Below, one piece after another: positions 1-57,175 of a stretch of 57,175 bases of DNA. A program made the position numbers and the translations under genes. The notes under the pieces are model-generated. The model saw only the letters and a program-made list of their open reading frames with translations, was not told the DNA's origin and did no database searches. The DNA is taken from contig DYSZ01000003.1 of the NCBI GenBank assembly GCA_020726265.1, forward strand, positions 1 to 57,175. The letters run 5' to 3'. The stretch comes from Draconibacterium orientale (GTDB lineage: Bacteria > Bacteroidota > Bacteroidia > Bacteroidales > Prolixibacteraceae). Position 1 is the stretch's first letter; each line of letters starts with the position of its first letter.

Positions 1-61
1 AGCCTTTCAATATCACTGCGATGCTAATAAAATCAAATTAATGTAAAAAGATGCAGCATCG

Positions 62-92
62 TTTGGAAGAGAGAAAAAAAGAACTATTTTTG
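62..92 (+). promoter_or_regulatory. Bacteroidota-type promoter of rpmH
   Basis: A TTTG at 62-65 is followed after 19 bases by TATTTTTG at 85-92, which fits the Bacteroidota primary sigma consensus (TTTG, N19-21, TAnnTTTG). The start codon of rpmH lies 42 bases downstream, so a leader of about 35 bases is expected. Seen directly; promoter activity is inferred. Confidence 0.7.
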
Positions 93-133
93 CAGTCCGA
101 AAAAATTAAAAACGATAATAAAAAATAATAGAA

Positions 134-292
134 ATGAAAAGAACATTTCAGCCATCGAACAGGAAAAGAAAGAACAAACACGGGTTCAGGGAAAGAATGT
201 CAACTGCTAACGGCCGCAAAGTGCTGAAAGCACGCCGTGCAAAAGGGAGAAGAAAACTCACTGTTTCGGACGAACCGAGACACAAAAGATAA
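134..292 (+). CDS. rpmH: 50S ribosomal protein L34
   Basis: This 52-residue, very basic protein is ribosomal protein L34 of the large subunit, which binds 23S rRNA. It begins [20 protein letters not shown] and continues with the [11 protein letters not shown] stretch and an Arg/Lys-rich centre typical of L34, at the family's usual length of 44-53 residues. The start is fixed by the conserved MKRTFQPS beginning. A promoter lies at 62-92 and a strong terminator at 321-348, so it appears to be a single-gene transcript. Unlike many bacteria, where rpmH sits beside rnpA and dnaA, the next gene is mqnE. The only long reading frame on the opposite strand is a shadow of this gene. Confidence 0.97.
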
Positions 293-320
293 TTTAAAAG
301 CTTCGCACTTTTAACAGGAA

Positions 321-348
321 GGTAAAGAAAGAATTTCTTTACCTTTTT
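321..348 (+). terminator. Rho-independent terminator after rpmH
   Basis: A perfect 10-bp stem (GGTAAAGAAA at 321-330, TTTCTTTACC at 334-343) with a 3-base loop is followed directly by TTTTT. It lies 28 bases past the rpmH stop and 54 bases before mqnE. Confidence 0.85.
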
Positions 349-401
349 GTGTTTATTTAAACCTGTGTATTCTGCAGCCAATCTAATATTCATTTATTTC
401 G

Positions 402-1520
402 ATGGATTCAGCGCTTAAAATTTATCAATCACTACAGTTGCCCGGAGAAATTAAAAAAATTTCCGAAAAAGTTTTTGATTCAGAACCATTAACATCTGAA
501 GATGCAATTCAGCTTTTCCAGTGTAATGACATGGCATTGCTTGGTTTTCTCGCAAACGTAGTTAAGAAGCGGCTTAGCGGCGACTATGTTTATTTTAACC
601 GTAACTTCCATATCGAACCCACCAACATTTGTATCAACCACTGCAAGTTTTGTTCGTACCGCCGTCACCAGGGACAAAAAGGTGCCTGGGAATGCAGCAT
701 CGAAGATATTCTTGCCGATGTTGAAAAATTTACGGCGAAAGGCGCCACCGAAGTTCATATTGTGGGTGGAGTTCACCCCGACCGACATGTGAATTTTTAT
801 GCCGATATGCTGAAATCGATAAAAAAAGTTGCGCCTGCTTTGCAAATCAAGGCTTTCACCGCTGTTGAAATCGACCAGATGTGCCAGATGGGAAATGTAA
901 CCATTGAAGAAGGTCTCAGAATTTTAAAAGAAGCCGGGCTGGAATCGATGCCGGGTGGTGGCGCTGAAATTTTCGATGAAACACTGCGTGCTGAAATTTG
1001 TCCTGATAAAACCGGGTCGGCAGAGTGGTTACGCATTCACTCGGTAGCTCACAAAATGGGCATTCCATCCAATGCAACAATACTTTACGGATTACTTGAA
1101 AACTACGAACACCGTGTTGACCACCTCAATAGGTTACGCACGTTGCAGGAACAAACCGGTGGGTTCAACGCGTTTATTCCGTTGAAATTCAAACGCGAAA
1201 ACAATGCCTATTCCAAAATAAAGGAAACCACCCTGATTGAAGATCTAAAAAACTACGCTGTTTCCCGCATCTTTTTGCATAATATTCCGCATTTGAAAGC
1301 CTACTGGCCAATGATTGGCAAACAGGCTGCGCGACTTTCGCTGAATTTTGGTGTGGATGACCTCGATGGAACAATAGATGACTCAACAAAAATATATTCC
1401 ATGGCTGGCGGCGAGGAAAAACCAAGCGCCAGCAGCGCCGAACTTATTGAAATGATTCGTGAGATGAAAATGGTTCCGGTTGAGCGGGATACACATTATA
1501 ATATTCTGAAGACATACTGA
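402..1520 (+). CDS. mqnE: Aminofutalosine synthase MqnE (radical SAM)
   Basis: Predicted radical SAM enzyme of the futalosine route to menaquinone. MqnE joins 3-[(1-carboxyvinyl)oxy]benzoate to the adenosyl radical to give aminofutalosine. The 372-residue length matches the family. The cluster cysteines are C77, C81 and C84 in CINHCKFC (CxxxCxxC). The segment LESMPGGGAEIFDE, followed by ICPDK and NATILYGLLENYEHRVDH, is closer to MqnE than to its paralogue MqnC, which I recall having a methionine-rich segment there. No other mqn gene lies in the window, so the pathway is scattered or continues elsewhere. It stands alone between the rpmH terminator and the PASTA gene. MqnC is the main alternative. 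Confidence 0.88.
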   Translation: MDSALKIYQSLQLPGEIKKISEKVFDSEPLTSEDAIQLFQCNDMALLGFLANVVKKRLSGDYVYFNRNFHIEPTNICINHCKFCSYRRHQGQKGAWECSIEDILADVEKFTAKGATEVHIVGGVHPDRHVNFYADMLKSIKKVAPALQIKAFTAVEIDQMCQMGNVTIEEGLRILKEAGLESMPGGGAEIFDETLRAEICPDKTGSAEWLRIHSVAHKMGIPSNATILYGLLENYEHRVDHLNRLRTLQEQTGGFNAFIPLKFKRENNAYSKIKETTLIEDLKNYAVSRIFLHNIPHLKAYWPMIGKQAARLSLNFGVDDLDGTIDDSTKIYSMAGGEEKPSASSAELIEMIREMKMVPVERDTHYNILKTY

Positions 1521-1572
1521 TTTTTATTTTCCGAAAAAACAGCATTACATAAGCAGCTTCTGTTTTTTGCTG

Positions 1573-1580
1573 TATTTTTG
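1573..1580 (+). promoter_or_regulatory. Candidate -7 box for PASTA-rluD-ddl operon
   Basis: TATTTTTG matches the Bacteroidota -7 consensus TAnnTTTG and ends 24 bases before the ATG at 1605. No convincing TTTG element lies 19-21 bases upstream. Confidence 0.45.
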
Positions 1581-1604
1581 TCTTCAACATTTTACCGATA
1601 AAAA

Positions 1605-2420
1605 ATGAGTCTGAAAGATTTTTTAACAAGCAAAGTATTTTTTAAACATCTGACAATGGCTGTCGGGCTGTTCCTTGTAATTATTCTTATCACTTTGCAG
1701 ATTTTAAAATCATATACGCTTCAACGCGAATCATATACAGTCCCTGATTTCAGCGGAATGCAGCCATACGAAGCAGAAAGACTGGCTGAGGAAAACAACC
1801 TCAGATTCGAAGTAGCCGATTCGATTCATTTTAATGGCGCCGAGCCCGGATCTGTAGTGGAACAGGTTCCCGAACCCGGGTTGAAGGTTAAAAAAAACAG
1901 GATTGTTTTTGTTACCATCAATTCTACTGTTCCTGAAAAAGTGATTCTCCCGAAAATCACTGACGTTTCTTTCCGGCAGGCACAAGCCATGATTGAAAAC
2001 TGTGGTTTAATCACTGGCAACATTACTTTTCAGCCATCAGAATACAATGATCTTGTTTTAAAAGTTGAACAACGATTGCGCGAGTTAAACCAGGGCGACG
2101 AAATTTTAAAGGGAAGTACGGTTGACCTTGTGGTTGGCCGGAGCGGCGGAAGTTCAGAAACTTCACTGCCCGATCTCACAGGATTATCACTTAACGATGC
2201 AAAAAATACTTTAAGCTCGGGAATGCTGAACACCGGGGTGTTGATTTTTGATTCATCAATTATGACGCCGGAAGATTCTGCCAGTGCAATCGTGTGGAAA
2301 CAATATCCGTCGATTTCAAATACAAGAATTGTAAATATCGGAACCTCAGTCGATTTATGGCTGACATCTGCCGACACACTCAATACAGAACTGCCCGAAA
2401 CACCTGAAATAGAACAATAA
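1605..2420 (+). CDS. Membrane-anchored PASTA-domain protein
   Basis: A 271-residue protein with a short cytoplasmic start, one membrane segment at about residues 17-35 (AVGLFLVIILITLQIL) and three PASTA repeats outside (about 42-107, 110-180 and 185-255). PASTA domains bind muropeptides or other envelope ligands in penicillin-binding proteins and PknB-type kinases. Here neither a kinase nor a transpeptidase domain is attached. The gene overlaps rluD by one base (TAATG), and rluD overlaps ddl, so the three are probably co-transcribed. The link to Ddl fits a peptidoglycan-related role, but that is inference. The protein ends in a Pro/Glu-rich tail. Confidence 0.85.
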   Translation: MSLKDFLTSKVFFKHLTMAVGLFLVIILITLQILKSYTLQRESYTVPDFSGMQPYEAERLAEENNLRFEVADSIHFNGAEPGSVVEQVPEPGLKVKKNRIVFVTINSTVPEKVILPKITDVSFRQAQAMIENCGLITGNITFQPSEYNDLVLKVEQRLRELNQGDEILKGSTVDLVVGRSGGSSETSLPDLTGLSLNDAKNTLSSGMLNTGVLIFDSSIMTPEDSASAIVWKQYPSISNTRIVNIGTSVDLWLTSADTLNTELPETPEIEQ

Positions 2421-3463
2421 TGGAAGAATATATTGAAGAAATCGATGATCAGGACGAAGGTGAATTATTTGAACATCACCGGCTGACTGTCGATGCCGGG
2501 CAATCGGCAATGCGTATCGATAAGTTTCTGGCCAACCGGCTTTTAAATGTTACAAGAAGCCGACTACAACAGGCTGCCGACGCCGGAAATGTACTTGTGA
2601 ATAGTGTTCAGGTTAAATCGAGTTACAAGGTAAAACCAAATGACGATATTCAAATTGTGATGGATTACCCCAAACGCGAACTGAAAATCATTCCTGAAAA
2701 TATTCCGCTCAACATTGTTTACGAAGACGAGCAGTTGATTGTGGTAAACAAACCGGCAGGGCTGGTTGTACACCCCGGACATGGCAATTATTCGGGCACG
2801 CTTGTAAATGCGCTGGCTTGGTATTTTAAGGATTTGCCGCTGTTTAACAACGAAGACCCGCGACCGGGGTTAGTTCACCGCATCGACAAAGATACTTCTG
2901 GTTTGCTGGTGGTTGCCAAAACCGAACTTGCCAAAACCTCGCTGGGTATTCAGTTCTACGAAAAATCGACAGAACGTCTTTACCATGCACTGGTTTGGGG
3001 AAGCCCGAAAGAGGATAAAGGAACAATTACAGGAAATATTGGCCGCAGCCTCAAAAACCGGCAGGTTTTCCAGGTTTTTCCCGATGGTGAATATGGAAAA
3101 CCGGCTGTTACACATTACAAGGTTTTAAGAAACATGAGTTATGTAAGTCTTGTGGAATGCCGCCTCGAAACCGGCCGCACCCACCAGATTAGGGTACACA
3201 TGAAATATATTAACCACACACTTTTTAATGACTCGAACTATGGTGGCGATGAAATTTTACGCGGAACCACCTCCAATAAATACAGGCAGTTTGTAATGAA
3301 TTGCTTTAAAATTCTGCCCCGACAGGCGCTTCATGCAAAAACACTTGGCTTTACCCACCCGGTAACCGGCGAAAAAATGCTTTTCGACTCGGAGTTACCC
3401 GAAGATATGGCCGCTGCAGTTGATAAATGGGAAAATTATATAGTAAACCGTTATGAAGAATAA
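2420..3463 (+). CDS. rluD: RluA/RluD-family 23S rRNA pseudouridine synthase
   Basis: Predicted pseudouridine synthase of the RluA group, which isomerises uridines in 23S rRNA. The N-terminus (about residues 20-80) is an S4 RNA-binding domain (RIDKFLANRL, then AGNVLVN). The catalytic motif HRIDKDTSGLLVVAK contains the catalytic aspartate D156, and RTHQIRVHMKY is the conserved C-terminal motif. The 347-residue length is normal for RluD with an acidic N-terminal extension. The start codon shares its A with the stop of the PASTA gene, and the end overlaps ddl by 11 bases, which indicates translational coupling. RluD is the likeliest specific member because of the S4 domain, but RluC-like targets cannot be excluded. 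Confidence 0.88.
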   Translation: MEEYIEEIDDQDEGELFEHHRLTVDAGQSAMRIDKFLANRLLNVTRSRLQQAADAGNVLVNSVQVKSSYKVKPNDDIQIVMDYPKRELKIIPENIPLNIVYEDEQLIVVNKPAGLVVHPGHGNYSGTLVNALAWYFKDLPLFNNEDPRPGLVHRIDKDTSGLLVVAKTELAKTSLGIQFYEKSTERLYHALVWGSPKEDKGTITGNIGRSLKNRQVFQVFPDGEYGKPAVTHYKVLRNMSYVSLVECRLETGRTHQIRVHMKYINHTLFNDSNYGGDEILRGTTSNKYRQFVMNCFKILPRQALHAKTLGFTHPVTGEKMLFDSELPEDMAAAVDKWENYIVNRYEE

Positions 3464-4439
3464 ACCAAATATTGCCGTTGTTTCGGGAGGTGACTCTTCC
3501 GAATATGTTGTTTCGGTAAAAAGCGGTGCTAATGTGTACAACGCCGTCGATACAGCAAAATTCACACCGTGGCTGATTCTGATGCGCGGAAAAGAGTGGA
3601 TTGTACTTGAAAATGAAACCAAAATTGCCGATATCGACAAATCCGATTTCAGTTTTAATTACAACGGCAACAAAATCAATTTCGATTACGCCTACATTAC
3701 AATACATGGCACGCCGGGCGAAGACGGAATTTTACAGGGCTATTTCGAACTGCTCGGAATCCCCTATTCCACTTGTAACGTGCACTCATCGTCACTAACA
3801 TTTAACAAATGGTTTTGCAACAATTACCTCAGTAGTTTCGGGGTAAAAATGGCAAAATCGGTAAAAATGACAAAAGGCGAGAAAGTAAATGCTGCCGAGA
3901 TTGTCAGTAATCTGGGATTACCGGTTTTTGTAAAACCGAATGCGGGAGGTTCGAGTTTTGGTGTTACCAAAGTAAAAACCCAGGACGAAATTGAACCTGC
4001 CATTCTGAAAGCATGGGAAGAAAGCAACGAAGCGCTGATTGAACAATTTATTGATGGTGCTGAATTTACCTGTGGGCTTGTAAAAATCGGCAATAAAAAA
4101 ATAGTTTTCCCGGTTACCGAAGTATTGCCAAAAAATGAATTTTTCGATTTCGAAGCAAAATATACTCCGGGTGTTACCGAAGAAATAACACCAGCGCGTT
4201 TACCAGAACATCTTTTTGAAAAATGCCAGAACATCAGTTCTGAAATTTATGATTTCTGCCAGTGTGCGGGAATTGTTCGCATCGATTACATCTTGAAAAA
4301 CGATGAATTTTATTTCCTCGAAGTGAATACCACGCCGGGAATGACCGCCACCAGCTTTGTTCCGCAACAAATTGCAGCCATGGGGATGAAACTGAAAGAC
4401 ATGATTTCACTCATCATTCGTGACAAACTCTGGTTGTAG
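3453..4439 (+). CDS. ddl: D-alanine--D-alanine ligase
   Basis: Predicted ATP-grasp ligase making D-Ala-D-Ala for peptidoglycan. Visible family features are the N-terminal GGDSSEYVVS turn, the substrate loop ITIHGTPGEDGILQGYFELL, the ATP-grasp segment VFVKPNAGGSSFGV, and the C-terminal metal-binding stretch RIDYILKNDEFYFLEVNTTPGM cut here into two parts (RIDY and LEVNTTPGMT). The 328 residues are within the normal range. The start lies inside rluD, an 11-base overlap. MurF, which adds the product to the precursor, is encoded in this window at 25031 as a fusion with alanine racemase. Confidence 0.93.
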   Translation: MKNKPNIAVVSGGDSSEYVVSVKSGANVYNAVDTAKFTPWLILMRGKEWIVLENETKIADIDKSDFSFNYNGNKINFDYAYITIHGTPGEDGILQGYFELLGIPYSTCNVHSSSLTFNKWFCNNYLSSFGVKMAKSVKMTKGEKVNAAEIVSNLGLPVFVKPNAGGSSFGVTKVKTQDEIEPAILKAWEESNEALIEQFIDGAEFTCGLVKIGNKKIVFPVTEVLPKNEFFDFEAKYTPGVTEEITPARLPEHLFEKCQNISSEIYDFCQCAGIVRIDYILKNDEFYFLEVNTTPGMTATSFVPQQIAAMGMKLKDMISLIIRDKLWL

Positions 4440-4524
4440 AAACTATCAACAGTTGTGAATAAGTATCGTTTAAAACTAATCAGAATTAGAAATCAGTTTT
4501 AAAGCCTGCTGCATTCAAATCGTT

Positions 4525-4532
4525 TATTTTTG
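4525..4532 (+). promoter_or_regulatory. Candidate -7 box for dnaB
   Basis: TATTTTTG fits TAnnTTTG and lies 43 bases upstream of the dnaB ATG, in the 136-base gap after ddl. No clear upstream element is visible. Confidence 0.4.
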
Positions 4533-4575
4533 AGATTCGAAATTTACCGTTGCAGAAAAAACCGCTGGAAAAATT

Positions 4576-6108
4576 ATGGCCGAAAAGAGAAAAAACAATA
4601 ACAACAACCAGTTCAATATTGAACAAATTAATGCCCAGTACGGCAAATTGCCGCCCCAGGCCACTGAGGTGGAAGAAGCGGTTTTGGGCGCACTGATGCT
4701 CGAACGCGACGCCTATGTTACTGTTGCCGACGTAATCGACACCGGAAGTTTTTATAAGGAAACACACCAGAAAATTTTTGATGCCATAAAAGAACTGGCC
4801 AACAAAGAAAAGCCGGTTGACCTTTTAATGGTTACCCAGGAACTAAAAGACCGCAACCAACTGGAGGAAATCGGAGGCCCCGCTTATATTACCCAGCTCA
4901 CCCGGCGTGTGGCTTCGGCTGCCCATATCGAATTTCATGCACGCATTATTGCGCAGAAATTTATCCAGCGCGAACTCATCAGGGTTTCCACTGAAATTCA
5001 GTCAAAATCATACGACGATACGATGGATGTTGACGACCTCATCGACTTTTCAGAATCGTCGCTTTTTAAAATTGCGCAGGGCAACATTAAAAAGGAAACT
5101 GTTCCGATTAAACCCATCTTAAATCAGGCAATTCTTCAGATTGAAAAAGCAAAAAATCAGAAAGAGGGTTTAAGCGGAGTTCCTTCGGGTTTTACGGCGC
5201 TCGACCGAATCACTTCGGGCTGGCAGAAAACCGACCTTGTGATTGTAGCTGCCCGACCATCAATGGGAAAAACGGCTTTCGTACTTTCTATGGCGCGCGA
5301 AATGGCGGTAACGCACAACAAATCTGTTGCCTTGTTTTCGCTCGAAATGTCATCTATTCAGTTGGTTACTCGTTTAATTTCTTCAGAAACCGAACTCGGC
5401 TCGCAAAAACTGAAATCGGGCAGGCTCGAAGACTGGGAATGGGAACACCTGAACCGTAAAATCTCGAATCTCGACAAAGCTCCGATGTTTATCGATGATA
5501 CACCGGCACTTTCAATTTTTGAGTTCAGGGCAAAATGCCGGCGCTTAAAAATGCAATACAACATTGAAGTTGTGATTGTGGATTACCTGCAGCTGATGAC
5601 TGCCGGTTCTGATAACCGGGGCAGCCGCGAACAGGAAGTAAGTAACATTTCGCGCTCGCTGAAAGCCATCGCCAAAGAACTTGACATTCCAATTCTGGCG
5701 CTTTCGCAGCTCAACCGTTCGGTTGAATCGCGCGAAGGCAAACGCCCACAACTTTCCGACCTTCGTGAGTCGGGTGCGATTGAACAGGATGCCGACCTTG
5801 TTTTGTTTATTCACAGACCTGAATATTATGGGATTACCGAAGATGAATCGGGTAACTCGCTGTTGGGTGTGGCCGAAATCATCATTGCAAAACACCGTAA
5901 TGGCGCCACCGGCGATATTCATCTTTCGTTTAAAAAAGAATTAGCCAAATTCTCGGATATGGAACACCAGTTTGCCGGCAGTTTGGCCGGTGGAGCAAAA
6001 ACTTACAGCTCAAAAATGAATGAAGACGCTGAAACTTCGGGAGTTGGAATGAGCCACAACAGCAGCTTTGAAAATCAGCGGTCGGGAAAAACCGATTCAC
6101 CGTTTTAA
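4576..6108 (+). CDS. dnaB: Replicative DNA helicase DnaB
   Basis: Hexameric 5'-3' helicase of the replication fork. The N-terminal domain (about residues 25-125, PPQATEVEEAVLGALML onward) binds primase; the C-terminal RecA-like motor follows. Walker A is ARPSMGKTAF at about residues 225-234 and Walker B ends in VVIVDYLQLM at about 331-340. Motifs LALSQLNRSVESR and SDLRESGAIEQDAD, including the arginine-rich end of the motor, are intact. At 510 residues it is normal. A low-complexity tail with Ser/Asn follows the motor. No intein or insertion is present, although dnaB is a frequent intein host. Confidence 0.96.
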   Translation: MAEKRKNNNNNQFNIEQINAQYGKLPPQATEVEEAVLGALMLERDAYVTVADVIDTGSFYKETHQKIFDAIKELANKEKPVDLLMVTQELKDRNQLEEIGGPAYITQLTRRVASAAHIEFHARIIAQKFIQRELIRVSTEIQSKSYDDTMDVDDLIDFSESSLFKIAQGNIKKETVPIKPILNQAILQIEKAKNQKEGLSGVPSGFTALDRITSGWQKTDLVIVAARPSMGKTAFVLSMAREMAVTHNKSVALFSLEMSSIQLVTRLISSETELGSQKLKSGRLEDWEWEHLNRKISNLDKAPMFIDDTPALSIFEFRAKCRRLKMQYNIEVVIVDYLQLMTAGSDNRGSREQEVSNISRSLKAIAKELDIPILALSQLNRSVESREGKRPQLSDLRESGAIEQDADLVLFIHRPEYYGITEDESGNSLLGVAEIIIAKHRNGATGDIHLSFKKELAKFSDMEHQFAGSLAGGAKTYSSKMNEDAETSGVGMSHNSSFENQRSGKTDSPF

Positions 6109-6155
6109 ACTGAACATTTTGCCTTCTCTATTTGTAATTTCTGAAACGAACAACC

Positions 6156-7415
6156 ATGAAGACAAAACTAGTACTGATACTATTTCTACTTATATCGGTG
6201 ATGCAGGTGAAAGCAATCTACCTGCTGATTCCCATGGACGATTCTCAGAAAAATCATCTGAAAGCGTACGGAATAACCTTTTGGGTACTCGAAAAGGATG
6301 TTGAGGTAAAATGGTTGCTCAATTACCGCGGGGGTAGTTTTCTGATGCAACATTCGCCTGCTTTCGAAAGCGAATGTATGGTGCGTGGCGTTTCATTCGA
6401 GTCAATAACTGACGCACAGGCAGCAGCAATTTTAGACGAAATTGCACAGCCCGATGTGAACCAGGATGCAGTTGCAATGAACAAGGCACCCAAAATAGCC
6501 GTGTATTCTCCACCCAACAAACAACCCTGGGACGATGCTGTGACGCTGGTGCTTACCTATGCCGAAATTCCGTATGATGTGATTTACGATGAGGAAATTT
6601 TTAATGGCAAATTAGCTGAATATGACTGGCTGCACCTTCACCACGAAGATTTTACCGGACAGTTTGGAAAATTCTGGAGAGTTTATCAAAATGCGCCCTG
6701 GTATCAACAGGAAGTAGCTATTAACAACGAATTAGCCAAAAAACTGGGTTTTCTGAAGGTTGCAGAAATGAAATCGTTTGTAACCCGTGAAATTGAAAAA
6801 TATGTATTAAACGGCGGCTTTCTGTTTGCCATGTGTGCTGCCACCGATACTTATGATATTTCGCTGGCAGCCATGGAAATCGATATTTGCGAGCCCATGT
6901 TTGATGGTGACCCGGCGGATAAAAATGCCCAGGAAAAACTGGATTTTAACCACACTTTTGCGTTCCGCGATTTTAAACTCACGATGGATCCGTACGCCTA
7001 CGAATTCTCGAATATCGATGTAACCAACTCACGAAACGTGGTGCGTGAGAACGATTTTTTTACATTATTTGAGTTCTCGGCCAAGTGGGACCCGATTCCC
7101 ACCATGCTTTGCCAGAACCACCGCAACCTGATTAAAGGTTTTATGGGCCAAACCACCGCTTACAAAAAAGAACTGCTGAAACCCGGCAGCCTGGTGATGG
7201 GCGAAAATAAAAATGCTGGTGAGGCACGTTATATTCACGGCGAACGTGGAAAAGGATTCTGGACATTTTACGGCGGCCACGACCCCGAAGATTACCGCCA
7301 CCTGGTTGGCGACACTCCGACTGACTTAAACTTGTTCCCCACTTCACCGGGATACAGGCTGATCCTTAATAATGTTTTATTTCCCGCGGCTAAAAAGAAG
7401 AAAAGGAAAACATAA
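6156..7415 (+). CDS. Secreted protein of the Bacteroidota family usually mislabelled asparagine synthetase B
   Basis: A 419-residue protein with a signal peptide (about residues 1-20) followed by YLLIPMDDSQKNHLKAYGI. I recognise it as a conserved Bacteroidota family that databases often name asparagine synthetase B. It has neither the N-terminal catalytic Cys glutaminase nor the SGGxDS synthetase loop of true AsnB. A central segment, GGFLFAMCAATDTYDI at about residues 218-233, resembles the nucleophile elbow of class I glutamine amidotransferase-like folds (Gly-x-Cys-like). The C-terminus GFWTFYGGHDPEDY then ends in a Lys/Arg-rich tail. It follows dnaB by 47 bases. Function unknown; the envelope location is well supported by the signal peptide. 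Confidence 0.75.
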   Translation: MKTKLVLILFLLISVMQVKAIYLLIPMDDSQKNHLKAYGITFWVLEKDVEVKWLLNYRGGSFLMQHSPAFESECMVRGVSFESITDAQAAAILDEIAQPDVNQDAVAMNKAPKIAVYSPPNKQPWDDAVTLVLTYAEIPYDVIYDEEIFNGKLAEYDWLHLHHEDFTGQFGKFWRVYQNAPWYQQEVAINNELAKKLGFLKVAEMKSFVTREIEKYVLNGGFLFAMCAATDTYDISLAAMEIDICEPMFDGDPADKNAQEKLDFNHTFAFRDFKLTMDPYAYEFSNIDVTNSRNVVRENDFFTLFEFSAKWDPIPTMLCQNHRNLIKGFMGQTTAYKKELLKPGSLVMGENKNAGEARYIHGERGKGFWTFYGGHDPEDYRHLVGDTPTDLNLFPTSPGYRLILNNVLFPAAKKKKRKT

Positions 7416-7430
7416 TCGATACATTAATCA

Positions 7431-7797
7431 GTTGTTTAGCAAGATCAATGCAAGCGCTTTTACGAATCAAGAGTTTAGGCGAACCAAGAGTTAATAACCT
7501 TCAGTATGCGGTTTTATTCTCTGTAATTCTGACGAAAAATCCTGCCTTACAGGCAGTTTGGTTCTATTATGCTGTAACCACAGGTTTGTAACCTGTGGTT
7601 ATGAAAATAAGTCCTTTCAGGACAAGTTACCCAATTGACTTGAAAAGTCAGAGTTCCATAACCGCATGGTCATCGACCTGCGGAAAACGATATCAAAAAA
7701 GAAGCAACTGCCTGTAAGGCAGGACAGTTTAAAGAATGAAAATTCCGGTTCTACCCTTGATTCGCATTACTAATAGTTTTTAGCTTATCTAAACAAC
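7431..7797. repeat. REP/MITE-like island of nested inverted repeats
   Basis: This gene-free stretch holds several nested palindromes. The outer ends GTTGTTTAG (7431-7439) and CTAAACAAC (7789-7797) are inverted copies, as are CGAATCAAG (7463-7471) and CTTGATTCG (7756-7764). An 18-base perfect inverted pair, CCTGCCTTACAGGCAGTT, lies at 7541-7558 and 7706-7723. Between them are a 12-bp perfect hairpin (7575-7601, TAACCACAGGTT arm) and a small GTCCT/AGGAC hairpin (7611-7623). No transposase or long reading frame is present. The layout resembles the non-coding hairpin elements moved by IS200-like REP transposases in Bacteroidota; that identification is inference. It lies between two convergent transcripts. 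Confidence 0.6.
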
Positions 7798-7857
7798 ATT
7801 GAATATCAATTTTGCATTTCAATATCCTGATTTTCTACTAGTCATTCAAAAAAAGGC

Positions 7858-7887
7858 AAAAAAAAATCCCGGCAGGTTTTGCCGGGA
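7858..7887 (-). terminator. Rho-independent terminator of the first Sus operon
   Basis: Read on the minus strand, TCCCGGCA and TGCCGGGA form an 8-bp GC-rich stem (7867-7887) followed by a run of T (complement of the A-run 7858-7866). It lies 22 bases past the lipoprotein stop at 7909. Confidence 0.85.
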
Positions 7888-7908
7888 CTTTTAATATAAT
7901 TCAGAGAA

Positions 7909-8898
7909 TTATCTTGGTCCTTTGTAAGTCCATGTTTCATCAAAGTAAACCCTGATATGAGGTGCATCAGGAACTAAACTTGGCTGAATCATGAAATATT
8001 TGAAATCAACATTTTTAGAAGTTGGATTCCATGCGTTAATACCCGATTCGTCAATTTTTGGCATCCTGGTATTTCCGGGAGGATTACCCCATGGATTTTT
8101 AACATCGATAATTTTCCCGCTTCCAGATGGATCGAAGAAAATTTCGAGACCAAATGAACCATAACCGCTTACGTTTGTACCACTCATAATTGGGTGCATA
8201 TAATCGCCCCAAACGTCACGATCGTAACACATTACTGAGTGAGCACCCGAAGTTTCCAAAACATACACAAATGGATAATAACCGGTTAGCGATGCGTTCA
8301 GAATGTCAACCATTGGACTGTTAGCTTTAACTTCATAAATACCATCGTATTTATTTTTTACAAGCACCTGGACAACAACTTCTTTTTCAGCAGCTTCACT
8401 TAATTTACCAGTACCACCGGTAAACTGGATTTCATATCCAAAACCATATTGTTTTGAAAAATTAAATTTTGTTGCATCCGGAATTGTAACAGTAATTGAT
8501 TTTGAGAATTCACCTGCTGCAAAATTCAATGCAATAGAACCATCAGCAGATGGAGCTGGTGCAATGGTTGCAAGATTTGACCCTAAAACTTCTAATGCCA
8601 TATCATTGTGTACATTAAATGTATCAAGAATGGACTGTTTGAACTTTAAAACAGCTGTTGTAGCACTATTAAGATCAGCTTCATTGGCAACATCTCTTCT
8701 AACTTCAAACATTACCGCTTTTTGCGAAGTTGGAATAGCATCGAGTGCAATCAATTTAAATCCCGCAGGGAAAAGTTTCACTATCGTTTGTCCGGCGTCA
8801 CCCATTGGTTCAGGGGTTTCAACCGTTTCGCACGAGTTAATAAGTAACAGCGCCATAAAAACCACTGCCACATTTTTTAATATTCTTAATGTTTTCAT
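7909..8898 (-). CDS. Sus-operon surface lipoprotein, DUF1735-like
   Basis: A 329-residue lipoprotein with a signal peptide and lipobox INSC (Cys at about 23). Residues about 30-170 resemble the DUF1735-type Ig-like domain found in lipoproteins encoded after SusD: FEVRRDV, then AAGEFSKSITVTIPDA. The segment KYDGIYEV begins a second domain that also occurs in these proteins. It is the last gene of a susC-susD-lipoprotein operon, 38 bases after the SusD stop, and precedes a strong terminator. Such proteins are thought to be surface glycan- or ligand-binding partners of the SusCD transporter. The ligand is unknown, and no enzyme gene nearby hints at it. Confidence 0.75.
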   Translation of the reverse strand: MKTLRILKNVAVVFMALLLINSCETVETPEPMGDAGQTIVKLFPAGFKLIALDAIPTSQKAVMFEVRRDVANEADLNSATTAVLKFKQSILDTFNVHNDMALEVLGSNLATIAPAPSADGSIALNFAAGEFSKSITVTIPDATKFNFSKQYGFGYEIQFTGGTGKLSEAAEKEVVVQVLVKNKYDGIYEVKANSPMVDILNASLTGYYPFVYVLETSGAHSVMCYDRDVWGDYMHPIMSGTNVSGYGSFGLEIFFDPSGSGKIIDVKNPWGNPPGNTRMPKIDESGINAWNPTSKNVDFKYFMIQPSLVPDAPHIRVYFDETWTYKGPR

Positions 8899-8936
8899 AT
8901 TTCCAATTCTTTTTAATGAGAATAGTTTATCAAATG

Positions 8937-10382
8937 TTATTTATCCCACCAAATTTTGGCGTCCATAGTGTCACCACCCTCAAGTGATGCAATTGCTGAT
9001 TCAAGAGCTTCACCGGTCAGGTTATATTCATTGTTTCCATAAACAAATCTGCGTGGAATTTTCTTTGAGCTGTTTACAGCATCAACTGCCGGAGTCAATT
9101 CAGGAAAACCTGTTCTTCTCCATTCGCTCCATCCCTGCATACCGTCAGGATAAGTGGCGATATAACGCTGAGTGGCAATTTGTTTCAGATTGGCACCTGT
9201 ACCTGTTGTACCAAGGGCAACTTTAGCATTGGTAAAGTAATTAGCGGGAGGAGTAGCTACTTTCCATTGTGCGAATGAAGCCTTGATACCTGCTTCATAT
9301 TTGGCCTGAACATTTTCAGTTGTCCAACCTCTGTCAGCAGCTTCGGCTCTTGCTAAAAGAACTTGTGCAGCACCAACAACAAGAAGCGAACCGTTATCAG
9401 GGCGATATGAATCAGCTAAAACTTTTGCCCAATTGGCATTATTACCTGTCCAGGCTTCAGCTTTTGCACGTGTCCAACCATAAGGAACACCCACATTCGA
9501 TGAACCAAAAGCAGCCTGACGACCATCGTTTAAATCACCCATTAAAGTGGTCATTGTTTCACTTTCCCCGAAGTCTTTACGTCCATCATACATGGCATAA
9601 TATGGGAATTTGAATGTTCCACCTGCATAGTTGATTACAAAATTATCACTGTTCGATTCGACTGAACCGGCAGCGTGAGCTAAAGCAGCTTTAAACTCAG
9701 TAGCAGCATAATCTGACGGGCCGGCATATCTTTTCGATAACCTTAAAGCCATCAACATCCGCAATGAGTTGGCTGTTTTTTTCCATTTTGCAGCATCGCC
9801 ATTAAATACGATATCACCCTTTACAGGAGCTCCACCGTCAAACAGATCAACAGCAGCTTTTAAATCGACAATAATACCTTTATAAACAACTTCCTGCTTG
9901 TCGTAGGTAATTTCTGTACTGCCAGTTAATACGCCTGTGTAAGGAATATCTCCGTAACGGTCGGTAATAATCCAGAAAATATAGCTTTTAAGAATTGTAG
10001 CAACAGCAACCTGGTTAGCATTTGAACCATTTGTAAGCACTAAATTCTTTGTAGCTTCATTGGTATTATAATTAATGATATTCTGCAAATCCATCAACAT
10101 ACCGGCATAACTTGGTATATCAGCTTTGTTTGATGAATACAACGAAGCATCAGTATATTGTGTTTCAGACAAATACTGACAATAGAGTGCTGGCCTGTAA
10201 GTACTATTTGATGCATAGCCACCGATTCCGGAAAGAACGTTGGTTAACAAAGCTGAAGTAATCGGGTCGGTAGTTGCAGCCGGATTTGTGTTTGTATCAC
10301 CAAAATCCTCGAAAGTTTCGCAACCTGTAATCAGGGATAATCCTAAAACAGCAGCTAAAGTATATTTAAATATATTTTTCAT
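8937..10382 (-). CDS. SusD/RagB-like outer-membrane lipoprotein
   Basis: A 481-residue SusD-type lipoprotein, the lid that binds substrate over a SusC barrel at the cell surface. The signal peptide ends in the lipobox LITGC (Cys about 21). The sequence falls in the SusD-like group with DTNTNPAATTDP near the start, KWKKTANSLRMLMALRLSKR in the middle, YIATYPDGMQGWSEWRRTG later and the C-terminal end KIWWDK, the hallmark of the second SusD family. The paralogue at 17062 has the same plan and ends KLWWDK. It lies between susC (34 bases upstream) and the lipoprotein gene. Substrate not predictable from sequence. Confidence 0.9.
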   Translation of the reverse strand: MKNIFKYTLAAVLGLSLITGCETFEDFGDTNTNPAATTDPITSALLTNVLSGIGGYASNSTYRPALYCQYLSETQYTDASLYSSNKADIPSYAGMLMDLQNIINYNTNEATKNLVLTNGSNANQVAVATILKSYIFWIITDRYGDIPYTGVLTGSTEITYDKQEVVYKGIIVDLKAAVDLFDGGAPVKGDIVFNGDAAKWKKTANSLRMLMALRLSKRYAGPSDYAATEFKAALAHAAGSVESNSDNFVINYAGGTFKFPYYAMYDGRKDFGESETMTTLMGDLNDGRQAAFGSSNVGVPYGWTRAKAEAWTGNNANWAKVLADSYRPDNGSLLVVGAAQVLLARAEAADRGWTTENVQAKYEAGIKASFAQWKVATPPANYFTNAKVALGTTGTGANLKQIATQRYIATYPDGMQGWSEWRRTGFPELTPAVDAVNSSKKIPRRFVYGNNEYNLTGEALESAIASLEGGDTMDAKIWWDK

Positions 10383-10416
10383 TTTATATTGTTTTTATAG
10401 TTATACCTGTTATTAA

Positions 10417-13400
10417 TTAGAAACTAACTTTCAGGTTAGCACCAAATGATCTTACACCAGGGAACTGACCGCGTTCGCCACCTGCCTGGCTGATTTCAGA
10501 AGGATCGAAGTCTTTGGTTTGAGCATAAATCAGCCAAACATTCTGTCCAACAACTGAAATTTCAGCTTTTGAAATCACACTGCCAATACCCATTTTATGA
10601 ACAGGTATGAAATAAGAGAAACTCAACTCACGAAGTTTGAAGAAACTCAAATCATAGACATGTTCATCATAGATATCGCGGGTATAGAACTGATGGTAAT
10701 AATCCTGTCCTTCAACATAGTAATCAACATCTTCACCAGCAGCGTTAACCCCACTTACGTGAACACCACCACCATCAGCGACTGCATCACGAATCGGAAT
10801 ACCATTATCGTTTAATACAGCTGTACGGGCAGTCAAACCAGAGAAAGTACCCCACATATCAGACAATGAGAAGAATTTACCACCTACCTGGTAGTCGAAG
10901 TTTACGTTAAGTGCAAAATCTTTGTACCTGAAGTTGTTCTGAATACCACCGGTAACTTCTGGAAGTACGTTTCCAAAGTAAGTCTTTGGATCAGCAGTGA
11001 AGAAACCGTTGTTATCAAGAACTGGTTTCCCATTGTTAACATGATCAACCTTATTACCTTCCCCATCAACAGCCTGGAAAAGTTTTTTACCACCGCCATA
11101 CAACTGGCCCCATTCTTCACCCACACGGTGAACCATATCAGGTGTACCACCACCCCACTGGCTCTGAACCACAAACTGGTCGATACCATCAGCAATTTTT
11201 ACCACCTTGTTTTCCATCAGGTAACTTACTGTGGCATTAATATCCCATTTGAATTCTCCCCAAATAGGACGGAGATTTAGGATTGCATCGATACCTTTTT
11301 TGCTTATTTCACCAGTATTGATCAATTTAGATGTGAAACCACTGAAGTTAGGAATTGAAACTGCATAAGGAATATCTTTTTCTGAACCATCCCAATATGT
11401 AACAGTTAAACCAACCCGGCTTTGCAAAGCGCGTAATTCCAGACCAACTTCTTTTTGCTGGTTAACAGCACCATGAATATTCGGGTCAACCAACTGATCA
11501 GGTGTTCCCATCAGGAAGTTTCCGTTCCACTGATATTGACCTACACCGTAGGCAAAACCCGGATATTGGTAAATACCAATTGTTCTTGGGATTTCACCCC
11601 ATGATGCTCTTAATTTTCCATAAGAAAGCATTTCTGAATCAAGCAGATCGCTGAAAACAAACGAACCTCCGAATGATTTTGAAAGCACGTTATTATTTAC
11701 ATCAGGTAAAGTTGAATACCAGTCATTACGTAAAGTGAATTCAGCAAAGAGAAAATCTTTATAACCAACATCACCGCGTGCGAACAATGCCCTGTATTTT
11801 TCTTTTGACCTAGCATTTCCAATTGATGCCTGACTTTTAGAGTTTGAAACAGTATAAAGGTCAGGAACATTTAAACCATCAACTGTATTAGCAGAGTTTG
11901 ATTTGTATATAGAATTGAAAATATCAGTACCGGCATTGGCATTAATTTTAAAATCCTGAATTGTTTTTACGTAGCTCAAAATCGCTTCGTAGTTCTCACG
12001 AACTGAATATGTGGTAGAAGTACTATAATAACCTTTTGCTTCAGGCGAATTACCTGTAGTTTGTGTACCACTTTCGGCTAACTGGCTGCTGTACATCGAT
12101 TCGCTCCATGTATTGTTTTGCTGGCGGCGATAGGTACCTTTAATACTTAAATCGCTAGTGATTTTGTAATTTGCTGAAACATCACCAAATAAACGATCAG
12201 CACGTGTATATTGCTGAACTAAATCAAACCATTTGTAAAAGTTGTACCAGTAGTTACCTGCATAAAACTGTTTTTCGTTTGCCGGATTGTAGACAGTCGG
12301 GTTGTTATGGTTCCAGCTGCCCCAGATACCTGACGGTGTTCTGATATCTTTCAGTTCTTTCATCATATTCATATCAACATCCCTGTGAAACCACTGGTTG
12401 AATGAACCTGTTGACTGGTTTGAATATGCATCATCAAATTCTCCATCAGTTAAAGTGGTGTAGAAATTTACATTTGCAGTTACCGAAAATTTATCAGTTA
12501 CATCGATTACTGATCTTACCGAGAAATTGTGTTTTTGCAATGATGTTCCGGGTAAGTTACCTGTAACAAGATTGTTACCATAACTAATCCTTGTGTTTTG
12601 TTTGTCTGTAGCTTTACTGAAACTGATGGTATTGTTTACCAAAGTTCCATTCTGGAAGAAGTCGCGGGCATTGTCGGGCTGAGGAACGAGTTTGGCAGTT
12701 GTACCAGTGTATTTCGAACCTTCGTACCATGAATACCATGGGATATATTCCTGACCTGCCATACGTGGACCCCAGCTGGCATCATCAGAATAATCGTGAT
12801 AATATTTACCATCCAACGCTTTCCAATGTCCCGGATCACCCTGTTTATAGTTGTACTGGGTCAGGTCCTGGTTTGCACCACCAGCATATGAGTTCTGATA
12901 GTTAGGAAGGATGTAAACGCTTGTAACCTGCACACCTGTAGCAACATCAACTCCAAAACCTTTTGCTCCAACCCTTCCTCTTTTGGTTGTTACAACAATA
13001 GCGCCATTGGCAGCCGATGATCCGAAAAGTGCAGCAGCACTCGGGCCTGAAAGAACAGAAACATCTTCCACAAGGTCCATATTAATATCATTGGCATTCG
13101 GAAGAATAGTACCATCCACGACGTAAATAACACCACCGGATCCGGTTCCAAATCCACCTTCACCACGAAGCCTTATTTCGCCAGTACGGCCTAATGCAAC
13201 TGGCGACTGACTGCGTACCTGGATACCAGATACTTTACCAGCCAAAGCATTATTAATGTTAGTCTGGCGAACAGTGTTAAGTTCTTCTGATGAAATTACC
13301 TGTGTTTGCGAAGCAGTACTTTTAGCCGAACGCTTTGTTTCGTAAGCGCCGGTAACTAAAATTTCGCCAACAGCAATTGTAGAGGCTTTCATCGCTAAAT

Positions 13401-13674
13401 CAACTGTAGTACCTTCGATGACTACATCCTGGGTTTCCATACCCACAAAAGAAAAAGTCAAAGCCTGAGCATCCCGTGGAACCTGAAGCTGAAACTTACC
13501 ATCTACGTTTGTCACAGTCCCAAGGGTTGTTCCCTTGACAGAAACCGATACTCCGGGAATTGGTGTGCCATCGTCAGCCGATGTAACTGTTCCAGTTACA
13601 TTTTTCGTCTGTGCAATAACAACATTCAATCCCATGAAAAAGAGAATCGACCATAAAAGCGCAATTTTTTTCAT
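10417..13674 (-). CDS. SusC/RagA-type TonB-dependent outer-membrane transporter
   Basis: A 1085-residue TonB-dependent transporter of the SusC/RagA family. After a signal peptide ending near AQT (residue 23), a carboxypeptidase-regulatory-like domain occupies about residues 24-105 (VTGTVTSADDGTPIPGVSV and FSFVGMETQ). Next come the plug (about 110-230, with the AALFGSSAANGAIVVTTKRG motif) and the barrel, ending in an aromatic C-terminus (FGANLKVSF) needed for insertion by BAM. There is no STN domain, so no direct sigma/anti-sigma signalling is expected. It heads the first susC-susD-lipoprotein operon. Its 31-base leader is nearly identical to that of the second susC at 21697. Confidence 0.93.
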   Translation of the reverse strand: MKKIALLWSILFFMGLNVVIAQTKNVTGTVTSADDGTPIPGVSVSVKGTTLGTVTNVDGKFQLQVPRDAQALTFSFVGMETQDVVIEGTTVDLAMKASTIAVGEILVTGAYETKRSAKSTASQTQVISSEELNTVRQTNINNALAGKVSGIQVRSQSPVALGRTGEIRLRGEGGFGTGSGGVIYVVDGTILPNANDINMDLVEDVSVLSGPSAAALFGSSAANGAIVVTTKRGRVGAKGFGVDVATGVQVTSVYILPNYQNSYAGGANQDLTQYNYKQGDPGHWKALDGKYYHDYSDDASWGPRMAGQEYIPWYSWYEGSKYTGTTAKLVPQPDNARDFFQNGTLVNNTISFSKATDKQNTRISYGNNLVTGNLPGTSLQKHNFSVRSVIDVTDKFSVTANVNFYTTLTDGEFDDAYSNQSTGSFNQWFHRDVDMNMMKELKDIRTPSGIWGSWNHNNPTVYNPANEKQFYAGNYWYNFYKWFDLVQQYTRADRLFGDVSANYKITSDLSIKGTYRRQQNNTWSESMYSSQLAESGTQTTGNSPEAKGYYSTSTTYSVRENYEAILSYVKTIQDFKINANAGTDIFNSIYKSNSANTVDGLNVPDLYTVSNSKSQASIGNARSKEKYRALFARGDVGYKDFLFAEFTLRNDWYSTLPDVNNNVLSKSFGGSFVFSDLLDSEMLSYGKLRASWGEIPRTIGIYQYPGFAYGVGQYQWNGNFLMGTPDQLVDPNIHGAVNQQKEVGLELRALQSRVGLTVTYWDGSEKDIPYAVSIPNFSGFTSKLINTGEISKKGIDAILNLRPIWGEFKWDINATVSYLMENKVVKIADGIDQFVVQSQWGGGTPDMVHRVGEEWGQLYGGGKKLFQAVDGEGNKVDHVNNGKPVLDNNGFFTADPKTYFGNVLPEVTGGIQNNFRYKDFALNVNFDYQVGGKFFSLSDMWGTFSGLTARTAVLNDNGIPIRDAVADGGGVHVSGVNAAGEDVDYYVEGQDYYHQFYTRDIYDEHVYDLSFFKLRELSFSYFIPVHKMGIGSVISKAEISVVGQNVWLIYAQTKDFDPSEISQAGGERGQFPGVRSFGANLKVSF

Positions 13675-13705
13675 AGAAATAGTTTTAAATTAATAATTAA
13701 ACAGC
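13675..13705 (-). promoter_or_regulatory. Conserved leader upstream of first susC
   Basis: The 31 bases directly before the ATG match the 31 bases before the second susC (21698-21728) at 30 of 31 positions. The leader is AT-only over most of its length and reads TAAAACTATTTCT just before the ATG. It could be a translation-control leader or a remnant of duplication. Confidence 0.6.
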
Positions 13706-13833
13706 TTATAATAAAAAATATTTATTCAATAATTATACAAAATGCAACAAGTCAACGGTTTATTGAAAATTGGTTTAATCTACAGTAAAATCTAACTTTT
13801 CCCATTTCGTTTGTTAACAAATATTAACGATAG

Positions 13834-13863
13834 CAAATGTAAAAAAAGAATTTAATTACCAAA
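13834..13863 (-). promoter_or_regulatory. Promoter of the first Sus operon
   Basis: On the minus strand TTTG (13863-13860), an 18-base spacer and TACATTTG (13841-13834) fit the Bacteroidota promoter consensus. It implies a leader of about 150 bases before susC. The rest of the 13675-14090 gap is AT-rich, with no further recognisable element apart from the intron 3' exon. Confidence 0.6.
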
Positions 13864-14135
13864 AAAAATGAAATAAAAACAAGGACGTAAGTAATAAATC
13901 CTAAGTAAATTCAAGTATTTAACGATTTGAACTATTGCAGGTTCATGATAATTATAAAAATTCTGAAAAGTTAATAAATGTTGAAAAGTGTTTATTATAT
14001 TTTGCCGCAATACAGCTGAGAGAATCGAAACACCAATATAAAACGTGAACGAAATTAACGAGATTACGAATCACAATATCTTCAATTAAAAATCGGATAG
14101 GAGAAACAGGATTATTTCCCGTTTCGTCCTTCCAC

Positions 14136-14167
14136 ACCACCGTGCGTACCGTTCGGTACACGGCGGT
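14136..14167 (-). ncRNA. Group II intron catalytic domain V
   Basis: On the minus strand ACCGCCGT pairs with ACGGTGGT and GTACC pairs with GGTAC around a GAAC loop, leaving a two-base GC bulge on the 3' side. This is the standard domain V shape. It looks intact, in contrast to the broken protein gene. Domain VI follows as a GAAACGGG/CCTGTTTC hairpin (14103-14125). Confidence 0.85.
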
Positions 14168-14170
14168 TCC

Positions 14171-15593
14171 TTAATTTACGCCGTTCACTTTCCGATAATA
14201 ATCCATTAAAAAAATGTACCCTGCTTGTTTTAAACGCTCGTTGGTGATAGAAGTATTTATGATTGGGCTATTGGCGGTGCGCCAGTAGCTTTTTCTCGTG
14301 TTGGCAAATTCCCAGACTTTGTATTTTGCAATCCCAAGCTTTATGAGATTTCGCAAACGGGTTCGTATCCGTTTCCATTGTTTCCAGATTACCATCCGTA
14401 AGCGTCTGCGATACCATTCATCTACTTGTGATAGAAGTGTCTTCATATCCGCCAGCTTAAAATAATTCACCCATCCAGTAATGTACTGTTTGAGTGTTTC
14501 TTTCCATCTTGCATCTCCCCATCCGTTACTCCTCGATGTGAACTCTTTTATGCGTTCTTTCATCTTGGATAAGCTTTCGGATGTATCCGTAATCGTCCGC
14601 TTTTCCCATTTTCATAGAAAGAGTAGCCCAGGAATTTAATCCTGGAGATATAAGCTACTGCCGTCTTTTCCCTGTTTACTTTCAAAAATAGCTTCTCCTC
14701 AATATACAGAATGATGTTCGTTAATGTCCGTCCGGCACTCCGTTTGCTTTTGCATAGGATGACCATGTCGTCAGCATAACGAACAAAGCGGTGTCCACGA
14801 TTTTCAAGTTCCTTATCCAGTTCGTTGAGCATGATGTTGCTTAACAACGGACTCAATGGTCCTCCCTGTGGCACTCCAACTTCCGTAGTTTCAAACTTGT
14901 TCCGCACCAAAACACCAGCATGGAGATATTTATGGATGAGTGAAATGACCCGTCCATCTTTTATCGTCCGTGATAAAATCTCTATCAGTTTACTCTGATT
15001 GACTGTATCAAAGAACTTCTCCAAATCCATATCAACAGCATATTTATAGCCTTCGCTAATATGATCTATTTGTTCAATGCCTGATGTGTGCTGCGCTTGG
15101 GTCTGAATCCGTAACTATTGGGTGAAAACTGTTTCTCGTAAATGGGGGATAAAACTTGGGCAATAGCTTGTTGAACGACACGGTCAACTGCTGTGGGGAT
15201 GCCAAGCATTCGCATCTTCCCGTTTTCCTTGGGTATCTCTACCCTTCGAACCGGATTCGGTCGATAAGTTCCGTCCATGATGGCTTATATGTGTTCTTCC
15301 TTGTGGCGAACAATATAATCCACAAGTGATTCTACTTCCATCTTGTCCACTCCTCCGCTCCCTTTATTACTCCTAACCCGCTTATAGGCTTGGTTCAGGT
15401 TGAACGGAGATAGGATTTGATCCAACATTCCATTACTTGGTTGGTCTGCATTAGTGAGGTTGTTTTCAGTTATCCGAATGTAGGTCTGCCCTCCTACATA
15501 CCCTTCGAGTTCAGCTCTGTCTCTTTGCAGCCAGGTATCTTCCGATTTTTTCTGCTTTCTTCCCTTCATTCGGGAACATTCATTTACTTTCAC
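14171..15593 (-). pseudogene. ltrA: Group II intron reverse transcriptase/maturase, broken
   Basis: Remains of the intron-encoded protein, which would be about 470 residues: reverse transcriptase plus maturase (X) domain, no HNH endonuclease, as in IIC introns. Fragments in order are the N-terminus (15593-15288, ending KEEHI), [20 protein letters not shown] to THQAL (15278 down), the palm with YADD (14779-14768) and VPQGGPLSPLLSN, and the X domain ending KVNGVN. Lesions are an in-frame TAA at 15287-15285 (same frame on both sides, probably CAA to TAA), a one-base loss near 15068 where THQAL should run on as [17 protein letters not shown], and another near 14563 (PKAYP then KMKERIKEF). All motifs survive apart from these, so the decay is recent. 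Confidence 0.93.
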
Positions 15594-16009
15594 TTCTCAA
15601 GGTTCAGCCCTTCACTGGGTTTGTGAGTCCTCCACCCTTCTGTGATGCCTCGCTTCTTCCGTTACTATGGCCTCGGCTGACTTCTCTCAACAAATCTTTT
15701 TCAACCGTACTTCATACTTAGTTTCCGCACGTCTGTGATATCTCCCGTGGTAAAACAAATAACCTTCATTCCATGTACCCGCATCATTTACACTCCGGTT
15801 TCCGTGTAGTTTTAGGACTTCGTTTTGTGTTGCAAACTCGTCCAACCGGATATGCCTGATAATGTTCGTGTTCCTCGGGTCAGAACTTTGCCGCCAGCTT
15901 CCTTCAGATTCGCAGTCGCCCACAACACCCTTGCTCTTGGCTAATGATATGTACTGCAACACTCAATCGGGACTTGCACCCTATAGAATATGACCATGCC
16001 CGACACACC

Positions 16010-16037
16010 AAAAAAGCCGACAGGATATCCTGCCGGC
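16010..16037 (-). terminator. Terminator of the second Sus operon and intron target
   Basis: On the minus strand GCCGGCAGGA and TCCTGTCGGC form a 10-bp stem (one G-U pair) with a two-base loop, followed by TTTTTT. The intron begins one base after the T run. It ends the operon of 21697-16066. Confidence 0.9.
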
Positions 16038-16065
16038 TCATCTAAAATCTCATTAAAAAACACTA

Positions 16066-17031
16066 TTACTTTCTTACCACCTTTTCAATTGGTGTTAAAA
16101 GCGAAAACAATTCTGCAGACTTTTTCCCCGTTAATTCTATATCGGCAGTTAAAAAAGTAGCCCCACCAAGATATGATGAATATTGAGCTGCTAAACCTTT
16201 ATCTTCACCTGGATAATAAATATCATAAGTAATAATCATAATGGGATTGCTACCGCAATTTTCCCATTTTCCACTACCTTTTATCTCATAATCAAAAGCT
16301 TCGCCTTTATAATCAGTAGTATAAATATACTGCCTTGGAATATCCACAGAACCATTTCCTTTAACAGTCATTTTAAATGAACCTCCTGCGGTTATTTTTT
16401 CTCCCCACCAGTCTTCTATAAATTCCTTACTCATTCCGGCAACAATAAAATCTGTTCCACTTATCGAAGTTTCAATCTGACTTGCATAGAATGCATCTTC
16501 ACCACTCCATGTACCAACCAAATCAGCATTGCCATTGGCCAAAGGACAAAACTCAATGCGTTTAATATTGTAAGTCAGTTTTGTTCCTGTTGAGCTGGGT
16601 GAATTATGTTCGCCTGCGCTCATGTTTAATACAAATTTAACCGTTTGACCAACCGGCATATTAGCTGCCACTGTAGAGAAATTTACAGAACCTGATGTTT
16701 TACCAGCCGGAATTGTAATACTATTTGCCGATAAGGTGTACATGTTTGGCTTTAAAGTATTGGCAGGATCTGGAGTTAAATCAACCTTGATTTCAGAACT
16801 ACTTGGCATTCCCATCAATGATACAGCAATGGTTGATTTTGCCTCAACCAATGCACCCGCTTCTGTAACACCGGTTTCCATAGTCTTAGCAGCATTTATA
16901 AACTGCACATAATAGGTTGCATCTGCATTGGGTGCTGATGTCAGTGCATCAAACGCCACTTCTTCATCACATGAATAAAGAAATACCGATGTTATGCTTA
17001 ATGCAAAAATTAATTTGAATATATTTTTCAT
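16066..17031 (-). CDS. Sus-operon surface lipoprotein (second operon)
   Basis: A 321-residue lipoprotein with signal peptide and lipobox LYSC (Cys about 21). Residues about 30-160 look like an Ig/Calx-beta-type module (AGALVEAKSTIAVSLMG, ITIPAGKTSGSVNFS), related in layout to the lipoprotein of the first operon but with little sequence identity. The C-terminal half begins NADLVGTWSGEDAF and is rich in beta strand and aromatic residues, as in ligand-binding beta modules. It closes the second susC-susD-lipoprotein operon, 30 bases after susD, and is followed by a terminator. The ligand cannot be predicted. I do not recognise a named family for the C-terminal half. Confidence 0.7.
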   Translation of the reverse strand: MKNIFKLIFALSITSVFLYSCDEEVAFDALTSAPNADATYYVQFINAAKTMETGVTEAGALVEAKSTIAVSLMGMPSSSEIKVDLTPDPANTLKPNMYTLSANSITIPAGKTSGSVNFSTVAANMPVGQTVKFVLNMSAGEHNSPSSTGTKLTYNIKRIEFCPLANGNADLVGTWSGEDAFYASQIETSISGTDFIVAGMSKEFIEDWWGEKITAGGSFKMTVKGNGSVDIPRQYIYTTDYKGEAFDYEIKGSGKWENCGSNPIMIITYDIYYPGEDKGLAAQYSSYLGGATFLTADIELTGKKSAELFSLLTPIEKVVRK

Positions 17032-17061
17032 AATTTCAGAATTTTAATATTTCAATGCAGG

Positions 17062-18462
17062 TTATTTATCCCACCATAATTTATCGTTGATAGAAACAAT
17101 ACCGGGAACATTTGCCCCGTTGTACGAAATTTCATCCTGAGCATAAGGATAACGAGTTGGCATAGCTGGCAATACTGCCCCCGGATGAACTGTCATCACT
17201 GGCAATCCAACCCTGCGGTAGTCAGCAAATGCCTGACAGGTACCAAAGGTAGCAATGTATTTCTGGGTCATAATCAACTCCATTGATAAGGTTTGGCTTG
17301 CAATTTTGGCATTGTACCAATCATCAGTCATAGCAGTTCCGGTTACCCTTAAAATTGAAGCACCTACAGCTTTTTTCAACGCGTCAGAAGCTTCGGTTGA
17401 TTTGTTGAGTTTAAAGTTGGCTTCAGCTTCAATAAATTTCAATTCAGCATACGACATTATCATTGAAGAGGCTGTTGCTCCAGCGATATATGGGCCTGGT
17501 TTTGATGCATTTTCGTTTTGAGAACCAATTACAGAACCGGTATATTCTCCATTTCCATCTTTTGCAACATAAAAAGGAATACGAGGATCTTCAATCGATT
17601 TCATCAAATTCACTAATGTTGCGCCCATGCGAACATCAGTACGTTGCTCCATGAACTGGAAAATCGGATTGTGGTTTGCTTCTTCCCATGGTACCATCAT
17701 ATCGTCAGCGGTTGATGAAAATCCATTGGCAACTGCTGCCAGAGCTTCAGTATATGCTGCATTGCCTTTTACTGCAGAAAGCTGTAATAAATGACGTGCT
17801 TTAATTGAATAAGCTGCTTTTTTCCATTTGGCAACATTACCGGCATACATAACATCACTTTTCACAGCTACAAGATTTTCAGTTGTTGGCTTTCCAAAAT
17901 CGGCAATAGCACCGTCGAGCAGTCCCTGTAACGCAGTGTAAACCTGTTCCTGGGTATCGAATTTTGGAGTCAATACATTTTCATCACCTTTCAGCGCATC
18001 ACTGTATGGCATATCACCAAATAAATCAGTAGAAACACCAAGAGTTGTTGCCATCAGTACTTTACCAATTCCGGCATTGTACGGTGAATAAGCTCCTTCA
18101 GTATTTTCAGCTTTGTCAATTAATATTTTCGAATTAATTAAAATGCCTGAATAAATTGTACTCCAAAGATTATTGACATCTGCCGGTTGATATTGATAAC
18201 GTGAAATGGTGTAAGATTGTCTTGATACACCATCAAACTGTTGCATCCAATTATCAGTGGTTAATACCATATCGTTCCCTCCTAAAGTAAAACCAACGTT
18301 TTGCTGAATAGCAGGTAGCATCAGGTTCATTGGAACATCCGCAGGTGCATCGGGATTGACATTTACTTCTGTGTCAATCCATGTATCGCACGAGGATAAT
18401 ATTATAGCGGCTGCTAAAAATACTCCGGCGAATTTTACAGTGTTAAATATGTATTTTTTCAT
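17062..18462 (-). CDS. SusD/RagB-like outer-membrane lipoprotein (second operon)
   Basis: A 466-residue SusD-type lipoprotein of the same subgroup as the one at 8937. The lipobox is LSSC (Cys about 25). Shared features are NVNPDAPADVP near the start, KWKKAAYSIKARHLLQLS in the middle, SYAELKFIEAEANF in the helical repeat region, YIATFGTCQAFADYRRVGLP late, and a C-terminal KLWWDK. It lies 19 bases after susC2 and would form the substrate lid of that transporter. The divergence from the first copy suggests two related but distinct substrates rather than a recent duplication. Confidence 0.9.
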   Translation of the reverse strand: MKKYIFNTVKFAGVFLAAAIILSSCDTWIDTEVNVNPDAPADVPMNLMLPAIQQNVGFTLGGNDMVLTTDNWMQQFDGVSRQSYTISRYQYQPADVNNLWSTIYSGILINSKILIDKAENTEGAYSPYNAGIGKVLMATTLGVSTDLFGDMPYSDALKGDENVLTPKFDTQEQVYTALQGLLDGAIADFGKPTTENLVAVKSDVMYAGNVAKWKKAAYSIKARHLLQLSAVKGNAAYTEALAAVANGFSSTADDMMVPWEEANHNPIFQFMEQRTDVRMGATLVNLMKSIEDPRIPFYVAKDGNGEYTGSVIGSQNENASKPGPYIAGATASSMIMSYAELKFIEAEANFKLNKSTEASDALKKAVGASILRVTGTAMTDDWYNAKIASQTLSMELIMTQKYIATFGTCQAFADYRRVGLPVMTVHPGAVLPAMPTRYPYAQDEISYNGANVPGIVSINDKLWWDK

Positions 18463-18481
18463 GTTTACTGTATTTTAATTG

Positions 18482-21400
18482 TTAAAATGTAACTTTTAAA
18501 CCTAACATAAATGTCTTGGTCCCCGGGTTGTTAAAGTAGTCCATCCCCTGGCCGTTAACAGCACCCTGCAGGTTTGTTTCAGGATCGATACCGGAATAAG
18601 GTGTAAATAACAACAGGTTTTTCCCGGTTCCGTAAATCTGTGCTTCTTTTAAAATCTTATTATTTTTAATTGGCAAATTGTAGGTTAGGGTAATATCTCT
18701 TAACCGCACCCAATCAGTTGGTTCGATGGCTGCTGACGATGGGCCGCCCCCGAAATTACTTCCCATTCCCTGGAACCATTTCTGATCCAAAACAACCGGA
18801 GTAACATTGTCTTTACCCGAACTTACCGTATTTCCCTCTCTGTCAAGGTGACCATAAACACCATCAAACACAACAACATTCTCTGCAGGAGTTTTGTCAA
18901 AATCTATTGTTCCTTCAGGAGTATAATAAACTTCACGGTTTGCAGTAGTTGCGCTGGTTCCAAAATAGTTCATTGCAAAATGAGTTCCGTTGTACATGCT
19001 GCCACCCTTTTTAAATTCCCAAAGAAATGAAAGACTTAAATTTTTATAGTTCAAGTTGTTGGTAATATTTGCTGTCCAGTCCGGATTAACTTTTCCAATT
19101 GGTACCATTGCCCCTGAATTTGTCCATGGATATCCGTCGCGGTTATTATCCGTTGGATCGTCGTTAATCAGCACATTTCCCTGTTCATCCCTGTACCAGT
19201 CTTCACCAAAAATACTTCCATACTCAGCACCGGCAACTGCACGAATCTGAGGTGTGGTAAAACCACCCAGGAAAAGGTTGTCTACTCCGGGAGCAAGCTC
19301 GAGAATAGTGTTCTTAAATTGGGTAAAGTTGGCAATCAAATCCCATGAAAAATCTTTTGATTTAACTACCGTTGCATCCATAGTTAATTCAATACCTTTT
19401 GAGTCCATGCTGGCGGCGTTCATATACACCGAAGTAAAACCAGAGGATGCTGCGATTGGAACACTCATTAACAAGTCGGTATTTTTATTGTAGAAATAGG
19501 TGAAATCTATTCCAAACCTGTTTTTAAAGAATTTCAATTCAGTTCCAACTTCCCATGATTTTTGTGTTTCATGTTTCAAATTTGGATTGCCCAAACCTGA
19601 GCCGACGGCAAAACCGGTTGCACCCTGGTATGGAAAATTAACACCGTTTGTCCAGCCGTCACCAGCGCCGGCACCATAAAAATAATTCGAGGTATTATAA
19701 GCACCTGCAATATTGGCTGTTTTTGCTGCTGAAGCGCGCAGTTTACCATATGACAAAATACTATTGTCGCTTAATGCACTAAGTTCAGTAAATACAAAAC
19801 CAAGGCTAACAGAGGGATAAAATGCTGAAAGATTAGCTTCAGGCATAGTAGTTGACCAGTCGTTACGACCTGTTACACCTAAATACAACATACTGCCATA
19901 AGCCAAACGAACATCACCAAAAACGGCCATTGTACGGTAATTGTAAATACCGGAACTTACAGTGTTATTGGCTGAATTCGACAATTGATAAAATTCCGGA
20001 ATTTCAAGTACGTCAGCATCTCCATACAAATATTTGCTGTAGGTAGAATAGAAGTTATTTCCAAGTGTAACTTTTAAGTTTAACTGGTCATTTAAATTCT
20101 TATCGAAATTCAATAATAAATCGGAATTAAAAATACCTGCATAGTTCATGTATTCATCAACATATCCAGCCGGATTAGATCTTGAATTGATCGCAAATGA
20201 GTTTTTGTATCTGCGGGTGTACCAGTCGATACCTGCATTATACACAAGATTCAGGTATTCGGTAAAATCTATTTTCAGGTTACCACCTCCTGTGAACCTG
20301 TTGATATTTTCGTCGAATGCAATTTTATTTGCTGTCCAGTACGGGTTGTCATAACCGCCACCGTTACGGTAATTACGTTGAGTTCCATCCGGAAATATAT
20401 AACCAGCACTGTTATCAAAAGTGGTAGCCGTACGAACCAAACCCAGCATAACGCCAGATACGTTTGAACCTTTCTGAATTTGTGTTGCCGTTGAATTTGT
20501 GTATGCGAAATCGGCTCCCAGAGTAATTTTCTTATCCAGTTTAGTCGATGCATTTAACCTCATGGTTGTTCTGCCGTATTTGTTGTTCGGTACAACACCT
20601 TCCTGGGTTAAATTAGAAAGTGAAAAAAAGAAATTTCCCTGGTCGTTACCATTACTGATATTCAACCGGTTATTAGTAGAAAGACCTGTTTGGAAAAATT
20701 CATAAGGATCGTAATATTGGGCTGGCTTTTTGCCGCTCCCCTCAACTTTTGGTATAAGCCTACCATACGGATCCCATTTGTATGTAGCATCACCATCATA
20801 TTCAAGATCGGCAATCTTTGGTCCCCATGAAAAAGAGTTACCTCCAATCCATACACCATTATTTCCCTGAGCAAATTTAGTCTGGCGTTCCTGAGTTTGA
20901 GAAATCTGATCGAAACCTACCGAAGTATGGAATTCAATTTTACGGCTGGTCAGGTTTTTACCACTTTTGGTTGTAATAATTAACACACCGTTTGCAGCCT
21001 TTACACCGTAAAGTGCAGTAGCAGCACCCCCTTTTAAAATGGTTATCGACTCAATGTCTTCAGGATTGAGGTCAATAGAACGGCTGGATGTTGTTACACC
21101 ACCAACGCCGCCACCGCCACCACCGGATATGATTGGTAAGCCGTTAACCACAAATAAAGGCTGGTTATTTCCGGTTATTGAAGCAGCACCACGAATAGTC
21201 ATGTAAGTTGAAGCACCTGCGTCGCCGGCTGAACTTGTGATTTGAACACCGGCAGTGCGTCCGGCCAGAGAATTGATAACGTCGGCATTTGGTTTGTTCG
21301 ACAAAACCTCTGCATCAAATGTCTGAGTTGAGTAGCCAAGACTTTTCTTTTCACTCGACATCCCTAATGCAGTAACAACGACTTCGTCAATACCTACTAC

Positions 21401-21697
21401 ATCGGTTTCCATTTTGATATTAAAACTGGTTTGTGAACCAATTTCAATCTCCTGGTTTTTCATCCCAATAAAGCTAAATATCAAAGTTTTAGCATCCTGT
21501 GGAATGTTCAACTGGAAATCACCATCCACATTGGTAACTGAACCAACAGTTGTACCTTTTACAGATACCGAAACTCCGGGAACAGGTTGATTATCCTCGG
21601 CAGAAGTTACCGTCCCCGATATACTTCTTGTTTGAGCATGAACAAACACAGTTCCCATGAAAAGCAAAATCGATAAAAAAAATGCAATTTTTTTCAT
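18482..21697 (-). CDS. SusC/RagA-type TonB-dependent outer-membrane transporter (second operon)
   Basis: A 1071-residue SusC-family transporter. After the signal peptide (ending near AQT, residue 24) come a carboxypeptidase-regulatory-like domain (about 25-105: ISGTVTSAEDNQPVPGVSV, FSFIGMKNQ), a linker with the common VVTALGMSSEKKSLGYST signature, the plug (about 120-240, GAATALYGVKAANGVLIITT) and the barrel, ending TFMLGLKVTF. It is the classical SusC form with a glycine run (SGGGGGGVGG) in the plug. It heads the second operon. The N-terminal 20 residues and the leader closely match the first susC, but the rest is clearly diverged. Substrate unknown. Confidence 0.93.
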   Translation of the reverse strand: MKKIAFFLSILLFMGTVFVHAQTRSISGTVTSAEDNQPVPGVSVSVKGTTVGSVTNVDGDFQLNIPQDAKTLIFSFIGMKNQEIEIGSQTSFNIKMETDVVGIDEVVVTALGMSSEKKSLGYSTQTFDAEVLSNKPNADVINSLAGRTAGVQITSSAGDAGASTYMTIRGAASITGNNQPLFVVNGLPIISGGGGGGVGGVTTSSRSIDLNPEDIESITILKGGAATALYGVKAANGVLIITTKSGKNLTSRKIEFHTSVGFDQISQTQERQTKFAQGNNGVWIGGNSFSWGPKIADLEYDGDATYKWDPYGRLIPKVEGSGKKPAQYYDPYEFFQTGLSTNNRLNISNGNDQGNFFFSLSNLTQEGVVPNNKYGRTTMRLNASTKLDKKITLGADFAYTNSTATQIQKGSNVSGVMLGLVRTATTFDNSAGYIFPDGTQRNYRNGGGYDNPYWTANKIAFDENINRFTGGGNLKIDFTEYLNLVYNAGIDWYTRRYKNSFAINSRSNPAGYVDEYMNYAGIFNSDLLLNFDKNLNDQLNLKVTLGNNFYSTYSKYLYGDADVLEIPEFYQLSNSANNTVSSGIYNYRTMAVFGDVRLAYGSMLYLGVTGRNDWSTTMPEANLSAFYPSVSLGFVFTELSALSDNSILSYGKLRASAAKTANIAGAYNTSNYFYGAGAGDGWTNGVNFPYQGATGFAVGSGLGNPNLKHETQKSWEVGTELKFFKNRFGIDFTYFYNKNTDLLMSVPIAASSGFTSVYMNAASMDSKGIELTMDATVVKSKDFSWDLIANFTQFKNTILELAPGVDNLFLGGFTTPQIRAVAGAEYGSIFGEDWYRDEQGNVLINDDPTDNNRDGYPWTNSGAMVPIGKVNPDWTANITNNLNYKNLSLSFLWEFKKGGSMYNGTHFAMNYFGTSATTANREVYYTPEGTIDFDKTPAENVVVFDGVYGHLDREGNTVSSGKDNVTPVVLDQKWFQGMGSNFGGGPSSAAIEPTDWVRLRDITLTYNLPIKNNKILKEAQIYGTGKNLLLFTPYSGIDPETNLQGAVNGQGMDYFNNPGTKTFMLGLKVTF

Positions 21698-21728
21698 AGA
21701 AATAGTTTTAAATTAATAATTATACAGC
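21698..21728 (-). promoter_or_regulatory. Conserved leader upstream of second susC
   Basis: Differs at one position from the 31 bases before the first susC (13675-13705), although the sequences further upstream are unrelated. Confidence 0.6.
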
Positions 21729-21826
21729 GATATCAAATTAGATTATTTTTTCTGATTTATTGACTCCCGAAAATCATGCAAAACGTTAACTAAATGGAGC
21801 TTTTATTTTTTGTTGTATCATTTTCT

Positions 21827-21834
21827 CAAAAGTA
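21827..21834 (-). promoter_or_regulatory. Candidate -7 box of the second Sus operon
   Basis: On the minus strand TACTTTTG fits TAnnTTTG, about 130 bases before the second susC, a similar distance to the promoter of the first operon. No clear upstream element is seen. Confidence 0.4.
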
Positions 21835-21967
21835 AAATAAATGTTAATTTTTTTTAAGTTTTTAGTTAATTAATGCAAACTTAAAAAAAAATATAAATTT
21901 CAGTCTGTTGATATTCTTTTTAACACTCAAGATTGAAATTTTTTTTCAATCTTCTACAAAAAGCATT

Positions 21968-22687
21968 TTAAATGAAACCAATCAGATTTTTCAGATTTCC
22001 AGTTGCGCTAATTTTCACTGTCGATCCCGATAAACTTTCAACCTCAGTTATTTTGTTGATATTTTCATTTGTCAGAAAAACAGCATCCATTCCAAACCCC
22101 ACAGCTCCCAGAATATCCACCTCCCAATCGTCCCCTATCATCAGGCTTTGTGATTTGCGCGCATTCGACGATTTTATTGCATATTCAAAAATCCCCCGGT
22201 TAGGTTTAGTAATTTTTATTTCTTCTGAGATATAAACTTTTGTTATAAAAGGTTTTAACCCTGAAGTTTCAATTTTTTTATGTTGAACTTCTTTAAATCC
22301 ATTTGTAATGATCGAGATTTCATAAGTCCTTTTTTTCAGATAATGCAGGAGTTCTATCGCTCCGGCGTTCAATTGTTTCTGTTCAGGCATAACATCCAGA
22401 TAGTGTGAATTCATTAATCCGGCGTCGATTCCAATAATGCTTAACTCGTTAAAAGTCAGCTGAAATCTGCGTTGCGTCAATTCTTTTTTCGCGATTTCAT
22501 TTTTGCGATAAAGTTCCCATAGAAGATGGTTGTGTTTAGCATAAACTTCATAAAAGTGGTTAAAATCAACTTTTTGTGAGAGTTTAAAATGTTCGAACGC
22601 AACAAGCATCGCATTGCGCGAATTGGTTTCGAAATCCCAAAGTGTATTATCGAGGTCGAAAAAAATGTGGGTATATTTTCTGTTCAT
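21968..22687 (-). CDS. HAD-family hydrolase, YjjG-like pyrimidine nucleotidase
   Basis: Predicted HAD-superfamily phosphatase of 239 residues, closest to the YjjG group, which removes phosphate from non-canonical pyrimidine nucleotides. Motif I is FFDLDNTLWDFE near the start, motif II is SIITNGF, and motif IV is MIGDDWEVDILGA. A helical cap lies between motifs I and II. The start at 22687 (MNRKYTHIFFDL) is preferred over an upstream ATG at 22735, which would overlap rsmI by 38 bases and add residues foreign to the family. It follows rsmI, whose stop is 10 bases upstream, so it is probably translated from the same message. Substrate inferred from family only. Confidence 0.82.
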   Translation of the reverse strand: MNRKYTHIFFDLDNTLWDFETNSRNAMLVAFEHFKLSQKVDFNHFYEVYAKHNHLLWELYRKNEIAKKELTQRRFQLTFNELSIIGIDAGLMNSHYLDVMPEQKQLNAGAIELLHYLKKRTYEISIITNGFKEVQHKKIETSGLKPFITKVYISEEIKITKPNRGIFEYAIKSSNARKSQSLMIGDDWEVDILGAVGFGMDAVFLTNENINKITEVESLSGSTVKISATGNLKNLIGFI

Positions 22688-22697
22688 TAGCAGGTGG

Positions 22698-23399
22698 TTA
22701 ATCGTCTGATTCTGTTTCGCCACCGGCGCCTGCAACCACTATTACAATTTCGCCTTTTGGCGGGTGTTCAGCATAATATTGTAAAAGTTCTGCAACAGTT
22801 CCGCGTTTAACCTCTTCAAACATTTTGCTCAGTTCGCGGCAAACGCAACATTGCCGTTCGCTTCCCAGGAATTCGGCAAACTGGGTTAACGCCTTTACCA
22901 ATCGAAAAGGCGATTCATAAAAAACAATGGTTCTTTCTTCGCCTGCAAGTTGGGTCAACCTTTTTTGACGGCCCTTTTTTTGAGGTAAAAAACCCTCGAA
23001 AACAAATTTGTCGGTGGGTAACCCTGAAACTGCCAATGCCGGAATCAATGCTGTAGGCCCGGGCAAACATTCCACGTCAACTCCGTTTTCAACACAGGCA
23101 CGTACCAACAAAAATCCGGGGTCGGAAATTCCGGGTGTCCCGGCGTCAGAAATTAAAGCAATCGTATTTCCTTCCTGAATCTTTGAAACCAGAGACCCCA
23201 CTGTTTTGTGCTCATTAAATTTATGATGCGCCCAAAGTTTCTTTTCAATTTCGAGATGTTGCATCAACCGCGACGACACACGCGTATCTTCGGCTAAAAT
23301 TATGTCGGCATTTTTTAAAACAGAAACAGCCCGAAACGTAATATCGCCCAGGTTGCCAATCGGTGTTGGCACCAAAACAAGTTTTCCGTACTTACTCAT
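22698..23399 (-). CDS. rsmI: 16S rRNA (cytidine-1402-2'-O)-methyltransferase
   Basis: SAM-dependent methyltransferase that 2'-O-methylates C1402 of 16S rRNA in the decoding centre. The start KLVLVPTPIGNLGDITFRA and the motifs AEDTRVSSRLM, ALISDAGTPGISDPGF and CLPGPTALIPALAVSGLP are typical of RsmI, a tetrapyrrole-methylase-fold enzyme. The 233 residues are somewhat shorter than the E. coli protein because the C-terminal extension is missing, which is common in this phylum. It overlaps the upstream unknown gene by 4 bases (ATGA), so the two are coupled, and the HAD gene follows closely. Confidence 0.93.
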   Translation of the reverse strand: MSKYGKLVLVPTPIGNLGDITFRAVSVLKNADIILAEDTRVSSRLMQHLEIEKKLWAHHKFNEHKTVGSLVSKIQEGNTIALISDAGTPGISDPGFLLVRACVENGVDVECLPGPTALIPALAVSGLPTDKFVFEGFLPQKKGRQKRLTQLAGEERTIVFYESPFRLVKALTQFAEFLGSERQCCVCRELSKMFEEVKRGTVAELLQYYAEHPPKGEIVIVVAGAGGETESDD

Positions 23400-24319
23400 T
23401 GCGGGAACCTGCGTTTGATAAGTGTTACAAATTTGAGGCTCACTTCAGTTTTCTTCCATTTAAAATTTTGTTGCAAGTAAACAACAGCGTCTTTCAGGTC
23501 AGGCATTGAATCCAGTTTTGCCACAGTTTCGGCAAATTTGTCGGCATCACCGTCAAAAAGTTCGCGGATATACTGAAAGCGGTCGTTGATTCCGATGGCC
23601 GCCTGAATACTCGAAACCGGCATATTTGAAATTTTATTTTCAAGCTTTTGAGTGTCAGCTGACATCAGGTCGTTTACCGACTTTTCTTTTGTAAAGCTGT
23701 CGCCCAGCCTTTTGTTATGGTCGTCAGCAGCAGTTTCGTCGTTCTTTAGTTCCTGCTCTTCTTTTTTGTTTTGAACGGATTTCGCCGGTTCCGGTTGCTG
23801 CCATTCATCATCATCTGCTGCTTCCAGCATATTTCCACCATCTTCTTCTGCAATTTCAGTGATGGTATCTTCAAGATATTCCATAATTCCATTTACGATT
23901 ACTCCCGGTACTGGCTGGTGTTCATCACGTAGCACCGGAGTTACCGGTTTTTGAACAACTTTTACCGGTTCTTCAACTATTGCAATTTTAATCACCGGGT
24001 CAACCTTATTTGCCGGTTCAATCAATTTTTCCTTTATTATCTGTTTTTCTTTCTTTAATTCAGTTTTATCAAGAACAATGACAGCCGATTGCTGAATTAT
24101 AGTTTCCTTTACCTGTTCATGCTCCACATACCTTGGGTCTTCCGTTTTTTCATCCCGATGATTAATGTACAGTTGAACCAGTTTACGGGCACTTTTTACA
24201 CGGTTTTGAATAAACTCAGTTTCAATCTCATCGAATTGCAAACAGGTTTTTTCATCAAACATTTCTTCCAGTTCCAAAAGGTCTTTCAGAATGTATCCCA
24301 GCAGTTTTTTATTTTCCAT
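23396..24319 (-). CDS. Conserved protein of unknown function upstream of rsmI
   Basis: A 307-residue soluble protein without signal peptide or membrane segment. I know no assigned function. The N-terminus (about 1-60) is predicted helical and acidic, a long variable middle (about 65-235) is rich in Glu, Lys, Val and Pro and looks disordered, and the C-terminus (about 240-307: INDRFQYIRELFDGDADKF, MPDLKDAVVYLQ) is compact and conserved. I recall the same C-terminal block in Bacteroidota proteins next to tdk or rsmI. The 4-base overlap with rsmI implies co-translation. The gene is divergent from tdk with a shared palindromic promoter region (24346-24362). A DNA- or nucleoid-related role is possible but unsupported. 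Confidence 0.75.
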   Translation of the reverse strand: MENKKLLGYILKDLLELEEMFDEKTCLQFDEIETEFIQNRVKSARKLVQLYINHRDEKTEDPRYVEHEQVKETIIQQSAVIVLDKTELKKEKQIIKEKLIEPANKVDPVIKIAIVEEPVKVVQKPVTPVLRDEHQPVPGVIVNGIMEYLEDTITEIAEEDGGNMLEAADDDEWQQPEPAKSVQNKKEEQELKNDETAADDHNKRLGDSFTKEKSVNDLMSADTQKLENKISNMPVSSIQAAIGINDRFQYIRELFDGDADKFAETVAKLDSMPDLKDAVVYLQQNFKWKKTEVSLKFVTLIKRRFPQ

Positions 24320-24345
24320 TCTACGCAGGCTGATGTTTAAAATTT

Positions 24346-24362
24346 TACTTTTGTCAAAAGTA
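24346..24362. promoter_or_regulatory. Palindrome of two back-to-back -7 boxes (tdk and divergent gene)
   Basis: TACTTTTGTCAAAAGTA is a perfect 17-base palindrome containing the -7 consensus TAnnTTTG on both strands. The tdk ATG at 24382 lies 19 bases to the right and the divergent start at 24319 lies 26 bases to the left, both reasonable for promoters with short leaders. No good -33 element on either side. Confidence 0.55.
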
Positions 24363-24381
24363 CTAATTTCTGAATTACTTC

Positions 24382-24966
24382 ATGTTTATTGAACGAAACA
24401 TAAACTCTCCTAAAAAAACAGGCGTTGTTGAGGTGATTGCCGGGTCAATGTTTTCGGGGAAAACCGAAGAGTTGATACGCCGTTTAAAACGTGCTAAGAT
24501 TGCACGTCAAAAAGTTGAAATTTTCAAACCAGCTATCGACATTCGTTACTCGATTACCGAGGTGGTTTCGCACGACGAAAATTCAATTCAGTCCACACCG
24601 GTTGAAAATTCAGCCAACATTCTTTTACTCTCCGGAAATGTTGATGTGATTGGAATTGACGAAGCCCAGTTTTTCGATAAAGGACTTGTGGAAGTAGTAG
24701 TTAAGCTGGCCAACCTGGGTATCAGGGTAATTGTGGCCGGGCTTGATATGGATTTTAAAGGTGAACCTTTTGGACCGATTCCTGAACTGATGGCCATTGC
24801 CGACCACGTGGACAAGGTACACGCCATTTGTGTAAAATGTGGAAATATTGCACAGTTTTCGCACCGGTTGTCTAATAAGGAACAAATTGTTTTGCTGGGC
24901 GAAAAGAATGTGTATGAACCACTTTGCCGAAGTTGTTTCCGCGAAACAAACGACAGCACTGTTTAG
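24382..24966 (+). CDS. tdk: Thymidine kinase
   Basis: Type II thymidine kinase, the salvage enzyme that phosphorylates thymidine to dTMP. The P-loop [11 protein letters not shown] is at residues 21-31, the catalytic glutamate is in [11 protein letters not shown] (about 92-102), and the zinc site is formed by CVKCG (about 151-155) and CRSCF (about 184-188). The 194-residue length is normal for the tetrameric type. It is transcribed divergently from the unknown gene at 23396 and ends 64 bases before murF-alr. A second salvage kinase lies at 53365. Confidence 0.95.
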
Positions 24967-25030
24967 CCCTAAAATAAAATGGGTCAGTGGTTCCCTGGCT
25001 TTCAATTAAATACAAACTGATACTTATTGT

Positions 25031-27502
25031 ATGTTTGACTTTACCATCGAATCAGTTACCCGCATTTTAAACGGAAAACTTTTCAAAGGAGTTGATTACA
25101 AGAATTTGCAGGTAAAGAAATTTGTGACTGACAGCCGCAATTTTTTCGAAGGAAACAACACTGTTTTTATTGCGCTGAAAGGCCCGAGAAATAATGGGCA
25201 TCATTATATTTCAAATCTCGCTTCAAAAACTATTGCCGCATTTATAGTTTCAGAAAGTGCCGTTATAACTGATAAAGCAACATTTATTCTTGTTGAAGAC
25301 ACCACCGTGGCCTTACAGCAATTAGCCGCTTTTAACCGGTTGCAAATGAAATATCCGGTGATTGGAATTACGGGAAGCAATGGCAAAACCATTATTAAAG
25401 AATGGCTGTTCAACCTGCTCTCGAAACAATATCATATTGTTCGCAATCCAAAAAGTTACAATTCGCAGGTGGGTGTTCCGCTTTCGGTTTTGCTGATGGA
25501 CTCATCGCACAACCTGGGTGTTTTTGAAGCCGGGATTTCACAACCCGGCGAAATGCAAAATCTGGCTGCAATTATTCAACCCGAAATCGGCATTTTCACC
25601 AATATTGGCGATGCGCATCAGGAGGGGTTTATTTCGACAAAACAAAAAATTGAAGAAAAACTACTGCTTTTTACAAAAAGCAAAAAGCTGGTTTACAATG
25701 AAGATTCGCCTGCAATTGCTGAAGTGGCAGAAGAATTCTGTGTTATTAACGGCATTCAGCCATTCAACTGGTCGTTTAAAAACAAACAGGCAGCCATTCT
25801 TTTTTCAGTAAAAAAAGAAATGGAATTTACAGAGGTCAATGCTACTTACAACAACACAAACGTGCAGTTTCAAATCCCGTTTACCGACGACTCCTCGCTT
25901 GAAAATGCATGTCATTGTTTTGCCGCAGCCATCGCATTAAATGCAGCTGTCGTGTCGGTTTTGAACGAGTTTGCCACTCTTTTTCCGGTTGAAATGCGAC
26001 TTGAAATAAAACAAGGAATCAACAACTGTTTGCTGGTGAACGATTTTTACAACTCCGACCTGAATTCGCTCGCAATGGCACTTTCTGTTTTGCACCAACA
26101 GGCAGCAAAAGCTCATTTATACAAGCTTGTTATTATTTCTGATATCCAGCAAACCGGACTGCCGGGCAGCGAACTGTACCAACAGATTAACAACTTACTT
26201 ACCACCTGGAAAATTGATGAAATTATTGGAATTGGCACCGAAGTTTCGGGGTGCTCCAACCTTTTTTCGATGAAAAAAAGCTTTTTCGACTCCACTGACG
26301 ATTTTATTGCGCGCATCAATCGCAGCCTCTTTCAGTCGGCGGCAATCCTTATAAAAGGCGCACGGCAGTTTACATTCGAAAAAATTCAGTTGATGCTCCA
26401 GTTTAAAGCTCACCTTACCCGGCTTGAAATCGATTTAAACGCACTCACGAACAACCTGAATGTGTACCGCAAACTGCTGAAACCCGGCACAAAAATTATG
26501 GTGATGGTTAAAGCATTTTCGTATGGCAGTGGCGATGTTGAAATTGCCAGCGCCCTTCAATATCAACAGGTTGATTACCTTGCCGTGGCGGTAACCGACG
26601 AAGGTGTTTTGCTGCGCAATGCCGGAATTTCAACACCCATAATTGTGATGAACCCCGAACAGCAAAGCTTTCAACACATTATCGACTTTCAGCTTGAACC
26701 CAATATTTACAGCATCTCGCTGCTCGAAAAATTTTTGGAACCCGCCCGACAGAATGAACTGCGTAATTTTCCGGTACATTTAAAAATTGATACAGGAATG
26801 AACCGACTCGGTTTTAAATCGGCTGAAGAAATAAAGCGGGTTTTACAAATTCTGAAAGAAAATGAAAGTCTGAAAATCAAATCGGTGTTTTCTCATCTGT
26901 CAGCCAGCGATGATGCTGATTTCGATGACTTTACACAATCGCAGTTTTCGAAATTTGATGAACTTTCAAGCCAGATTTCAGCAAAAGTAAATTATCCGTT
27001 CGACAAGCACATTTTAAACTCAGCAGGCATTGAGCGATTTCCTGAAAAGCAATTCGAGATGGTGCGTTTGGGAATCGGACTTTACGGAATTTCGGTCACC
27101 GGATTGCCTTTGCAAAACATTGGCAAACTGCTCAGTACAGTTTCTCATGTAAAAAAAGTTGTATCAGGCGAAACTGTGGGATACAGCAGAAAAGGAGTGA
27201 TAAACCGTGAAAGTAGCGTGGCAATTGTGCCAATGGGCTATGCCGACGGGCTTGACCGGAAACTGGGTAACCGCAACGGATGTGCATTTGTTGGCGGTAA
27301 AAAAGTACCAATTATCGGTAATATTTGCATGGATATGCTAATGCTTGATGTTAGTGAGACCAATGTAAAAGAGGGAGATACAGTTGAATTCTTTGGCCCG
27401 CATATTTCAATCTCCGAAGTAGCCGAAAAAGCCGGAACTATTCCATACGAAATACTCACCGGAATCTCGCAACGCGTAAAACGGGTTTATTTGCAGGAAT
27501 AA
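25031..27502 (+). CDS. murF-alr: Bifunctional MurF / alanine racemase
   Basis: A fusion of two peptidoglycan-precursor enzymes. Residues 1-450 are MurF, which adds D-Ala-D-Ala to UDP-MurNAc-tripeptide; the ATP loop is GITGSNGKTIIK at about 112-123 and FEAGISQPGEM lies at about 160. From about residue 460 (LTRLEIDLNALTNNL) the second half is a PLP alanine racemase: the PLP lysine is in VMVKAFSYGSG (about 489-499), and VGYSRKGV and MGYADGLDRKLGN carry the other active-site residues. The 823 residues agree with both enzymes end to end. This fusion is characteristic of Bacteroidota and couples D-Ala supply to its use. Ddl at 3453 completes the branch. Confidence 0.95.
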   Translation: MFDFTIESVTRILNGKLFKGVDYKNLQVKKFVTDSRNFFEGNNTVFIALKGPRNNGHHYISNLASKTIAAFIVSESAVITDKATFILVEDTTVALQQLAAFNRLQMKYPVIGITGSNGKTIIKEWLFNLLSKQYHIVRNPKSYNSQVGVPLSVLLMDSSHNLGVFEAGISQPGEMQNLAAIIQPEIGIFTNIGDAHQEGFISTKQKIEEKLLLFTKSKKLVYNEDSPAIAEVAEEFCVINGIQPFNWSFKNKQAAILFSVKKEMEFTEVNATYNNTNVQFQIPFTDDSSLENACHCFAAAIALNAAVVSVLNEFATLFPVEMRLEIKQGINNCLLVNDFYNSDLNSLAMALSVLHQQAAKAHLYKLVIISDIQQTGLPGSELYQQINNLLTTWKIDEIIGIGTEVSGCSNLFSMKKSFFDSTDDFIARINRSLFQSAAILIKGARQFTFEKIQLMLQFKAHLTRLEIDLNALTNNLNVYRKLLKPGTKIMVMVKAFSYGSGDVEIASALQYQQVDYLAVAVTDEGVLLRNAGISTPIIVMNPEQQSFQHIIDFQLEPNIYSISLLEKFLEPARQNELRNFPVHLKIDTGMNRLGFKSAEEIKRVLQILKENESLKIKSVFSHLSASDDADFDDFTQSQFSKFDELSSQISAKVNYPFDKHILNSAGIERFPEKQFEMVRLGIGLYGISVTGLPLQNIGKLLSTVSHVKKVVSGETVGYSRKGVINRESSVAIVPMGYADGLDRKLGNRNGCAFVGGKKVPIIGNICMDMLMLDVSETNVKEGDTVEFFGPHISISEVAEKAGTIPYEILTGISQRVKRVYLQE

Positions 27503-27559
27503 CCCAATGCCTGGCTGAATTGGAATTTGAGGAAGTTGAAAATCAGCCGGGAAATCATT

Positions 27560-28261
27560 TTAGCCCAATTTGCTAATTCTGTCAAGCCGATAGGGATCAA
27601 GAATTCTGATTTTCCGTCCATCGATGGTAATTACATTTTCGCTGGCAAAAGTTGAAAGTGTTCGAATGGCATTCGAGGCTGTCATGTTCGATAAATTGGC
27701 AATATCCTCGCGCGAAAGAAAAACCTTAAGCGTAACACCATCACTTTCAACTCCATATTTATCGCGAAGCAATATTAATGCTTCGGCGAGCCGGCCACGA
27801 ATATGTTTCTGAGTTAACGATACAGTGCGCGAATAGGCAAACCCCAATTCGCGCGATAATTTATTGACGATACGCAACGAGAAATCACTGTTCCTGAGTG
27901 CACGGTTAAAAATAAATTCGGAACTCACAGTACAAACCAGCGACTCTTCGATGGTAACGGCTGAAGTAAAATGTGGTTCGTTACCCAAAAGCGCCCTGTA
28001 ACCTATTACCCCGAGCGGTTTACCCATTCTGATTATTTGTTCGCGACCGCCAACTCCATCTTTGTACATCTTTACTTTACCATCAACCAGCATAATGAAA
28101 CCAGCAGGTTTATCTCCTTCTTTATAAATAAATTCATTTCTGCGATAGTGAGAAAGCGAGATATGTTCCTGCATCTCTTTTTTCTCCTGTGGATTTAAAA
28201 CATAGAAAATAGATTTAGGATTTTCAGTGATGTCCTTTATTCCGTATTCTGAATTCAACAT
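27560..28261 (-). CDS. Crp/Fnr-family transcriptional regulator
   Basis: A 233-residue regulator with a cyclic-nucleotide-binding-like beta barrel (about residues 20-140: FIYKEGDKPAGFIMLVDGKV) and a C-terminal winged helix (about 150-225: LSREDIANLSNMTASNAIRT). No N-terminal cysteine cluster as in FNR is present, and the phosphate-binding cassette of cAMP-binding CRP is not intact, so the ligand is unknown. It faces murF-alr tail to tail with a 57-base gap and has a candidate -7 box at 28291. Targets cannot be told from the sequence; related Bacteroidota regulators respond to oxygen or NO. Confidence 0.85.
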   Translation of the reverse strand: MLNSEYGIKDITENPKSIFYVLNPQEKKEMQEHISLSHYRRNEFIYKEGDKPAGFIMLVDGKVKMYKDGVGGREQIIRMGKPLGVIGYRALLGNEPHFTSAVTIEESLVCTVSSEFIFNRALRNSDFSLRIVNKLSRELGFAYSRTVSLTQKHIRGRLAEALILLRDKYGVESDGVTLKVFLSREDIANLSNMTASNAIRTLSTFASENVITIDGRKIRILDPYRLDRISKLG

Positions 28262-28290
28262 GCGCCCCGATATGATAGTTTTTCCACTTT

Positions 28291-28298
28291 CAAAGCTA
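28291..28298 (-). promoter_or_regulatory. Candidate -7 box for the Crp/Fnr gene
   Basis: On the minus strand TAGCTTTG fits TAnnTTTG 29 bases before the ATG at 28261. No good -33 element. Confidence 0.35.
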
Positions 28299-28399
28299 AA
28301 AAATAATTACAAGGAACTCCATTGAAGTAAACAATTATTTTACATTCTTAATATCGCAAGAATTTAATAACAAATTGATTATCAATATCGATTGTAATT

Positions 28400-28503
28400 T
28401 TAATATTTCGCCACCAGCGGCATCCTCCGGCCAAAACCAAAAGCCTTTGAACTGACCCGTAAAATTGGCGCTGCCTGAAACTTTGAATAATTGTCTGCAT
28501 GGT
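28400..28503 (-). pseudogene. Second, diverged copy of the nadE 3' end
   Basis: The minus strand encodes FQAAPILRVSSKAFGFGRRM then PLVAKY and a stop, matching the last 27 or so residues of NadE (29094-29174) with one conservative change over this stretch. The DNA differs at about ten positions, nearly all third-base, and the stop is TAA instead of TGA. Upstream of the match the frame runs into the stop of the ATPase remnant, so nothing before it is NadE. It is therefore an isolated gene end, not a recent duplication. It may be the displaced original terminus of nadE or the last piece of a lost nadE allele. Confidence 0.85.
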
Positions 28504-28982
28504 TTAAATTACTTCTGAATTCCAAAGTGCTTTCAGGAATTTTTCAGCGGGAATTATTTCAACTCCATTCAGAATTCTTGGTCCGGAATTTCGGCACTCA
28601 CAAGCGGGAAAAGTGTTTTTTTCAAAGCCCTTCCTCCCAGTAAATTAGCTCCGCTTCTGATTAACTTACGGGGACTTGAACCACTCAGAATAAACCGAAT
28701 TTTTTTTCGGTGAATCAACGAATGTATTTCATCCAGTAACTGAGGCACTTTCTGAATCTCATCAATAACGACCAGATCGCCTTCTTTCATTGATTCAAGT
28801 TCTTCACTCAGTAAGGAAGGCTTCCTCAGAAACCTTTCAAATTCTTTTGCCTGTAACAAATCATAGTATCTTGCCTGCGGAAATAGTTAATCCAGTCAGG
28901 TAGTTTTTCCTACCTGACGCGCCCCCCATAAAAACAGACTGTCGTTATTCTCATCTTCAAGCGATAATCTTCGCAAATACAT
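28504..28982 (-). pseudogene. AAA_14/DUF4143-type ATPase, broken
   Basis: Remains of an ATPase of the AAA_14/DUF4143 group, soluble P-loop proteins of unclear function that are common in Bacteroidota and average about 400 residues. From ATG at 28982: MYLRRLSLED, Walker A GARQVGKTT, then in-frame TGA and TAA, then LFPQARYYDLLQAKEFE and the Walker B stretch GDLVVIDEIQKVPQLLDEI, sensor RFILSGSSPRKL and LFPLVSAEIP. There the middle of the gene (about 200 residues) is missing and the frame shifts to the true C-terminus GPRILNGVEIIPAEKFLKAL ending WNSEVI (stop at 28504). No intact product is possible. It sits between nadE and a second nadE 3' end. Confidence 0.88.
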
Positions 28983-28999
28983 ACATACTATTGTTGAAT

Positions 29000-29050
29000 T
29001 ATCCTGATATATCTACATGCTAATATAGTTTTATCAGGATATAACTACAT
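29000..29050. repeat. Paired repeats upstream of the ATPase remnant
   Basis: TATCCTGATA (29000-29009) and TATCAGGATA (29032-29041) are a perfect inverted pair 22 bases apart. The following bases repeat directly as ATATATCTACAT (29007-29018) and ATATAACTACAT (29039-29050). Placement just before the ATPase start suggests an operator or promoter repeat. Confidence 0.6.
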
Positions 29051-29093
29051 CTCATGTTGCAAATTTATTGTTTTTCACAATAAATCTAAATGA

Positions 29094-30737
29094 TCAGTAT
29101 TTTGCTACCAGCGGCATTCTTCGTCCAAAACCAAACGCTTTTGAACTGATCCGTAAAATTGGCGCTGCCTGAAATCGTTTGTATTCGTTCATATTCACCA
29201 TGCGGATTACGCGGTTCACCACTTTCTCGTCAAAACCCATATCAACTATTTCTTTTGGCGAAAGGTTCATTTCAATGTAGCCAAAAAGCATCCTGTCTAA
29301 ATCGTGATATTCGGGCAGCGAGTCGGTATCTTTCTGGTCGGGACGTAATTCAGCCGACGGTGGTTTGATGATTGTGTTTTCGGGAATGATTTCCTTGTCG
29401 CGGTTAATCAGGCGGGCCATTTTAAAAATATCGGTTTTATAAACATCGCCAAGTACAGCGAGTCCGCCATTCATGTCGCCGTACAAAGTGCCGTAACCCA
29501 CTGCACTTTCACTTTTGTTGGTGGTGTTTAAAAGAATATGACCAAACTTGTTCGAAATTGCCATCAGGTAAATCCCCCGGGCACGCGCCTGAATGTTTTC
29601 TTCGGTAACACCGGGCGAAGTACCTCCAAAAATTGGCTTCAAAGCTGCTTCGAATGCATCAACTGCAGGTTGAATTTTTACAATTTCGTATTGAATACCC
29701 AAATTTTCAGCCAATTGCCAGGCATCTTCAATACTGTGGTTCGATGAGTATTTCGATGGCAATAAAAGTACGCGTACATTTTCAGCGCCCAAAGCCTTTA
29801 CCGCAAGCACAACAGTAATTGCCGAATCAATTCCACCCGACAAGCCAAGCGTGGCGCAGGTAAAGCCCATTTTTCTGAAATAATCGCCAATACCCAAAAC
29901 AAGTGCATCGTGAATTTTTTCGATGGTGCCGGCTTCAGGCTGCAACTGCTTTTCTCCAATATTCCGGGTATCAACTATCAGAAAATCTTCCTCGAAATAT
30001 TTCAGTTCTTTAATTACTTCGCCATTCCCATCAATTAAAACAGAGCCTCCATCAAAAATAAGTTCGGTTTGTGCACCAACCTGATTGATATACAAAACCG
30101 GAGTTTTGTACTTTTTCGCCTTGTTAATCAGCACATTTTTACGCCATTCTTCCTGGTTGTACGAAAACGGCGAAGCCGAAATATTCACCACAAAAGCAGG
30201 TTTTAGTTTTGCCAATTCTTCCATTGGCGAAATCTGGTAGAGTTTATCTTTCCCAAATTCGCTGGCTGTAGGTTGCTCGTCCCACAAATCTTCGCAAATG
30301 GTTATGGCAAATTTTTCGCCTTTGTATTGCGCAAGGCCAAACTGACGGTTAGGTTCAAAATGCCTGTATTCATCAAAAACATCATAGGTTGGTAAAAGTG
30401 TTTTATCCTGAATGTATTGAATTTCACCGTTGAATAGCAGAAATGCAGCATTAAAAAGCTGCTTCCCTTTTTCGTTTTGATTGATGCGCGGTGCTCCGAT
30501 AATTGCGGCAATTCCGTGGCAAAATGCAGCAATATTTGCAACCGCATTTTCAGCTTTCTGAATAAACTCTTTTTTCTCTAACAAATCGTGCGGATAATAA
30601 CCGGTAACCGACAATTCAGAAAAAACAACCAAATCAGCGCCTTCAACTTTCGCCTTTTCGATATAAGCGATAATCTTAGCCGAATTTCCTTCGAAATCGC
30701 CAATGGTATAATTTAATTGTGCAAATGCAACTTTCAT
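29094..30737 (-). CDS. nadE: Glutamine-dependent NAD+ synthetase
   Basis: Converts deamido-NAD (NaAD) to NAD+ using glutamine and ATP. Residues 1-260 are a nitrilase-type glutaminase with the triad E41, K112 (DKTLLP) and C148 (TICEDLWDE). From about 275 comes the synthetase with the ATP pyrophosphatase loop SGGIDS at residues 300-305 and NKSESAVGYGTLYGDMNGG later. The C-terminus SSKAFGFGRRMPLVAKY is intact. The 547 residues are normal for this two-domain form. It is divergent from gldB. The end of this gene is duplicated at 28400, beyond a broken ATPase gene. Confidence 0.95.
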   Translation of the reverse strand: MKVAFAQLNYTIGDFEGNSAKIIAYIEKAKVEGADLVVFSELSVTGYYPHDLLEKKEFIQKAENAVANIAAFCHGIAAIIGAPRINQNEKGKQLFNAAFLLFNGEIQYIQDKTLLPTYDVFDEYRHFEPNRQFGLAQYKGEKFAITICEDLWDEQPTASEFGKDKLYQISPMEELAKLKPAFVVNISASPFSYNQEEWRKNVLINKAKKYKTPVLYINQVGAQTELIFDGGSVLIDGNGEVIKELKYFEEDFLIVDTRNIGEKQLQPEAGTIEKIHDALVLGIGDYFRKMGFTCATLGLSGGIDSAITVVLAVKALGAENVRVLLLPSKYSSNHSIEDAWQLAENLGIQYEIVKIQPAVDAFEAALKPIFGGTSPGVTEENIQARARGIYLMAISNKFGHILLNTTNKSESAVGYGTLYGDMNGGLAVLGDVYKTDIFKMARLINRDKEIIPENTIIKPPSAELRPDQKDTDSLPEYHDLDRMLFGYIEMNLSPKEIVDMGFDEKVVNRVIRMVNMNEYKRFQAAPILRISSKAFGFGRRMPLVAKY

Positions 30738-30739
30738 AC

Positions 30740-30806
30740 GCTGAGTTTAAAGTTCCGAGTTCAAAGTTCCGAAACCCGAAACTCGGAACTCGGAACCTGA
30801 AACCCG
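30740..30806. repeat. Palindromic tract between nadE and gldB
   Basis: GTTCCGAGTTC (30752-30762) and GAACTCGGAAC (30786-30796) are a perfect 11-bp inverted pair. The units AAAGTTCCGA and CTCGGAA recur several times in between. It lies in the divergent promoter region of nadE and gldB. Short repeats of this kind are scattered in Bacteroidota genomes. Confidence 0.6.
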
Positions 30807-30889
30807 GTTGCAAATCTCCATTTTTTAGTTCACTTTCGCAATATTAATATCAAACAGGCGTATTGAAACAGTTACTGACAAATTTTTAA

Positions 30890-31900
30890 ATGAAGACATC
30901 AAAATATATTTTACTGATAATACTCGTGGCAATTATTTTTTCGTGCAGGCAAAATACGATGAAAGTAAGACTATCGGGTACTGAGAAGGAGGTTGAAATC
31001 GTAAGATTCGACAACGAATTATTTACCACCGGGTGGGACGACTCTTCGGCAGTTGTAGCGCTCGCCAATAAGTACGCCGCCTTTTTCGATCTTTATACTT
31101 ACAGGGTTATTCATATTGGAGGATTGGGCGACACACTCTTTTTTGAGGGGTTACAGCAGTTTATGACCGACACGATGATGCTCGACATCAGAAAAAAAAC
31201 TGATTCGGTGTTTGCTGGTATTGATGACACAGAAAAGAAACTGAAAGATGCCTTCAAATATTTTCAGTACCATTTCCCGGAGAAAGAATTGCCAACACTC
31301 TATTTTTATATTTCCGGATTTAACCAGTCGGTGGTTACGGCCGAAAATATTATCGGTATAAGTTTAGACAAATACCTTGGGCAAGACTGCAAATGGTACC
31401 AGCACCTCAGTTCAACCCCGCAATATAAAATTGTAAACATGCACAAACTCAAGATTGCTTCGGATGTGGCTTATGCCTGGGGAGCAACAGAGTTTGAAAA
31501 CACAGGCAAAACCACTACCCTGCTCGACAACATAATTTACCAGGGAAAACTGATGTATTTTGTGGATGCACTGCTGCCCGAAACACACGACACACTGAAA
31601 ATCGGATACACAGGAATTCAGCTTGAATGGTGCAAAAAAAACGAAGCACAAATGTGGTCGCAACTGATTGAGCATAAAATGCTGTATTCAAACAACCGGA
31701 TGGATATAATCCGTTACACTAACCCAAGCCCCACCACCAGCGGATTTCCGCTCGAATCGCCCGGCCGGACTGGTGTTTGGATTGGCTGGCAGATTGTAAG
31801 GGAATACATGGAAAAATTCCCTGAAACTCCCTTGGATGATTTGATGAAAAACGACAATTACCAGCAGATTTTAAACGACTCGAAATACTTTCCTGAATAA
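30890..31900 (+). CDS. gldB: Gliding-motility-associated lipoprotein GldB
   Basis: A 336-residue lipoprotein with signal peptide and lipobox IFSC (Cys about 19). The order EVEIVRFDNELF, then a region with TMMLDIRK and FKYFQYHFPEKELPTLYFYISGF and NIIGISLDKYLG, and GFPLESPGRTGVWIGWQIVREYM at the end, matches the GldB family (longer stretches cited only in part). GldB is needed for gliding in Flavobacterium, but homologues are widespread in non-gliding Bacteroidota, so motility should not be concluded. In many genomes gldB sits next to nadE and gldC; here nadE is divergent and gldC is absent. No type IX secretion gene is in the window. Confidence 0.85.
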   Translation: MKTSKYILLIILVAIIFSCRQNTMKVRLSGTEKEVEIVRFDNELFTTGWDDSSAVVALANKYAAFFDLYTYRVIHIGGLGDTLFFEGLQQFMTDTMMLDIRKKTDSVFAGIDDTEKKLKDAFKYFQYHFPEKELPTLYFYISGFNQSVVTAENIIGISLDKYLGQDCKWYQHLSSTPQYKIVNMHKLKIASDVAYAWGATEFENTGKTTTLLDNIIYQGKLMYFVDALLPETHDTLKIGYTGIQLEWCKKNEAQMWSQLIEHKMLYSNNRMDIIRYTNPSPTTSGFPLESPGRTGVWIGWQIVREYMEKFPETPLDDLMKNDNYQQILNDSKYFPE

Positions 31901-32070
31901 TCAGATTTAGTTCTGAAAGTACATTAATCTTACTTTCATTATAACTTACAGGTTTCGAAAAAACCATAAAATGGATTTGATTGAGGAAATCCCCGTATTG
32001 GTTGATTCTCTTTTTTTTTTGATTTGGTTATTTTTTACCTTCGAAAAGAATTTTAGATGAAAGTCAAAAA

Positions 32071-33453
32071 ATGAAAAATGCTTTTCAACTTCTATTCCTG
32101 ATATTACTGATTACTTTAGTTTCATGCTCGGAGGACGAGGAAATTATATCCGGCCAGCAAATAGAAATTCAAACAACCGACTGGACTGAAAAAACACATA
32201 GTTCGGCAGCCATGCCTGATTACGATATAGTTTTCCCGGATGATAAAGTTAACCGAATAGATATTAAAATTGAACCTGAAAACTGGAAGAAAATGCAAAC
32301 CGATTTAGCTTCAAATGTTGGAGGAGGACAAGGAATTCCGGGTCAGCCACCGGGAGATACTGAGTATGATTTATTATGGGTTCCGTGCAATGTATTTTTT
32401 AATAATATTCAATGGTACCAGGCCGGAATTAGGTACAAAGGGAATTCCAGTTTGCGAACAACTTATCAGCGGGGCATAAAGAAACTCCCGTTAAAACTCG
32501 ATTTCGACCAGTTCGAAGACACTTATCCGGCAATTCAAAACCAACGTTTTTATGGTTTCAAGCAATTAAGTCTGAAAAACAACTTCGAAGACAAATCATT
32601 TGTACGCGAGAAAGTGGCTTCCGATCTTTTCCGTGAGTTCGGTCTTGTTTCCCCCAGAACAGCATTTTATCGTGTTTATGTCGATTTTGGAGAGGGTGAA
32701 AAATATTTCGGATTATACACGTTAGTAGAAGAAGTTGATGACACGGTAATTAAAACGCAGTATGCCGAAACTAAAGGAAATCTGTACAAGCCAGAAGGTA
32801 AGGGTGCAACATTTGGGGCCGGTTCTTTTGATATTTCAGATATGTGCAAAAAGACAAACGAAACTGAAAACAATTATTCAGATGTCCAGCAATTGTACAC
32901 AGTTATTAATAGTTCGGAACGGGAAACCAGTAATGACAAGTGGAAAGAAAAACTAAATGCGGTTTTTAATATTCCGCTGTTTTTAAAATGGCTGGCTGTC
33001 AATACTACCATGCAAAACTGGGATACTTATGGAAGAATGACGCACAATTACTATTTGTACAACAATCCTGAATCGGGAAAACTGGAATGGATTCCGTGGG
33101 ATAATAATGAAGCATTGCAGGATGGCAAAATGGGTGGAGCGCTTTCACTTTCGCTGTCAGAAGTTGGAGTAAACTGGCCACTTATTCGATACATTATTAA
33201 CGATAAAACCTGGGAAGCAGAATACAAACAAAATTTATCAGGTTTTGTGAACGGGGTTTTTAATCCAGGGCGTGTCAATATCAAATATGAGAACTACAGG
33301 CAATTATTACGCGAATATGTTGTAGGCAGTTCAGGTGAACAAACCGGCTACACTTTTTTAAGCAACAATGCCGATTTCGATACTGCTGTTGATTTTTTAA
33401 AACTACATGTTGAAAAGCGCAATGAAGCAGTTCGGCAATTTTTATCGAAATAA
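32071..33453 (+). CDS. CotH-kinase-family surface lipoprotein
   Basis: A 460-residue lipoprotein (lipobox LVSC, Cys about 19) with a CotH domain over about residues 60-440. CotH proteins are atypical protein kinases, known from spore-coat CotH. Family features are GIRYKGNSSLRTTY and KLPLKLDFDQFED near the start of the fold, FVREKVASDLFREFGLVSPR in the middle, and the catalytic stretch NWDTYGRMTHNYYLYNNP then LEWIPWDNN, whose aspartates match the metal-binding and catalytic positions. So the enzyme looks active and lies outside the cytoplasm. It starts a cluster with VTC, DUF4956 and DUF2490 genes. ATP outside the cell membrane would be unusual, so the phosphate donor is an open question. Confidence 0.88.
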   Translation: MKNAFQLLFLILLITLVSCSEDEEIISGQQIEIQTTDWTEKTHSSAAMPDYDIVFPDDKVNRIDIKIEPENWKKMQTDLASNVGGGQGIPGQPPGDTEYDLLWVPCNVFFNNIQWYQAGIRYKGNSSLRTTYQRGIKKLPLKLDFDQFEDTYPAIQNQRFYGFKQLSLKNNFEDKSFVREKVASDLFREFGLVSPRTAFYRVYVDFGEGEKYFGLYTLVEEVDDTVIKTQYAETKGNLYKPEGKGATFGAGSFDISDMCKKTNETENNYSDVQQLYTVINSSERETSNDKWKEKLNAVFNIPLFLKWLAVNTTMQNWDTYGRMTHNYYLYNNPESGKLEWIPWDNNEALQDGKMGGALSLSLSEVGVNWPLIRYIINDKTWEAEYKQNLSGFVNGVFNPGRVNIKYENYRQLLREYVVGSSGEQTGYTFLSNNADFDTAVDFLKLHVEKRNEAVRQFLSK

Positions 33454-33476
33454 ATAGTTCTGTAATTCAATTGCTT

Positions 33477-34108
33477 ATGACAAGTCTGGAAATGAAGAAC
33501 GTGATTCAAAATACAAAAAAAGGTGAACTGCTGATTTATTTAATTATTTGGTTGCTATTTGTACGCTTTGGATTTTTTTGGGCAGAATAATGATACAGTC
33601 GGAAGGAATGATGCACATGCCTCCTCCTGGTTTTTCTGCCGATGTGCCTCCTCCTCCGCAACGATTTAAACCCTGGTTTGTCAACCTGCCCGAAATTTTT
33701 ATGATTTCGGTGCTGGTGGTTGGATTTAATGCCACAATAAAACTCACCATAAAAGGTCAGGTTGAAGAACAAAAAAACAAAGAGTTGGAAAAAGAAAAAC
33801 TGCAAACCGAACTGGCTTTTTTACGCAACCAGGTAAGTCCTCATTTTCTGATGAATACTTTGAATAATATTCATGCTCTTGTTGATTTGAATCCCAAAAA
33901 TGCTAAAGAATCGAAAGTAAAATCGCTGGAAGAAAAACATCCTGAATCCAAATTTATGCGTGTTCATCGTTCCTACATTGTTAATACTGATAAAATAGCC
34001 ACGGTTGAACGCTTCCGGATAGTTTTTGATGAAAAGGTTTTTATACCTGTTTCTGAAAATTACAAAGGAAAATTTAATGTATTTCTGAAAAACAAATTTC
34101 TGGAGTAG
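33477..34108 (+). pseudogene. LytS-type kinase / LytTR regulator chimera, broken
   Basis: This is the collapsed remainder of a LytS/LytTR two-component pair. From ATG 33477 or 33492 the protein begins KGELLIYLIIWLLFVRFGFF, a membrane helix, and then loses frame in a run of seven T (33573-33579); one more T would restore it. The next part carries a Pro-rich loop, a second membrane helix (EIFMISVLVVGFNATI), a coiled coil and the H-box QVSPHFLMNTLNNIHAL. At about 33911-33920 the sequence jumps to the DNA-binding end of a LytTR regulator: KSLEEKHPES, FMRVHRSYIVNTDKI. Missing are the ATPase half of the kinase and the receiver domain. The 186-residue piece from 33548 is open but no longer a kinase. 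Confidence 0.85.
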
Positions 34109-34227
34109 AAATCATAATTTACATGCCCCAAACGCGCAGATACTCGTTTTAAATTGCAGGAAGCGTAACAGTTTCTTAATAAAATTCCATAATATTGTGC
34201 CCTTAAAATTATACAACCGAAACTAAC

Positions 34228-35007
34228 TTGAAAGACTTTAACCATATTATTTCAAAATTCACTCCTATATCGCTCAACGAAATTGAAGAAGTAAAACTAA
34301 TGAGCAGAATTGACAGGAAATATTGGTTTCATATTTCAAAATTGCAACAGGTTTTGGAACAAACACTCCCCAACTATCACATTCTTGAAATTAACGGACA
34401 GCGCCTGATGGAATACCAAACCCGTTATTTTGATACTGCCGACAACGACATGTACATGATGCACCACAACAGGTATTTGCCACGCCATAAAATCAGGCTG
34501 AGGAAATATGTTTCTACTGATAGTGGATTTCTGGAGGTGAAATTTAAAACCAACAAAAAAATAACAATTAAAAGTCGTATCGAAAATGAATTTGAAAAAC
34601 CCGCGTTTACAAACACCGACGATAATTTTATTGCTCTGAAAACACCATTTTCAGGAAAAGCAATTTTCCCGGTAATTTTTAACCAATTTCGACGAATAAC
34701 GCTCATCCACAAAGACAAACTCGACCGCTGTACCATCGATATCTCGCCAAAATTCTGGAACGACAAAAACGAAATCTCACTTGAAAACCTTGTGATTTTC
34801 GAAATAAAAAAGGGACACAGTTTAAAATCGTCGCCAATGGTTTCGCTTGCCCGAAGCCTGAAAATACGTCAACGCGGAATGTCGAAATATTGTACTGGTC
34901 GTGCATTGCTTGAACCAAAACTGAAACAAAATTCTTTCAAACCACGACTTCGATATATACACCGACATATTCTAAACGAAATACAGCCATGGGAATTTCA
35001 AACATAA
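34228..35007 (+). CDS. VTC-domain (polyphosphate polymerase-like) protein
   Basis: A 259-residue soluble protein of the VTC/CYTH tunnel family, whose eukaryotic member Vtc4 polymerises polyphosphate from ATP. The start codon is TTG at 34228, since the family begins with FTPISLNEIEEVKLMSRIDRKYWF, cut here to its first part, and the first in-frame ATG would remove it. Charged tunnel strands are SRIDRKYWF, YQTRYFDTADN, HKIRLRKY, FLEVKFKTNKK and FEIKKGH, with Lys, Arg and Glu spaced as in triphosphate-binding tunnels. It overlaps the DUF4956 gene by 19 bases. The biochemical activity of bacterial members is mostly untested. Confidence 0.87.
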   Translation: MKDFNHIISKFTPISLNEIEEVKLMSRIDRKYWFHISKLQQVLEQTLPNYHILEINGQRLMEYQTRYFDTADNDMYMMHHNRYLPRHKIRLRKYVSTDSGFLEVKFKTNKKITIKSRIENEFEKPAFTNTDDNFIALKTPFSGKAIFPVIFNQFRRITLIHKDKLDRCTIDISPKFWNDKNEISLENLVIFEIKKGHSLKSSPMVSLARSLKIRQRGMSKYCTGRALLEPKLKQNSFKPRLRYIHRHILNEIQPWEFQT

Positions 35008-35624
35008 TTACCTCTCAATTTGCCCTCGAAAATTTTTATGCCCTGGCTATCAGGTTTGGCTTTAACCTGATTGCCACCTTCTTTATTGTTGTAATGCTGT
35101 ATGCACAAAACAGCAAGCGCAAGGAATTCTATTTCAGCTACTTTGCAATAAGCATTGCCGTTTTTATGCTTTGTTTTCTGCTCGAAAGCGTTAAACTTGA
35201 GCTTGGTTTTGCGTTAGGACTATTTGCAATATTTGGTATTATCCGCTACCGAACCGATGCAATTCCGATTAAGGAAATGACTTATTTATTCGTAATTATT
35301 GCTGTTTCGGTGGTAAATGCTTTATCAAAAGATTTCCTTGGATACCTGGAACTTACTTTTGTAAATATTATGCTGGTAGGCGCACTCTGGATTTTGGAAC
35401 AGGTTTTATTGCTTCGCCAGGAAGATTCGCTACTGATTATTTACGACAATATTGAAAACATTGCACCAACCCGTGAAGCTGAACTATTAGCTGATCTTGA
35501 AAAAAGAACAGGGCGTAAAATCAGGCGATATCAGATTGATAAAGTTGATTTACTGCGCGATGTTGCCACTATCACAATTTATTTTTATGTAAACGGAAAA
35601 GGAAAATCAAAAATCGCCCGATGA
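34989..35624 (+). CDS. DUF4956-family membrane protein
   Basis: A 211-residue inner-membrane protein with about four membrane helices (about residues 18-38, 47-66, 67-88 cut by an Arg/Lys turn, and 96-140) and a cytoplasmic C-terminal domain of about 70 residues. I recognise the DUF4956 family by its FGIIRYRTDAIPIKEMTYLF loop. Family members are regularly encoded with VTC proteins and CotH kinases, and the function is unknown. It overlaps VTC by 19 bases and the next gene by 4, so translation of the three is coupled. The C-terminal domain, with KRTGRKIRRYQIDKVD, is basic and could bind VTC or an anionic polymer; that is inference. Confidence 0.85.
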   Translation: MGISNIITSQFALENFYALAIRFGFNLIATFFIVVMLYAQNSKRKEFYFSYFAISIAVFMLCFLLESVKLELGFALGLFAIFGIIRYRTDAIPIKEMTYLFVIIAVSVVNALSKDFLGYLELTFVNIMLVGALWILEQVLLLRQEDSLLIIYDNIENIAPTREAELLADLEKRTGRKIRRYQIDKVDLLRDVATITIYFYVNGKGKSKIAR

Positions 35625-36259
35625 AAAAACTGGCAGTAGTTTTCGTGTTAAGCTTTTTTATTACACAGGCAGCTGTTGCAAAAACTGAAAAATTCGGGAC
35701 TTGGGTTGAACTTACTTTTTCAAAGAAATTTCTAAAAAAATTTGAATTCAGTGTTATTCCAGAATTCAGGTTTCAGGACGATTTCACCATGGACGAATAC
35801 ATTTTTGAAGGCAAAATGGAATACAAACCATTCAAATTCCTGAATATCGCCACTTCTTACCGGTATGGAGTGAATGTTAAAAAAAGCGGAAATGAAAAAA
35901 TGCAGCATGGAGCTGTAGATATCACGGGGAAAACACGAATCAGCCGTTTTTATGCTTCGTTGCGCGCCCGCTTTACCAACGATGCTGACACCGATGAAAT
36001 TCAGTGGGAAACTTTTTATTTACGTCCGCGTGGAAAAATTGAATATAATATCAAAAACTGGAAAACCGACCCTTATTTTTCATACGAGTTTTATTACGAC
36101 TTTAAAAACAACTCTGTTTTTAAAGGCCGTTATGATATCGGTGCTAGCCGGAAAATAGGTAAAAACCACGAAGTGGGAGTTTATTCCAGGTATCAAGATT
36201 ACTACTACGCCAGGAAATCGGTAAACATCATCGGGTTAAACTATGCTTTCGGATTTTAA
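35621..36259 (+). CDS. DUF2490-family outer-membrane beta-barrel protein
   Basis: A 212-residue secreted protein with a signal peptide ending near AVA-KT (residue 20) followed by alternating hydrophobic strands typical of a small outer-membrane barrel: FGTWVELTFSKKF, YIFEGKMEYKPF, RFYASLRARF, YSRYQDYYYARK and the C-terminal LNYAFGF. It fits the DUF2490 family. The 4-base overlap with DUF4956 places it in the same transcript. It would be the outer-membrane partner of the CotH-VTC-DUF4956 cluster, which then spans cytoplasm, inner membrane and outer membrane. Function unknown. Confidence 0.82.
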   Translation: MKKLAVVFVLSFFITQAAVAKTEKFGTWVELTFSKKFLKKFEFSVIPEFRFQDDFTMDEYIFEGKMEYKPFKFLNIATSYRYGVNVKKSGNEKMQHGAVDITGKTRISRFYASLRARFTNDADTDEIQWETFYLRPRGKIEYNIKNWKTDPYFSYEFYYDFKNNSVFKGRYDIGASRKIGKNHEVGVYSRYQDYYYARKSVNIIGLNYAFGF

Positions 36260-36381
36260 GGCCAAAACGACAGCCTTGAATTGGTAAAAAGAATACTAAA
36301 AAAGCTTAAAGCACAACCCCTTTTGTAATTTTTTTATTCAACTTTAAACTGATAAAAAATTACAAGCTAAATATCGTAATC

Positions 36382-38133
36382 ATGGCCAGGACTATATTCT
36401 TCTTACTTACATTGTTAACAATATTTGCCTGCACACCCAAATCAGGCACTTCCGAAAAATCAGAAGAAACAAAACAACAGGATGCTAAAATGGAATGGTG
36501 GCGCGACGCGCGCTTTGGCATGTTTATCCACTGGGGTTTGTATTCCGTTCCGGCTGGTGAATGGGAAGGCAGGGAAATTCCCGGCATAAGTGAGTGGATT
36601 ATGCTCAGGGCAGGTATCCCAGTTAAAGATTATGAGCAATTAGCAGAGAATTTCAATCCTGTAAAATTCGATGCCGAAAAATGGGTGTTGCTGGCCAAAA
36701 ATGCTGGCATGAAATACATCGTTATCACTTCGAAACACCACGATGGTTTTGCAATGTTCCATTCAAAGGCAAGCCCGTATAATATTTACGATGCCACACC
36801 TTTTAAACGCGATCCATTGAAAGAACTTTCTGATGCTTGTAAAAAACACAATATCCGCCTTGGATTTTATTATTCGCAGGCACAAGACTGGCACGAACCC
36901 GGTGGCACCTATTCAGGAATTGAAAAAGGAACGCCACACTGGGATCCGACTTTAAAACACGATTCGCTGATGAATTACATTCAGCAAAAAGCGCTTCCCC
37001 AAGTAAAAGAAATTCTTGAGAATTATGGCGGGCTTGATATTCTCTGGTGGGACACCCCCATCGCAATGACTGAAGAAGCAGCAAAATTGCTGCAACACGA
37101 AGTGGACAAATACCCTAATCTTATCACAAACAACAGGCTTTACAGACCCTGGCCCGGCGATTTTTCAACGCCAGAACAATATGTTCCGCCAACCGGCCTC
37201 GATTACGACTGGGAAGTATGTATGACCATGAATACAAGCTGGGGCTATAAATGGTACGACAATAACTGGAAATCGGCTGAATCACTCATCCACATGTTGG
37301 TTGATATAGCCAGCAAAGGTGGCAATCTGCTGTTGAATGTCGGACCCACTGCTGAAGGAATTATTCCCGATTCGAGCGCGGTAAGGCTCGAACAAATAGG
37401 CAACTGGATGAAACAAAACGGAGAATCGGTTTATGGAACATCAGCAAGCCCGTTTTTTAAATTGCCTTGGGGGAGGTGTACACAAAGGCAGGAAAATGGA
37501 AACACAATTTTGTATCTTCATGTTTTGAACTGGCCTAAAGATCAGGTTTTGAAAATTCCCGGACTGAAAGCAAAAATTCAGGATGTTTACCTTCTTACCA
37601 ACCCCAAACAGAAATTTGCATGGAAATTCGAAAATGGCAATGTGCTTATTCATGCTCCTTCGGTAATTTTCGACCCGATTAACACAGTAATTGTGGTAAA
37701 AACCAAAGGCTACCTTAAAATAACAAGCAACATGCCCACATTGAAGGATGGGAAAATTGAGTTACCGGCTGAATTTTCCGACATCCATAACCCAGGCTAT
37801 GGAATTCATGCTGTACTCCATGGTTCGGGCGACAAGGCGGTAATAAAAAACTGGAGCGATTCAAGAGTTCAGGTAGAATGGATGTTTAATGTCTCAGAAC
37901 CTGGCATTTATAAAATTGAAAGTTTGATGAAGACAAAAGCTATTTGCGGTATTAATATAGGGGTTGGGGAACAAAACATAAAAACTGAAATTCAACCTTC
38001 GGATGATAAATTTGAGGTCGTTTTGCTTGGACAAATACAAATATCAGAACCAGGAAACAAGGTTTTAAACATTACGCCAGTCAAGGAAAATTGGGACGAG
38101 ATTGAAATAAAGAAAATTATTTTATCAAAATAA
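36382..38133 (+). CDS. GH29 alpha-L-fucosidase, lipoprotein
   Basis: Predicted GH29 retaining alpha-L-fucosidase of 583 residues, anchored as a lipoprotein (lipobox IFAC, Cys about 17). The catalytic (beta/alpha)8 barrel covers about residues 38-370: WWRDARFGMFIHWGLYSVPA, YIVITSKHHDGFAMFHS and RLGFYYSQAQDWH are classic GH29 segments, and the nucleophile aspartate lies in GGLDILWWDTPI (about 220). DIASKGGNLLLNVGPTAEG and the small beta domain follow, and a C-terminal beta module (about 445-583) may bind carbohydrate. It removes terminal fucose from glycans. It is not next to the Sus operons and stands alone as a + strand gene. Confidence 0.92.
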   Translation: MARTIFFLLTLLTIFACTPKSGTSEKSEETKQQDAKMEWWRDARFGMFIHWGLYSVPAGEWEGREIPGISEWIMLRAGIPVKDYEQLAENFNPVKFDAEKWVLLAKNAGMKYIVITSKHHDGFAMFHSKASPYNIYDATPFKRDPLKELSDACKKHNIRLGFYYSQAQDWHEPGGTYSGIEKGTPHWDPTLKHDSLMNYIQQKALPQVKEILENYGGLDILWWDTPIAMTEEAAKLLQHEVDKYPNLITNNRLYRPWPGDFSTPEQYVPPTGLDYDWEVCMTMNTSWGYKWYDNNWKSAESLIHMLVDIASKGGNLLLNVGPTAEGIIPDSSAVRLEQIGNWMKQNGESVYGTSASPFFKLPWGRCTQRQENGNTILYLHVLNWPKDQVLKIPGLKAKIQDVYLLTNPKQKFAWKFENGNVLIHAPSVIFDPINTVIVVKTKGYLKITSNMPTLKDGKIELPAEFSDIHNPGYGIHAVLHGSGDKAVIKNWSDSRVQVEWMFNVSEPGIYKIESLMKTKAICGINIGVGEQNIKTEIQPSDDKFEVVLLGQIQISEPGNKVLNITPVKENWDEIEIKKIILSK

Positions 38134-38369
38134 ATTTATTTGCCTGTAATAAAATAACTTGTATCAAACATTTATCTATCCTGGATCCAATTTAATTGAA
38201 ATCCGGAATAACGTTTCTAAAACCTGACAAATCTCATGTAACTTATTTTTATTTCTCAATTTGGGATAAAGTAACTAAAAGTGAAAAATTACTTTATCCA
38301 TAGTTCCATGATTTTGAAAAACATTCTTTTACTTTACCTCCGGTCTTATATAGGGGGAATTTATACTTT

Positions 38370-41246
38370 ATGGATTTTAGCAGAAAATCGACTGAAGAGT
38401 TAATTGCAGCACTGCAGTCGTTACAACAGAATTATGATAATGTTCTAAATCTGTATGAAGCGAAGCTTAGTGAAAGCCTTCATACAGAGCAGTCGTTAAT
38501 TAAGAATGAGGCAAACATTCAAGCCATCATCGAAAATTCTCTTGACAGTATCTGGTCGATCGATACAAAATATAACATTCAGTATATCAACGATATTTTT
38601 TCAGATTCATTTTTTCAATCTTTCGGTGTACAACTTGCAAAAGGAGTAAATATTCTTGAGTCGTTGCCCGAAGAACTCAGGTCAACCTGGAAAGAGCGAT
38701 ACGACAGGGCATTTAACAACGAGCATTTTGTTTTTGAGGATCGAATTGATCTTGAAAATTCCACTGTTTATATAGAAGTGGCAATTAACCCGGTAATAGT
38801 AAACGGGAAAGTAGTTGGAGCATCGTTTTTTGGAAAAGATATCACTGAGCGAAAACTTACTGAGGAGGCACTCAGGGAAAACGAAGAGATTTTCAGTCAT
38901 TTTATGGAAAACAGCCCGGTTTATGTTTTCTTTAAAGACAGTAATATTAATACATTGCGACTTAGCCGTAATTATGAGCATATGCTTGGCCGTCCACTCA
39001 GCGAAATCATCGGTAAATCAATGTTAAATCCGTTTCCGCCTGAAATTGCAAAAAAAATGATTGAGGATGATGAACGGATTTTACATGGCGGAAAAACAGC
39101 AATAATTGAAGAAGAATTTAACGGGAGACATTTTACAACTATCAAGTTCCCGATTTCGATAAACAACAAACCCAAATACCTGGCCGGCTACACCATCGAT
39201 ATTACCGACCGGAAAAAAACCGAAGATTCGTTGCTGAAATCGGAAAATGCGATGAAGAAAGCTTCAGAAAACTGGAATCGGACATTCCAGGCAATGCACA
39301 GCGGAATTGCACTTCTCGATAAAAACCAGAAGATCATTCAATCGAACGAGGCATTACATCATTTTCTGAACACAAATGAAAATGACCTGGTAAATAAAGA
39401 TATATTTTCAATTCTGCCTGAACTTCAGACTGGTTCTACAAATCCGCTCAGTTTGATGAAGCAGAATAAAGTATGCGAATCAGGCGAAATAGAATTGAGA
39501 AACCGTATTTTTGATGTGATTTTCGATCCTGTTATCGATGAATATCAACAAATTACGGGAACAGTGTTTATAATGAATGATATCACCCAACGCAAACGGG
39601 AAGAGAACATTCAACATATTTTATATGAAATAACGGGTAATCCGGCTCACGAAAAATCGATTGAAGAACTGCTTGTTGTGGTTCGGAACGAACTGAGCAA
39701 AGTGCTTGACACCACCAATTTTTTTGTGGCTTTACACAATTCAAAAACCGGAAAACTGAGGAAAATAATTTTCGAAGACGAAAAAGACGACTTTATTGAA
39801 TGGGATGCAAGCAAATCATTGTCTGGACAGATAATGAAAACAGGAAAGGCTTTACTTTTGAATAGCCGAGATGAAGCCTTGTTTGCTGCCGAAAACAACA
39901 TTGAACTGTTAGGATCACCGGCAGCCTGCTGGTTGGGTGTACCAATTATTCAGGGCGATCAGGCAATTGGGGTAATAGTTGTACAAAGCTATACAAACGA
40001 AAACGCTTATGATGGTTCAACCATCAGACTTTTAAAACTGATAGCGCACGAACTATCGATTGTTATTGAACGGAAAAAAATGATTGAAGACCTTGTGGCA
40101 GCAAAAGAAAAAGCTGAAGAAAGCGACCGGTTGAAATCGGCATTTCTGGCCAATGTAAGTCACGAAATCAGAACACCAATGAACGGCATTCTGGGTTTCG
40201 CCGATTTATTGAAACAACCTGAACTTACTGGTGAAGAACTGCATCAGTTTATCGGAATTATTGAAAAAAGCGGCGAGCGAATGCTTAACATCATTAACGA
40301 CCTGATTAATATCTCGAAAATTGAATCGGGTCAGATGGACATCAACACCAGTGAAACAAACATTAACGAACAAATAGAATTTCTCTACAACTTTTTTCTA
40401 CCTGAAGCAAAACAGAAAAAAATAGAATTAAATCACACCTGTCCGTTACCTGTCAGCCGTTCGTTTATTACAACCGACAGGGAAAAGTTATATGCCATAT
40501 TAACTAACCTGATTAAAAATGCGCTGAAATTCACCCCATCGGGAAGCATCAGTTTTGGTTATCAGTTATCTGAGAATAAAGTTCTGTTTTACGTAAAAGA
40601 CACTGGAATAGGCATTCTGCTGAACAAGCAGAAAACAATTTTCGAACGATTTGTGCAGGCCAACTCCGACCACAAATCACGTTTCGAAGGTGCCGGACTC
40701 GGCTTGGCAATTTCAAAAGCATATATCGAAATGTTGGGCGGTAAAATCTGGGTCGAATCGGAAGTAGGAACAGGAACCAGTTTCTATTTTACACTTCCAA
40801 CTACCTGTACATCAAAACGGGAAAAAGAAGCTGATGACGATGCGAAACTGTGGTATAATGATTTATCAGATACAGCAAAAACTGTATTAATTGCCGAAGA
40901 CGATGAGATTTCAATGCTTTACATAAAAAGAATGCTTGAGGAATTTAATGTTGAACTTTTTGAGGCTAGAAACGGAGCCGAAGCTGTTGAAATCTGCCGG
41001 AATCATCCCGAAATTTCGCTGGTACTCATGGATATTAATATGCCTGAACTCAATGGGTTTGAGGCATCAAAACGAATAAAACAATTCAGGCCGGAACTTA
41101 CAATGATTGCACAAACAGCATACGCATTGGAACACGATATTGAAAATTACAAAGATCCGTTTGATGGGTATATCACAAAACCAATTAAAACAGATGAAAT
41201 AAAACAACTCATCTGCAACGAATTATACAATAACAAGGTCTGCTGA
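38370..41246 (+). CDS. Hybrid sensor histidine kinase with PAS, GAF and receiver domains
   Basis: A 958-residue soluble signalling protein without signal peptide or membrane helix. Order: N-terminal coiled coil (1-45), PAS (about 48-160, ending ASFFGKDITERK), PAS (about 170-283), PAS (about 300-415), GAF (about 425-575), HisKA dimerisation domain with the phosphorylated His in NVSHEIRTPMNGILGF (about residue 597), HATPase (about 700-815: NLIKNALKFTPSGSI, GAGLGLAISKAY) and a C-terminal receiver (about 838-955: LIAEDDE, LVLMDINMPELNGFEA, phospho-Asp about 888, terminal Lys in GYITKPIK). All catalytic residues are present. Its output partner is not encoded nearby. The RND operon 200 bases downstream may or may not be a target. 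Confidence 0.92.
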   Translation: MDFSRKSTEELIAALQSLQQNYDNVLNLYEAKLSESLHTEQSLIKNEANIQAIIENSLDSIWSIDTKYNIQYINDIFSDSFFQSFGVQLAKGVNILESLPEELRSTWKERYDRAFNNEHFVFEDRIDLENSTVYIEVAINPVIVNGKVVGASFFGKDITERKLTEEALRENEEIFSHFMENSPVYVFFKDSNINTLRLSRNYEHMLGRPLSEIIGKSMLNPFPPEIAKKMIEDDERILHGGKTAIIEEEFNGRHFTTIKFPISINNKPKYLAGYTIDITDRKKTEDSLLKSENAMKKASENWNRTFQAMHSGIALLDKNQKIIQSNEALHHFLNTNENDLVNKDIFSILPELQTGSTNPLSLMKQNKVCESGEIELRNRIFDVIFDPVIDEYQQITGTVFIMNDITQRKREENIQHILYEITGNPAHEKSIEELLVVVRNELSKVLDTTNFFVALHNSKTGKLRKIIFEDEKDDFIEWDASKSLSGQIMKTGKALLLNSRDEALFAAENNIELLGSPAACWLGVPIIQGDQAIGVIVVQSYTNENAYDGSTIRLLKLIAHELSIVIERKKMIEDLVAAKEKAEESDRLKSAFLANVSHEIRTPMNGILGFADLLKQPELTGEELHQFIGIIEKSGERMLNIINDLINISKIESGQMDINTSETNINEQIEFLYNFFLPEAKQKKIELNHTCPLPVSRSFITTDREKLYAILTNLIKNALKFTPSGSISFGYQLSENKVLFYVKDTGIGILLNKQKTIFERFVQANSDHKSRFEGAGLGLAISKAYIEMLGGKIWVESEVGTGTSFYFTLPTTCTSKREKEADDDAKLWYNDLSDTAKTVLIAEDDEISMLYIKRMLEEFNVELFEARNGAEAVEICRNHPEISLVLMDINMPELNGFEASKRIKQFRPELTMIAQTAYALEHDIENYKDPFDGYITKPIKTDEIKQLICNELYNNKVC

Positions 41247-41337
41247 TTTCTTTTATGATAAACCTCACTGCTGTTAATTTTACTTTATTGGTCTTGTCGC
41301 AAAAAAAATAAGTAAAAAACTGAAAGTAAAACGAAAT

Positions 41338-41394
41338 TAAGGTGTCAAACTTTTAAATTCGATTTATAACTTTAAAATTCGATTTTACACCTTA
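41338..41394. repeat. Candidate operator repeats upstream of the metal efflux operon
   Basis: Two exact copies of AAATTCGATTT begin at 41355 and 41375, 20 bases apart, which is two helical turns. They are framed by an inverted pair TAAGGTGT (41338-41345) and ACACCTTA (41387-41394). The start of the RND gene is 56 bases further on. A regulator-binding site is inferred. Confidence 0.5.
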
Positions 41395-41449
41395 CATAGA
41401 GGTGAACTGAATCAGTATGTATTACTTAATTAATCGGTAAACCAACATC

Positions 41450-44400
41450 ATGCTTGATAAAATTCTCGATTTCAGCATAAAGAATAAACTTATTGTTATT
41501 CTTTTCACCCTATCGGTTGCGGCATTCGGAATATTTGCTGTTTTGCACATTCCGGTGGGCGCTGTTCCCGACATAACCAACAACCAGATACAGGTAATCA
41601 CCACTTCGGACAACCTTTCCACCCAGGAAATTGAGCAGTTTATAACTGCTCCGGTAGAAATGGAAATGGCCAACCTGCCGGCTGTTAAGGAAATCCGCTC
41701 GGTTTCGAAATTCGGGTTATCGGTTGTAACAGTGGTATTCGACGATAATATTGGCACTTACCTGCCCCGTCAATTAATTGCCGAAAAAATTAAAAATGCG
41801 TCAACCAATATTCCCGAAGGATTCGGAACACCAGAAATGGGGCCGATTACAACGGGTTTGGGCGAAATTTACCAATATACACTGGATGTAAAACCGGGTT
41901 ACGAAGGCAAATACACAGCCATGGATTTACGCACCATTCAGGATTGGGTGGTAAAACGACGGTTGTCGGGCATCAACGGAGTTGTTGAAATCAATAGTTG
42001 GGGCGGCTATCTGAAACAGTACGAAGTGGCCATCGATCCGGTTCGTTTGCAGGGTGCAGGGGTTACGCTGATGGATATTTTTTCCGCTATCGAATCAAAC
42101 AACAGTATTTCTGGCGGTGCTTACATCGAAAAAACCAACCAAAGCTACTTTATCAGGGGCGATGGACAGGTAAAATCGCTCGACGATATTAAGAACACTG
42201 TTGTTGTCAACAACAATGGAATCCCTTTACTGATAGGCGATTTGGCCGAAGTACGGTTTGGAAACGCCAATCGTTTTGGCGCAATCACTTCTAATGGGAA
42301 AGGTGAAACTGTGTTGGGGCAGATAATGATGCTTAAAGATGCCAACTCAAAAGAGGTAATTACTGAAGTTAAAAACCGTGTGGCCGAAATTCAGAGTAAC
42401 CTCCCCGAAGGTGTTTTCATCAACCCGATTCTCGAACGCAGCGAACTCATTTCAAAAACATCGTTCACCGTGGCCGAGAACCTGATTTTAGGTGCAATCA
42501 TCGTTATGTTTACTGTGGTTTTGCTGTTAGGCAATATACGTTCAGCGCTGGTAATCGCATCGATGATTCCGTTGATTTTGCTTTTCACTATCGCGATGAT
42601 GTTCATATTTAAAATCGACGCTAACCTGATGAGCCTTGGTGCTTTAGACTTCGGGGTAATGATTGACGGAGCAGTGATTATCGTGGAATTTATCGCCATT
42701 AAAATAACAGCCCAAAAAGCTGCAATAGACGGCTTTCTGGGCGATGATCGCCAGTCGCTGCTCGACAGGATTTCTTTCAGCGGTGCTTCAAAAATGATGA
42801 ATTCTGCCATTTTCGGGCAAGTCATTATTCTCATCGTATTTATTCCTATCCTCTCGCTTCAGGGTGTTGAAGGAAAAATGTTCCGCCCGATGGCACTTTC
42901 GTTTTCGTTTGCTATCATCGGTGCCATGATTTTTGGAATCACTTGGTTACCAGTAGCCTGCTCGCTTTTCCTAAAACCTGAAAAACCGGGGAAACGGAAC
43001 ATATCGACATGGATTATGGACTTCGCTTACAAAACATACGTTCCCTCTATAAAATGGTCGTGCGGTCACAAAAAAACAGTGCTTGGCGCTGCGCTTTTGT
43101 CGCTTGTGTTTATCGGATTCCTGTTTTCGCGAATGGGTGGTGAGTTTGTTCCTACCCTTGACGAGGGAGATTTTGTAATCCAGCCGGTGCTGAAAACCGG
43201 CACATCGCTCACAAAGACTGTTGAAATGACTACCAAAATGGAAAACATCCTCATCGATAAGTTTCCGGAAGTTGATCAGATTGTGAGCAGGATTGGCGCA
43301 GCCGAAGTTCCGACAGACCCGATGTCGATGGAAGAAATAGATATGATTATCAAGCTTAAGCCGAGAGAAACATGGGTAAATGCCGAAACAAAAGAAGAGT
43401 TAGCCGAAAAATTCAAGGAAGCGCTATCGTTGATTCCGGGCGTTGAATATGAATTCACGCAACCCATAGAAATGCGTTTTAATGAGCTGATTACGGGGGT
43501 ACGGTCTGATATTGCCATCAAAATTTTTGGCGACGATTTAGAATACATCAACCGAAAGGCTATCGAAATAAAAAACCTGATTGCTGATGTTCCCGGTGCA
43601 GGCGACGTGATACTGGAGAAAACAGCAGGTTTACCGCAAATCAAAATAGAATACCAGCGCGAAAAAATTGCGTATTACGGCCTCGATATCAAAACGCTGA
43701 ATGGTTACCTGGCCGCGGCCTTTGGTGGCGAAAAGGCAGGCACAGTTTTCGAGGGCGAAAAGCGCTTCGATCTGGTAATTCGTCTGCAAAAGCAAAACCG
43801 CACCGACCTGGAAGATATCAAACGCTTGTTTGTGCCTTTGGAAAATGGCAATCAGATTCCTCTCTCAGAAGTGGCGCGCATTGAATATGCCGAAGGCCCT
43901 GCTAAAATCTCGCGTGAAAATACACACCGCCGGGTGGTGGTTAGTGTAAATGTGCGTAACCGCGATTTACAGTCGGTGGTGGAGGATATTCAGGCCAAAA
44001 TTGACAAAAACGTTACATTGAAACCCGGCAATTACATTTCCTACGGTGGCCAGTTCGAAAACCTTCAAAATGCAACCGACAGGCTTATTTTTGCCGTACC
44101 AGTGGCTCTGCTCCTTATTTTTATCTTCCTCCATTTTGCGTTTAAATCAATTAAAGACGCTGCATTGATATTCACCGCAATACCCCTCTCTGCAGTGGGT
44201 GGCGTGGTACTTTTATGGCTCAGGGGAATGCCGTTCAGTGTTTCGGCAGGAGTTGGTTTTATTGCACTTTTCGGGATTGCAGTGCTCAACGGAATTGTGT
44301 TAATTGAACATTTGAAAGAATTGCAGCACAGCGGAATAACCGACATGCGCGAATTGATTCTGAAAGGTACAAAAAACAGGCTTCGTCCGGTGATGCTCAC

Positions 44401-45790
44401 CGCTGGTGCAGCAGCAATGGGATTTCTGCCGATGGCAATTTCAAACGGAGCTGGTGCCGAAGTACAGCGCCCGTTGGCAACCGTGGTTATTGGTGGTTTA
44501 TTTACATCCACTTTGCTTACAATGATTGCACTGCCGCTATTGTTCGAAATTTTCTACAACATTAAAGGATTTAAACTCTTGCCTTTTAAAGTGATTCGCT
44601 CAAAAACCGTAATTATACTTGCCCTGATTTCGTTCACTGCTTTTTCATCCGGTGCACAAACAAAACAACTTTCACTCACCGAAATTATTGATATTGCCAT
44701 TGTTAACAGCCGCGAAATTGGTGCTGCACAACTAAAAGTTGAGGAGAGCAAAGTGCTGAAATCGACAGGTTTTGCACTCGAAAAAACAGCATTTACTTAT
44801 GGGACTGACCAAAACAACATTGCTGAAAACGGACACCCGCTGAACGTAGCCGGAGTTGTACAGGGATTCAGCTTCCCCACTTTGTACAGTGCACGAACCA
44901 GCGCGTTGAAAATCGACATTCAAAAAGCAGAACTGATGCTCGAAATACAGAAAGCAGCGCTCAAAAAAGAAATATCATTGTGTTATTTCGCCATTCAGCA
45001 AAACCTTGGTAAAATACAGCTGTACAAAAGTATCGACAGTTTATACACCGTGCTGCTTAAAAATGCCACACTCCGGTTCGAAAAAGGCAATTTGAGCCAA
45101 CTCGATATGCTCAGCATAAAAGCCCGGCAACAAGCAGTAAAGCTCAACCTTGGCAGTTTCAAAACACAGCACCAACAGCTGCTACAGAAACTAAAAATGC
45201 TGATGAATTACAACGAAGATTTTTCAATTCCTGAAATGGCCGAGGTGCTCCCCACTCCACCCGACAGTCTGCCCGTGAATGCTTTTTACCAGTTGGTTTT
45301 ATTGCAGGACAAAACCAGTGAGGCGATGCTGAAAATTGAAAAAAACAAGTTACTACCCGATTTTTCGCTAAACTATTTTGTGGGAAGCAACAAATACCAA
45401 AATTCAAAATATTACCATGGTTTCGAAGTGGAATTGGCAATGCCACTCATTTTTGGTGGTCAGCAGGCGCAGAAAAAGTCGTCGGAAATTGCTTTGAATG
45501 CACAGCAACTGCTCACCCAAAACGAAATTGCACGGCTAAAAAACCGCTGGAATCAACTGAAAAAGGAAACACAAAAATACAGTGAACTGATTGCCTATTA
45601 CAATGAAACCGGCAAATTGCTGTACGACGAAATTCTGAGGGCCACCACCATCAACCTGCAAAGCGGCGAAACCGACCTTTTCAAATTTACCTACAACTTT
45701 GAAACGGCTGTACAGATAAAAATCGACTATCTCGATAACTTGCTCAATTACAATACGCTTTTACTTGAACAAATGTATCTTTCCAACTAA
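41450..45790 (+). CDS. CzcA/CusA-type heavy-metal RND pump fused to a TolC-like outer-membrane factor
   Basis: A 1446-residue fusion. Residues 1 to about 1040 are an RND exporter (12 helices, two large periplasmic loops) of the heavy-metal group: DFGVMIDGAVIIVE carries D400, D406 and E413, the proton-relay set of the CzcA (zinc/cobalt/cadmium) class. From about residue 1050 a second signal-like helix (TVIILALISFTAFSSGAQ) leads into a TolC-family outer-membrane channel domain (about 1070-1446; SLTEIIDIAIVNSREI, FEKGNLSQLDMLSIKARQQA). Separate czcC is therefore not needed; the adaptor gene follows 5 bases later. The N-terminal periplasmic loops lack the CusA methionine pairs, so divalent cations other than copper are likelier. 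Such fusions are known in Bacteroidota. Confidence 0.93.
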   Translation: MLDKILDFSIKNKLIVILFTLSVAAFGIFAVLHIPVGAVPDITNNQIQVITTSDNLSTQEIEQFITAPVEMEMANLPAVKEIRSVSKFGLSVVTVVFDDNIGTYLPRQLIAEKIKNASTNIPEGFGTPEMGPITTGLGEIYQYTLDVKPGYEGKYTAMDLRTIQDWVVKRRLSGINGVVEINSWGGYLKQYEVAIDPVRLQGAGVTLMDIFSAIESNNSISGGAYIEKTNQSYFIRGDGQVKSLDDIKNTVVVNNNGIPLLIGDLAEVRFGNANRFGAITSNGKGETVLGQIMMLKDANSKEVITEVKNRVAEIQSNLPEGVFINPILERSELISKTSFTVAENLILGAIIVMFTVVLLLGNIRSALVIASMIPLILLFTIAMMFIFKIDANLMSLGALDFGVMIDGAVIIVEFIAIKITAQKAAIDGFLGDDRQSLLDRISFSGASKMMNSAIFGQVIILIVFIPILSLQGVEGKMFRPMALSFSFAIIGAMIFGITWLPVACSLFLKPEKPGKRNISTWIMDFAYKTYVPSIKWSCGHKKTVLGAALLSLVFIGFLFSRMGGEFVPTLDEGDFVIQPVLKTGTSLTKTVEMTTKMENILIDKFPEVDQIVSRIGAAEVPTDPMSMEEIDMIIKLKPRETWVNAETKEELAEKFKEALSLIPGVEYEFTQPIEMRFNELITGVRSDIAIKIFGDDLEYINRKAIEIKNLIADVPGAGDVILEKTAGLPQIKIEYQREKIAYYGLDIKTLNGYLAAAFGGEKAGTVFEGEKRFDLVIRLQKQNRTDLEDIKRLFVPLENGNQIPLSEVARIEYAEGPAKISRENTHRRVVVSVNVRNRDLQSVVEDIQAKIDKNVTLKPGNYISYGGQFENLQNATDRLIFAVPVALLLIFIFLHFAFKSIKDAALIFTAIPLSAVGGVVLLWLRGMPFSVSAGVGFIALFGIAVLNGIVLIEHLKELQHSGITDMRELILKGTKNRLRPVMLTAGAAAMGFLPMAISNGAGAEVQRPLATVVIGGLFTSTLLTMIALPLLFEIFYNIKGFKLLPFKVIRSKTVIILALISFTAFSSGAQTKQLSLTEIIDIAIVNSREIGAAQLKVEESKVLKSTGFALEKTAFTYGTDQNNIAENGHPLNVAGVVQGFSFPTLYSARTSALKIDIQKAELMLEIQKAALKKEISLCYFAIQQNLGKIQLYKSIDSLYTVLLKNATLRFEKGNLSQLDMLSIKARQQAVKLNLGSFKTQHQQLLQKLKMLMNYNEDFSIPEMAEVLPTPPDSLPVNAFYQLVLLQDKTSEAMLKIEKNKLLPDFSLNYFVGSNKYQNSKYYHGFEVELAMPLIFGGQQAQKKSSEIALNAQQLLTQNEIARLKNRWNQLKKETQKYSELIAYYNETGKLLYDEILRATTINLQSGETDLFKFTYNFETAVQIKIDYLDNLLNYNTLLLEQMYLSN

Positions 45791-45795
45791 AAAAA

Positions 45796-46929
45796 ATGAA
45801 AATGAAGACTCAATCGAAAATATTCGCAATGGTTTTCAGCGCTGCTGTATTGATAACACTGGCATCGTGCGGCAACAAGAAACAAGCAGAAGAACCGGCA
45901 GCGGTGACCGATTCCTTAATTGTAGTTACAAAAACTCAGTTCGAAACCGAAAAAATGGCGCTTGGGACCGCATCGATGATGCCTTTTGACCAGGTGGTGA
46001 AATGCTATGGCAAAATCGTGGCGAAGTCAACCGGAATGGCAAAACTTAGCACACCTGTGGCCGGTATTGTACAGAAAATATATTGTTCAAACGGACAAAT
46101 GGTTGGCCGTGGACAGGTACTATTTGAACTTTCTGGCAACGATCTCATCGAAATTCAGCGCGATTTTACTGAGACATCGAGCATATTGAAAAAGGCTAAG
46201 TCGGAATTCGACAGGATGAAAGCGCTGTATTCCGAAAAAGTGGGAACCGAAAAGGAATATATTATGGCCGAAAGCGAATATAAGGCTGCTAATGCCCGTT
46301 ATGCAGCCCTTAAACTCAAAATTGAAGCGATGGGACTTGACGCTGCAAAAATTGATGAAGGTCAGTTTTTCAGTTCGTTTAAAATTGTTGCACCCATCAG
46401 CGGACAAATCTCGCAAATCAATCTTTCAATCGGGCAGTTTGCCGATCCGCAAAACTACCATGCCGAAATCATCGACTCAAAACAAATGCAACTTCAATTA
46501 GCTGTTTTCGAAAAAGAAGTAGGACAGCTGAAATCCGGACAGGTTGTAAACTTCAATCTTCTGAGCGAGACGACGCAAATGAGCGCAACACTTCAATCGG
46601 TGGGGAATATAGTCGATAACCAAACAAAAACAGTTGCCTGCTATGCTTCACTTGCAGCAACAGAAAAGCTGCTTGTAAACAATGCCTTTACTGAGGCAAA
46701 CATCATTATTGGCACCGACACTCTGAATGCCGTTCCTTCAGAAGCAATGATGAAAACCGAGAACGAGTTTTTTGTATTGAAATTGGCCAGGCAAGATGCC
46801 GAAAATTACTATTTTGAAAAAATAAAGGTGGAACCCGGACAAACAAACAGGACGTACACTGAAGTAAAAAACATACAGAGTGCTGAAAAACTGCTTGTTT
46901 CGGGAATTTATAATCTGGTGATTGAATAG
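45796..46929 (+). CDS. RND efflux periplasmic adaptor (CzcB/CusB-like) lipoprotein
   Basis: A 377-residue membrane-fusion protein with lipobox LASC (Cys about 24), which anchors it in the inner membrane. It has a split lipoyl domain (about 80-110, GIVQKIYCSNGQMVGRGQVL; then SFKIVAPISGQISQINLSIG), an alpha hairpin (about 110-185) and beta-barrel domains to the end. It begins 5 bases after the pump gene, so the pair forms one operon and the adaptor bridges the pump to its own fused channel. The protein has neither the N-terminal metal-binding CusF-like domain nor His-rich stretches. Substrate set by the pump; likely divalent heavy metals. Confidence 0.9.
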   Translation: MKMKTQSKIFAMVFSAAVLITLASCGNKKQAEEPAAVTDSLIVVTKTQFETEKMALGTASMMPFDQVVKCYGKIVAKSTGMAKLSTPVAGIVQKIYCSNGQMVGRGQVLFELSGNDLIEIQRDFTETSSILKKAKSEFDRMKALYSEKVGTEKEYIMAESEYKAANARYAALKLKIEAMGLDAAKIDEGQFFSSFKIVAPISGQISQINLSIGQFADPQNYHAEIIDSKQMQLQLAVFEKEVGQLKSGQVVNFNLLSETTQMSATLQSVGNIVDNQTKTVACYASLAATEKLLVNNAFTEANIIIGTDTLNAVPSEAMMKTENEFFVLKLARQDAENYYFEKIKVEPGQTNRTYTEVKNIQSAEKLLVSGIYNLVIE

Positions 46930-46982
46930 CGACCGCTTCCCAAAATAACTAATGTGAAAAATAAAATGCCATATTTCAATTT

Positions 46983-47085
46983 CTTTACTCACCCCGAGTT
47001 TACCCGATGTAAATCGGGTGAACTCTGCCCCTCTCTTTATAAAGAGAGGGGAAAAGCCACCTTGAGATGGCTTGGTGTGAGTGAA
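46983..47085. repeat. Composite hairpin element (MITE-like)
   Basis: An outer imperfect inverted pair CTTTACTCACCCC (46983-46995) and GGTGTGAGTGAAG (47073-47085) encloses ACCCGAT/ATCGGGT (hairpin at about 47002-47019), a perfect 24-base palindrome of the CCCCTCTC...GAGAGGGG kind (47028-47051) and GCCACCTTGAGATGGC (47056-47071). No protein is likely here. Similar CCCTCTC-type hairpins are frequent between Bacteroidota genes. It lies between the tails of convergent genes. Confidence 0.6.
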
Positions 47086-47188
47086 GAAAAATACGACAAT
47101 AAATACATCTCATCACTTATTATAAACCGGGATTTAAAAATACTGTCGAATAAAGGCTTTATTGGTCTATTCTCGCATTCACGCATTC

Positions 47189-48088
47189 TTATGCATTTCG
47201 AGGCTGAATAATGGAAAGTTTTTGCGGTTCGATTGAAATTTCTGCAGGATATTTGATTTTTCCCGGTTCACCATCAAAATGATAAATACCGGATTCGGCC
47301 GAGTGAATCACAACCCTTTTTGCTTTGTAATTATCTACAAACGGCAATTTTGAAATGTAGCCGGCAAAAAGCCCGATACCAAAAACCGGCAAAAGTATTT
47401 TCGGAAAAGGTTTTACCACAACCACATCAATTAACCCGTCGGAAATATCAGCATTTGGAGCAATAAAAGCATTGTTGCCGAATTGCCGGGCATTGGCAAA
47501 AGTGACCAGAAAAACAGGTTCATCAATCAAATGGCCGTCCACTTCCATTTTCACCTGAAACGGCTTGAAAGAAAGGCTTTCTGAAATGGTAATCTGAATA
47601 TATCGCCATAATCCGCGTTTGTGTGCCTTTGCCATGTGGTCGGCCACCCTGGCATCGAAGCCAAGACCAGCAGTACACAAATAATGTTGTTCGTTTACCG
47701 CGCAAACATCAATTGTTTTTTGTTTTCCATCAATCAGTGTCTGCACGCTTTTTTTGAGTGACATGGGTATTCCAAGTTCACGAGCAAGGCCATTCCCTGA
47801 ACCACGAGGAATAATTCCCATGGTCATTTCGGTACCGGCAAGGCTTCGGGCAACTTCGTTAACAGTTCCGTCGCCACCCACAGCCACAATCAGATCGAAT
47901 CCCGAATGAGCCGCATTCAGCGCCAGTTCCGAAGCATGGCCGCGGTGATTGGTGTAGGCATATTCAATTTCGATATTGGCACTTTGGAGACCTGAAACCA
48001 ACTGGTACACCTCGTTTGTGTGTTTTCGCTTGTGCCCCGCAAACTTGTTAATGATGATGAATATTTTCTTGCGCTTTTTTTCGGTCAT
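47189..48088 (-). CDS. Diacylglycerol/lipid kinase family protein
   Basis: A 299-residue soluble lipid kinase of the DagK/YegS fold. The nucleotide motif GGDGTVNEVARSL is at about residues 71-83, and PRGSGNGLARELGIP at about 94-108 forms the second conserved loop. The C-terminal beta domain has GLGFDARVADHM and DISDGLIDVVVVKPF. The enzyme phosphorylates diacylglycerol or a related lipid. Bacteroidota make sphingolipids, so a sphingoid-base or ceramide kinase is possible, but nothing in the sequence decides this. Single-gene transcript with a candidate -7 box at 48118. Confidence 0.88.
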   Translation of the reverse strand: MTEKKRKKIFIIINKFAGHKRKHTNEVYQLVSGLQSANIEIEYAYTNHRGHASELALNAAHSGFDLIVAVGGDGTVNEVARSLAGTEMTMGIIPRGSGNGLARELGIPMSLKKSVQTLIDGKQKTIDVCAVNEQHYLCTAGLGFDARVADHMAKAHKRGLWRYIQITISESLSFKPFQVKMEVDGHLIDEPVFLVTFANARQFGNNAFIAPNADISDGLIDVVVVKPFPKILLPVFGIGLFAGYISKLPFVDNYKAKRVVIHSAESGIYHFDGEPGKIKYPAEISIEPQKLSIIQPRNA

Positions 48089-48117
48089 GCTGTTACCCGT
48101 TTAAAATGAAAACCGTG

Positions 48118-48125
48118 CAAAACTA
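48118..48125 (-). promoter_or_regulatory. Candidate -7 box for the lipid kinase gene
   Basis: On the minus strand TAGTTTTG fits TAnnTTTG and lies 29 bases upstream of the start at 48088. No -33 element at the right distance. Confidence 0.4.
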
Positions 48126-48299
48126 TAAACATTTATTCCAAAAAATACTTCGATTTTAAAGCCACAACAAATTTCTGAAGTTTACCAATATGCTGTTTCC
48201 GATGGCCGTTTCTGTTGTTCCGGCATGGCTAACAAAAGCATTTCTCACTTTTCCGGGCAAAATATTGTAAAGGCAATACAGATAAATAACAAAACCTGT

Positions 48300-49307
48300 T
48301 CATTCAGAATTCAGCATTCCCAACCGTTCGTTATAATGAGACAGGTACTGCTCTTTTGTAGCTTCATCAAGAAACGATTTAATTACTAAATTTTCAACCT
48401 CACCCTGTTTTTTCAGGAAAGGGTCAAGTAGTTTATCCACCCTGTTTTCTGTTATTCCTGTTTTTTTCCCAAATTCAATAAAATCCTCTTTGCAAGGATG
48501 GTGGTGTGAATTTTTAATACGACATCCAGACCAATACCATTCTTTAAACAGCTCGTCGTTCAAAGCAAAAAAACCATCTTCATCAACGTGTATCCGGGTA
48601 TCCATCAGGTCGTATGCCGGGCTTAGAATAGAGTCGCCATTTGCAGTTTCCAGCAAGGAGAAATTTTTTAAATGGGCATCGCCATTTGAGAAAAGGAAGT
48701 TAAAAACAACCAGGTTGAAGAACTTTTCCATTTCAATTTTCCAGGGGCCAACGTGCTTTTTAATCAATTCGGCAACACCTTCGTAAGAATATTCATACTT
48801 GAAATTAGCACCTGCATTTTCTTCTGTTTTTCCGGCCAACGAAGCAAAATCTTCTATACCTAATCTTGCGCCATTTGTATCAATGTCAAAGCGTTTGGTA
48901 AGATATGCTGCTTCATCATTGTTGAAAAATACTAATCCATTTACAGCAGTCGGAATGTGATATACCTGACTTGCAATTTGCATGGTAACATGTTCGTTTG
49001 CCGGAGCCATAGCGGTTTTCCGAAGGCCATGAGGTTTTGGTTTGAGTATGTAGGAACCCCGTTCGCTACCAATGGTTAAACGGAGACTGTATTTTTCAAG
49101 CAAAACCGAATATTTTTCCTGAGCTCCGGAAATCGAAATTCTCTTTCTGTTTTGAATAAATTTATCATGGTCATCACCATCCGTTTCAGGAGCGTTATAG
49201 GCTAATATATGACTTACCTTTCGTGAGGTAAACATCCTGCGCAAAAACAGAGGACTATACGAAGAATATCCTTCAGTCAGTAATCCCGGACAATTTTTGA
49301 TTTCCAT
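48300..49307 (-). CDS. HipT-like serine/threonine kinase toxin
   Basis: A 335-residue HipA-type kinase without the N-terminal subdomain of HipA, which is supplied separately by the small gene upstream. The Gly-rich loop is RISISGAQEKYSVLL, with the S58-I59-S60 pair found as autophosphorylation sites in E. coli HipT. Catalytic elements are SNGDAHLKNFSLL (D210) and SPAYDLMDTRI (D233, the DFG-like metal binder); NEHVTMQIASQVYHIPTA is the conserved helix. Start: ATG at 49307 is preferred; an in-frame TTG at 49316, directly behind the hipS stop, is the alternative. HipT phosphorylates TrpS in E. coli; the target here is unknown. All catalytic residues are intact. Confidence 0.85.
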   Translation of the reverse strand: MEIKNCPGLLTEGYSSYSPLFLRRMFTSRKVSHILAYNAPETDGDDHDKFIQNRKRISISGAQEKYSVLLEKYSLRLTIGSERGSYILKPKPHGLRKTAMAPANEHVTMQIASQVYHIPTAVNGLVFFNNDEAAYLTKRFDIDTNGARLGIEDFASLAGKTEENAGANFKYEYSYEGVAELIKKHVGPWKIEMEKFFNLVVFNFLFSNGDAHLKNFSLLETANGDSILSPAYDLMDTRIHVDEDGFFALNDELFKEWYWSGCRIKNSHHHPCKEDFIEFGKKTGITENRVDKLLDPFLKKQGEVENLVIKSFLDEATKEQYLSHYNERLGMLNSE

Positions 49308-49316
49308 AATCTTCAA

Positions 49317-49640
49317 TTAAAAGATTGGCTTGATGGTTATTGCGCCAATGGTATCGTATTGGGCTGTAGCCAATAACAGGCCAAAAAAATCGTTTTCATC
49401 AATTTTTAATTGCCTTTGTTGTACCGTTCTGTTTGCACCTTCGGATAACAAATTACAGAAAAAGGGAAATAAATACTCCGAAGTGTGTACCATTTGATTC
49501 TTTGGCAAAGTCAAACTTATTGACGGTTTTGAATCATCGGCGAAATACACTGAATCGTATTTAAACTCATAAGTACGGTTGTTGCTTTCGGTCAGCAAAC
49601 CGGCTAAGATACCTTTACAATAAACTTCGGCACTTCTCAT
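49317..49640 (-). CDS. HipS-like protein (HipA N-terminal subdomain)
   Basis: A 107-residue protein corresponding to the N-terminal subdomain of HipA: EVYCKGILAGLLTESNNRTY (VxxxGxxxGxL opening), then SKPSISLTLPKNQMVH and FPFFCNLLSEGANR at about 57-69, the signature of that region. In HipBST systems this piece acts as the antitoxin that inhibits HipT by occupying its active site. It overlaps hipB by 4 bases and is followed directly by hipT, giving the order hipB-hipS-hipT. The sequence supports the HipS assignment by layout and homology to HipA, not by any experiment on this family. Confidence 0.83.
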   Translation of the reverse strand: MRSAEVYCKGILAGLLTESNNRTYEFKYDSVYFADDSKPSISLTLPKNQMVHTSEYLFPFFCNLLSEGANRTVQQRQLKIDENDFFGLLLATAQYDTIGAITIKPIF

Positions 49641-49849
49641 TTACCATTGATTTTTACTTCCAGTTTTATTTCCAGTCCTAATACGTTGGCAATTATTTGC
49701 AAATTTTTTAAAGTGATATTCCCCTTGCCACTTTCGAACCTTTTTAATGTTGCAATTCCAACTCCTGTGAGTTCAGCCAAATACTCCTGATTTACGGCCA
49801 GAACATCTTTTCTGGCCTTTATTGATTTTACAATCTCTTCGTTTGTCAT
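49637..49849 (-). CDS. HipB-like helix-turn-helix regulator
   Basis: A 70-residue DNA-binding protein with an XRE/HipB helix-turn-helix over about residues 5-62 (TNEEIVKSIKARKDVLAVN, LAELTGVGIATLKRFESGKG, TLKNLQIIANVLGLEI). It is the first gene of the hip operon and probably represses it, together with HipS and HipT. Two operator-like palindromes lie 18-96 bases upstream of its start. The length matches HipB without its C-terminal extension. The 4-base overlap (ATGA) with hipS fixes the frame of the latter. Confidence 0.85.
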   Translation of the reverse strand: MTNEEIVKSIKARKDVLAVNQEYLAELTGVGIATLKRFESGKGNITLKNLQIIANVLGLEIKLEVKINGK

Positions 49850-49866
49850 TTTTCGAAAATTATTTC

Positions 49867-49884
49867 AGTATCACAAATGATACT
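49867..49884. promoter_or_regulatory. Candidate HipB operator 1
   Basis: AGTATCACAAATGATACT: 6-base arms, 6-base spacer, perfect symmetry. It starts 18 bases upstream of the hipB ATG (49849). Layout resembles the E. coli hip operators (TATCC, N8, GGATA), though with other arms. Confidence 0.65.
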
Positions 49885-49927
49885 TACGATTAAAATTACA
49901 ATATATTTCATGAACAAACAAATAAAA

Positions 49928-49945
49928 GGCATCATAAACGATACC
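49928..49945. promoter_or_regulatory. Candidate HipB operator 2
   Basis: GGCATCATAAACGATACC has the same 6-6-6 layout as operator 1 and shares ATC and GAT at matching positions, with one arm mismatch. The two centres are 61 bases apart, about six helical turns, so the two could be looped. Confidence 0.55.
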
Positions 49946-50002
49946 TTTCTGTGATTTTTGATAAAAGAACGGCTCCATGTCTCATCTCTCAAATCTCATC
50001 TC

Positions 50003-51376
50003 TTACTTTCTGCTCATTTCAGCAAAATACTTGTAAAACAACGGGATTGTGCGGATTCCATTGTAGAACTGATCGAGTGGATAGTTTTCGTTAGGCGAGT
50101 GAATGGCATCAGCTTCGAGGCCAAAACCCATCAATACTGATTTTATTCCGAGCACTTCCTCGAAAGTAGAAATAATAGGAATACTTCCGCCTGAACGCAC
50201 TGGCACAGGCCGCTTTCCATACACGTCAGTGTAAGCTTTTTCAGCAGCTTTGTACGCCGGAAAATCAATGGGGCAAACATATCCCTGACCACCATGAAGC
50301 GAAGAAACTTCTACTTTTACAGTTTTTGGCGCAATGCTTTCGAAATGCGATTTAAACAAATCGGCAATTTTGTGGTGATCCTGGTTGGGCACCAAACGGC
50401 ACGAAATTTTTGCAAATGCTTTTGATGGCAAAACTGTTTTTGCGCCTTCGCCTGTGTAACCACCCCAGATTCCGCACACATCAAAAGTCGGGCGGATGCC
50501 GGTGCGTTCGGTGGTCGAATAGCTAACTTCACCAGCCACTTCTTCAAGATTGAGTGCTTCCTTATATTTTTCAAGATTAAACGGTGCACGTCCCAACAAC
50601 TCGCGTTCTTCAGCCGAAACTTCGATTACATCGTCGTAAAATCCGGGGATTGTAATCTTTCCGTTTTCGTCAAGCATTTTATCAATCATTGAGCAAAGTA
50701 CGTTAACCGGGTTAGCCACAGCACCGCCAAAAAGTCCTGAATGTAAATCGCGCGACGGGCCAGTAACTTCAACCTGCCAATAGGCTAATCCCCGCAAACC
50801 TGTGGTTATCGATGGTATATCGGGCGCAATCATTGACGTATCGGAAACAAGAATTACATCGGCTTTGAGCATTTCCTTGTTTTGAGAGCACCATTTCCCG
50901 AGATTGGGCGAGCCAATTTCCTCTTCGCCTTCAACCATGAATTTCACGTTGCAGGGCAGCGTGTTTGTTTTTATCATCAGTTCGAAAGCCTTGGCGTGCA
51001 TCATACTTTGACCTTTATCATCGTCGGCACCGCGTGCCCATATTTTCCCATCACGTATTTCAGGCTGAAACGGGTCAGAAATCCACTTTTCAATGGGATC
51101 CACAGGCATCACGTCCATGTGAGCATAAATAAGCACCGTTGGCAATTTTGGGTCGATTAATTTTTCGCCATAAGTAACGGGGTTTCCTTCGGTTTCAAAA
51201 ACTTCAGCTTTATCGGCACCAGCTTCCAGCAGCGTTTTTTTCCAATATTCAGCCGCCCGGTACATTTCGGGTTTATTCTCTTTTAGCGAACTGATAGAGG
51301 GAATTCGAATCAGTCCAAACAAATCTTCAAGAAAGCGTTCTTTATTCGTTTCAATGTAATTGTTAATGTATTCCAT
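50003..51376 (-). CDS. M20-family dipeptidase
   Basis: A 457-residue zinc peptidase of the M20 family (the dipeptidase/carnosinase type). Metal and catalytic motifs are present: TVLIYAHMDVMPVDP (His and Asp), ARGADDDKGQS (bridging Asp), FMVEGEEEIGSPN (catalytic Glu then metal Glu), VLVSDTSM and, near the end, MGFGLEADAIHSPNENY (last His). Between them lies the dimerisation domain (about 190-340, starting GLRGLAYWQVEVTGPSRDLH). There is no signal peptide, so it acts in the cytoplasm on imported peptides. Single gene; start is the only ATG before MEYINNYIETNKER. Confidence 0.92.
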   Translation of the reverse strand: MEYINNYIETNKERFLEDLFGLIRIPSISSLKENKPEMYRAAEYWKKTLLEAGADKAEVFETEGNPVTYGEKLIDPKLPTVLIYAHMDVMPVDPIEKWISDPFQPEIRDGKIWARGADDDKGQSMMHAKAFELMIKTNTLPCNVKFMVEGEEEIGSPNLGKWCSQNKEMLKADVILVSDTSMIAPDIPSITTGLRGLAYWQVEVTGPSRDLHSGLFGGAVANPVNVLCSMIDKMLDENGKITIPGFYDDVIEVSAEERELLGRAPFNLEKYKEALNLEEVAGEVSYSTTERTGIRPTFDVCGIWGGYTGEGAKTVLPSKAFAKISCRLVPNQDHHKIADLFKSHFESIAPKTVKVEVSSLHGGQGYVCPIDFPAYKAAEKAYTDVYGKRPVPVRSGGSIPIISTFEEVLGIKSVLMGFGLEADAIHSPNENYPLDQFYNGIRTIPLFYKYFAEMSRK

Positions 51377-51458
51377 GACATTTAAAAAATTAAGTTTTAA
51401 GGAGGAAAAAATACTGTTTTTAACCGAATTACCAAAGATTTATTTTCAGCCTGAGCAT

Positions 51459-51495
51459 AAAAAAAGGGACAACCCGTTGGTAAACGAACTGCCCC
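51459..51495 (-). terminator. Terminator after the OmpA/TPR lipoprotein gene
   Basis: On the minus strand GGGGCAGTTCGTT pairs with AACGGGTTGTCCC (several G-U pairs, loop TACC), followed by seven T. It lies 22 bases past the stop at 51518. Confidence 0.75.
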
Positions 51496-51517
51496 TGAAT
51501 TATAATCGAATGGTTTT

Positions 51518-53269
51518 TTACCTGGTGATTTCCACAAATTTCGGATTTTCGAAATAGCGGGCAAATTCCATGTCGTTGCGTGCTTTGGCTTTCATTTCAG
51601 GATTAATGGTACAAGCTTTCTGCAAACTTTCGAACAACAGGTTTTCTTTGGCAGTACGTGCGCCAATTACAGCTTTCAGGTATTCTTTCATAAAGCAATC
51701 GGGTTTGTCGAATGCTTCCAAATCCTGCAAAGCGCCGTTGTTATTACCTGTCATCATTTTGGCTAAAGCCGAATTTACATCTTCGTCTTTCACAAAATAT
51801 TTTGCCGCTTTGTCGTATTCGCCTTTTTTCATGCTAACAATTCCGAGGTTGTAGTTTACTTCGTTACCTGCTCCGGCAGCAGCACCAAAAAGCGTTTCTG
51901 CTTTCTGCACGTCGCCTTCTTTTAAAGTTACGGCACCGAGGTTGTTTTTAACGATAGGTTCGTTATTCATCTGCGTTTCAGCCTTTTCGAACAATGGTTT
52001 TGCCTCGGCATATTTACCCTGTTTTACAAGAACATAACCAGCATTGTTCGAACCGCGCCAGTCGTTAGGATAAATTTTTATAAACGAGTTATAAATTGCA
52101 AGTTGCTCATCCAAACTTTCAAACAAAGTGGCTGCATAAAGCAATTCAGCCGGGTTGAGTGAAGCCGGATTCGACTTGGCCAGTTCTTTCAGTTCTTCGT
52201 CTGATTTACCAATTAAATCAACACTTGTAGTCATTTTTGCACGGCGCAGTTGTGGAAGAATTTCGTCGGTAACACCTGTAAAAGCTTCGCTCAGGTTTTT
52301 GATTTCACGCTCACGAACTTCCGGGTCGTTGTACATCGAAAGCACACGTAAAATTAGGTCTTTATCAGGAATGTTTGATTTTTCCATTAATGCTTTGAAA
52401 CCATCCCAGTCTTCGGGTGTGTATTTCGTTTTCAATTCAATATCGACACCAGATTCTTTTAATTTCTGTGCCAGAAATGCAGTTGACGATTCTTTGCGTT
52501 GTGCGGCAAGTTCGGTATTCAAATCGATGGTACCATCGGGTGATGCATATGCAGCAACTTCAACCCTTTTCAAATCTACTTTTTCGTCAGCGTTGGCTTT
52601 TTTTGTGAAATCCTCAAGATCGCGAACGTCCTTTGCAGCCACCTCTTCTTTGCGAACTTCTGCTTTATTAATCTGATAATGGATATCAGCCATCATTTCA
52701 TCAGGCACAATCCGTTGAAACGGGTCGATATTCGGGTCGTATTTCCCTGTTTTATTTTCTTCGCGGTTAATACCAAGAATTGGTTTTGGATAGTTGGCAA
52801 CCATTTCGCTGGTGGCAAGCACTCCGGTTGCAATTTTCTGCGGAGCGAAGTCAACTTTCTTTTTACCTTTCGATGCTGAAAGATTCATATACAGTTCCGA
52901 TTTAGCCATTTCAGGTTTATAGGCAAATCCGTCTTTGTACGAAACACTTCCACCCGCTTTATAATTCACAACCTTGTTGTTGGCTTTTACGCTTTCGCCC
53001 TGCACTGTGGCAAGATTCAACGAGGTTGTGCCATCGGCATATTTTAATACCGGAGTGGCTGTTACAGTGACTTTTTTGTTAAAATACTTGGCAGGATAAC
53101 GTGTATCGACTGAAAAATCAACTTTTCCGGCGTGGCTTTCCAAAACATCCGGTGTTACCCTGTACTGGATTTTGTCGGCATTTTTCTTCATTTTATTCAA
53201 TCCCGAACAGGACGATAAAATAACCACCACAGCTACCAGTAAAATTGCCTTAAGGTTCAGATAACTCAT
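51518..53269 (-). CDS. OmpA-like and TPR-repeat lipoprotein
   Basis: A 583-residue lipoprotein with lipobox LSSC (Cys about 21). The N-terminal 190 residues form an unrecognised beta-rich domain. Next is an OmpA-like stretch at about 185-280 (MADIHYQINKAEV, then RVEVAAYASPDGTIDLN and ELAAQRKESS), the fold that binds peptidoglycan, but the usual Asp and Arg pair is not clearly kept. Four to five TPR repeats follow from about 370 (NNAGYVLVKQGKYAEAKPLF, NLGAVTLKEGDVQKAETLFG, YNLGIVSMKKGEYDKAAKYF). It resembles a widespread Bacteroidota protein without a known role, perhaps an envelope-scaffold protein. Single gene with terminator at 51459 and a candidate -7 box at 53292. Confidence 0.82.
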   Translation of the reverse strand: MSYLNLKAILLVAVVVILSSCSGLNKMKKNADKIQYRVTPDVLESHAGKVDFSVDTRYPAKYFNKKVTVTATPVLKYADGTTSLNLATVQGESVKANNKVVNYKAGGSVSYKDGFAYKPEMAKSELYMNLSASKGKKKVDFAPQKIATGVLATSEMVANYPKPILGINREENKTGKYDPNIDPFQRIVPDEMMADIHYQINKAEVRKEEVAAKDVRDLEDFTKKANADEKVDLKRVEVAAYASPDGTIDLNTELAAQRKESSTAFLAQKLKESGVDIELKTKYTPEDWDGFKALMEKSNIPDKDLILRVLSMYNDPEVREREIKNLSEAFTGVTDEILPQLRRAKMTTSVDLIGKSDEELKELAKSNPASLNPAELLYAATLFESLDEQLAIYNSFIKIYPNDWRGSNNAGYVLVKQGKYAEAKPLFEKAETQMNNEPIVKNNLGAVTLKEGDVQKAETLFGAAAGAGNEVNYNLGIVSMKKGEYDKAAKYFVKDEDVNSALAKMMTGNNNGALQDLEAFDKPDCFMKEYLKAVIGARTAKENLLFESLQKACTINPEMKAKARNDMEFARYFENPKFVEITR

Positions 53270-53291
53270 AACACAAATTATTAGATAAATT

Positions 53292-53299
53292 CAAAATTA
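53292..53299 (-). promoter_or_regulatory. Candidate -7 box for the OmpA/TPR gene
   Basis: On the minus strand TAATTTTG fits TAnnTTTG 22 bases before the ATG at 53269. No -33 element identified. Confidence 0.35.
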
Positions 53300-53364
53300 G
53301 TTTTTAAAAATCAGTGCATAAAAATAAAAAGCTTTTTAAAAAAAAGGCAAAAAAAAAGAATGTT

Positions 53365-53997
53365 TTAACCCATAATTAACCTGTTCATCCCTAATTTATA
53401 TCCGGTCTGAAAAATAGCTGTTTTTAATTCCTGATATTTGTCAGAATCCACGACAAAATCGATTTTGCTAATATCGATAATTAAAATTGGGAACGCCGAA
53501 ATCTGTTTAAAAAAGCCAAAATATCCATTCCTGATTTTGTCGAGATAATCACCTGAAATATTCTGTTCATAACTACGTCCGCGATACTTTATATTTTGCA
53601 GGAGTTTGTCGGTGTCGGCATGTAAATAGACATATAAATCGGGTTTTGGCATCGATTCAAAAACGATATCGAAAATCTGCCTGAACAACCTGTACTCATC
53701 GTCTTTCAGCGTATTTTGTGCAAAAATTGCTGATTTGGCAAAAAAGTAATCGGCAATGGTAAACGACTGAAATAATTCAGGATTGAACACATCTTTTTTG
53801 ATTTGATTATACCTGTCGGCCAGAAAAGACAGCTCAAGCGGGAAAGAATACCGGTCGGGGTCGTTATAAAATTTGGGTAAAAACGGGTTATCGGCAAACT
53901 GTTCAAGTACAAGTTTTGCATTCATTTCCCCGGCTATCATTTTTGCCAGCGTAGTTTTTCCGACCCCAATATTTCCTTCAATTACCAAAAAACGCAT
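53365..53997 (-). CDS. Deoxynucleoside kinase
   Basis: A 210-residue P-loop kinase of the deoxynucleoside kinase family (dGK/dAK type), phosphorylating purine or pyrimidine deoxynucleosides for salvage. The P-loop GNIGVGKTT is at residues 8-16, the LEQFADNPFL and LADRYNQ segments form the substrate site, and RGRSYEQN at about 149-156 is the lid. The start ATG is the first codon before MRFLVIEGNIGVGKTT. It lies beyond the pnp terminator. With tdk at 24382 the organism salvages several deoxynucleosides. Confidence 0.88.
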   Translation of the reverse strand: MRFLVIEGNIGVGKTTLAKMIAGEMNAKLVLEQFADNPFLPKFYNDPDRYSFPLELSFLADRYNQIKKDVFNPELFQSFTIADYFFAKSAIFAQNTLKDDEYRLFRQIFDIVFESMPKPDLYVYLHADTDKLLQNIKYRGRSYEQNISGDYLDKIRNGYFGFFKQISAFPILIIDISKIDFVVDSDKYQELKTAIFQTGYKLGMNRLIMG

Positions 53998-54096
53998 AAA
54001 ATACTATTTATTACCACTTGAATATCTGCAATTTAAATTCCGAATCCCGTTAATTTTACGGTTTTTAAATGTAGAAATAATGAATGAGAGACAAAA

Positions 54097-54125
54097 AAAA
54101 ACCGTTCGGTAACCGAACGGTTTTT
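54097..54125 (-). terminator. Terminator after pnp
   Basis: A 14-bp perfect stem around ACCGTTCGGT (54101-54110) and ACCGAACGGT (54112-54121), extended by A/T pairs. On the minus strand it ends in a T run and lies 33 bases past the pnp stop. The symmetrical A/T flanks would let it work in both directions. Confidence 0.85.
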
Positions 54126-54157
54126 AAGTTATTTTATGAGATTAAAATAATTCTCAG

Positions 54158-56500
54158 TTATTCGTTGTCGCGGTGCGGTCTCGGACCGTTATCACGGCGG
54201 TCGCCACGGAAATTATTGTCACGGCGGTCGCCACCGCGGTCATCACGTCGGGGACCACGATCATCACGTCTGAAGTTATCTCTGCGGTCGCCTCCACGGT
54301 CATCACGACGCGGGCCGCGATCATCGCGTGATCCGCGGTCTTCGCGCGGCGGACGTTCAACATACCCTTCAGGTTTTGGCAGAAGTACTTTGTGCGAAAG
54401 TTTGAGTTTTCCTGTTTTTGGATCAGTTCCAATCAGTTTCACTTCAATCATATCGCCTTCTTTAGCAAAGTCTTCGGCATTTTCAACCCGTTCCCAGGCC
54501 ATTTCTGAAACATGAAGCAGCGCTTCCTTACCAGGAATAATTTCAATAAATGCTCCGAATGAAACCACTGATTTTACTTTCCCGGTATAAATTTCACCAA
54601 CTTCGGGAATGGCAACAATTGCTTTAATACGGGCTTTTGCTGCATTAATCGAGTCGAGTCCGGTAGCTGAAATTTCAACCAATCCGTAATCATCGATTTC
54701 TTCGATTACAATAACCGTTTTAGTTTCTTCCTGAATTGCCTGGATAATTTTTCCACCCGGTCCAATTACAGCGCCAATCATATCTTTTGGTATCTGAACC
54801 ACTTCGATACGAGGCACATTTGGTTTGAAATCGGTACGTGGTTCAGGAATTATTTCCAGAATTTTGCCTAAAATATGCAACCGGCCTTCTTTTGCCTGAG
54901 CAAGTGCCTGGGTAAGCACTTCGTATGAAAGTCCATCAACTTTAATATCCATCTGTGTAGCGGTAATTCCATCGGCAGTACCAGTTACTTTAAAGTCCAT
55001 ATCACCAAGGTGATCTTCGTCGCCAAGAATATCCGAAAGCACGGCATATTTTCCGGTGGCTTTATCCGAAATTAAACCCATGGCAATACCCGAAACCGGT
55101 TTTTTCATTTTCACGCCGGCATCCATCATTCCCATCGTTCCCGCACAAACTGTTGCCATCGACGATGACCCGTTTGATTCAAGAATATCTGAAACAATGC
55201 GAAGTACATAAGGAAAATCACTTGGAATCATTTTTTTCAGTGCACGAAGTGCAAGGTTACCATGCCCGATTTCGCGACGACCGGTTCCTCTCGGAACACC
55301 CGCCTCACCCACCGAGAATGGAGGGAAATTATAGTGCAGCAGAAATTTTTCTGTTCCCTGGAAAGTAACACCGTCAATTTTTTTGATGTCCATTTTGGTA
55401 CCCAGCGTAACCGAAGTCAGCGACTGTGTTTCGCCACGGGTAAAAATTGCAGACCCGTGAGAACCCGGCAAATAATTCACTTCACCCCAAATCGGGCGAA
55501 TTTGTGTTGTATTTCGGCCATCCAAACGGATTCCTTTGTCAAGAATCATCCGGCGCATCGCCTCTTTCTCCACATCGTGATAATATTTTTTAATCAGCGA
55601 GATGTTGAGGTTTACATCGATTTCTGTATTATCAGCGTTGGCTGCTTTGTATTCTTCGATATAATCAGCCACAAGTGACTGAAAAGCTTCAAGACGTTCG
55701 GCTTTGTTTTGGATTTGCAGCTCGCAAATGGCATAACATTTTTCATACAAATCGGTATTCACTTTTTCACGAATTGCCTCATCGTTCACTTCGTGGCTGT
55801 AAGTACGTTTTACCACACCCAGTTGTGCAGCCAGTTCTTCCTGTGCTTTGCAGTGTTTTCTAATCTCTTCGTGGGCGAATTTAATAGCGCCCAGCATGGT
55901 TTCTTCTGAAACTTCGTTAAGCTCTCCTTCCACCATCATGATGTTGTCGTACGAAGCGCCAACAATCATATCGATATCTGAAAGTGCAAGTTCTTCACGG
56001 TTCGGGTTAATTACAAATTTGCCGTTAATAAGACCAACCCTTACTTCTGAAATCGGGGTTTCGAACGGTACATCTGAAACAGCAATGGCAGCTGAAGCTG
56101 CAAGGCCTGCGAGTGCATCGGGCAAATCGGATTGATTTGCTGAAATCAGTGAAATCATCACTGCTGTTTCGGCATGATAATCAGCAGGGAAAAGCGGACG
56201 CAGGGTACGGTCAACAAGACGCGACACGAGGATTTCCTCATCGCTTGGGCGTGATTCCCTTTTCAAAAATCCGCCCGGGAAACGGCCTGCTGCTGAAAAT
56301 TTTTCGCGATAATCGACTGCAAGTGGCATAAAATCCACATTTTCTTTGGCTACCCTGGCCGAAACCACTGTTGCAAGCAACATGGTGTCACCCATTCTTA
56401 CTACAACCGATCCATCGGCCTGTTTGGCCAGCTTCCCGGTTTCAATGGTAATGTTCCTGCCGTCGGCAAGTTCAATTGTTTTAATTGTTGCGTTTACCAT
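54158..56500 (-). CDS. pnp: Polyribonucleotide nucleotidyltransferase (PNPase)
   Basis: A 780-residue PNPase, the phosphate-dependent 3'-5' exoribonuclease of RNA decay. Domains in order: RNase PH 1 (about 1-140), a helical linker (about 150-310), RNase PH 2 with the active site (about 320-545; [15 protein letters not shown], and [16 protein letters not shown]), KH (about 555-620; [14 protein letters not shown]), S1 (about 625-700; [20 protein letters not shown]). The last 64 residues (54161-54352) are an Arg/Asp/Gly/Asn-rich tail with repeats such as [12 protein letters not shown]. The common C-terminus lacks this tail. The gene follows rpsO in the usual rpsO-pnp order, with a terminator between. 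Confidence 0.96.
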
Positions 56501-56567
56501 AATGTTTTAAAATAAATCTGATAACTGTTAAAAAAATTACAATGGGTGGTGAGGCTTTGCAATTTAG

Positions 56568-56600
56568 AAAAAAGAAGGGCAATACAATGCATTGCCCTTC
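56568..56600 (-). terminator. Terminator after rpsO
   Basis: On the minus strand GAAGGGCAAT and ATTGCCCTTC form a 10-bp stem with a 7-base loop, followed by TTTTTT. It lies 8 bases past the rpsO stop and 67 bases before pnp, and may attenuate read-through into pnp. Confidence 0.85.
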
Positions 56601-56607
56601 GATTATT

Positions 56608-56877
56608 TTACTTACGTAAGTTCAACTCTTTGATAATAGAACGATAACGCCCGATATCTTTTTTCATTAAATAGTCGAGCAAACTGCGGCGTTTACCAAC
56701 CAATTTAATGAGTGAACGGCGTGTGCTGTGGTCTTTTTTGTTTTGTTTCAGGTGCTCAGTTAAGTGATTAATCCTGAATGTGAACAATGCAACCTGTCCT
56801 TCAGCGCTGCCGGTGTCAGTGGCGCTTTTGCCGTGCTGGGCAAAAAGCTCCTGTTTTTTTTCTGATGTCAAATACAT
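56608..56877 (-). CDS. rpsO: 30S ribosomal protein S15
   Basis: Primary 16S rRNA-binding protein of the small subunit, 89 residues, the standard length. Recognised by the central block TGSAEGQVALFTFRINHLTEHL, here cited as TGSAEGQVALFTFRINHL, and RRSLIKLVGKRRSLLDYL, which hold the rRNA contacts. The start ATG is preceded by a promoter at 56959-56988 that gives a leader of about 75 bases. The next gene is pnp, the classical pairing. Confidence 0.96.
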   Translation of the reverse strand: MYLTSEKKQELFAQHGKSATDTGSAEGQVALFTFRINHLTEHLKQNKKDHSTRRSLIKLVGKRRSLLDYLMKKDIGRYRSIIKELNLRK

Positions 56878-56958
56878 TTTAAAGAACTATTTATTTGTTA
56901 TACAATGTTTAAACCGCTGCATCGCTATCAATAACAACAGCTTAAAATTAACTGGCCG

Positions 56959-56988
56959 CAAAAATAGACAAATATTTTATATAAGCAA
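56959..56988 (-). promoter_or_regulatory. Promoter of rpsO
   Basis: On the minus strand TTG (56988-56986), a 19-base spacer and TATTTTTG (56966-56959) fit the Bacteroidota consensus. Confidence 0.65.
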
Positions 56989-57157
56989 CCCGATGATTCG
57001 CAAACATTACAAGTTCAAAAACAAAATTTTATTAACATTATTATTGTTATAAAAAACGCCGGAATTATTTTCTACTAATACTGAATATGTATAATTTAAC
57101 CGACGGAAAAAATATATAAAAAACTGAATATTATTTAACTTCTAAAGGATTTGTATT

Positions 57158-57175
57158 ATGAAAAAAATTTACTTG
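57158..57175 (+). CDS. Start of a gene cut by the window edge
   Basis: ATG at 57158 opens MKKIYL, six residues before the edge, preceded by AAAGGA (57144-57149) at a spacing of 8 bases, a better ribosome-binding site than most in the window. The Lys-rich start suggests a signal peptide. Nothing more can be said. Confidence 0.5.

Follow-up and report, generated by a model that had tools for sequence, protein, structure and literature searches.

A conserved VTC-DUF4956 gene pair with CotH as a frequent partner: a possible bacterial counterpart of the eukaryotic VTC complex

In the window, a 57,175-nucleotide stretch of a Draconibacterium orientale contig, a predicted kinase of the CotH family is encoded in one cluster with a VTC-domain protein, a DUF4956 membrane protein and a DUF2490 protein. 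The locus raises the question of what the VTC and DUF4956 proteins do together, and whether the kinase belongs to their system. The preliminary description took all four for an undescribed envelope system that makes or exports a phosphate polymer and donates phosphate to the kinase. The cluster contains the following features:

32071..33453, + strand: CotH-family kinase, predicted lipoprotein (PF08757, 1.6e-66)
33545..34108, + strand: pseudogene in which a LytS-type histidine kinase runs into the last part of a LytTR response regulator (PF06580 and PF04397 fragments)
34228..35007, + strand: VTC-domain protein, predicted polyphosphate polymerase with a triphosphate tunnel fold (PF09359, 1.7e-21)
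34989..35624, + strand: DUF4956 inner-membrane protein, predicted translocation partner of VTC (PF16316, 1.7e-51)
35621..36259, + strand: DUF2490 protein, predicted outer-membrane barrel (PF10677, 2.3e-17)

All four Pfam matches claimed earlier are found in the window, as are the 19-base overlap between VTC, which starts with TTG, and DUF4956, and the 4-base overlap between DUF4956 and DUF2490. CotH does precede VTC, but the two genes do not adjoin directly, a LytS/LytTR remnant lying in between. With intact relatives as tblastn queries, 33545-33922 corresponds to residues 87-212 of the 363-residue kinase and 33917-34102 to residues 177-237 of the 238-residue regulator; judged by its sequence, the remnant is a LytS-type kinase joined in frame to a LytTR regulator tail by an internal deletion. 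Kinase and regulator are intact at the same place in L036, L037 and L077, and the CotH-VTC junction in the window is decaying. A Pfam scan of the window cluster (30890-38133) found no HlyD-type or TolC-type gene. Farther along, at 41450-46929, an RND-OEP fusion and an HlyD gene form another unit, apart from the VTC cluster.

The core of the cluster is the VTC-DUF4956 pair. A gene-neighbourhood survey, as had been proposed, revealed conserved synteny: DUF4956 adjoins VTC at 55 of 55 VTC genes in 61 related genomes, which are far from independent because 37 of the 61 (own genome included) belong to one genus, and in 16 of 16 VTC-bearing plasmid records from five groups of non-Bacteroidota genera, nine of these records coming from the single genus Aminobacter. 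Among the best 80 of 544 loci, a set biased to close relatives, a simple ORF caller identified DUF4956 in 77, and the pair is adjacent in 67 of these, four of the ten misses lying at a contig edge. All 29 VTC genomes in a 148-genome Bacteroidota sample carry DUF4956; in a set of 14 control genomes, the three that contain one family also contain the other. DUF4956 also appears without VTC, in 25 of 80 matches among relatives and in 16 of the 45 DUF4956 genomes of the Bacteroidota sample. PPK1 is present in the source genome and in 135 of the 148 sampled genomes, 27 of which belong to the 29 with VTC; making polyphosphate as such therefore does not require VTC.

Structurally, the 259-residue VTC protein (Pfam score 77.3 bits against a cut-off of 23) gives an AlphaFold model with a pLDDT of 93, whose best solved matches are chains of yeast Vtc4 and the VTC complex (Z 18.3, rmsd 2.9, 212 residues); CYTH triphosphatase-type folds follow at Z about 15. 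All 64 aligned relatives share the same residue at each of nineteen diagnostic positions. The residues R27, K31, R90, R92, E103, K105, K107, R156, R167, E192, K194 and K220 align with Vtc4 R196, K200, R264, R266, E279, K281, H283, R361, R373, E426, K428 and K458, in that order. This numbering uses an inferred chain offset of +185; R264, R266, E426 and K458, as well as CotH D228 and D251, were checked in the accessible parts of PMC9911596, PMC4641920 and PMC7821199, and the other numbers (K200, K281, R361, R373 and the like) come from the alignment and the offset. Nine of the twelve (R27, K31, R90, R92, E103, K105, E192, K194 and K220) are kept in 24 of 24 more distant VTC proteins, and K220, the counterpart of the Vtc4 catalytic lysine K458, is present in every aligned row. 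The concern that tunnel residues might be substituted in the window protein is thereby removed, as the aligned ones are kept. According to the available text of PMC9911596, the R264A/R266A/E426N substitutions impair Vtc4.

At the second metal site, this protein differs in part from hydrolases, which, as far as PMC4641920 could be consulted, require three acids there. Motif alignment, which leaves the fourth position of the acidic patch unaligned, places R27, D29 and K194 at these positions in the window protein, and R27 and K194 are basic in 64 of 64 relatives and in all 24 more distant VTC proteins. Where AtTTM3 has Glu-4, the proteins compared here also carry an acid (D29 or E) and are in this respect hydrolase-like; Vtc4 has T198. 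An apparent 778-residue VTC fusion in L164 was dropped, because it arose from the choice of start in a GC-rich reading frame.

For DUF4956, the model (pLDDT 81.5) contains five membrane-region helices followed by a soluble beta-alpha-beta C-terminal domain, in place of the four-helix protein described at the outset. R86, R88, E96 and E137 occur in 71 of 71 aligned rows, and positions 45 and 95 are basic in all 71. Comparison with the Vtc1-type three-helix domain gave neither a profile match nor a significant PDB fold match. The membrane part has no solved-structure match, which says little because the VIA list covers residues 142-206 only; the C-terminal domain has a best VIA Z of 5.5, which is not significant. 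Beside DUF4956 genes without VTC (L052, L054, L190, L197 and L198) lies a secreted protein of 341-357 residues with a CotH-like pattern by eye; it is not called CotH because the profile comparison gave a probability of 6% (E 0.0057) and no Pfam or PDB match was found.

The window CotH contains a CotH domain with both catalytic aspartates and is a predicted kinase. The claim that these aspartates are intact holds: D318 and D344 align with two aspartates of the solved CotH chain 5jd9, where their spacing of 23 residues equals that of D228 and D251 in Bacillus subtilis CotH, both of which are required for activity in the portion of PMC7821199 at hand. Read from the sequence, its lipobox cysteine, Cys19, is followed by the acidic stretch SEDEE.

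CotH is a frequent partner of VTC-DUF4956. It lies within 5 kb of VTC in 21 of 55 loci among relatives against 0.36 expected under random gene placement, a contrast whose P value is not literal because the genomes are related. The earlier picture of a recurring CotH-VTC-DUF4956 set stands for the VTC-DUF4956 core; CotH is a partner rather than part of it, being absent within 5 kb at the other 34 VTC loci. Three of 37 VTC genomes among relatives have no CotH match at all, and CotH is missing from this locus in L040 and L041, the closest relatives, which keep it elsewhere in the genome. In the Bacteroidota sample, where CotH presence was scored completely for each genome, CotH occurs somewhere in 29 of 29 VTC genomes and in 31 of 119 without VTC; only 0.1% of within-family shuffles reach this link. 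Co-occurrence is thus far above chance, also within families. CotH is likewise found in 42 of 45 DUF4956 genomes, a link reached by none of 20000 within-family shuffles. When the sample is limited to genomes of 3.5 Mb or more, it is present in 27 of 27 with VTC and 25 of 49 without (P 1.8e-6). A fucosidase control showed weaker links (P about 0.04 and 0.07): against VTC it stood at 15/29 versus 29/119 (P 0.006; P 0.036 within families), and at P 1.0 in genomes of at least 3.5 Mb. Restricted to the same order, the VTC-CotH link was not significant (8/10 versus 6/14, P 0.10).

The surroundings of the pair point towards the envelope. DUF2490, whose protein shows a signal peptide and a terminal Phe by eye, occupies the corresponding position in 52 of 77 loci and an upstream one in four more (again from the best 80 of 544). 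In Bacteroides thetaiotaomicron, PMC10434189 gives BT3498-BT3499 the annotations DUF4956 and DUF2490. Among second-group and phylum loci, of which 25 were read from 33 VTC places, 13 have HlyD-type adaptors near the pair and six have neither HlyD nor DUF2490 nearby. HlyD scored above the Pfam cut-off in L165, L167, L171, L194 and L200, below it in L168 and not at all in L172; in L166, L169, L170, L182, L183 and L199 it was assigned by a family model, which found all eight of its own members again in leave-one-out runs (worst value 9.9e-33). L194 has the order CotH-DUF4956-HlyD-OEP-VTC-lamin-tail and is the sole locus with a TolC-type channel. A 412-residue protein after HlyD in L187 was rejected as an OEP: it had no Pfam match, in a scan covering only L187 among six similar loci, and an E of 0.014 to the L194 OEP in a single comparison.

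On a Pseudoalteromonas plasmid, a phosphate-selective porin (Porin_O_P, 2.4e-47) directly follows DUF4956. A Pit phosphate transporter and phytase-like proteins are neighbours of the pair on alphaproteobacterial plasmids, a setting that would fit uptake just as well; further plasmid neighbours are a phosphonate ABC transporter and a protein that resembles acid phosphatases but scores below the Pfam cut-off. In Bacteroidota, the exported neighbours include Cthe_2159 carbohydrate-binding, Lcl_C, lamin-tail and transthyretin-like proteins, which vary between loci while VTC-DUF4956 stays constant. The association of VTC-DUF4956 with HlyD-type adaptors, a TolC-type channel and a phosphate-selective porin is new in this analysis. 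A literature search, with preprints and most subscription papers outside it, found no publication linking DUF4956 to HlyD, TolC, porins or polyphosphate export; in the accessible parts of the printed accounts, only a possible regulatory phosphorylation is suggested for DUF4956 beside CotH.

With a probability of roughly 0.5, VTC-DUF4956 corresponds in bacteria to the eukaryotic VTC complex and exports polyphosphate, with CotH as its frequent partner. The VTC protein would act as a polymerase that uses ATP to make polyphosphate on the cytoplasmic side of the inner membrane; DUF4956, in contact with it as the membrane part, would receive the chain and move it outward across that membrane. In the window and its relatives, DUF2490 may serve as the outlet through the second membrane, a role that HlyD-type adaptors, once with a TolC-type channel, would take in other Bacteroidota; CotH would be the extracytoplasmic partner. 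The HlyD-type, TolC-type and phosphate-selective porin genes beside VTC and/or DUF4956 strengthen the export interpretation first put forward, from which CotH as a core component and the word "undescribed" have to be dropped. Its extension to a general bacterial export of polyphosphate through both membranes, with DUF4956 as a translocase class of its own and the polymer as phosphoryl donor for surface CotH, appears quite improbable.

Export competes with a reversed flow, in which polyphosphate or a different phosphate compound, once through the outer membrane, is imported by DUF4956 and hydrolysed by VTC acting as a triphosphatase or polyphosphatase. Most tunnel enzymes studied are hydrolases, and the phosphate-related plasmid neighbours, the adjoining Porin_O_P and the acidic D29 fit such a role; two of the three hydrolytic metal-site acids, however, are replaced by R and K in every aligned row, K220 matches the catalytic lysine of Vtc4 throughout, and HlyD- and TolC-type partners are exporters in known systems, all of which makes uptake and breakdown unlikely. 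Similarly unlikely is a modification of the surface, with CotH phosphorylating an exopolysaccharide or adhesin from ATP or another donor and VTC-DUF4956 supplying or tuning the reaction. The exported Bacteroidota neighbours suit this idea, as does the adjacency of cotH-PPP-DUF4956-DUF4832 to Pel genes in streptococci and clostridia in the available text of PMC7112168, but no glycosyltransferase or Pel gene was found in the window cluster, and those neighbours change from locus to locus whereas the pair stays.

A sensor of phosphate compounds, formed by the VTC tunnel and a ferredoxin-like C-terminal domain of DUF4956 and regulating envelope genes without any polymer, is very unlikely. LytS/LytTR genes do stand beside the cluster in several relatives, and small beta-alpha-beta domains of this kind are common in ligand sensors (the fold match is non-significant), yet full retention of the tunnel positions that align with catalytic Vtc4 residues is more than a mere sensor needs, and the HlyD, TolC-type and porin partners would be left unexplained. 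CotH in the window might also be an incidental neighbour that works independently of VTC-DUF4956. Its presence near fewer than half of the VTC loci, the decayed kinase-regulator pair in between, its absence from the locus in L040 and L041, the non-significant same-order link and its annotation near VTC in only one of five annotated VTC plasmid stretches examined favour this; the presence of CotH in every sampled VTC genome, the within-family shuffles and its retention elsewhere in L040 and L041 weigh against it and render it rather unlikely.

If polyphosphate export by VTC-DUF4956 is true, a polyphosphate synthase-translocase of eukaryotic type would be widespread among bacteria, labelled DUF4956, and would give them a dedicated route for placing polyphosphate outside the cell. 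The phosphate source of CotH outside the cell would then become a testable question; PMC7821199, in the part available, calls the ATP source for CotH phosphorylation in the spore coat an unanswered question. If the exported polymer were the CotH donor, the cell surface would have a phosphate-transfer chemistry needing no ATP there.

Among known systems, the eukaryotic VTC complex (Vtc1, Vtc2/3, Vtc4) shares the tunnel fold and the aligned catalytic and tunnel residues and, in outline, the pairing of a cytosolic enzyme with a membrane part (PMC9911596, in part); unlike it, the window protein lacks SPX, only a VTC domain being found in its 259 residues, and the membrane part is a separate five-helix DUF4956 protein with its own soluble domain. 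HlyD-TolC tripartite exporters resemble the second-group loci, which have an HlyD-type adaptor and once an OEP channel in the operon. They differ in that no ABC, MFS or RND pump gene lies in that operon; the inner-membrane role would have to fall to DUF4956. The CotH kinase of Bacillus spores shares the PF08757 domain and both catalytic aspartates, whereas the window CotH is a predicted lipoprotein of a Gram-negative bacterium. In Clostridium perfringens NELoc-2 (PMC2879425, accessible text), the order is VTC-domain protein, membrane protein, VTC-domain protein, membrane protein and CotH; its membrane proteins are labelled tubulin/FtsZ, and our guess is that they are DUF4956. The closest precedent is the cotH-polyphosphate polymerase-DUF4956 set described in 2020 beside Gram-positive Pel loci, and because the consulted part of PMC7112168 already reports it, calling the cluster undescribed was too strong. 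The window is a Gram-negative example of the same three families together, in which Pel is missing, DUF2490 replaces DUF4832 and an outer membrane is present.

The VTC-DUF4956 pair is the core of the cluster, and it is older and wider than the window, which is contig C53 of a 3.86 Mb Bacteroidota genome in 346 contigs. Gene calls and family searches place the following genes here:

30890-31900, + strand, GldB
32071-33453, + strand, CotH
34228-35007, + strand, VTC
34989-35624, + strand, DUF4956
35621-36259, + strand, DUF2490
36382-38133, + strand, fucosidase

These calls agree with the coordinates, families and overlaps that the preliminary description gave for the four genes from CotH to DUF2490. 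In CotH, Cys19 is followed by SEDEE (read from the sequence); in lipoproteins of Bacteroidota, a stretch of this kind is an indicator of export to the surface. Its catalytic aspartates are kept, as had been proposed, with D318 and D344 aligning with a solved CotH; the aligned aspartates have a 23-residue spacing, the same as D228-D251 in the accessible part of the B. subtilis report (PMC7821199). Elsewhere, the window carries a fused RND exporter on the plus strand (41450-46929; a 1446-residue ORF with a full AcrB-type pump and an OEP (TolC-type) domain, then HlyD). On the minus strand are a 96-residue, apparently truncated AAA_14 ATPase piece (28569-28859), a broken group II intron (14171-15925) with Rfam domains at 15607-15701 and 15755-15925 beside a 156-residue RVT_1 reverse transcriptase fragment, and two similar runs (7909-13674 and 16066-21697), each with a TonB-dependent receptor of about 1080 residues, a 466-481-residue protein (SusD-like in the first run) and a 321-329-residue protein.

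Genome surveys show how tightly the pair holds together. Among 61 relatives (37 from one genus, the remaining 24 from other families of the same order), with 55 VTC and 80 DUF4956 matches, DUF4956 lies on the same strand as, and no more than 1.5 kb from, 55/55 VTC genes, and CotH within 5 kb of 21/55 against 0.36 predicted by random placement, which bears out the suspected synteny in genomes that are themselves related. By the names attached to the best 80 of 544 DUF4956 loci, the genome's relatives belong to Prolixibacteraceae, Draconibacterium among them. In those 80 loci, DUF4956 was identified in 77, with VTC upstream of it in 67, DUF2490 following in 52 and preceding in 4 more, and CotH no more than 5 kb away, on either strand, in 26. 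Plasmid records contain DUF4956 in 17 cases and VTC in 16, all 16 as adjacent pairs, and the three of 14 control genomes with VTC (Bacteroides ihuae, Corynebacterium glutamicum and Methanosarcina acetivorans) are also the three with DUF4956.

CotH is tied to this pair more through presence in the same genome than through gene position. In an evenly drawn sample of 148 Bacteroidota genomes, VTC occurs in 29, DUF4956 in 45 and CotH in 60; all 29 VTC genomes have both DUF4956 and CotH, while CotH is found in 31/119 genomes without VTC, and in 42/45 with DUF4956 versus 18/103 without. The co-occurrence exceeds chance within families as well: when CotH was permuted among genomes of one family, at least 29 joint VTC-CotH genomes arose in 0.1% of shuffles (mean 24.7), and 42 joint DUF4956-CotH genomes in 0 of 20000 (mean 35.4). 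A control fucosidase family gave 15/29 versus 29/119 (within-family P 0.036), a link absent once the sample is limited to genomes of 3.5 Mb or larger; there, CotH occurs in 27/27 with VTC versus 25/49 without. Among the relatives, the counts are 34/37 versus 7/24; the 24 other-family genomes alone give 8/10 versus 6/14, which is not significant. CotH is a true functional associate of VTC-DUF4956 in the phylum.

The order CotH then VTC was correctly described, but a remnant in the 775-base gap between them had been overlooked. Using intact relatives, tblastn located part of a LytS-type histidine kinase (residues 87-212) at 33545-33922; the same reading frame continues into the end of a LytTR regulator (residues 177-237) at 33917-34102. 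Three related loci (L036, L037, L077) read CotH, kinase, regulator, VTC, DUF4956, DUF2490, with kinase and regulator both intact, and therefore the window junction shows a decaying version of a fuller locus. In two others (L040, L041), VTC directly follows GldB and CotH is missing from the locus, although each genome retains CotH genes elsewhere. The simplest history is that the regulators were lost first and CotH next, with VTC-DUF4956-DUF2490 retained.

The VTC model (pLDDT 93) is closest to yeast Vtc4 and the VTC complex, with CYTH enzymes behind. Every tunnel residue is matched in a profile alignment with Vtc4, and the tunnel residues, whose substitution would have counted against the proposal, are identical in 64/64 aligned rows. 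In 24 more distant proteins, 9 of 14 checked positions, plus R156, are invariant, and the others change conservatively except position 219. According to the accessible part of PMC4641920, tunnel hydrolases bind a second metal through three acids (Glu-2, Glu-4 and Glu-171 in AtTTM3). Motif alignment places these at R27, D29 and K194, two basic as in Vtc4 and one acidic, a pattern that favours, without proving, a polymerase over a hydrolase as the predicted activity.

The DUF4956 model (pLDDT 81.5) has five helices (13-38, 46-68, 72-88, 94-112, 119-140) rather than the four first assigned, followed by a beta-alpha-beta domain. The positive-inside rule would put basic loops 43-45 and 86-95 and the C-terminus in the cytoplasm. 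R86, R88 and E96, invariant in 71 aligned rows, could guide the chain in the way that, in yeast, a basic path carries it out of the Vtc4 tunnel to the channel in the membrane (PMC9911596, as far as accessible). Profile and fold searches matched the membrane part to no solved structure, in a fold list that barely covers it.

Neighbouring genes connect VTC-DUF4956 to phosphate and the envelope. At the 25 of 33 VTC places read in the phylum sample, an HlyD-type adaptor gene adjoins the pair in 13, DUF2490 occurs in 6 and neither is near VTC in 6. One locus (L194) reads LTXXQ-type, CotH, DUF4956, HlyD, OEP (TolC type), VTC, lamin-tail protein. DUF4956 stands without VTC in six loci from a single family, where the genes after it match in size an HlyD-type protein and one of 410 residues; in L187, the single one scanned, the first downstream gene is HlyD-type. 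Other neighbours are also compatible with uptake: a Porin_O_P gene (2.4e-47) starting two bases after DUF4956 on a Pseudoalteromonas plasmid, and a Pit phosphate transporter with a phytase-like protein, or the latter alone, after DUF4956-VTC on alphaproteobacterial plasmids. In Deinococcus the pair has a phosphonate transporter and an acid-phosphatase-like gene beside it in one case, and CotH in another. The HlyD and TolC-type neighbours argue for export. The most likely reading, at a probability of about one half, is a predicted bacterial polyphosphate polymerase-translocase: VTC-DUF4956 would make polyphosphate and move it across the membrane, with interchangeable outer parts. That the exported polymer is also the putative phosphoryl donor for CotH is a bold guess, and an improbable one.

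Several other proteins accompany the loci. Single-linkage grouping of the best 80 of 544 loci defined a transthyretin-like lipoprotein family (GGTSxIxGK start; 26 loci, beside VTC and mostly upstream), a small secreted protein whose repeats are of YDEDGN type (14) and an LTXXQ/Spy-like protein (6), all possible candidates for CotH substrates or polymer binders. A Cthe_2159-type beta-helix carbohydrate-binding protein lies directly before VTC in L070 (assigned by Pfam), L073 and L074 (both by clustering), and after DUF2490 in L155. Two loci (L045, L046) extend to Lcl_C, a Spy-like protein, CotH, a ferric-reductase-like membrane protein and a Tat-signal flavoprotein, possibly a metal or redox link. 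In L052, L054, L190, L197 and L198, DUF4956 without VTC adjoins a 341-357-residue secreted protein with a CotH-like NTDW...HN...PYDYD pattern; it matches no Pfam family and is at most a putative relative of CotH.

The cluster is real, but "undescribed" is too strong: the accessible part of PMC7112168 places a cotH, poly-phosphate polymerase, DUF4956 and DUF4832 set beside Pel genes in streptococci and clostridia, and proposes a regulatory role for CotH there. A C. perfringens locus has a similar gene order (PMC2879425, accessible part), and an iron-response table in the part of PMC10434189 consulted lists B. thetaiotaomicron BT3498-BT3499, DUF4956 and DUF2490, together. A literature search, with most subscription papers and preprints outside it, found no paper linking DUF4956 to export parts. 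What is new here is the Gram-negative form of the known set, with DUF2490 or HlyD-type parts.
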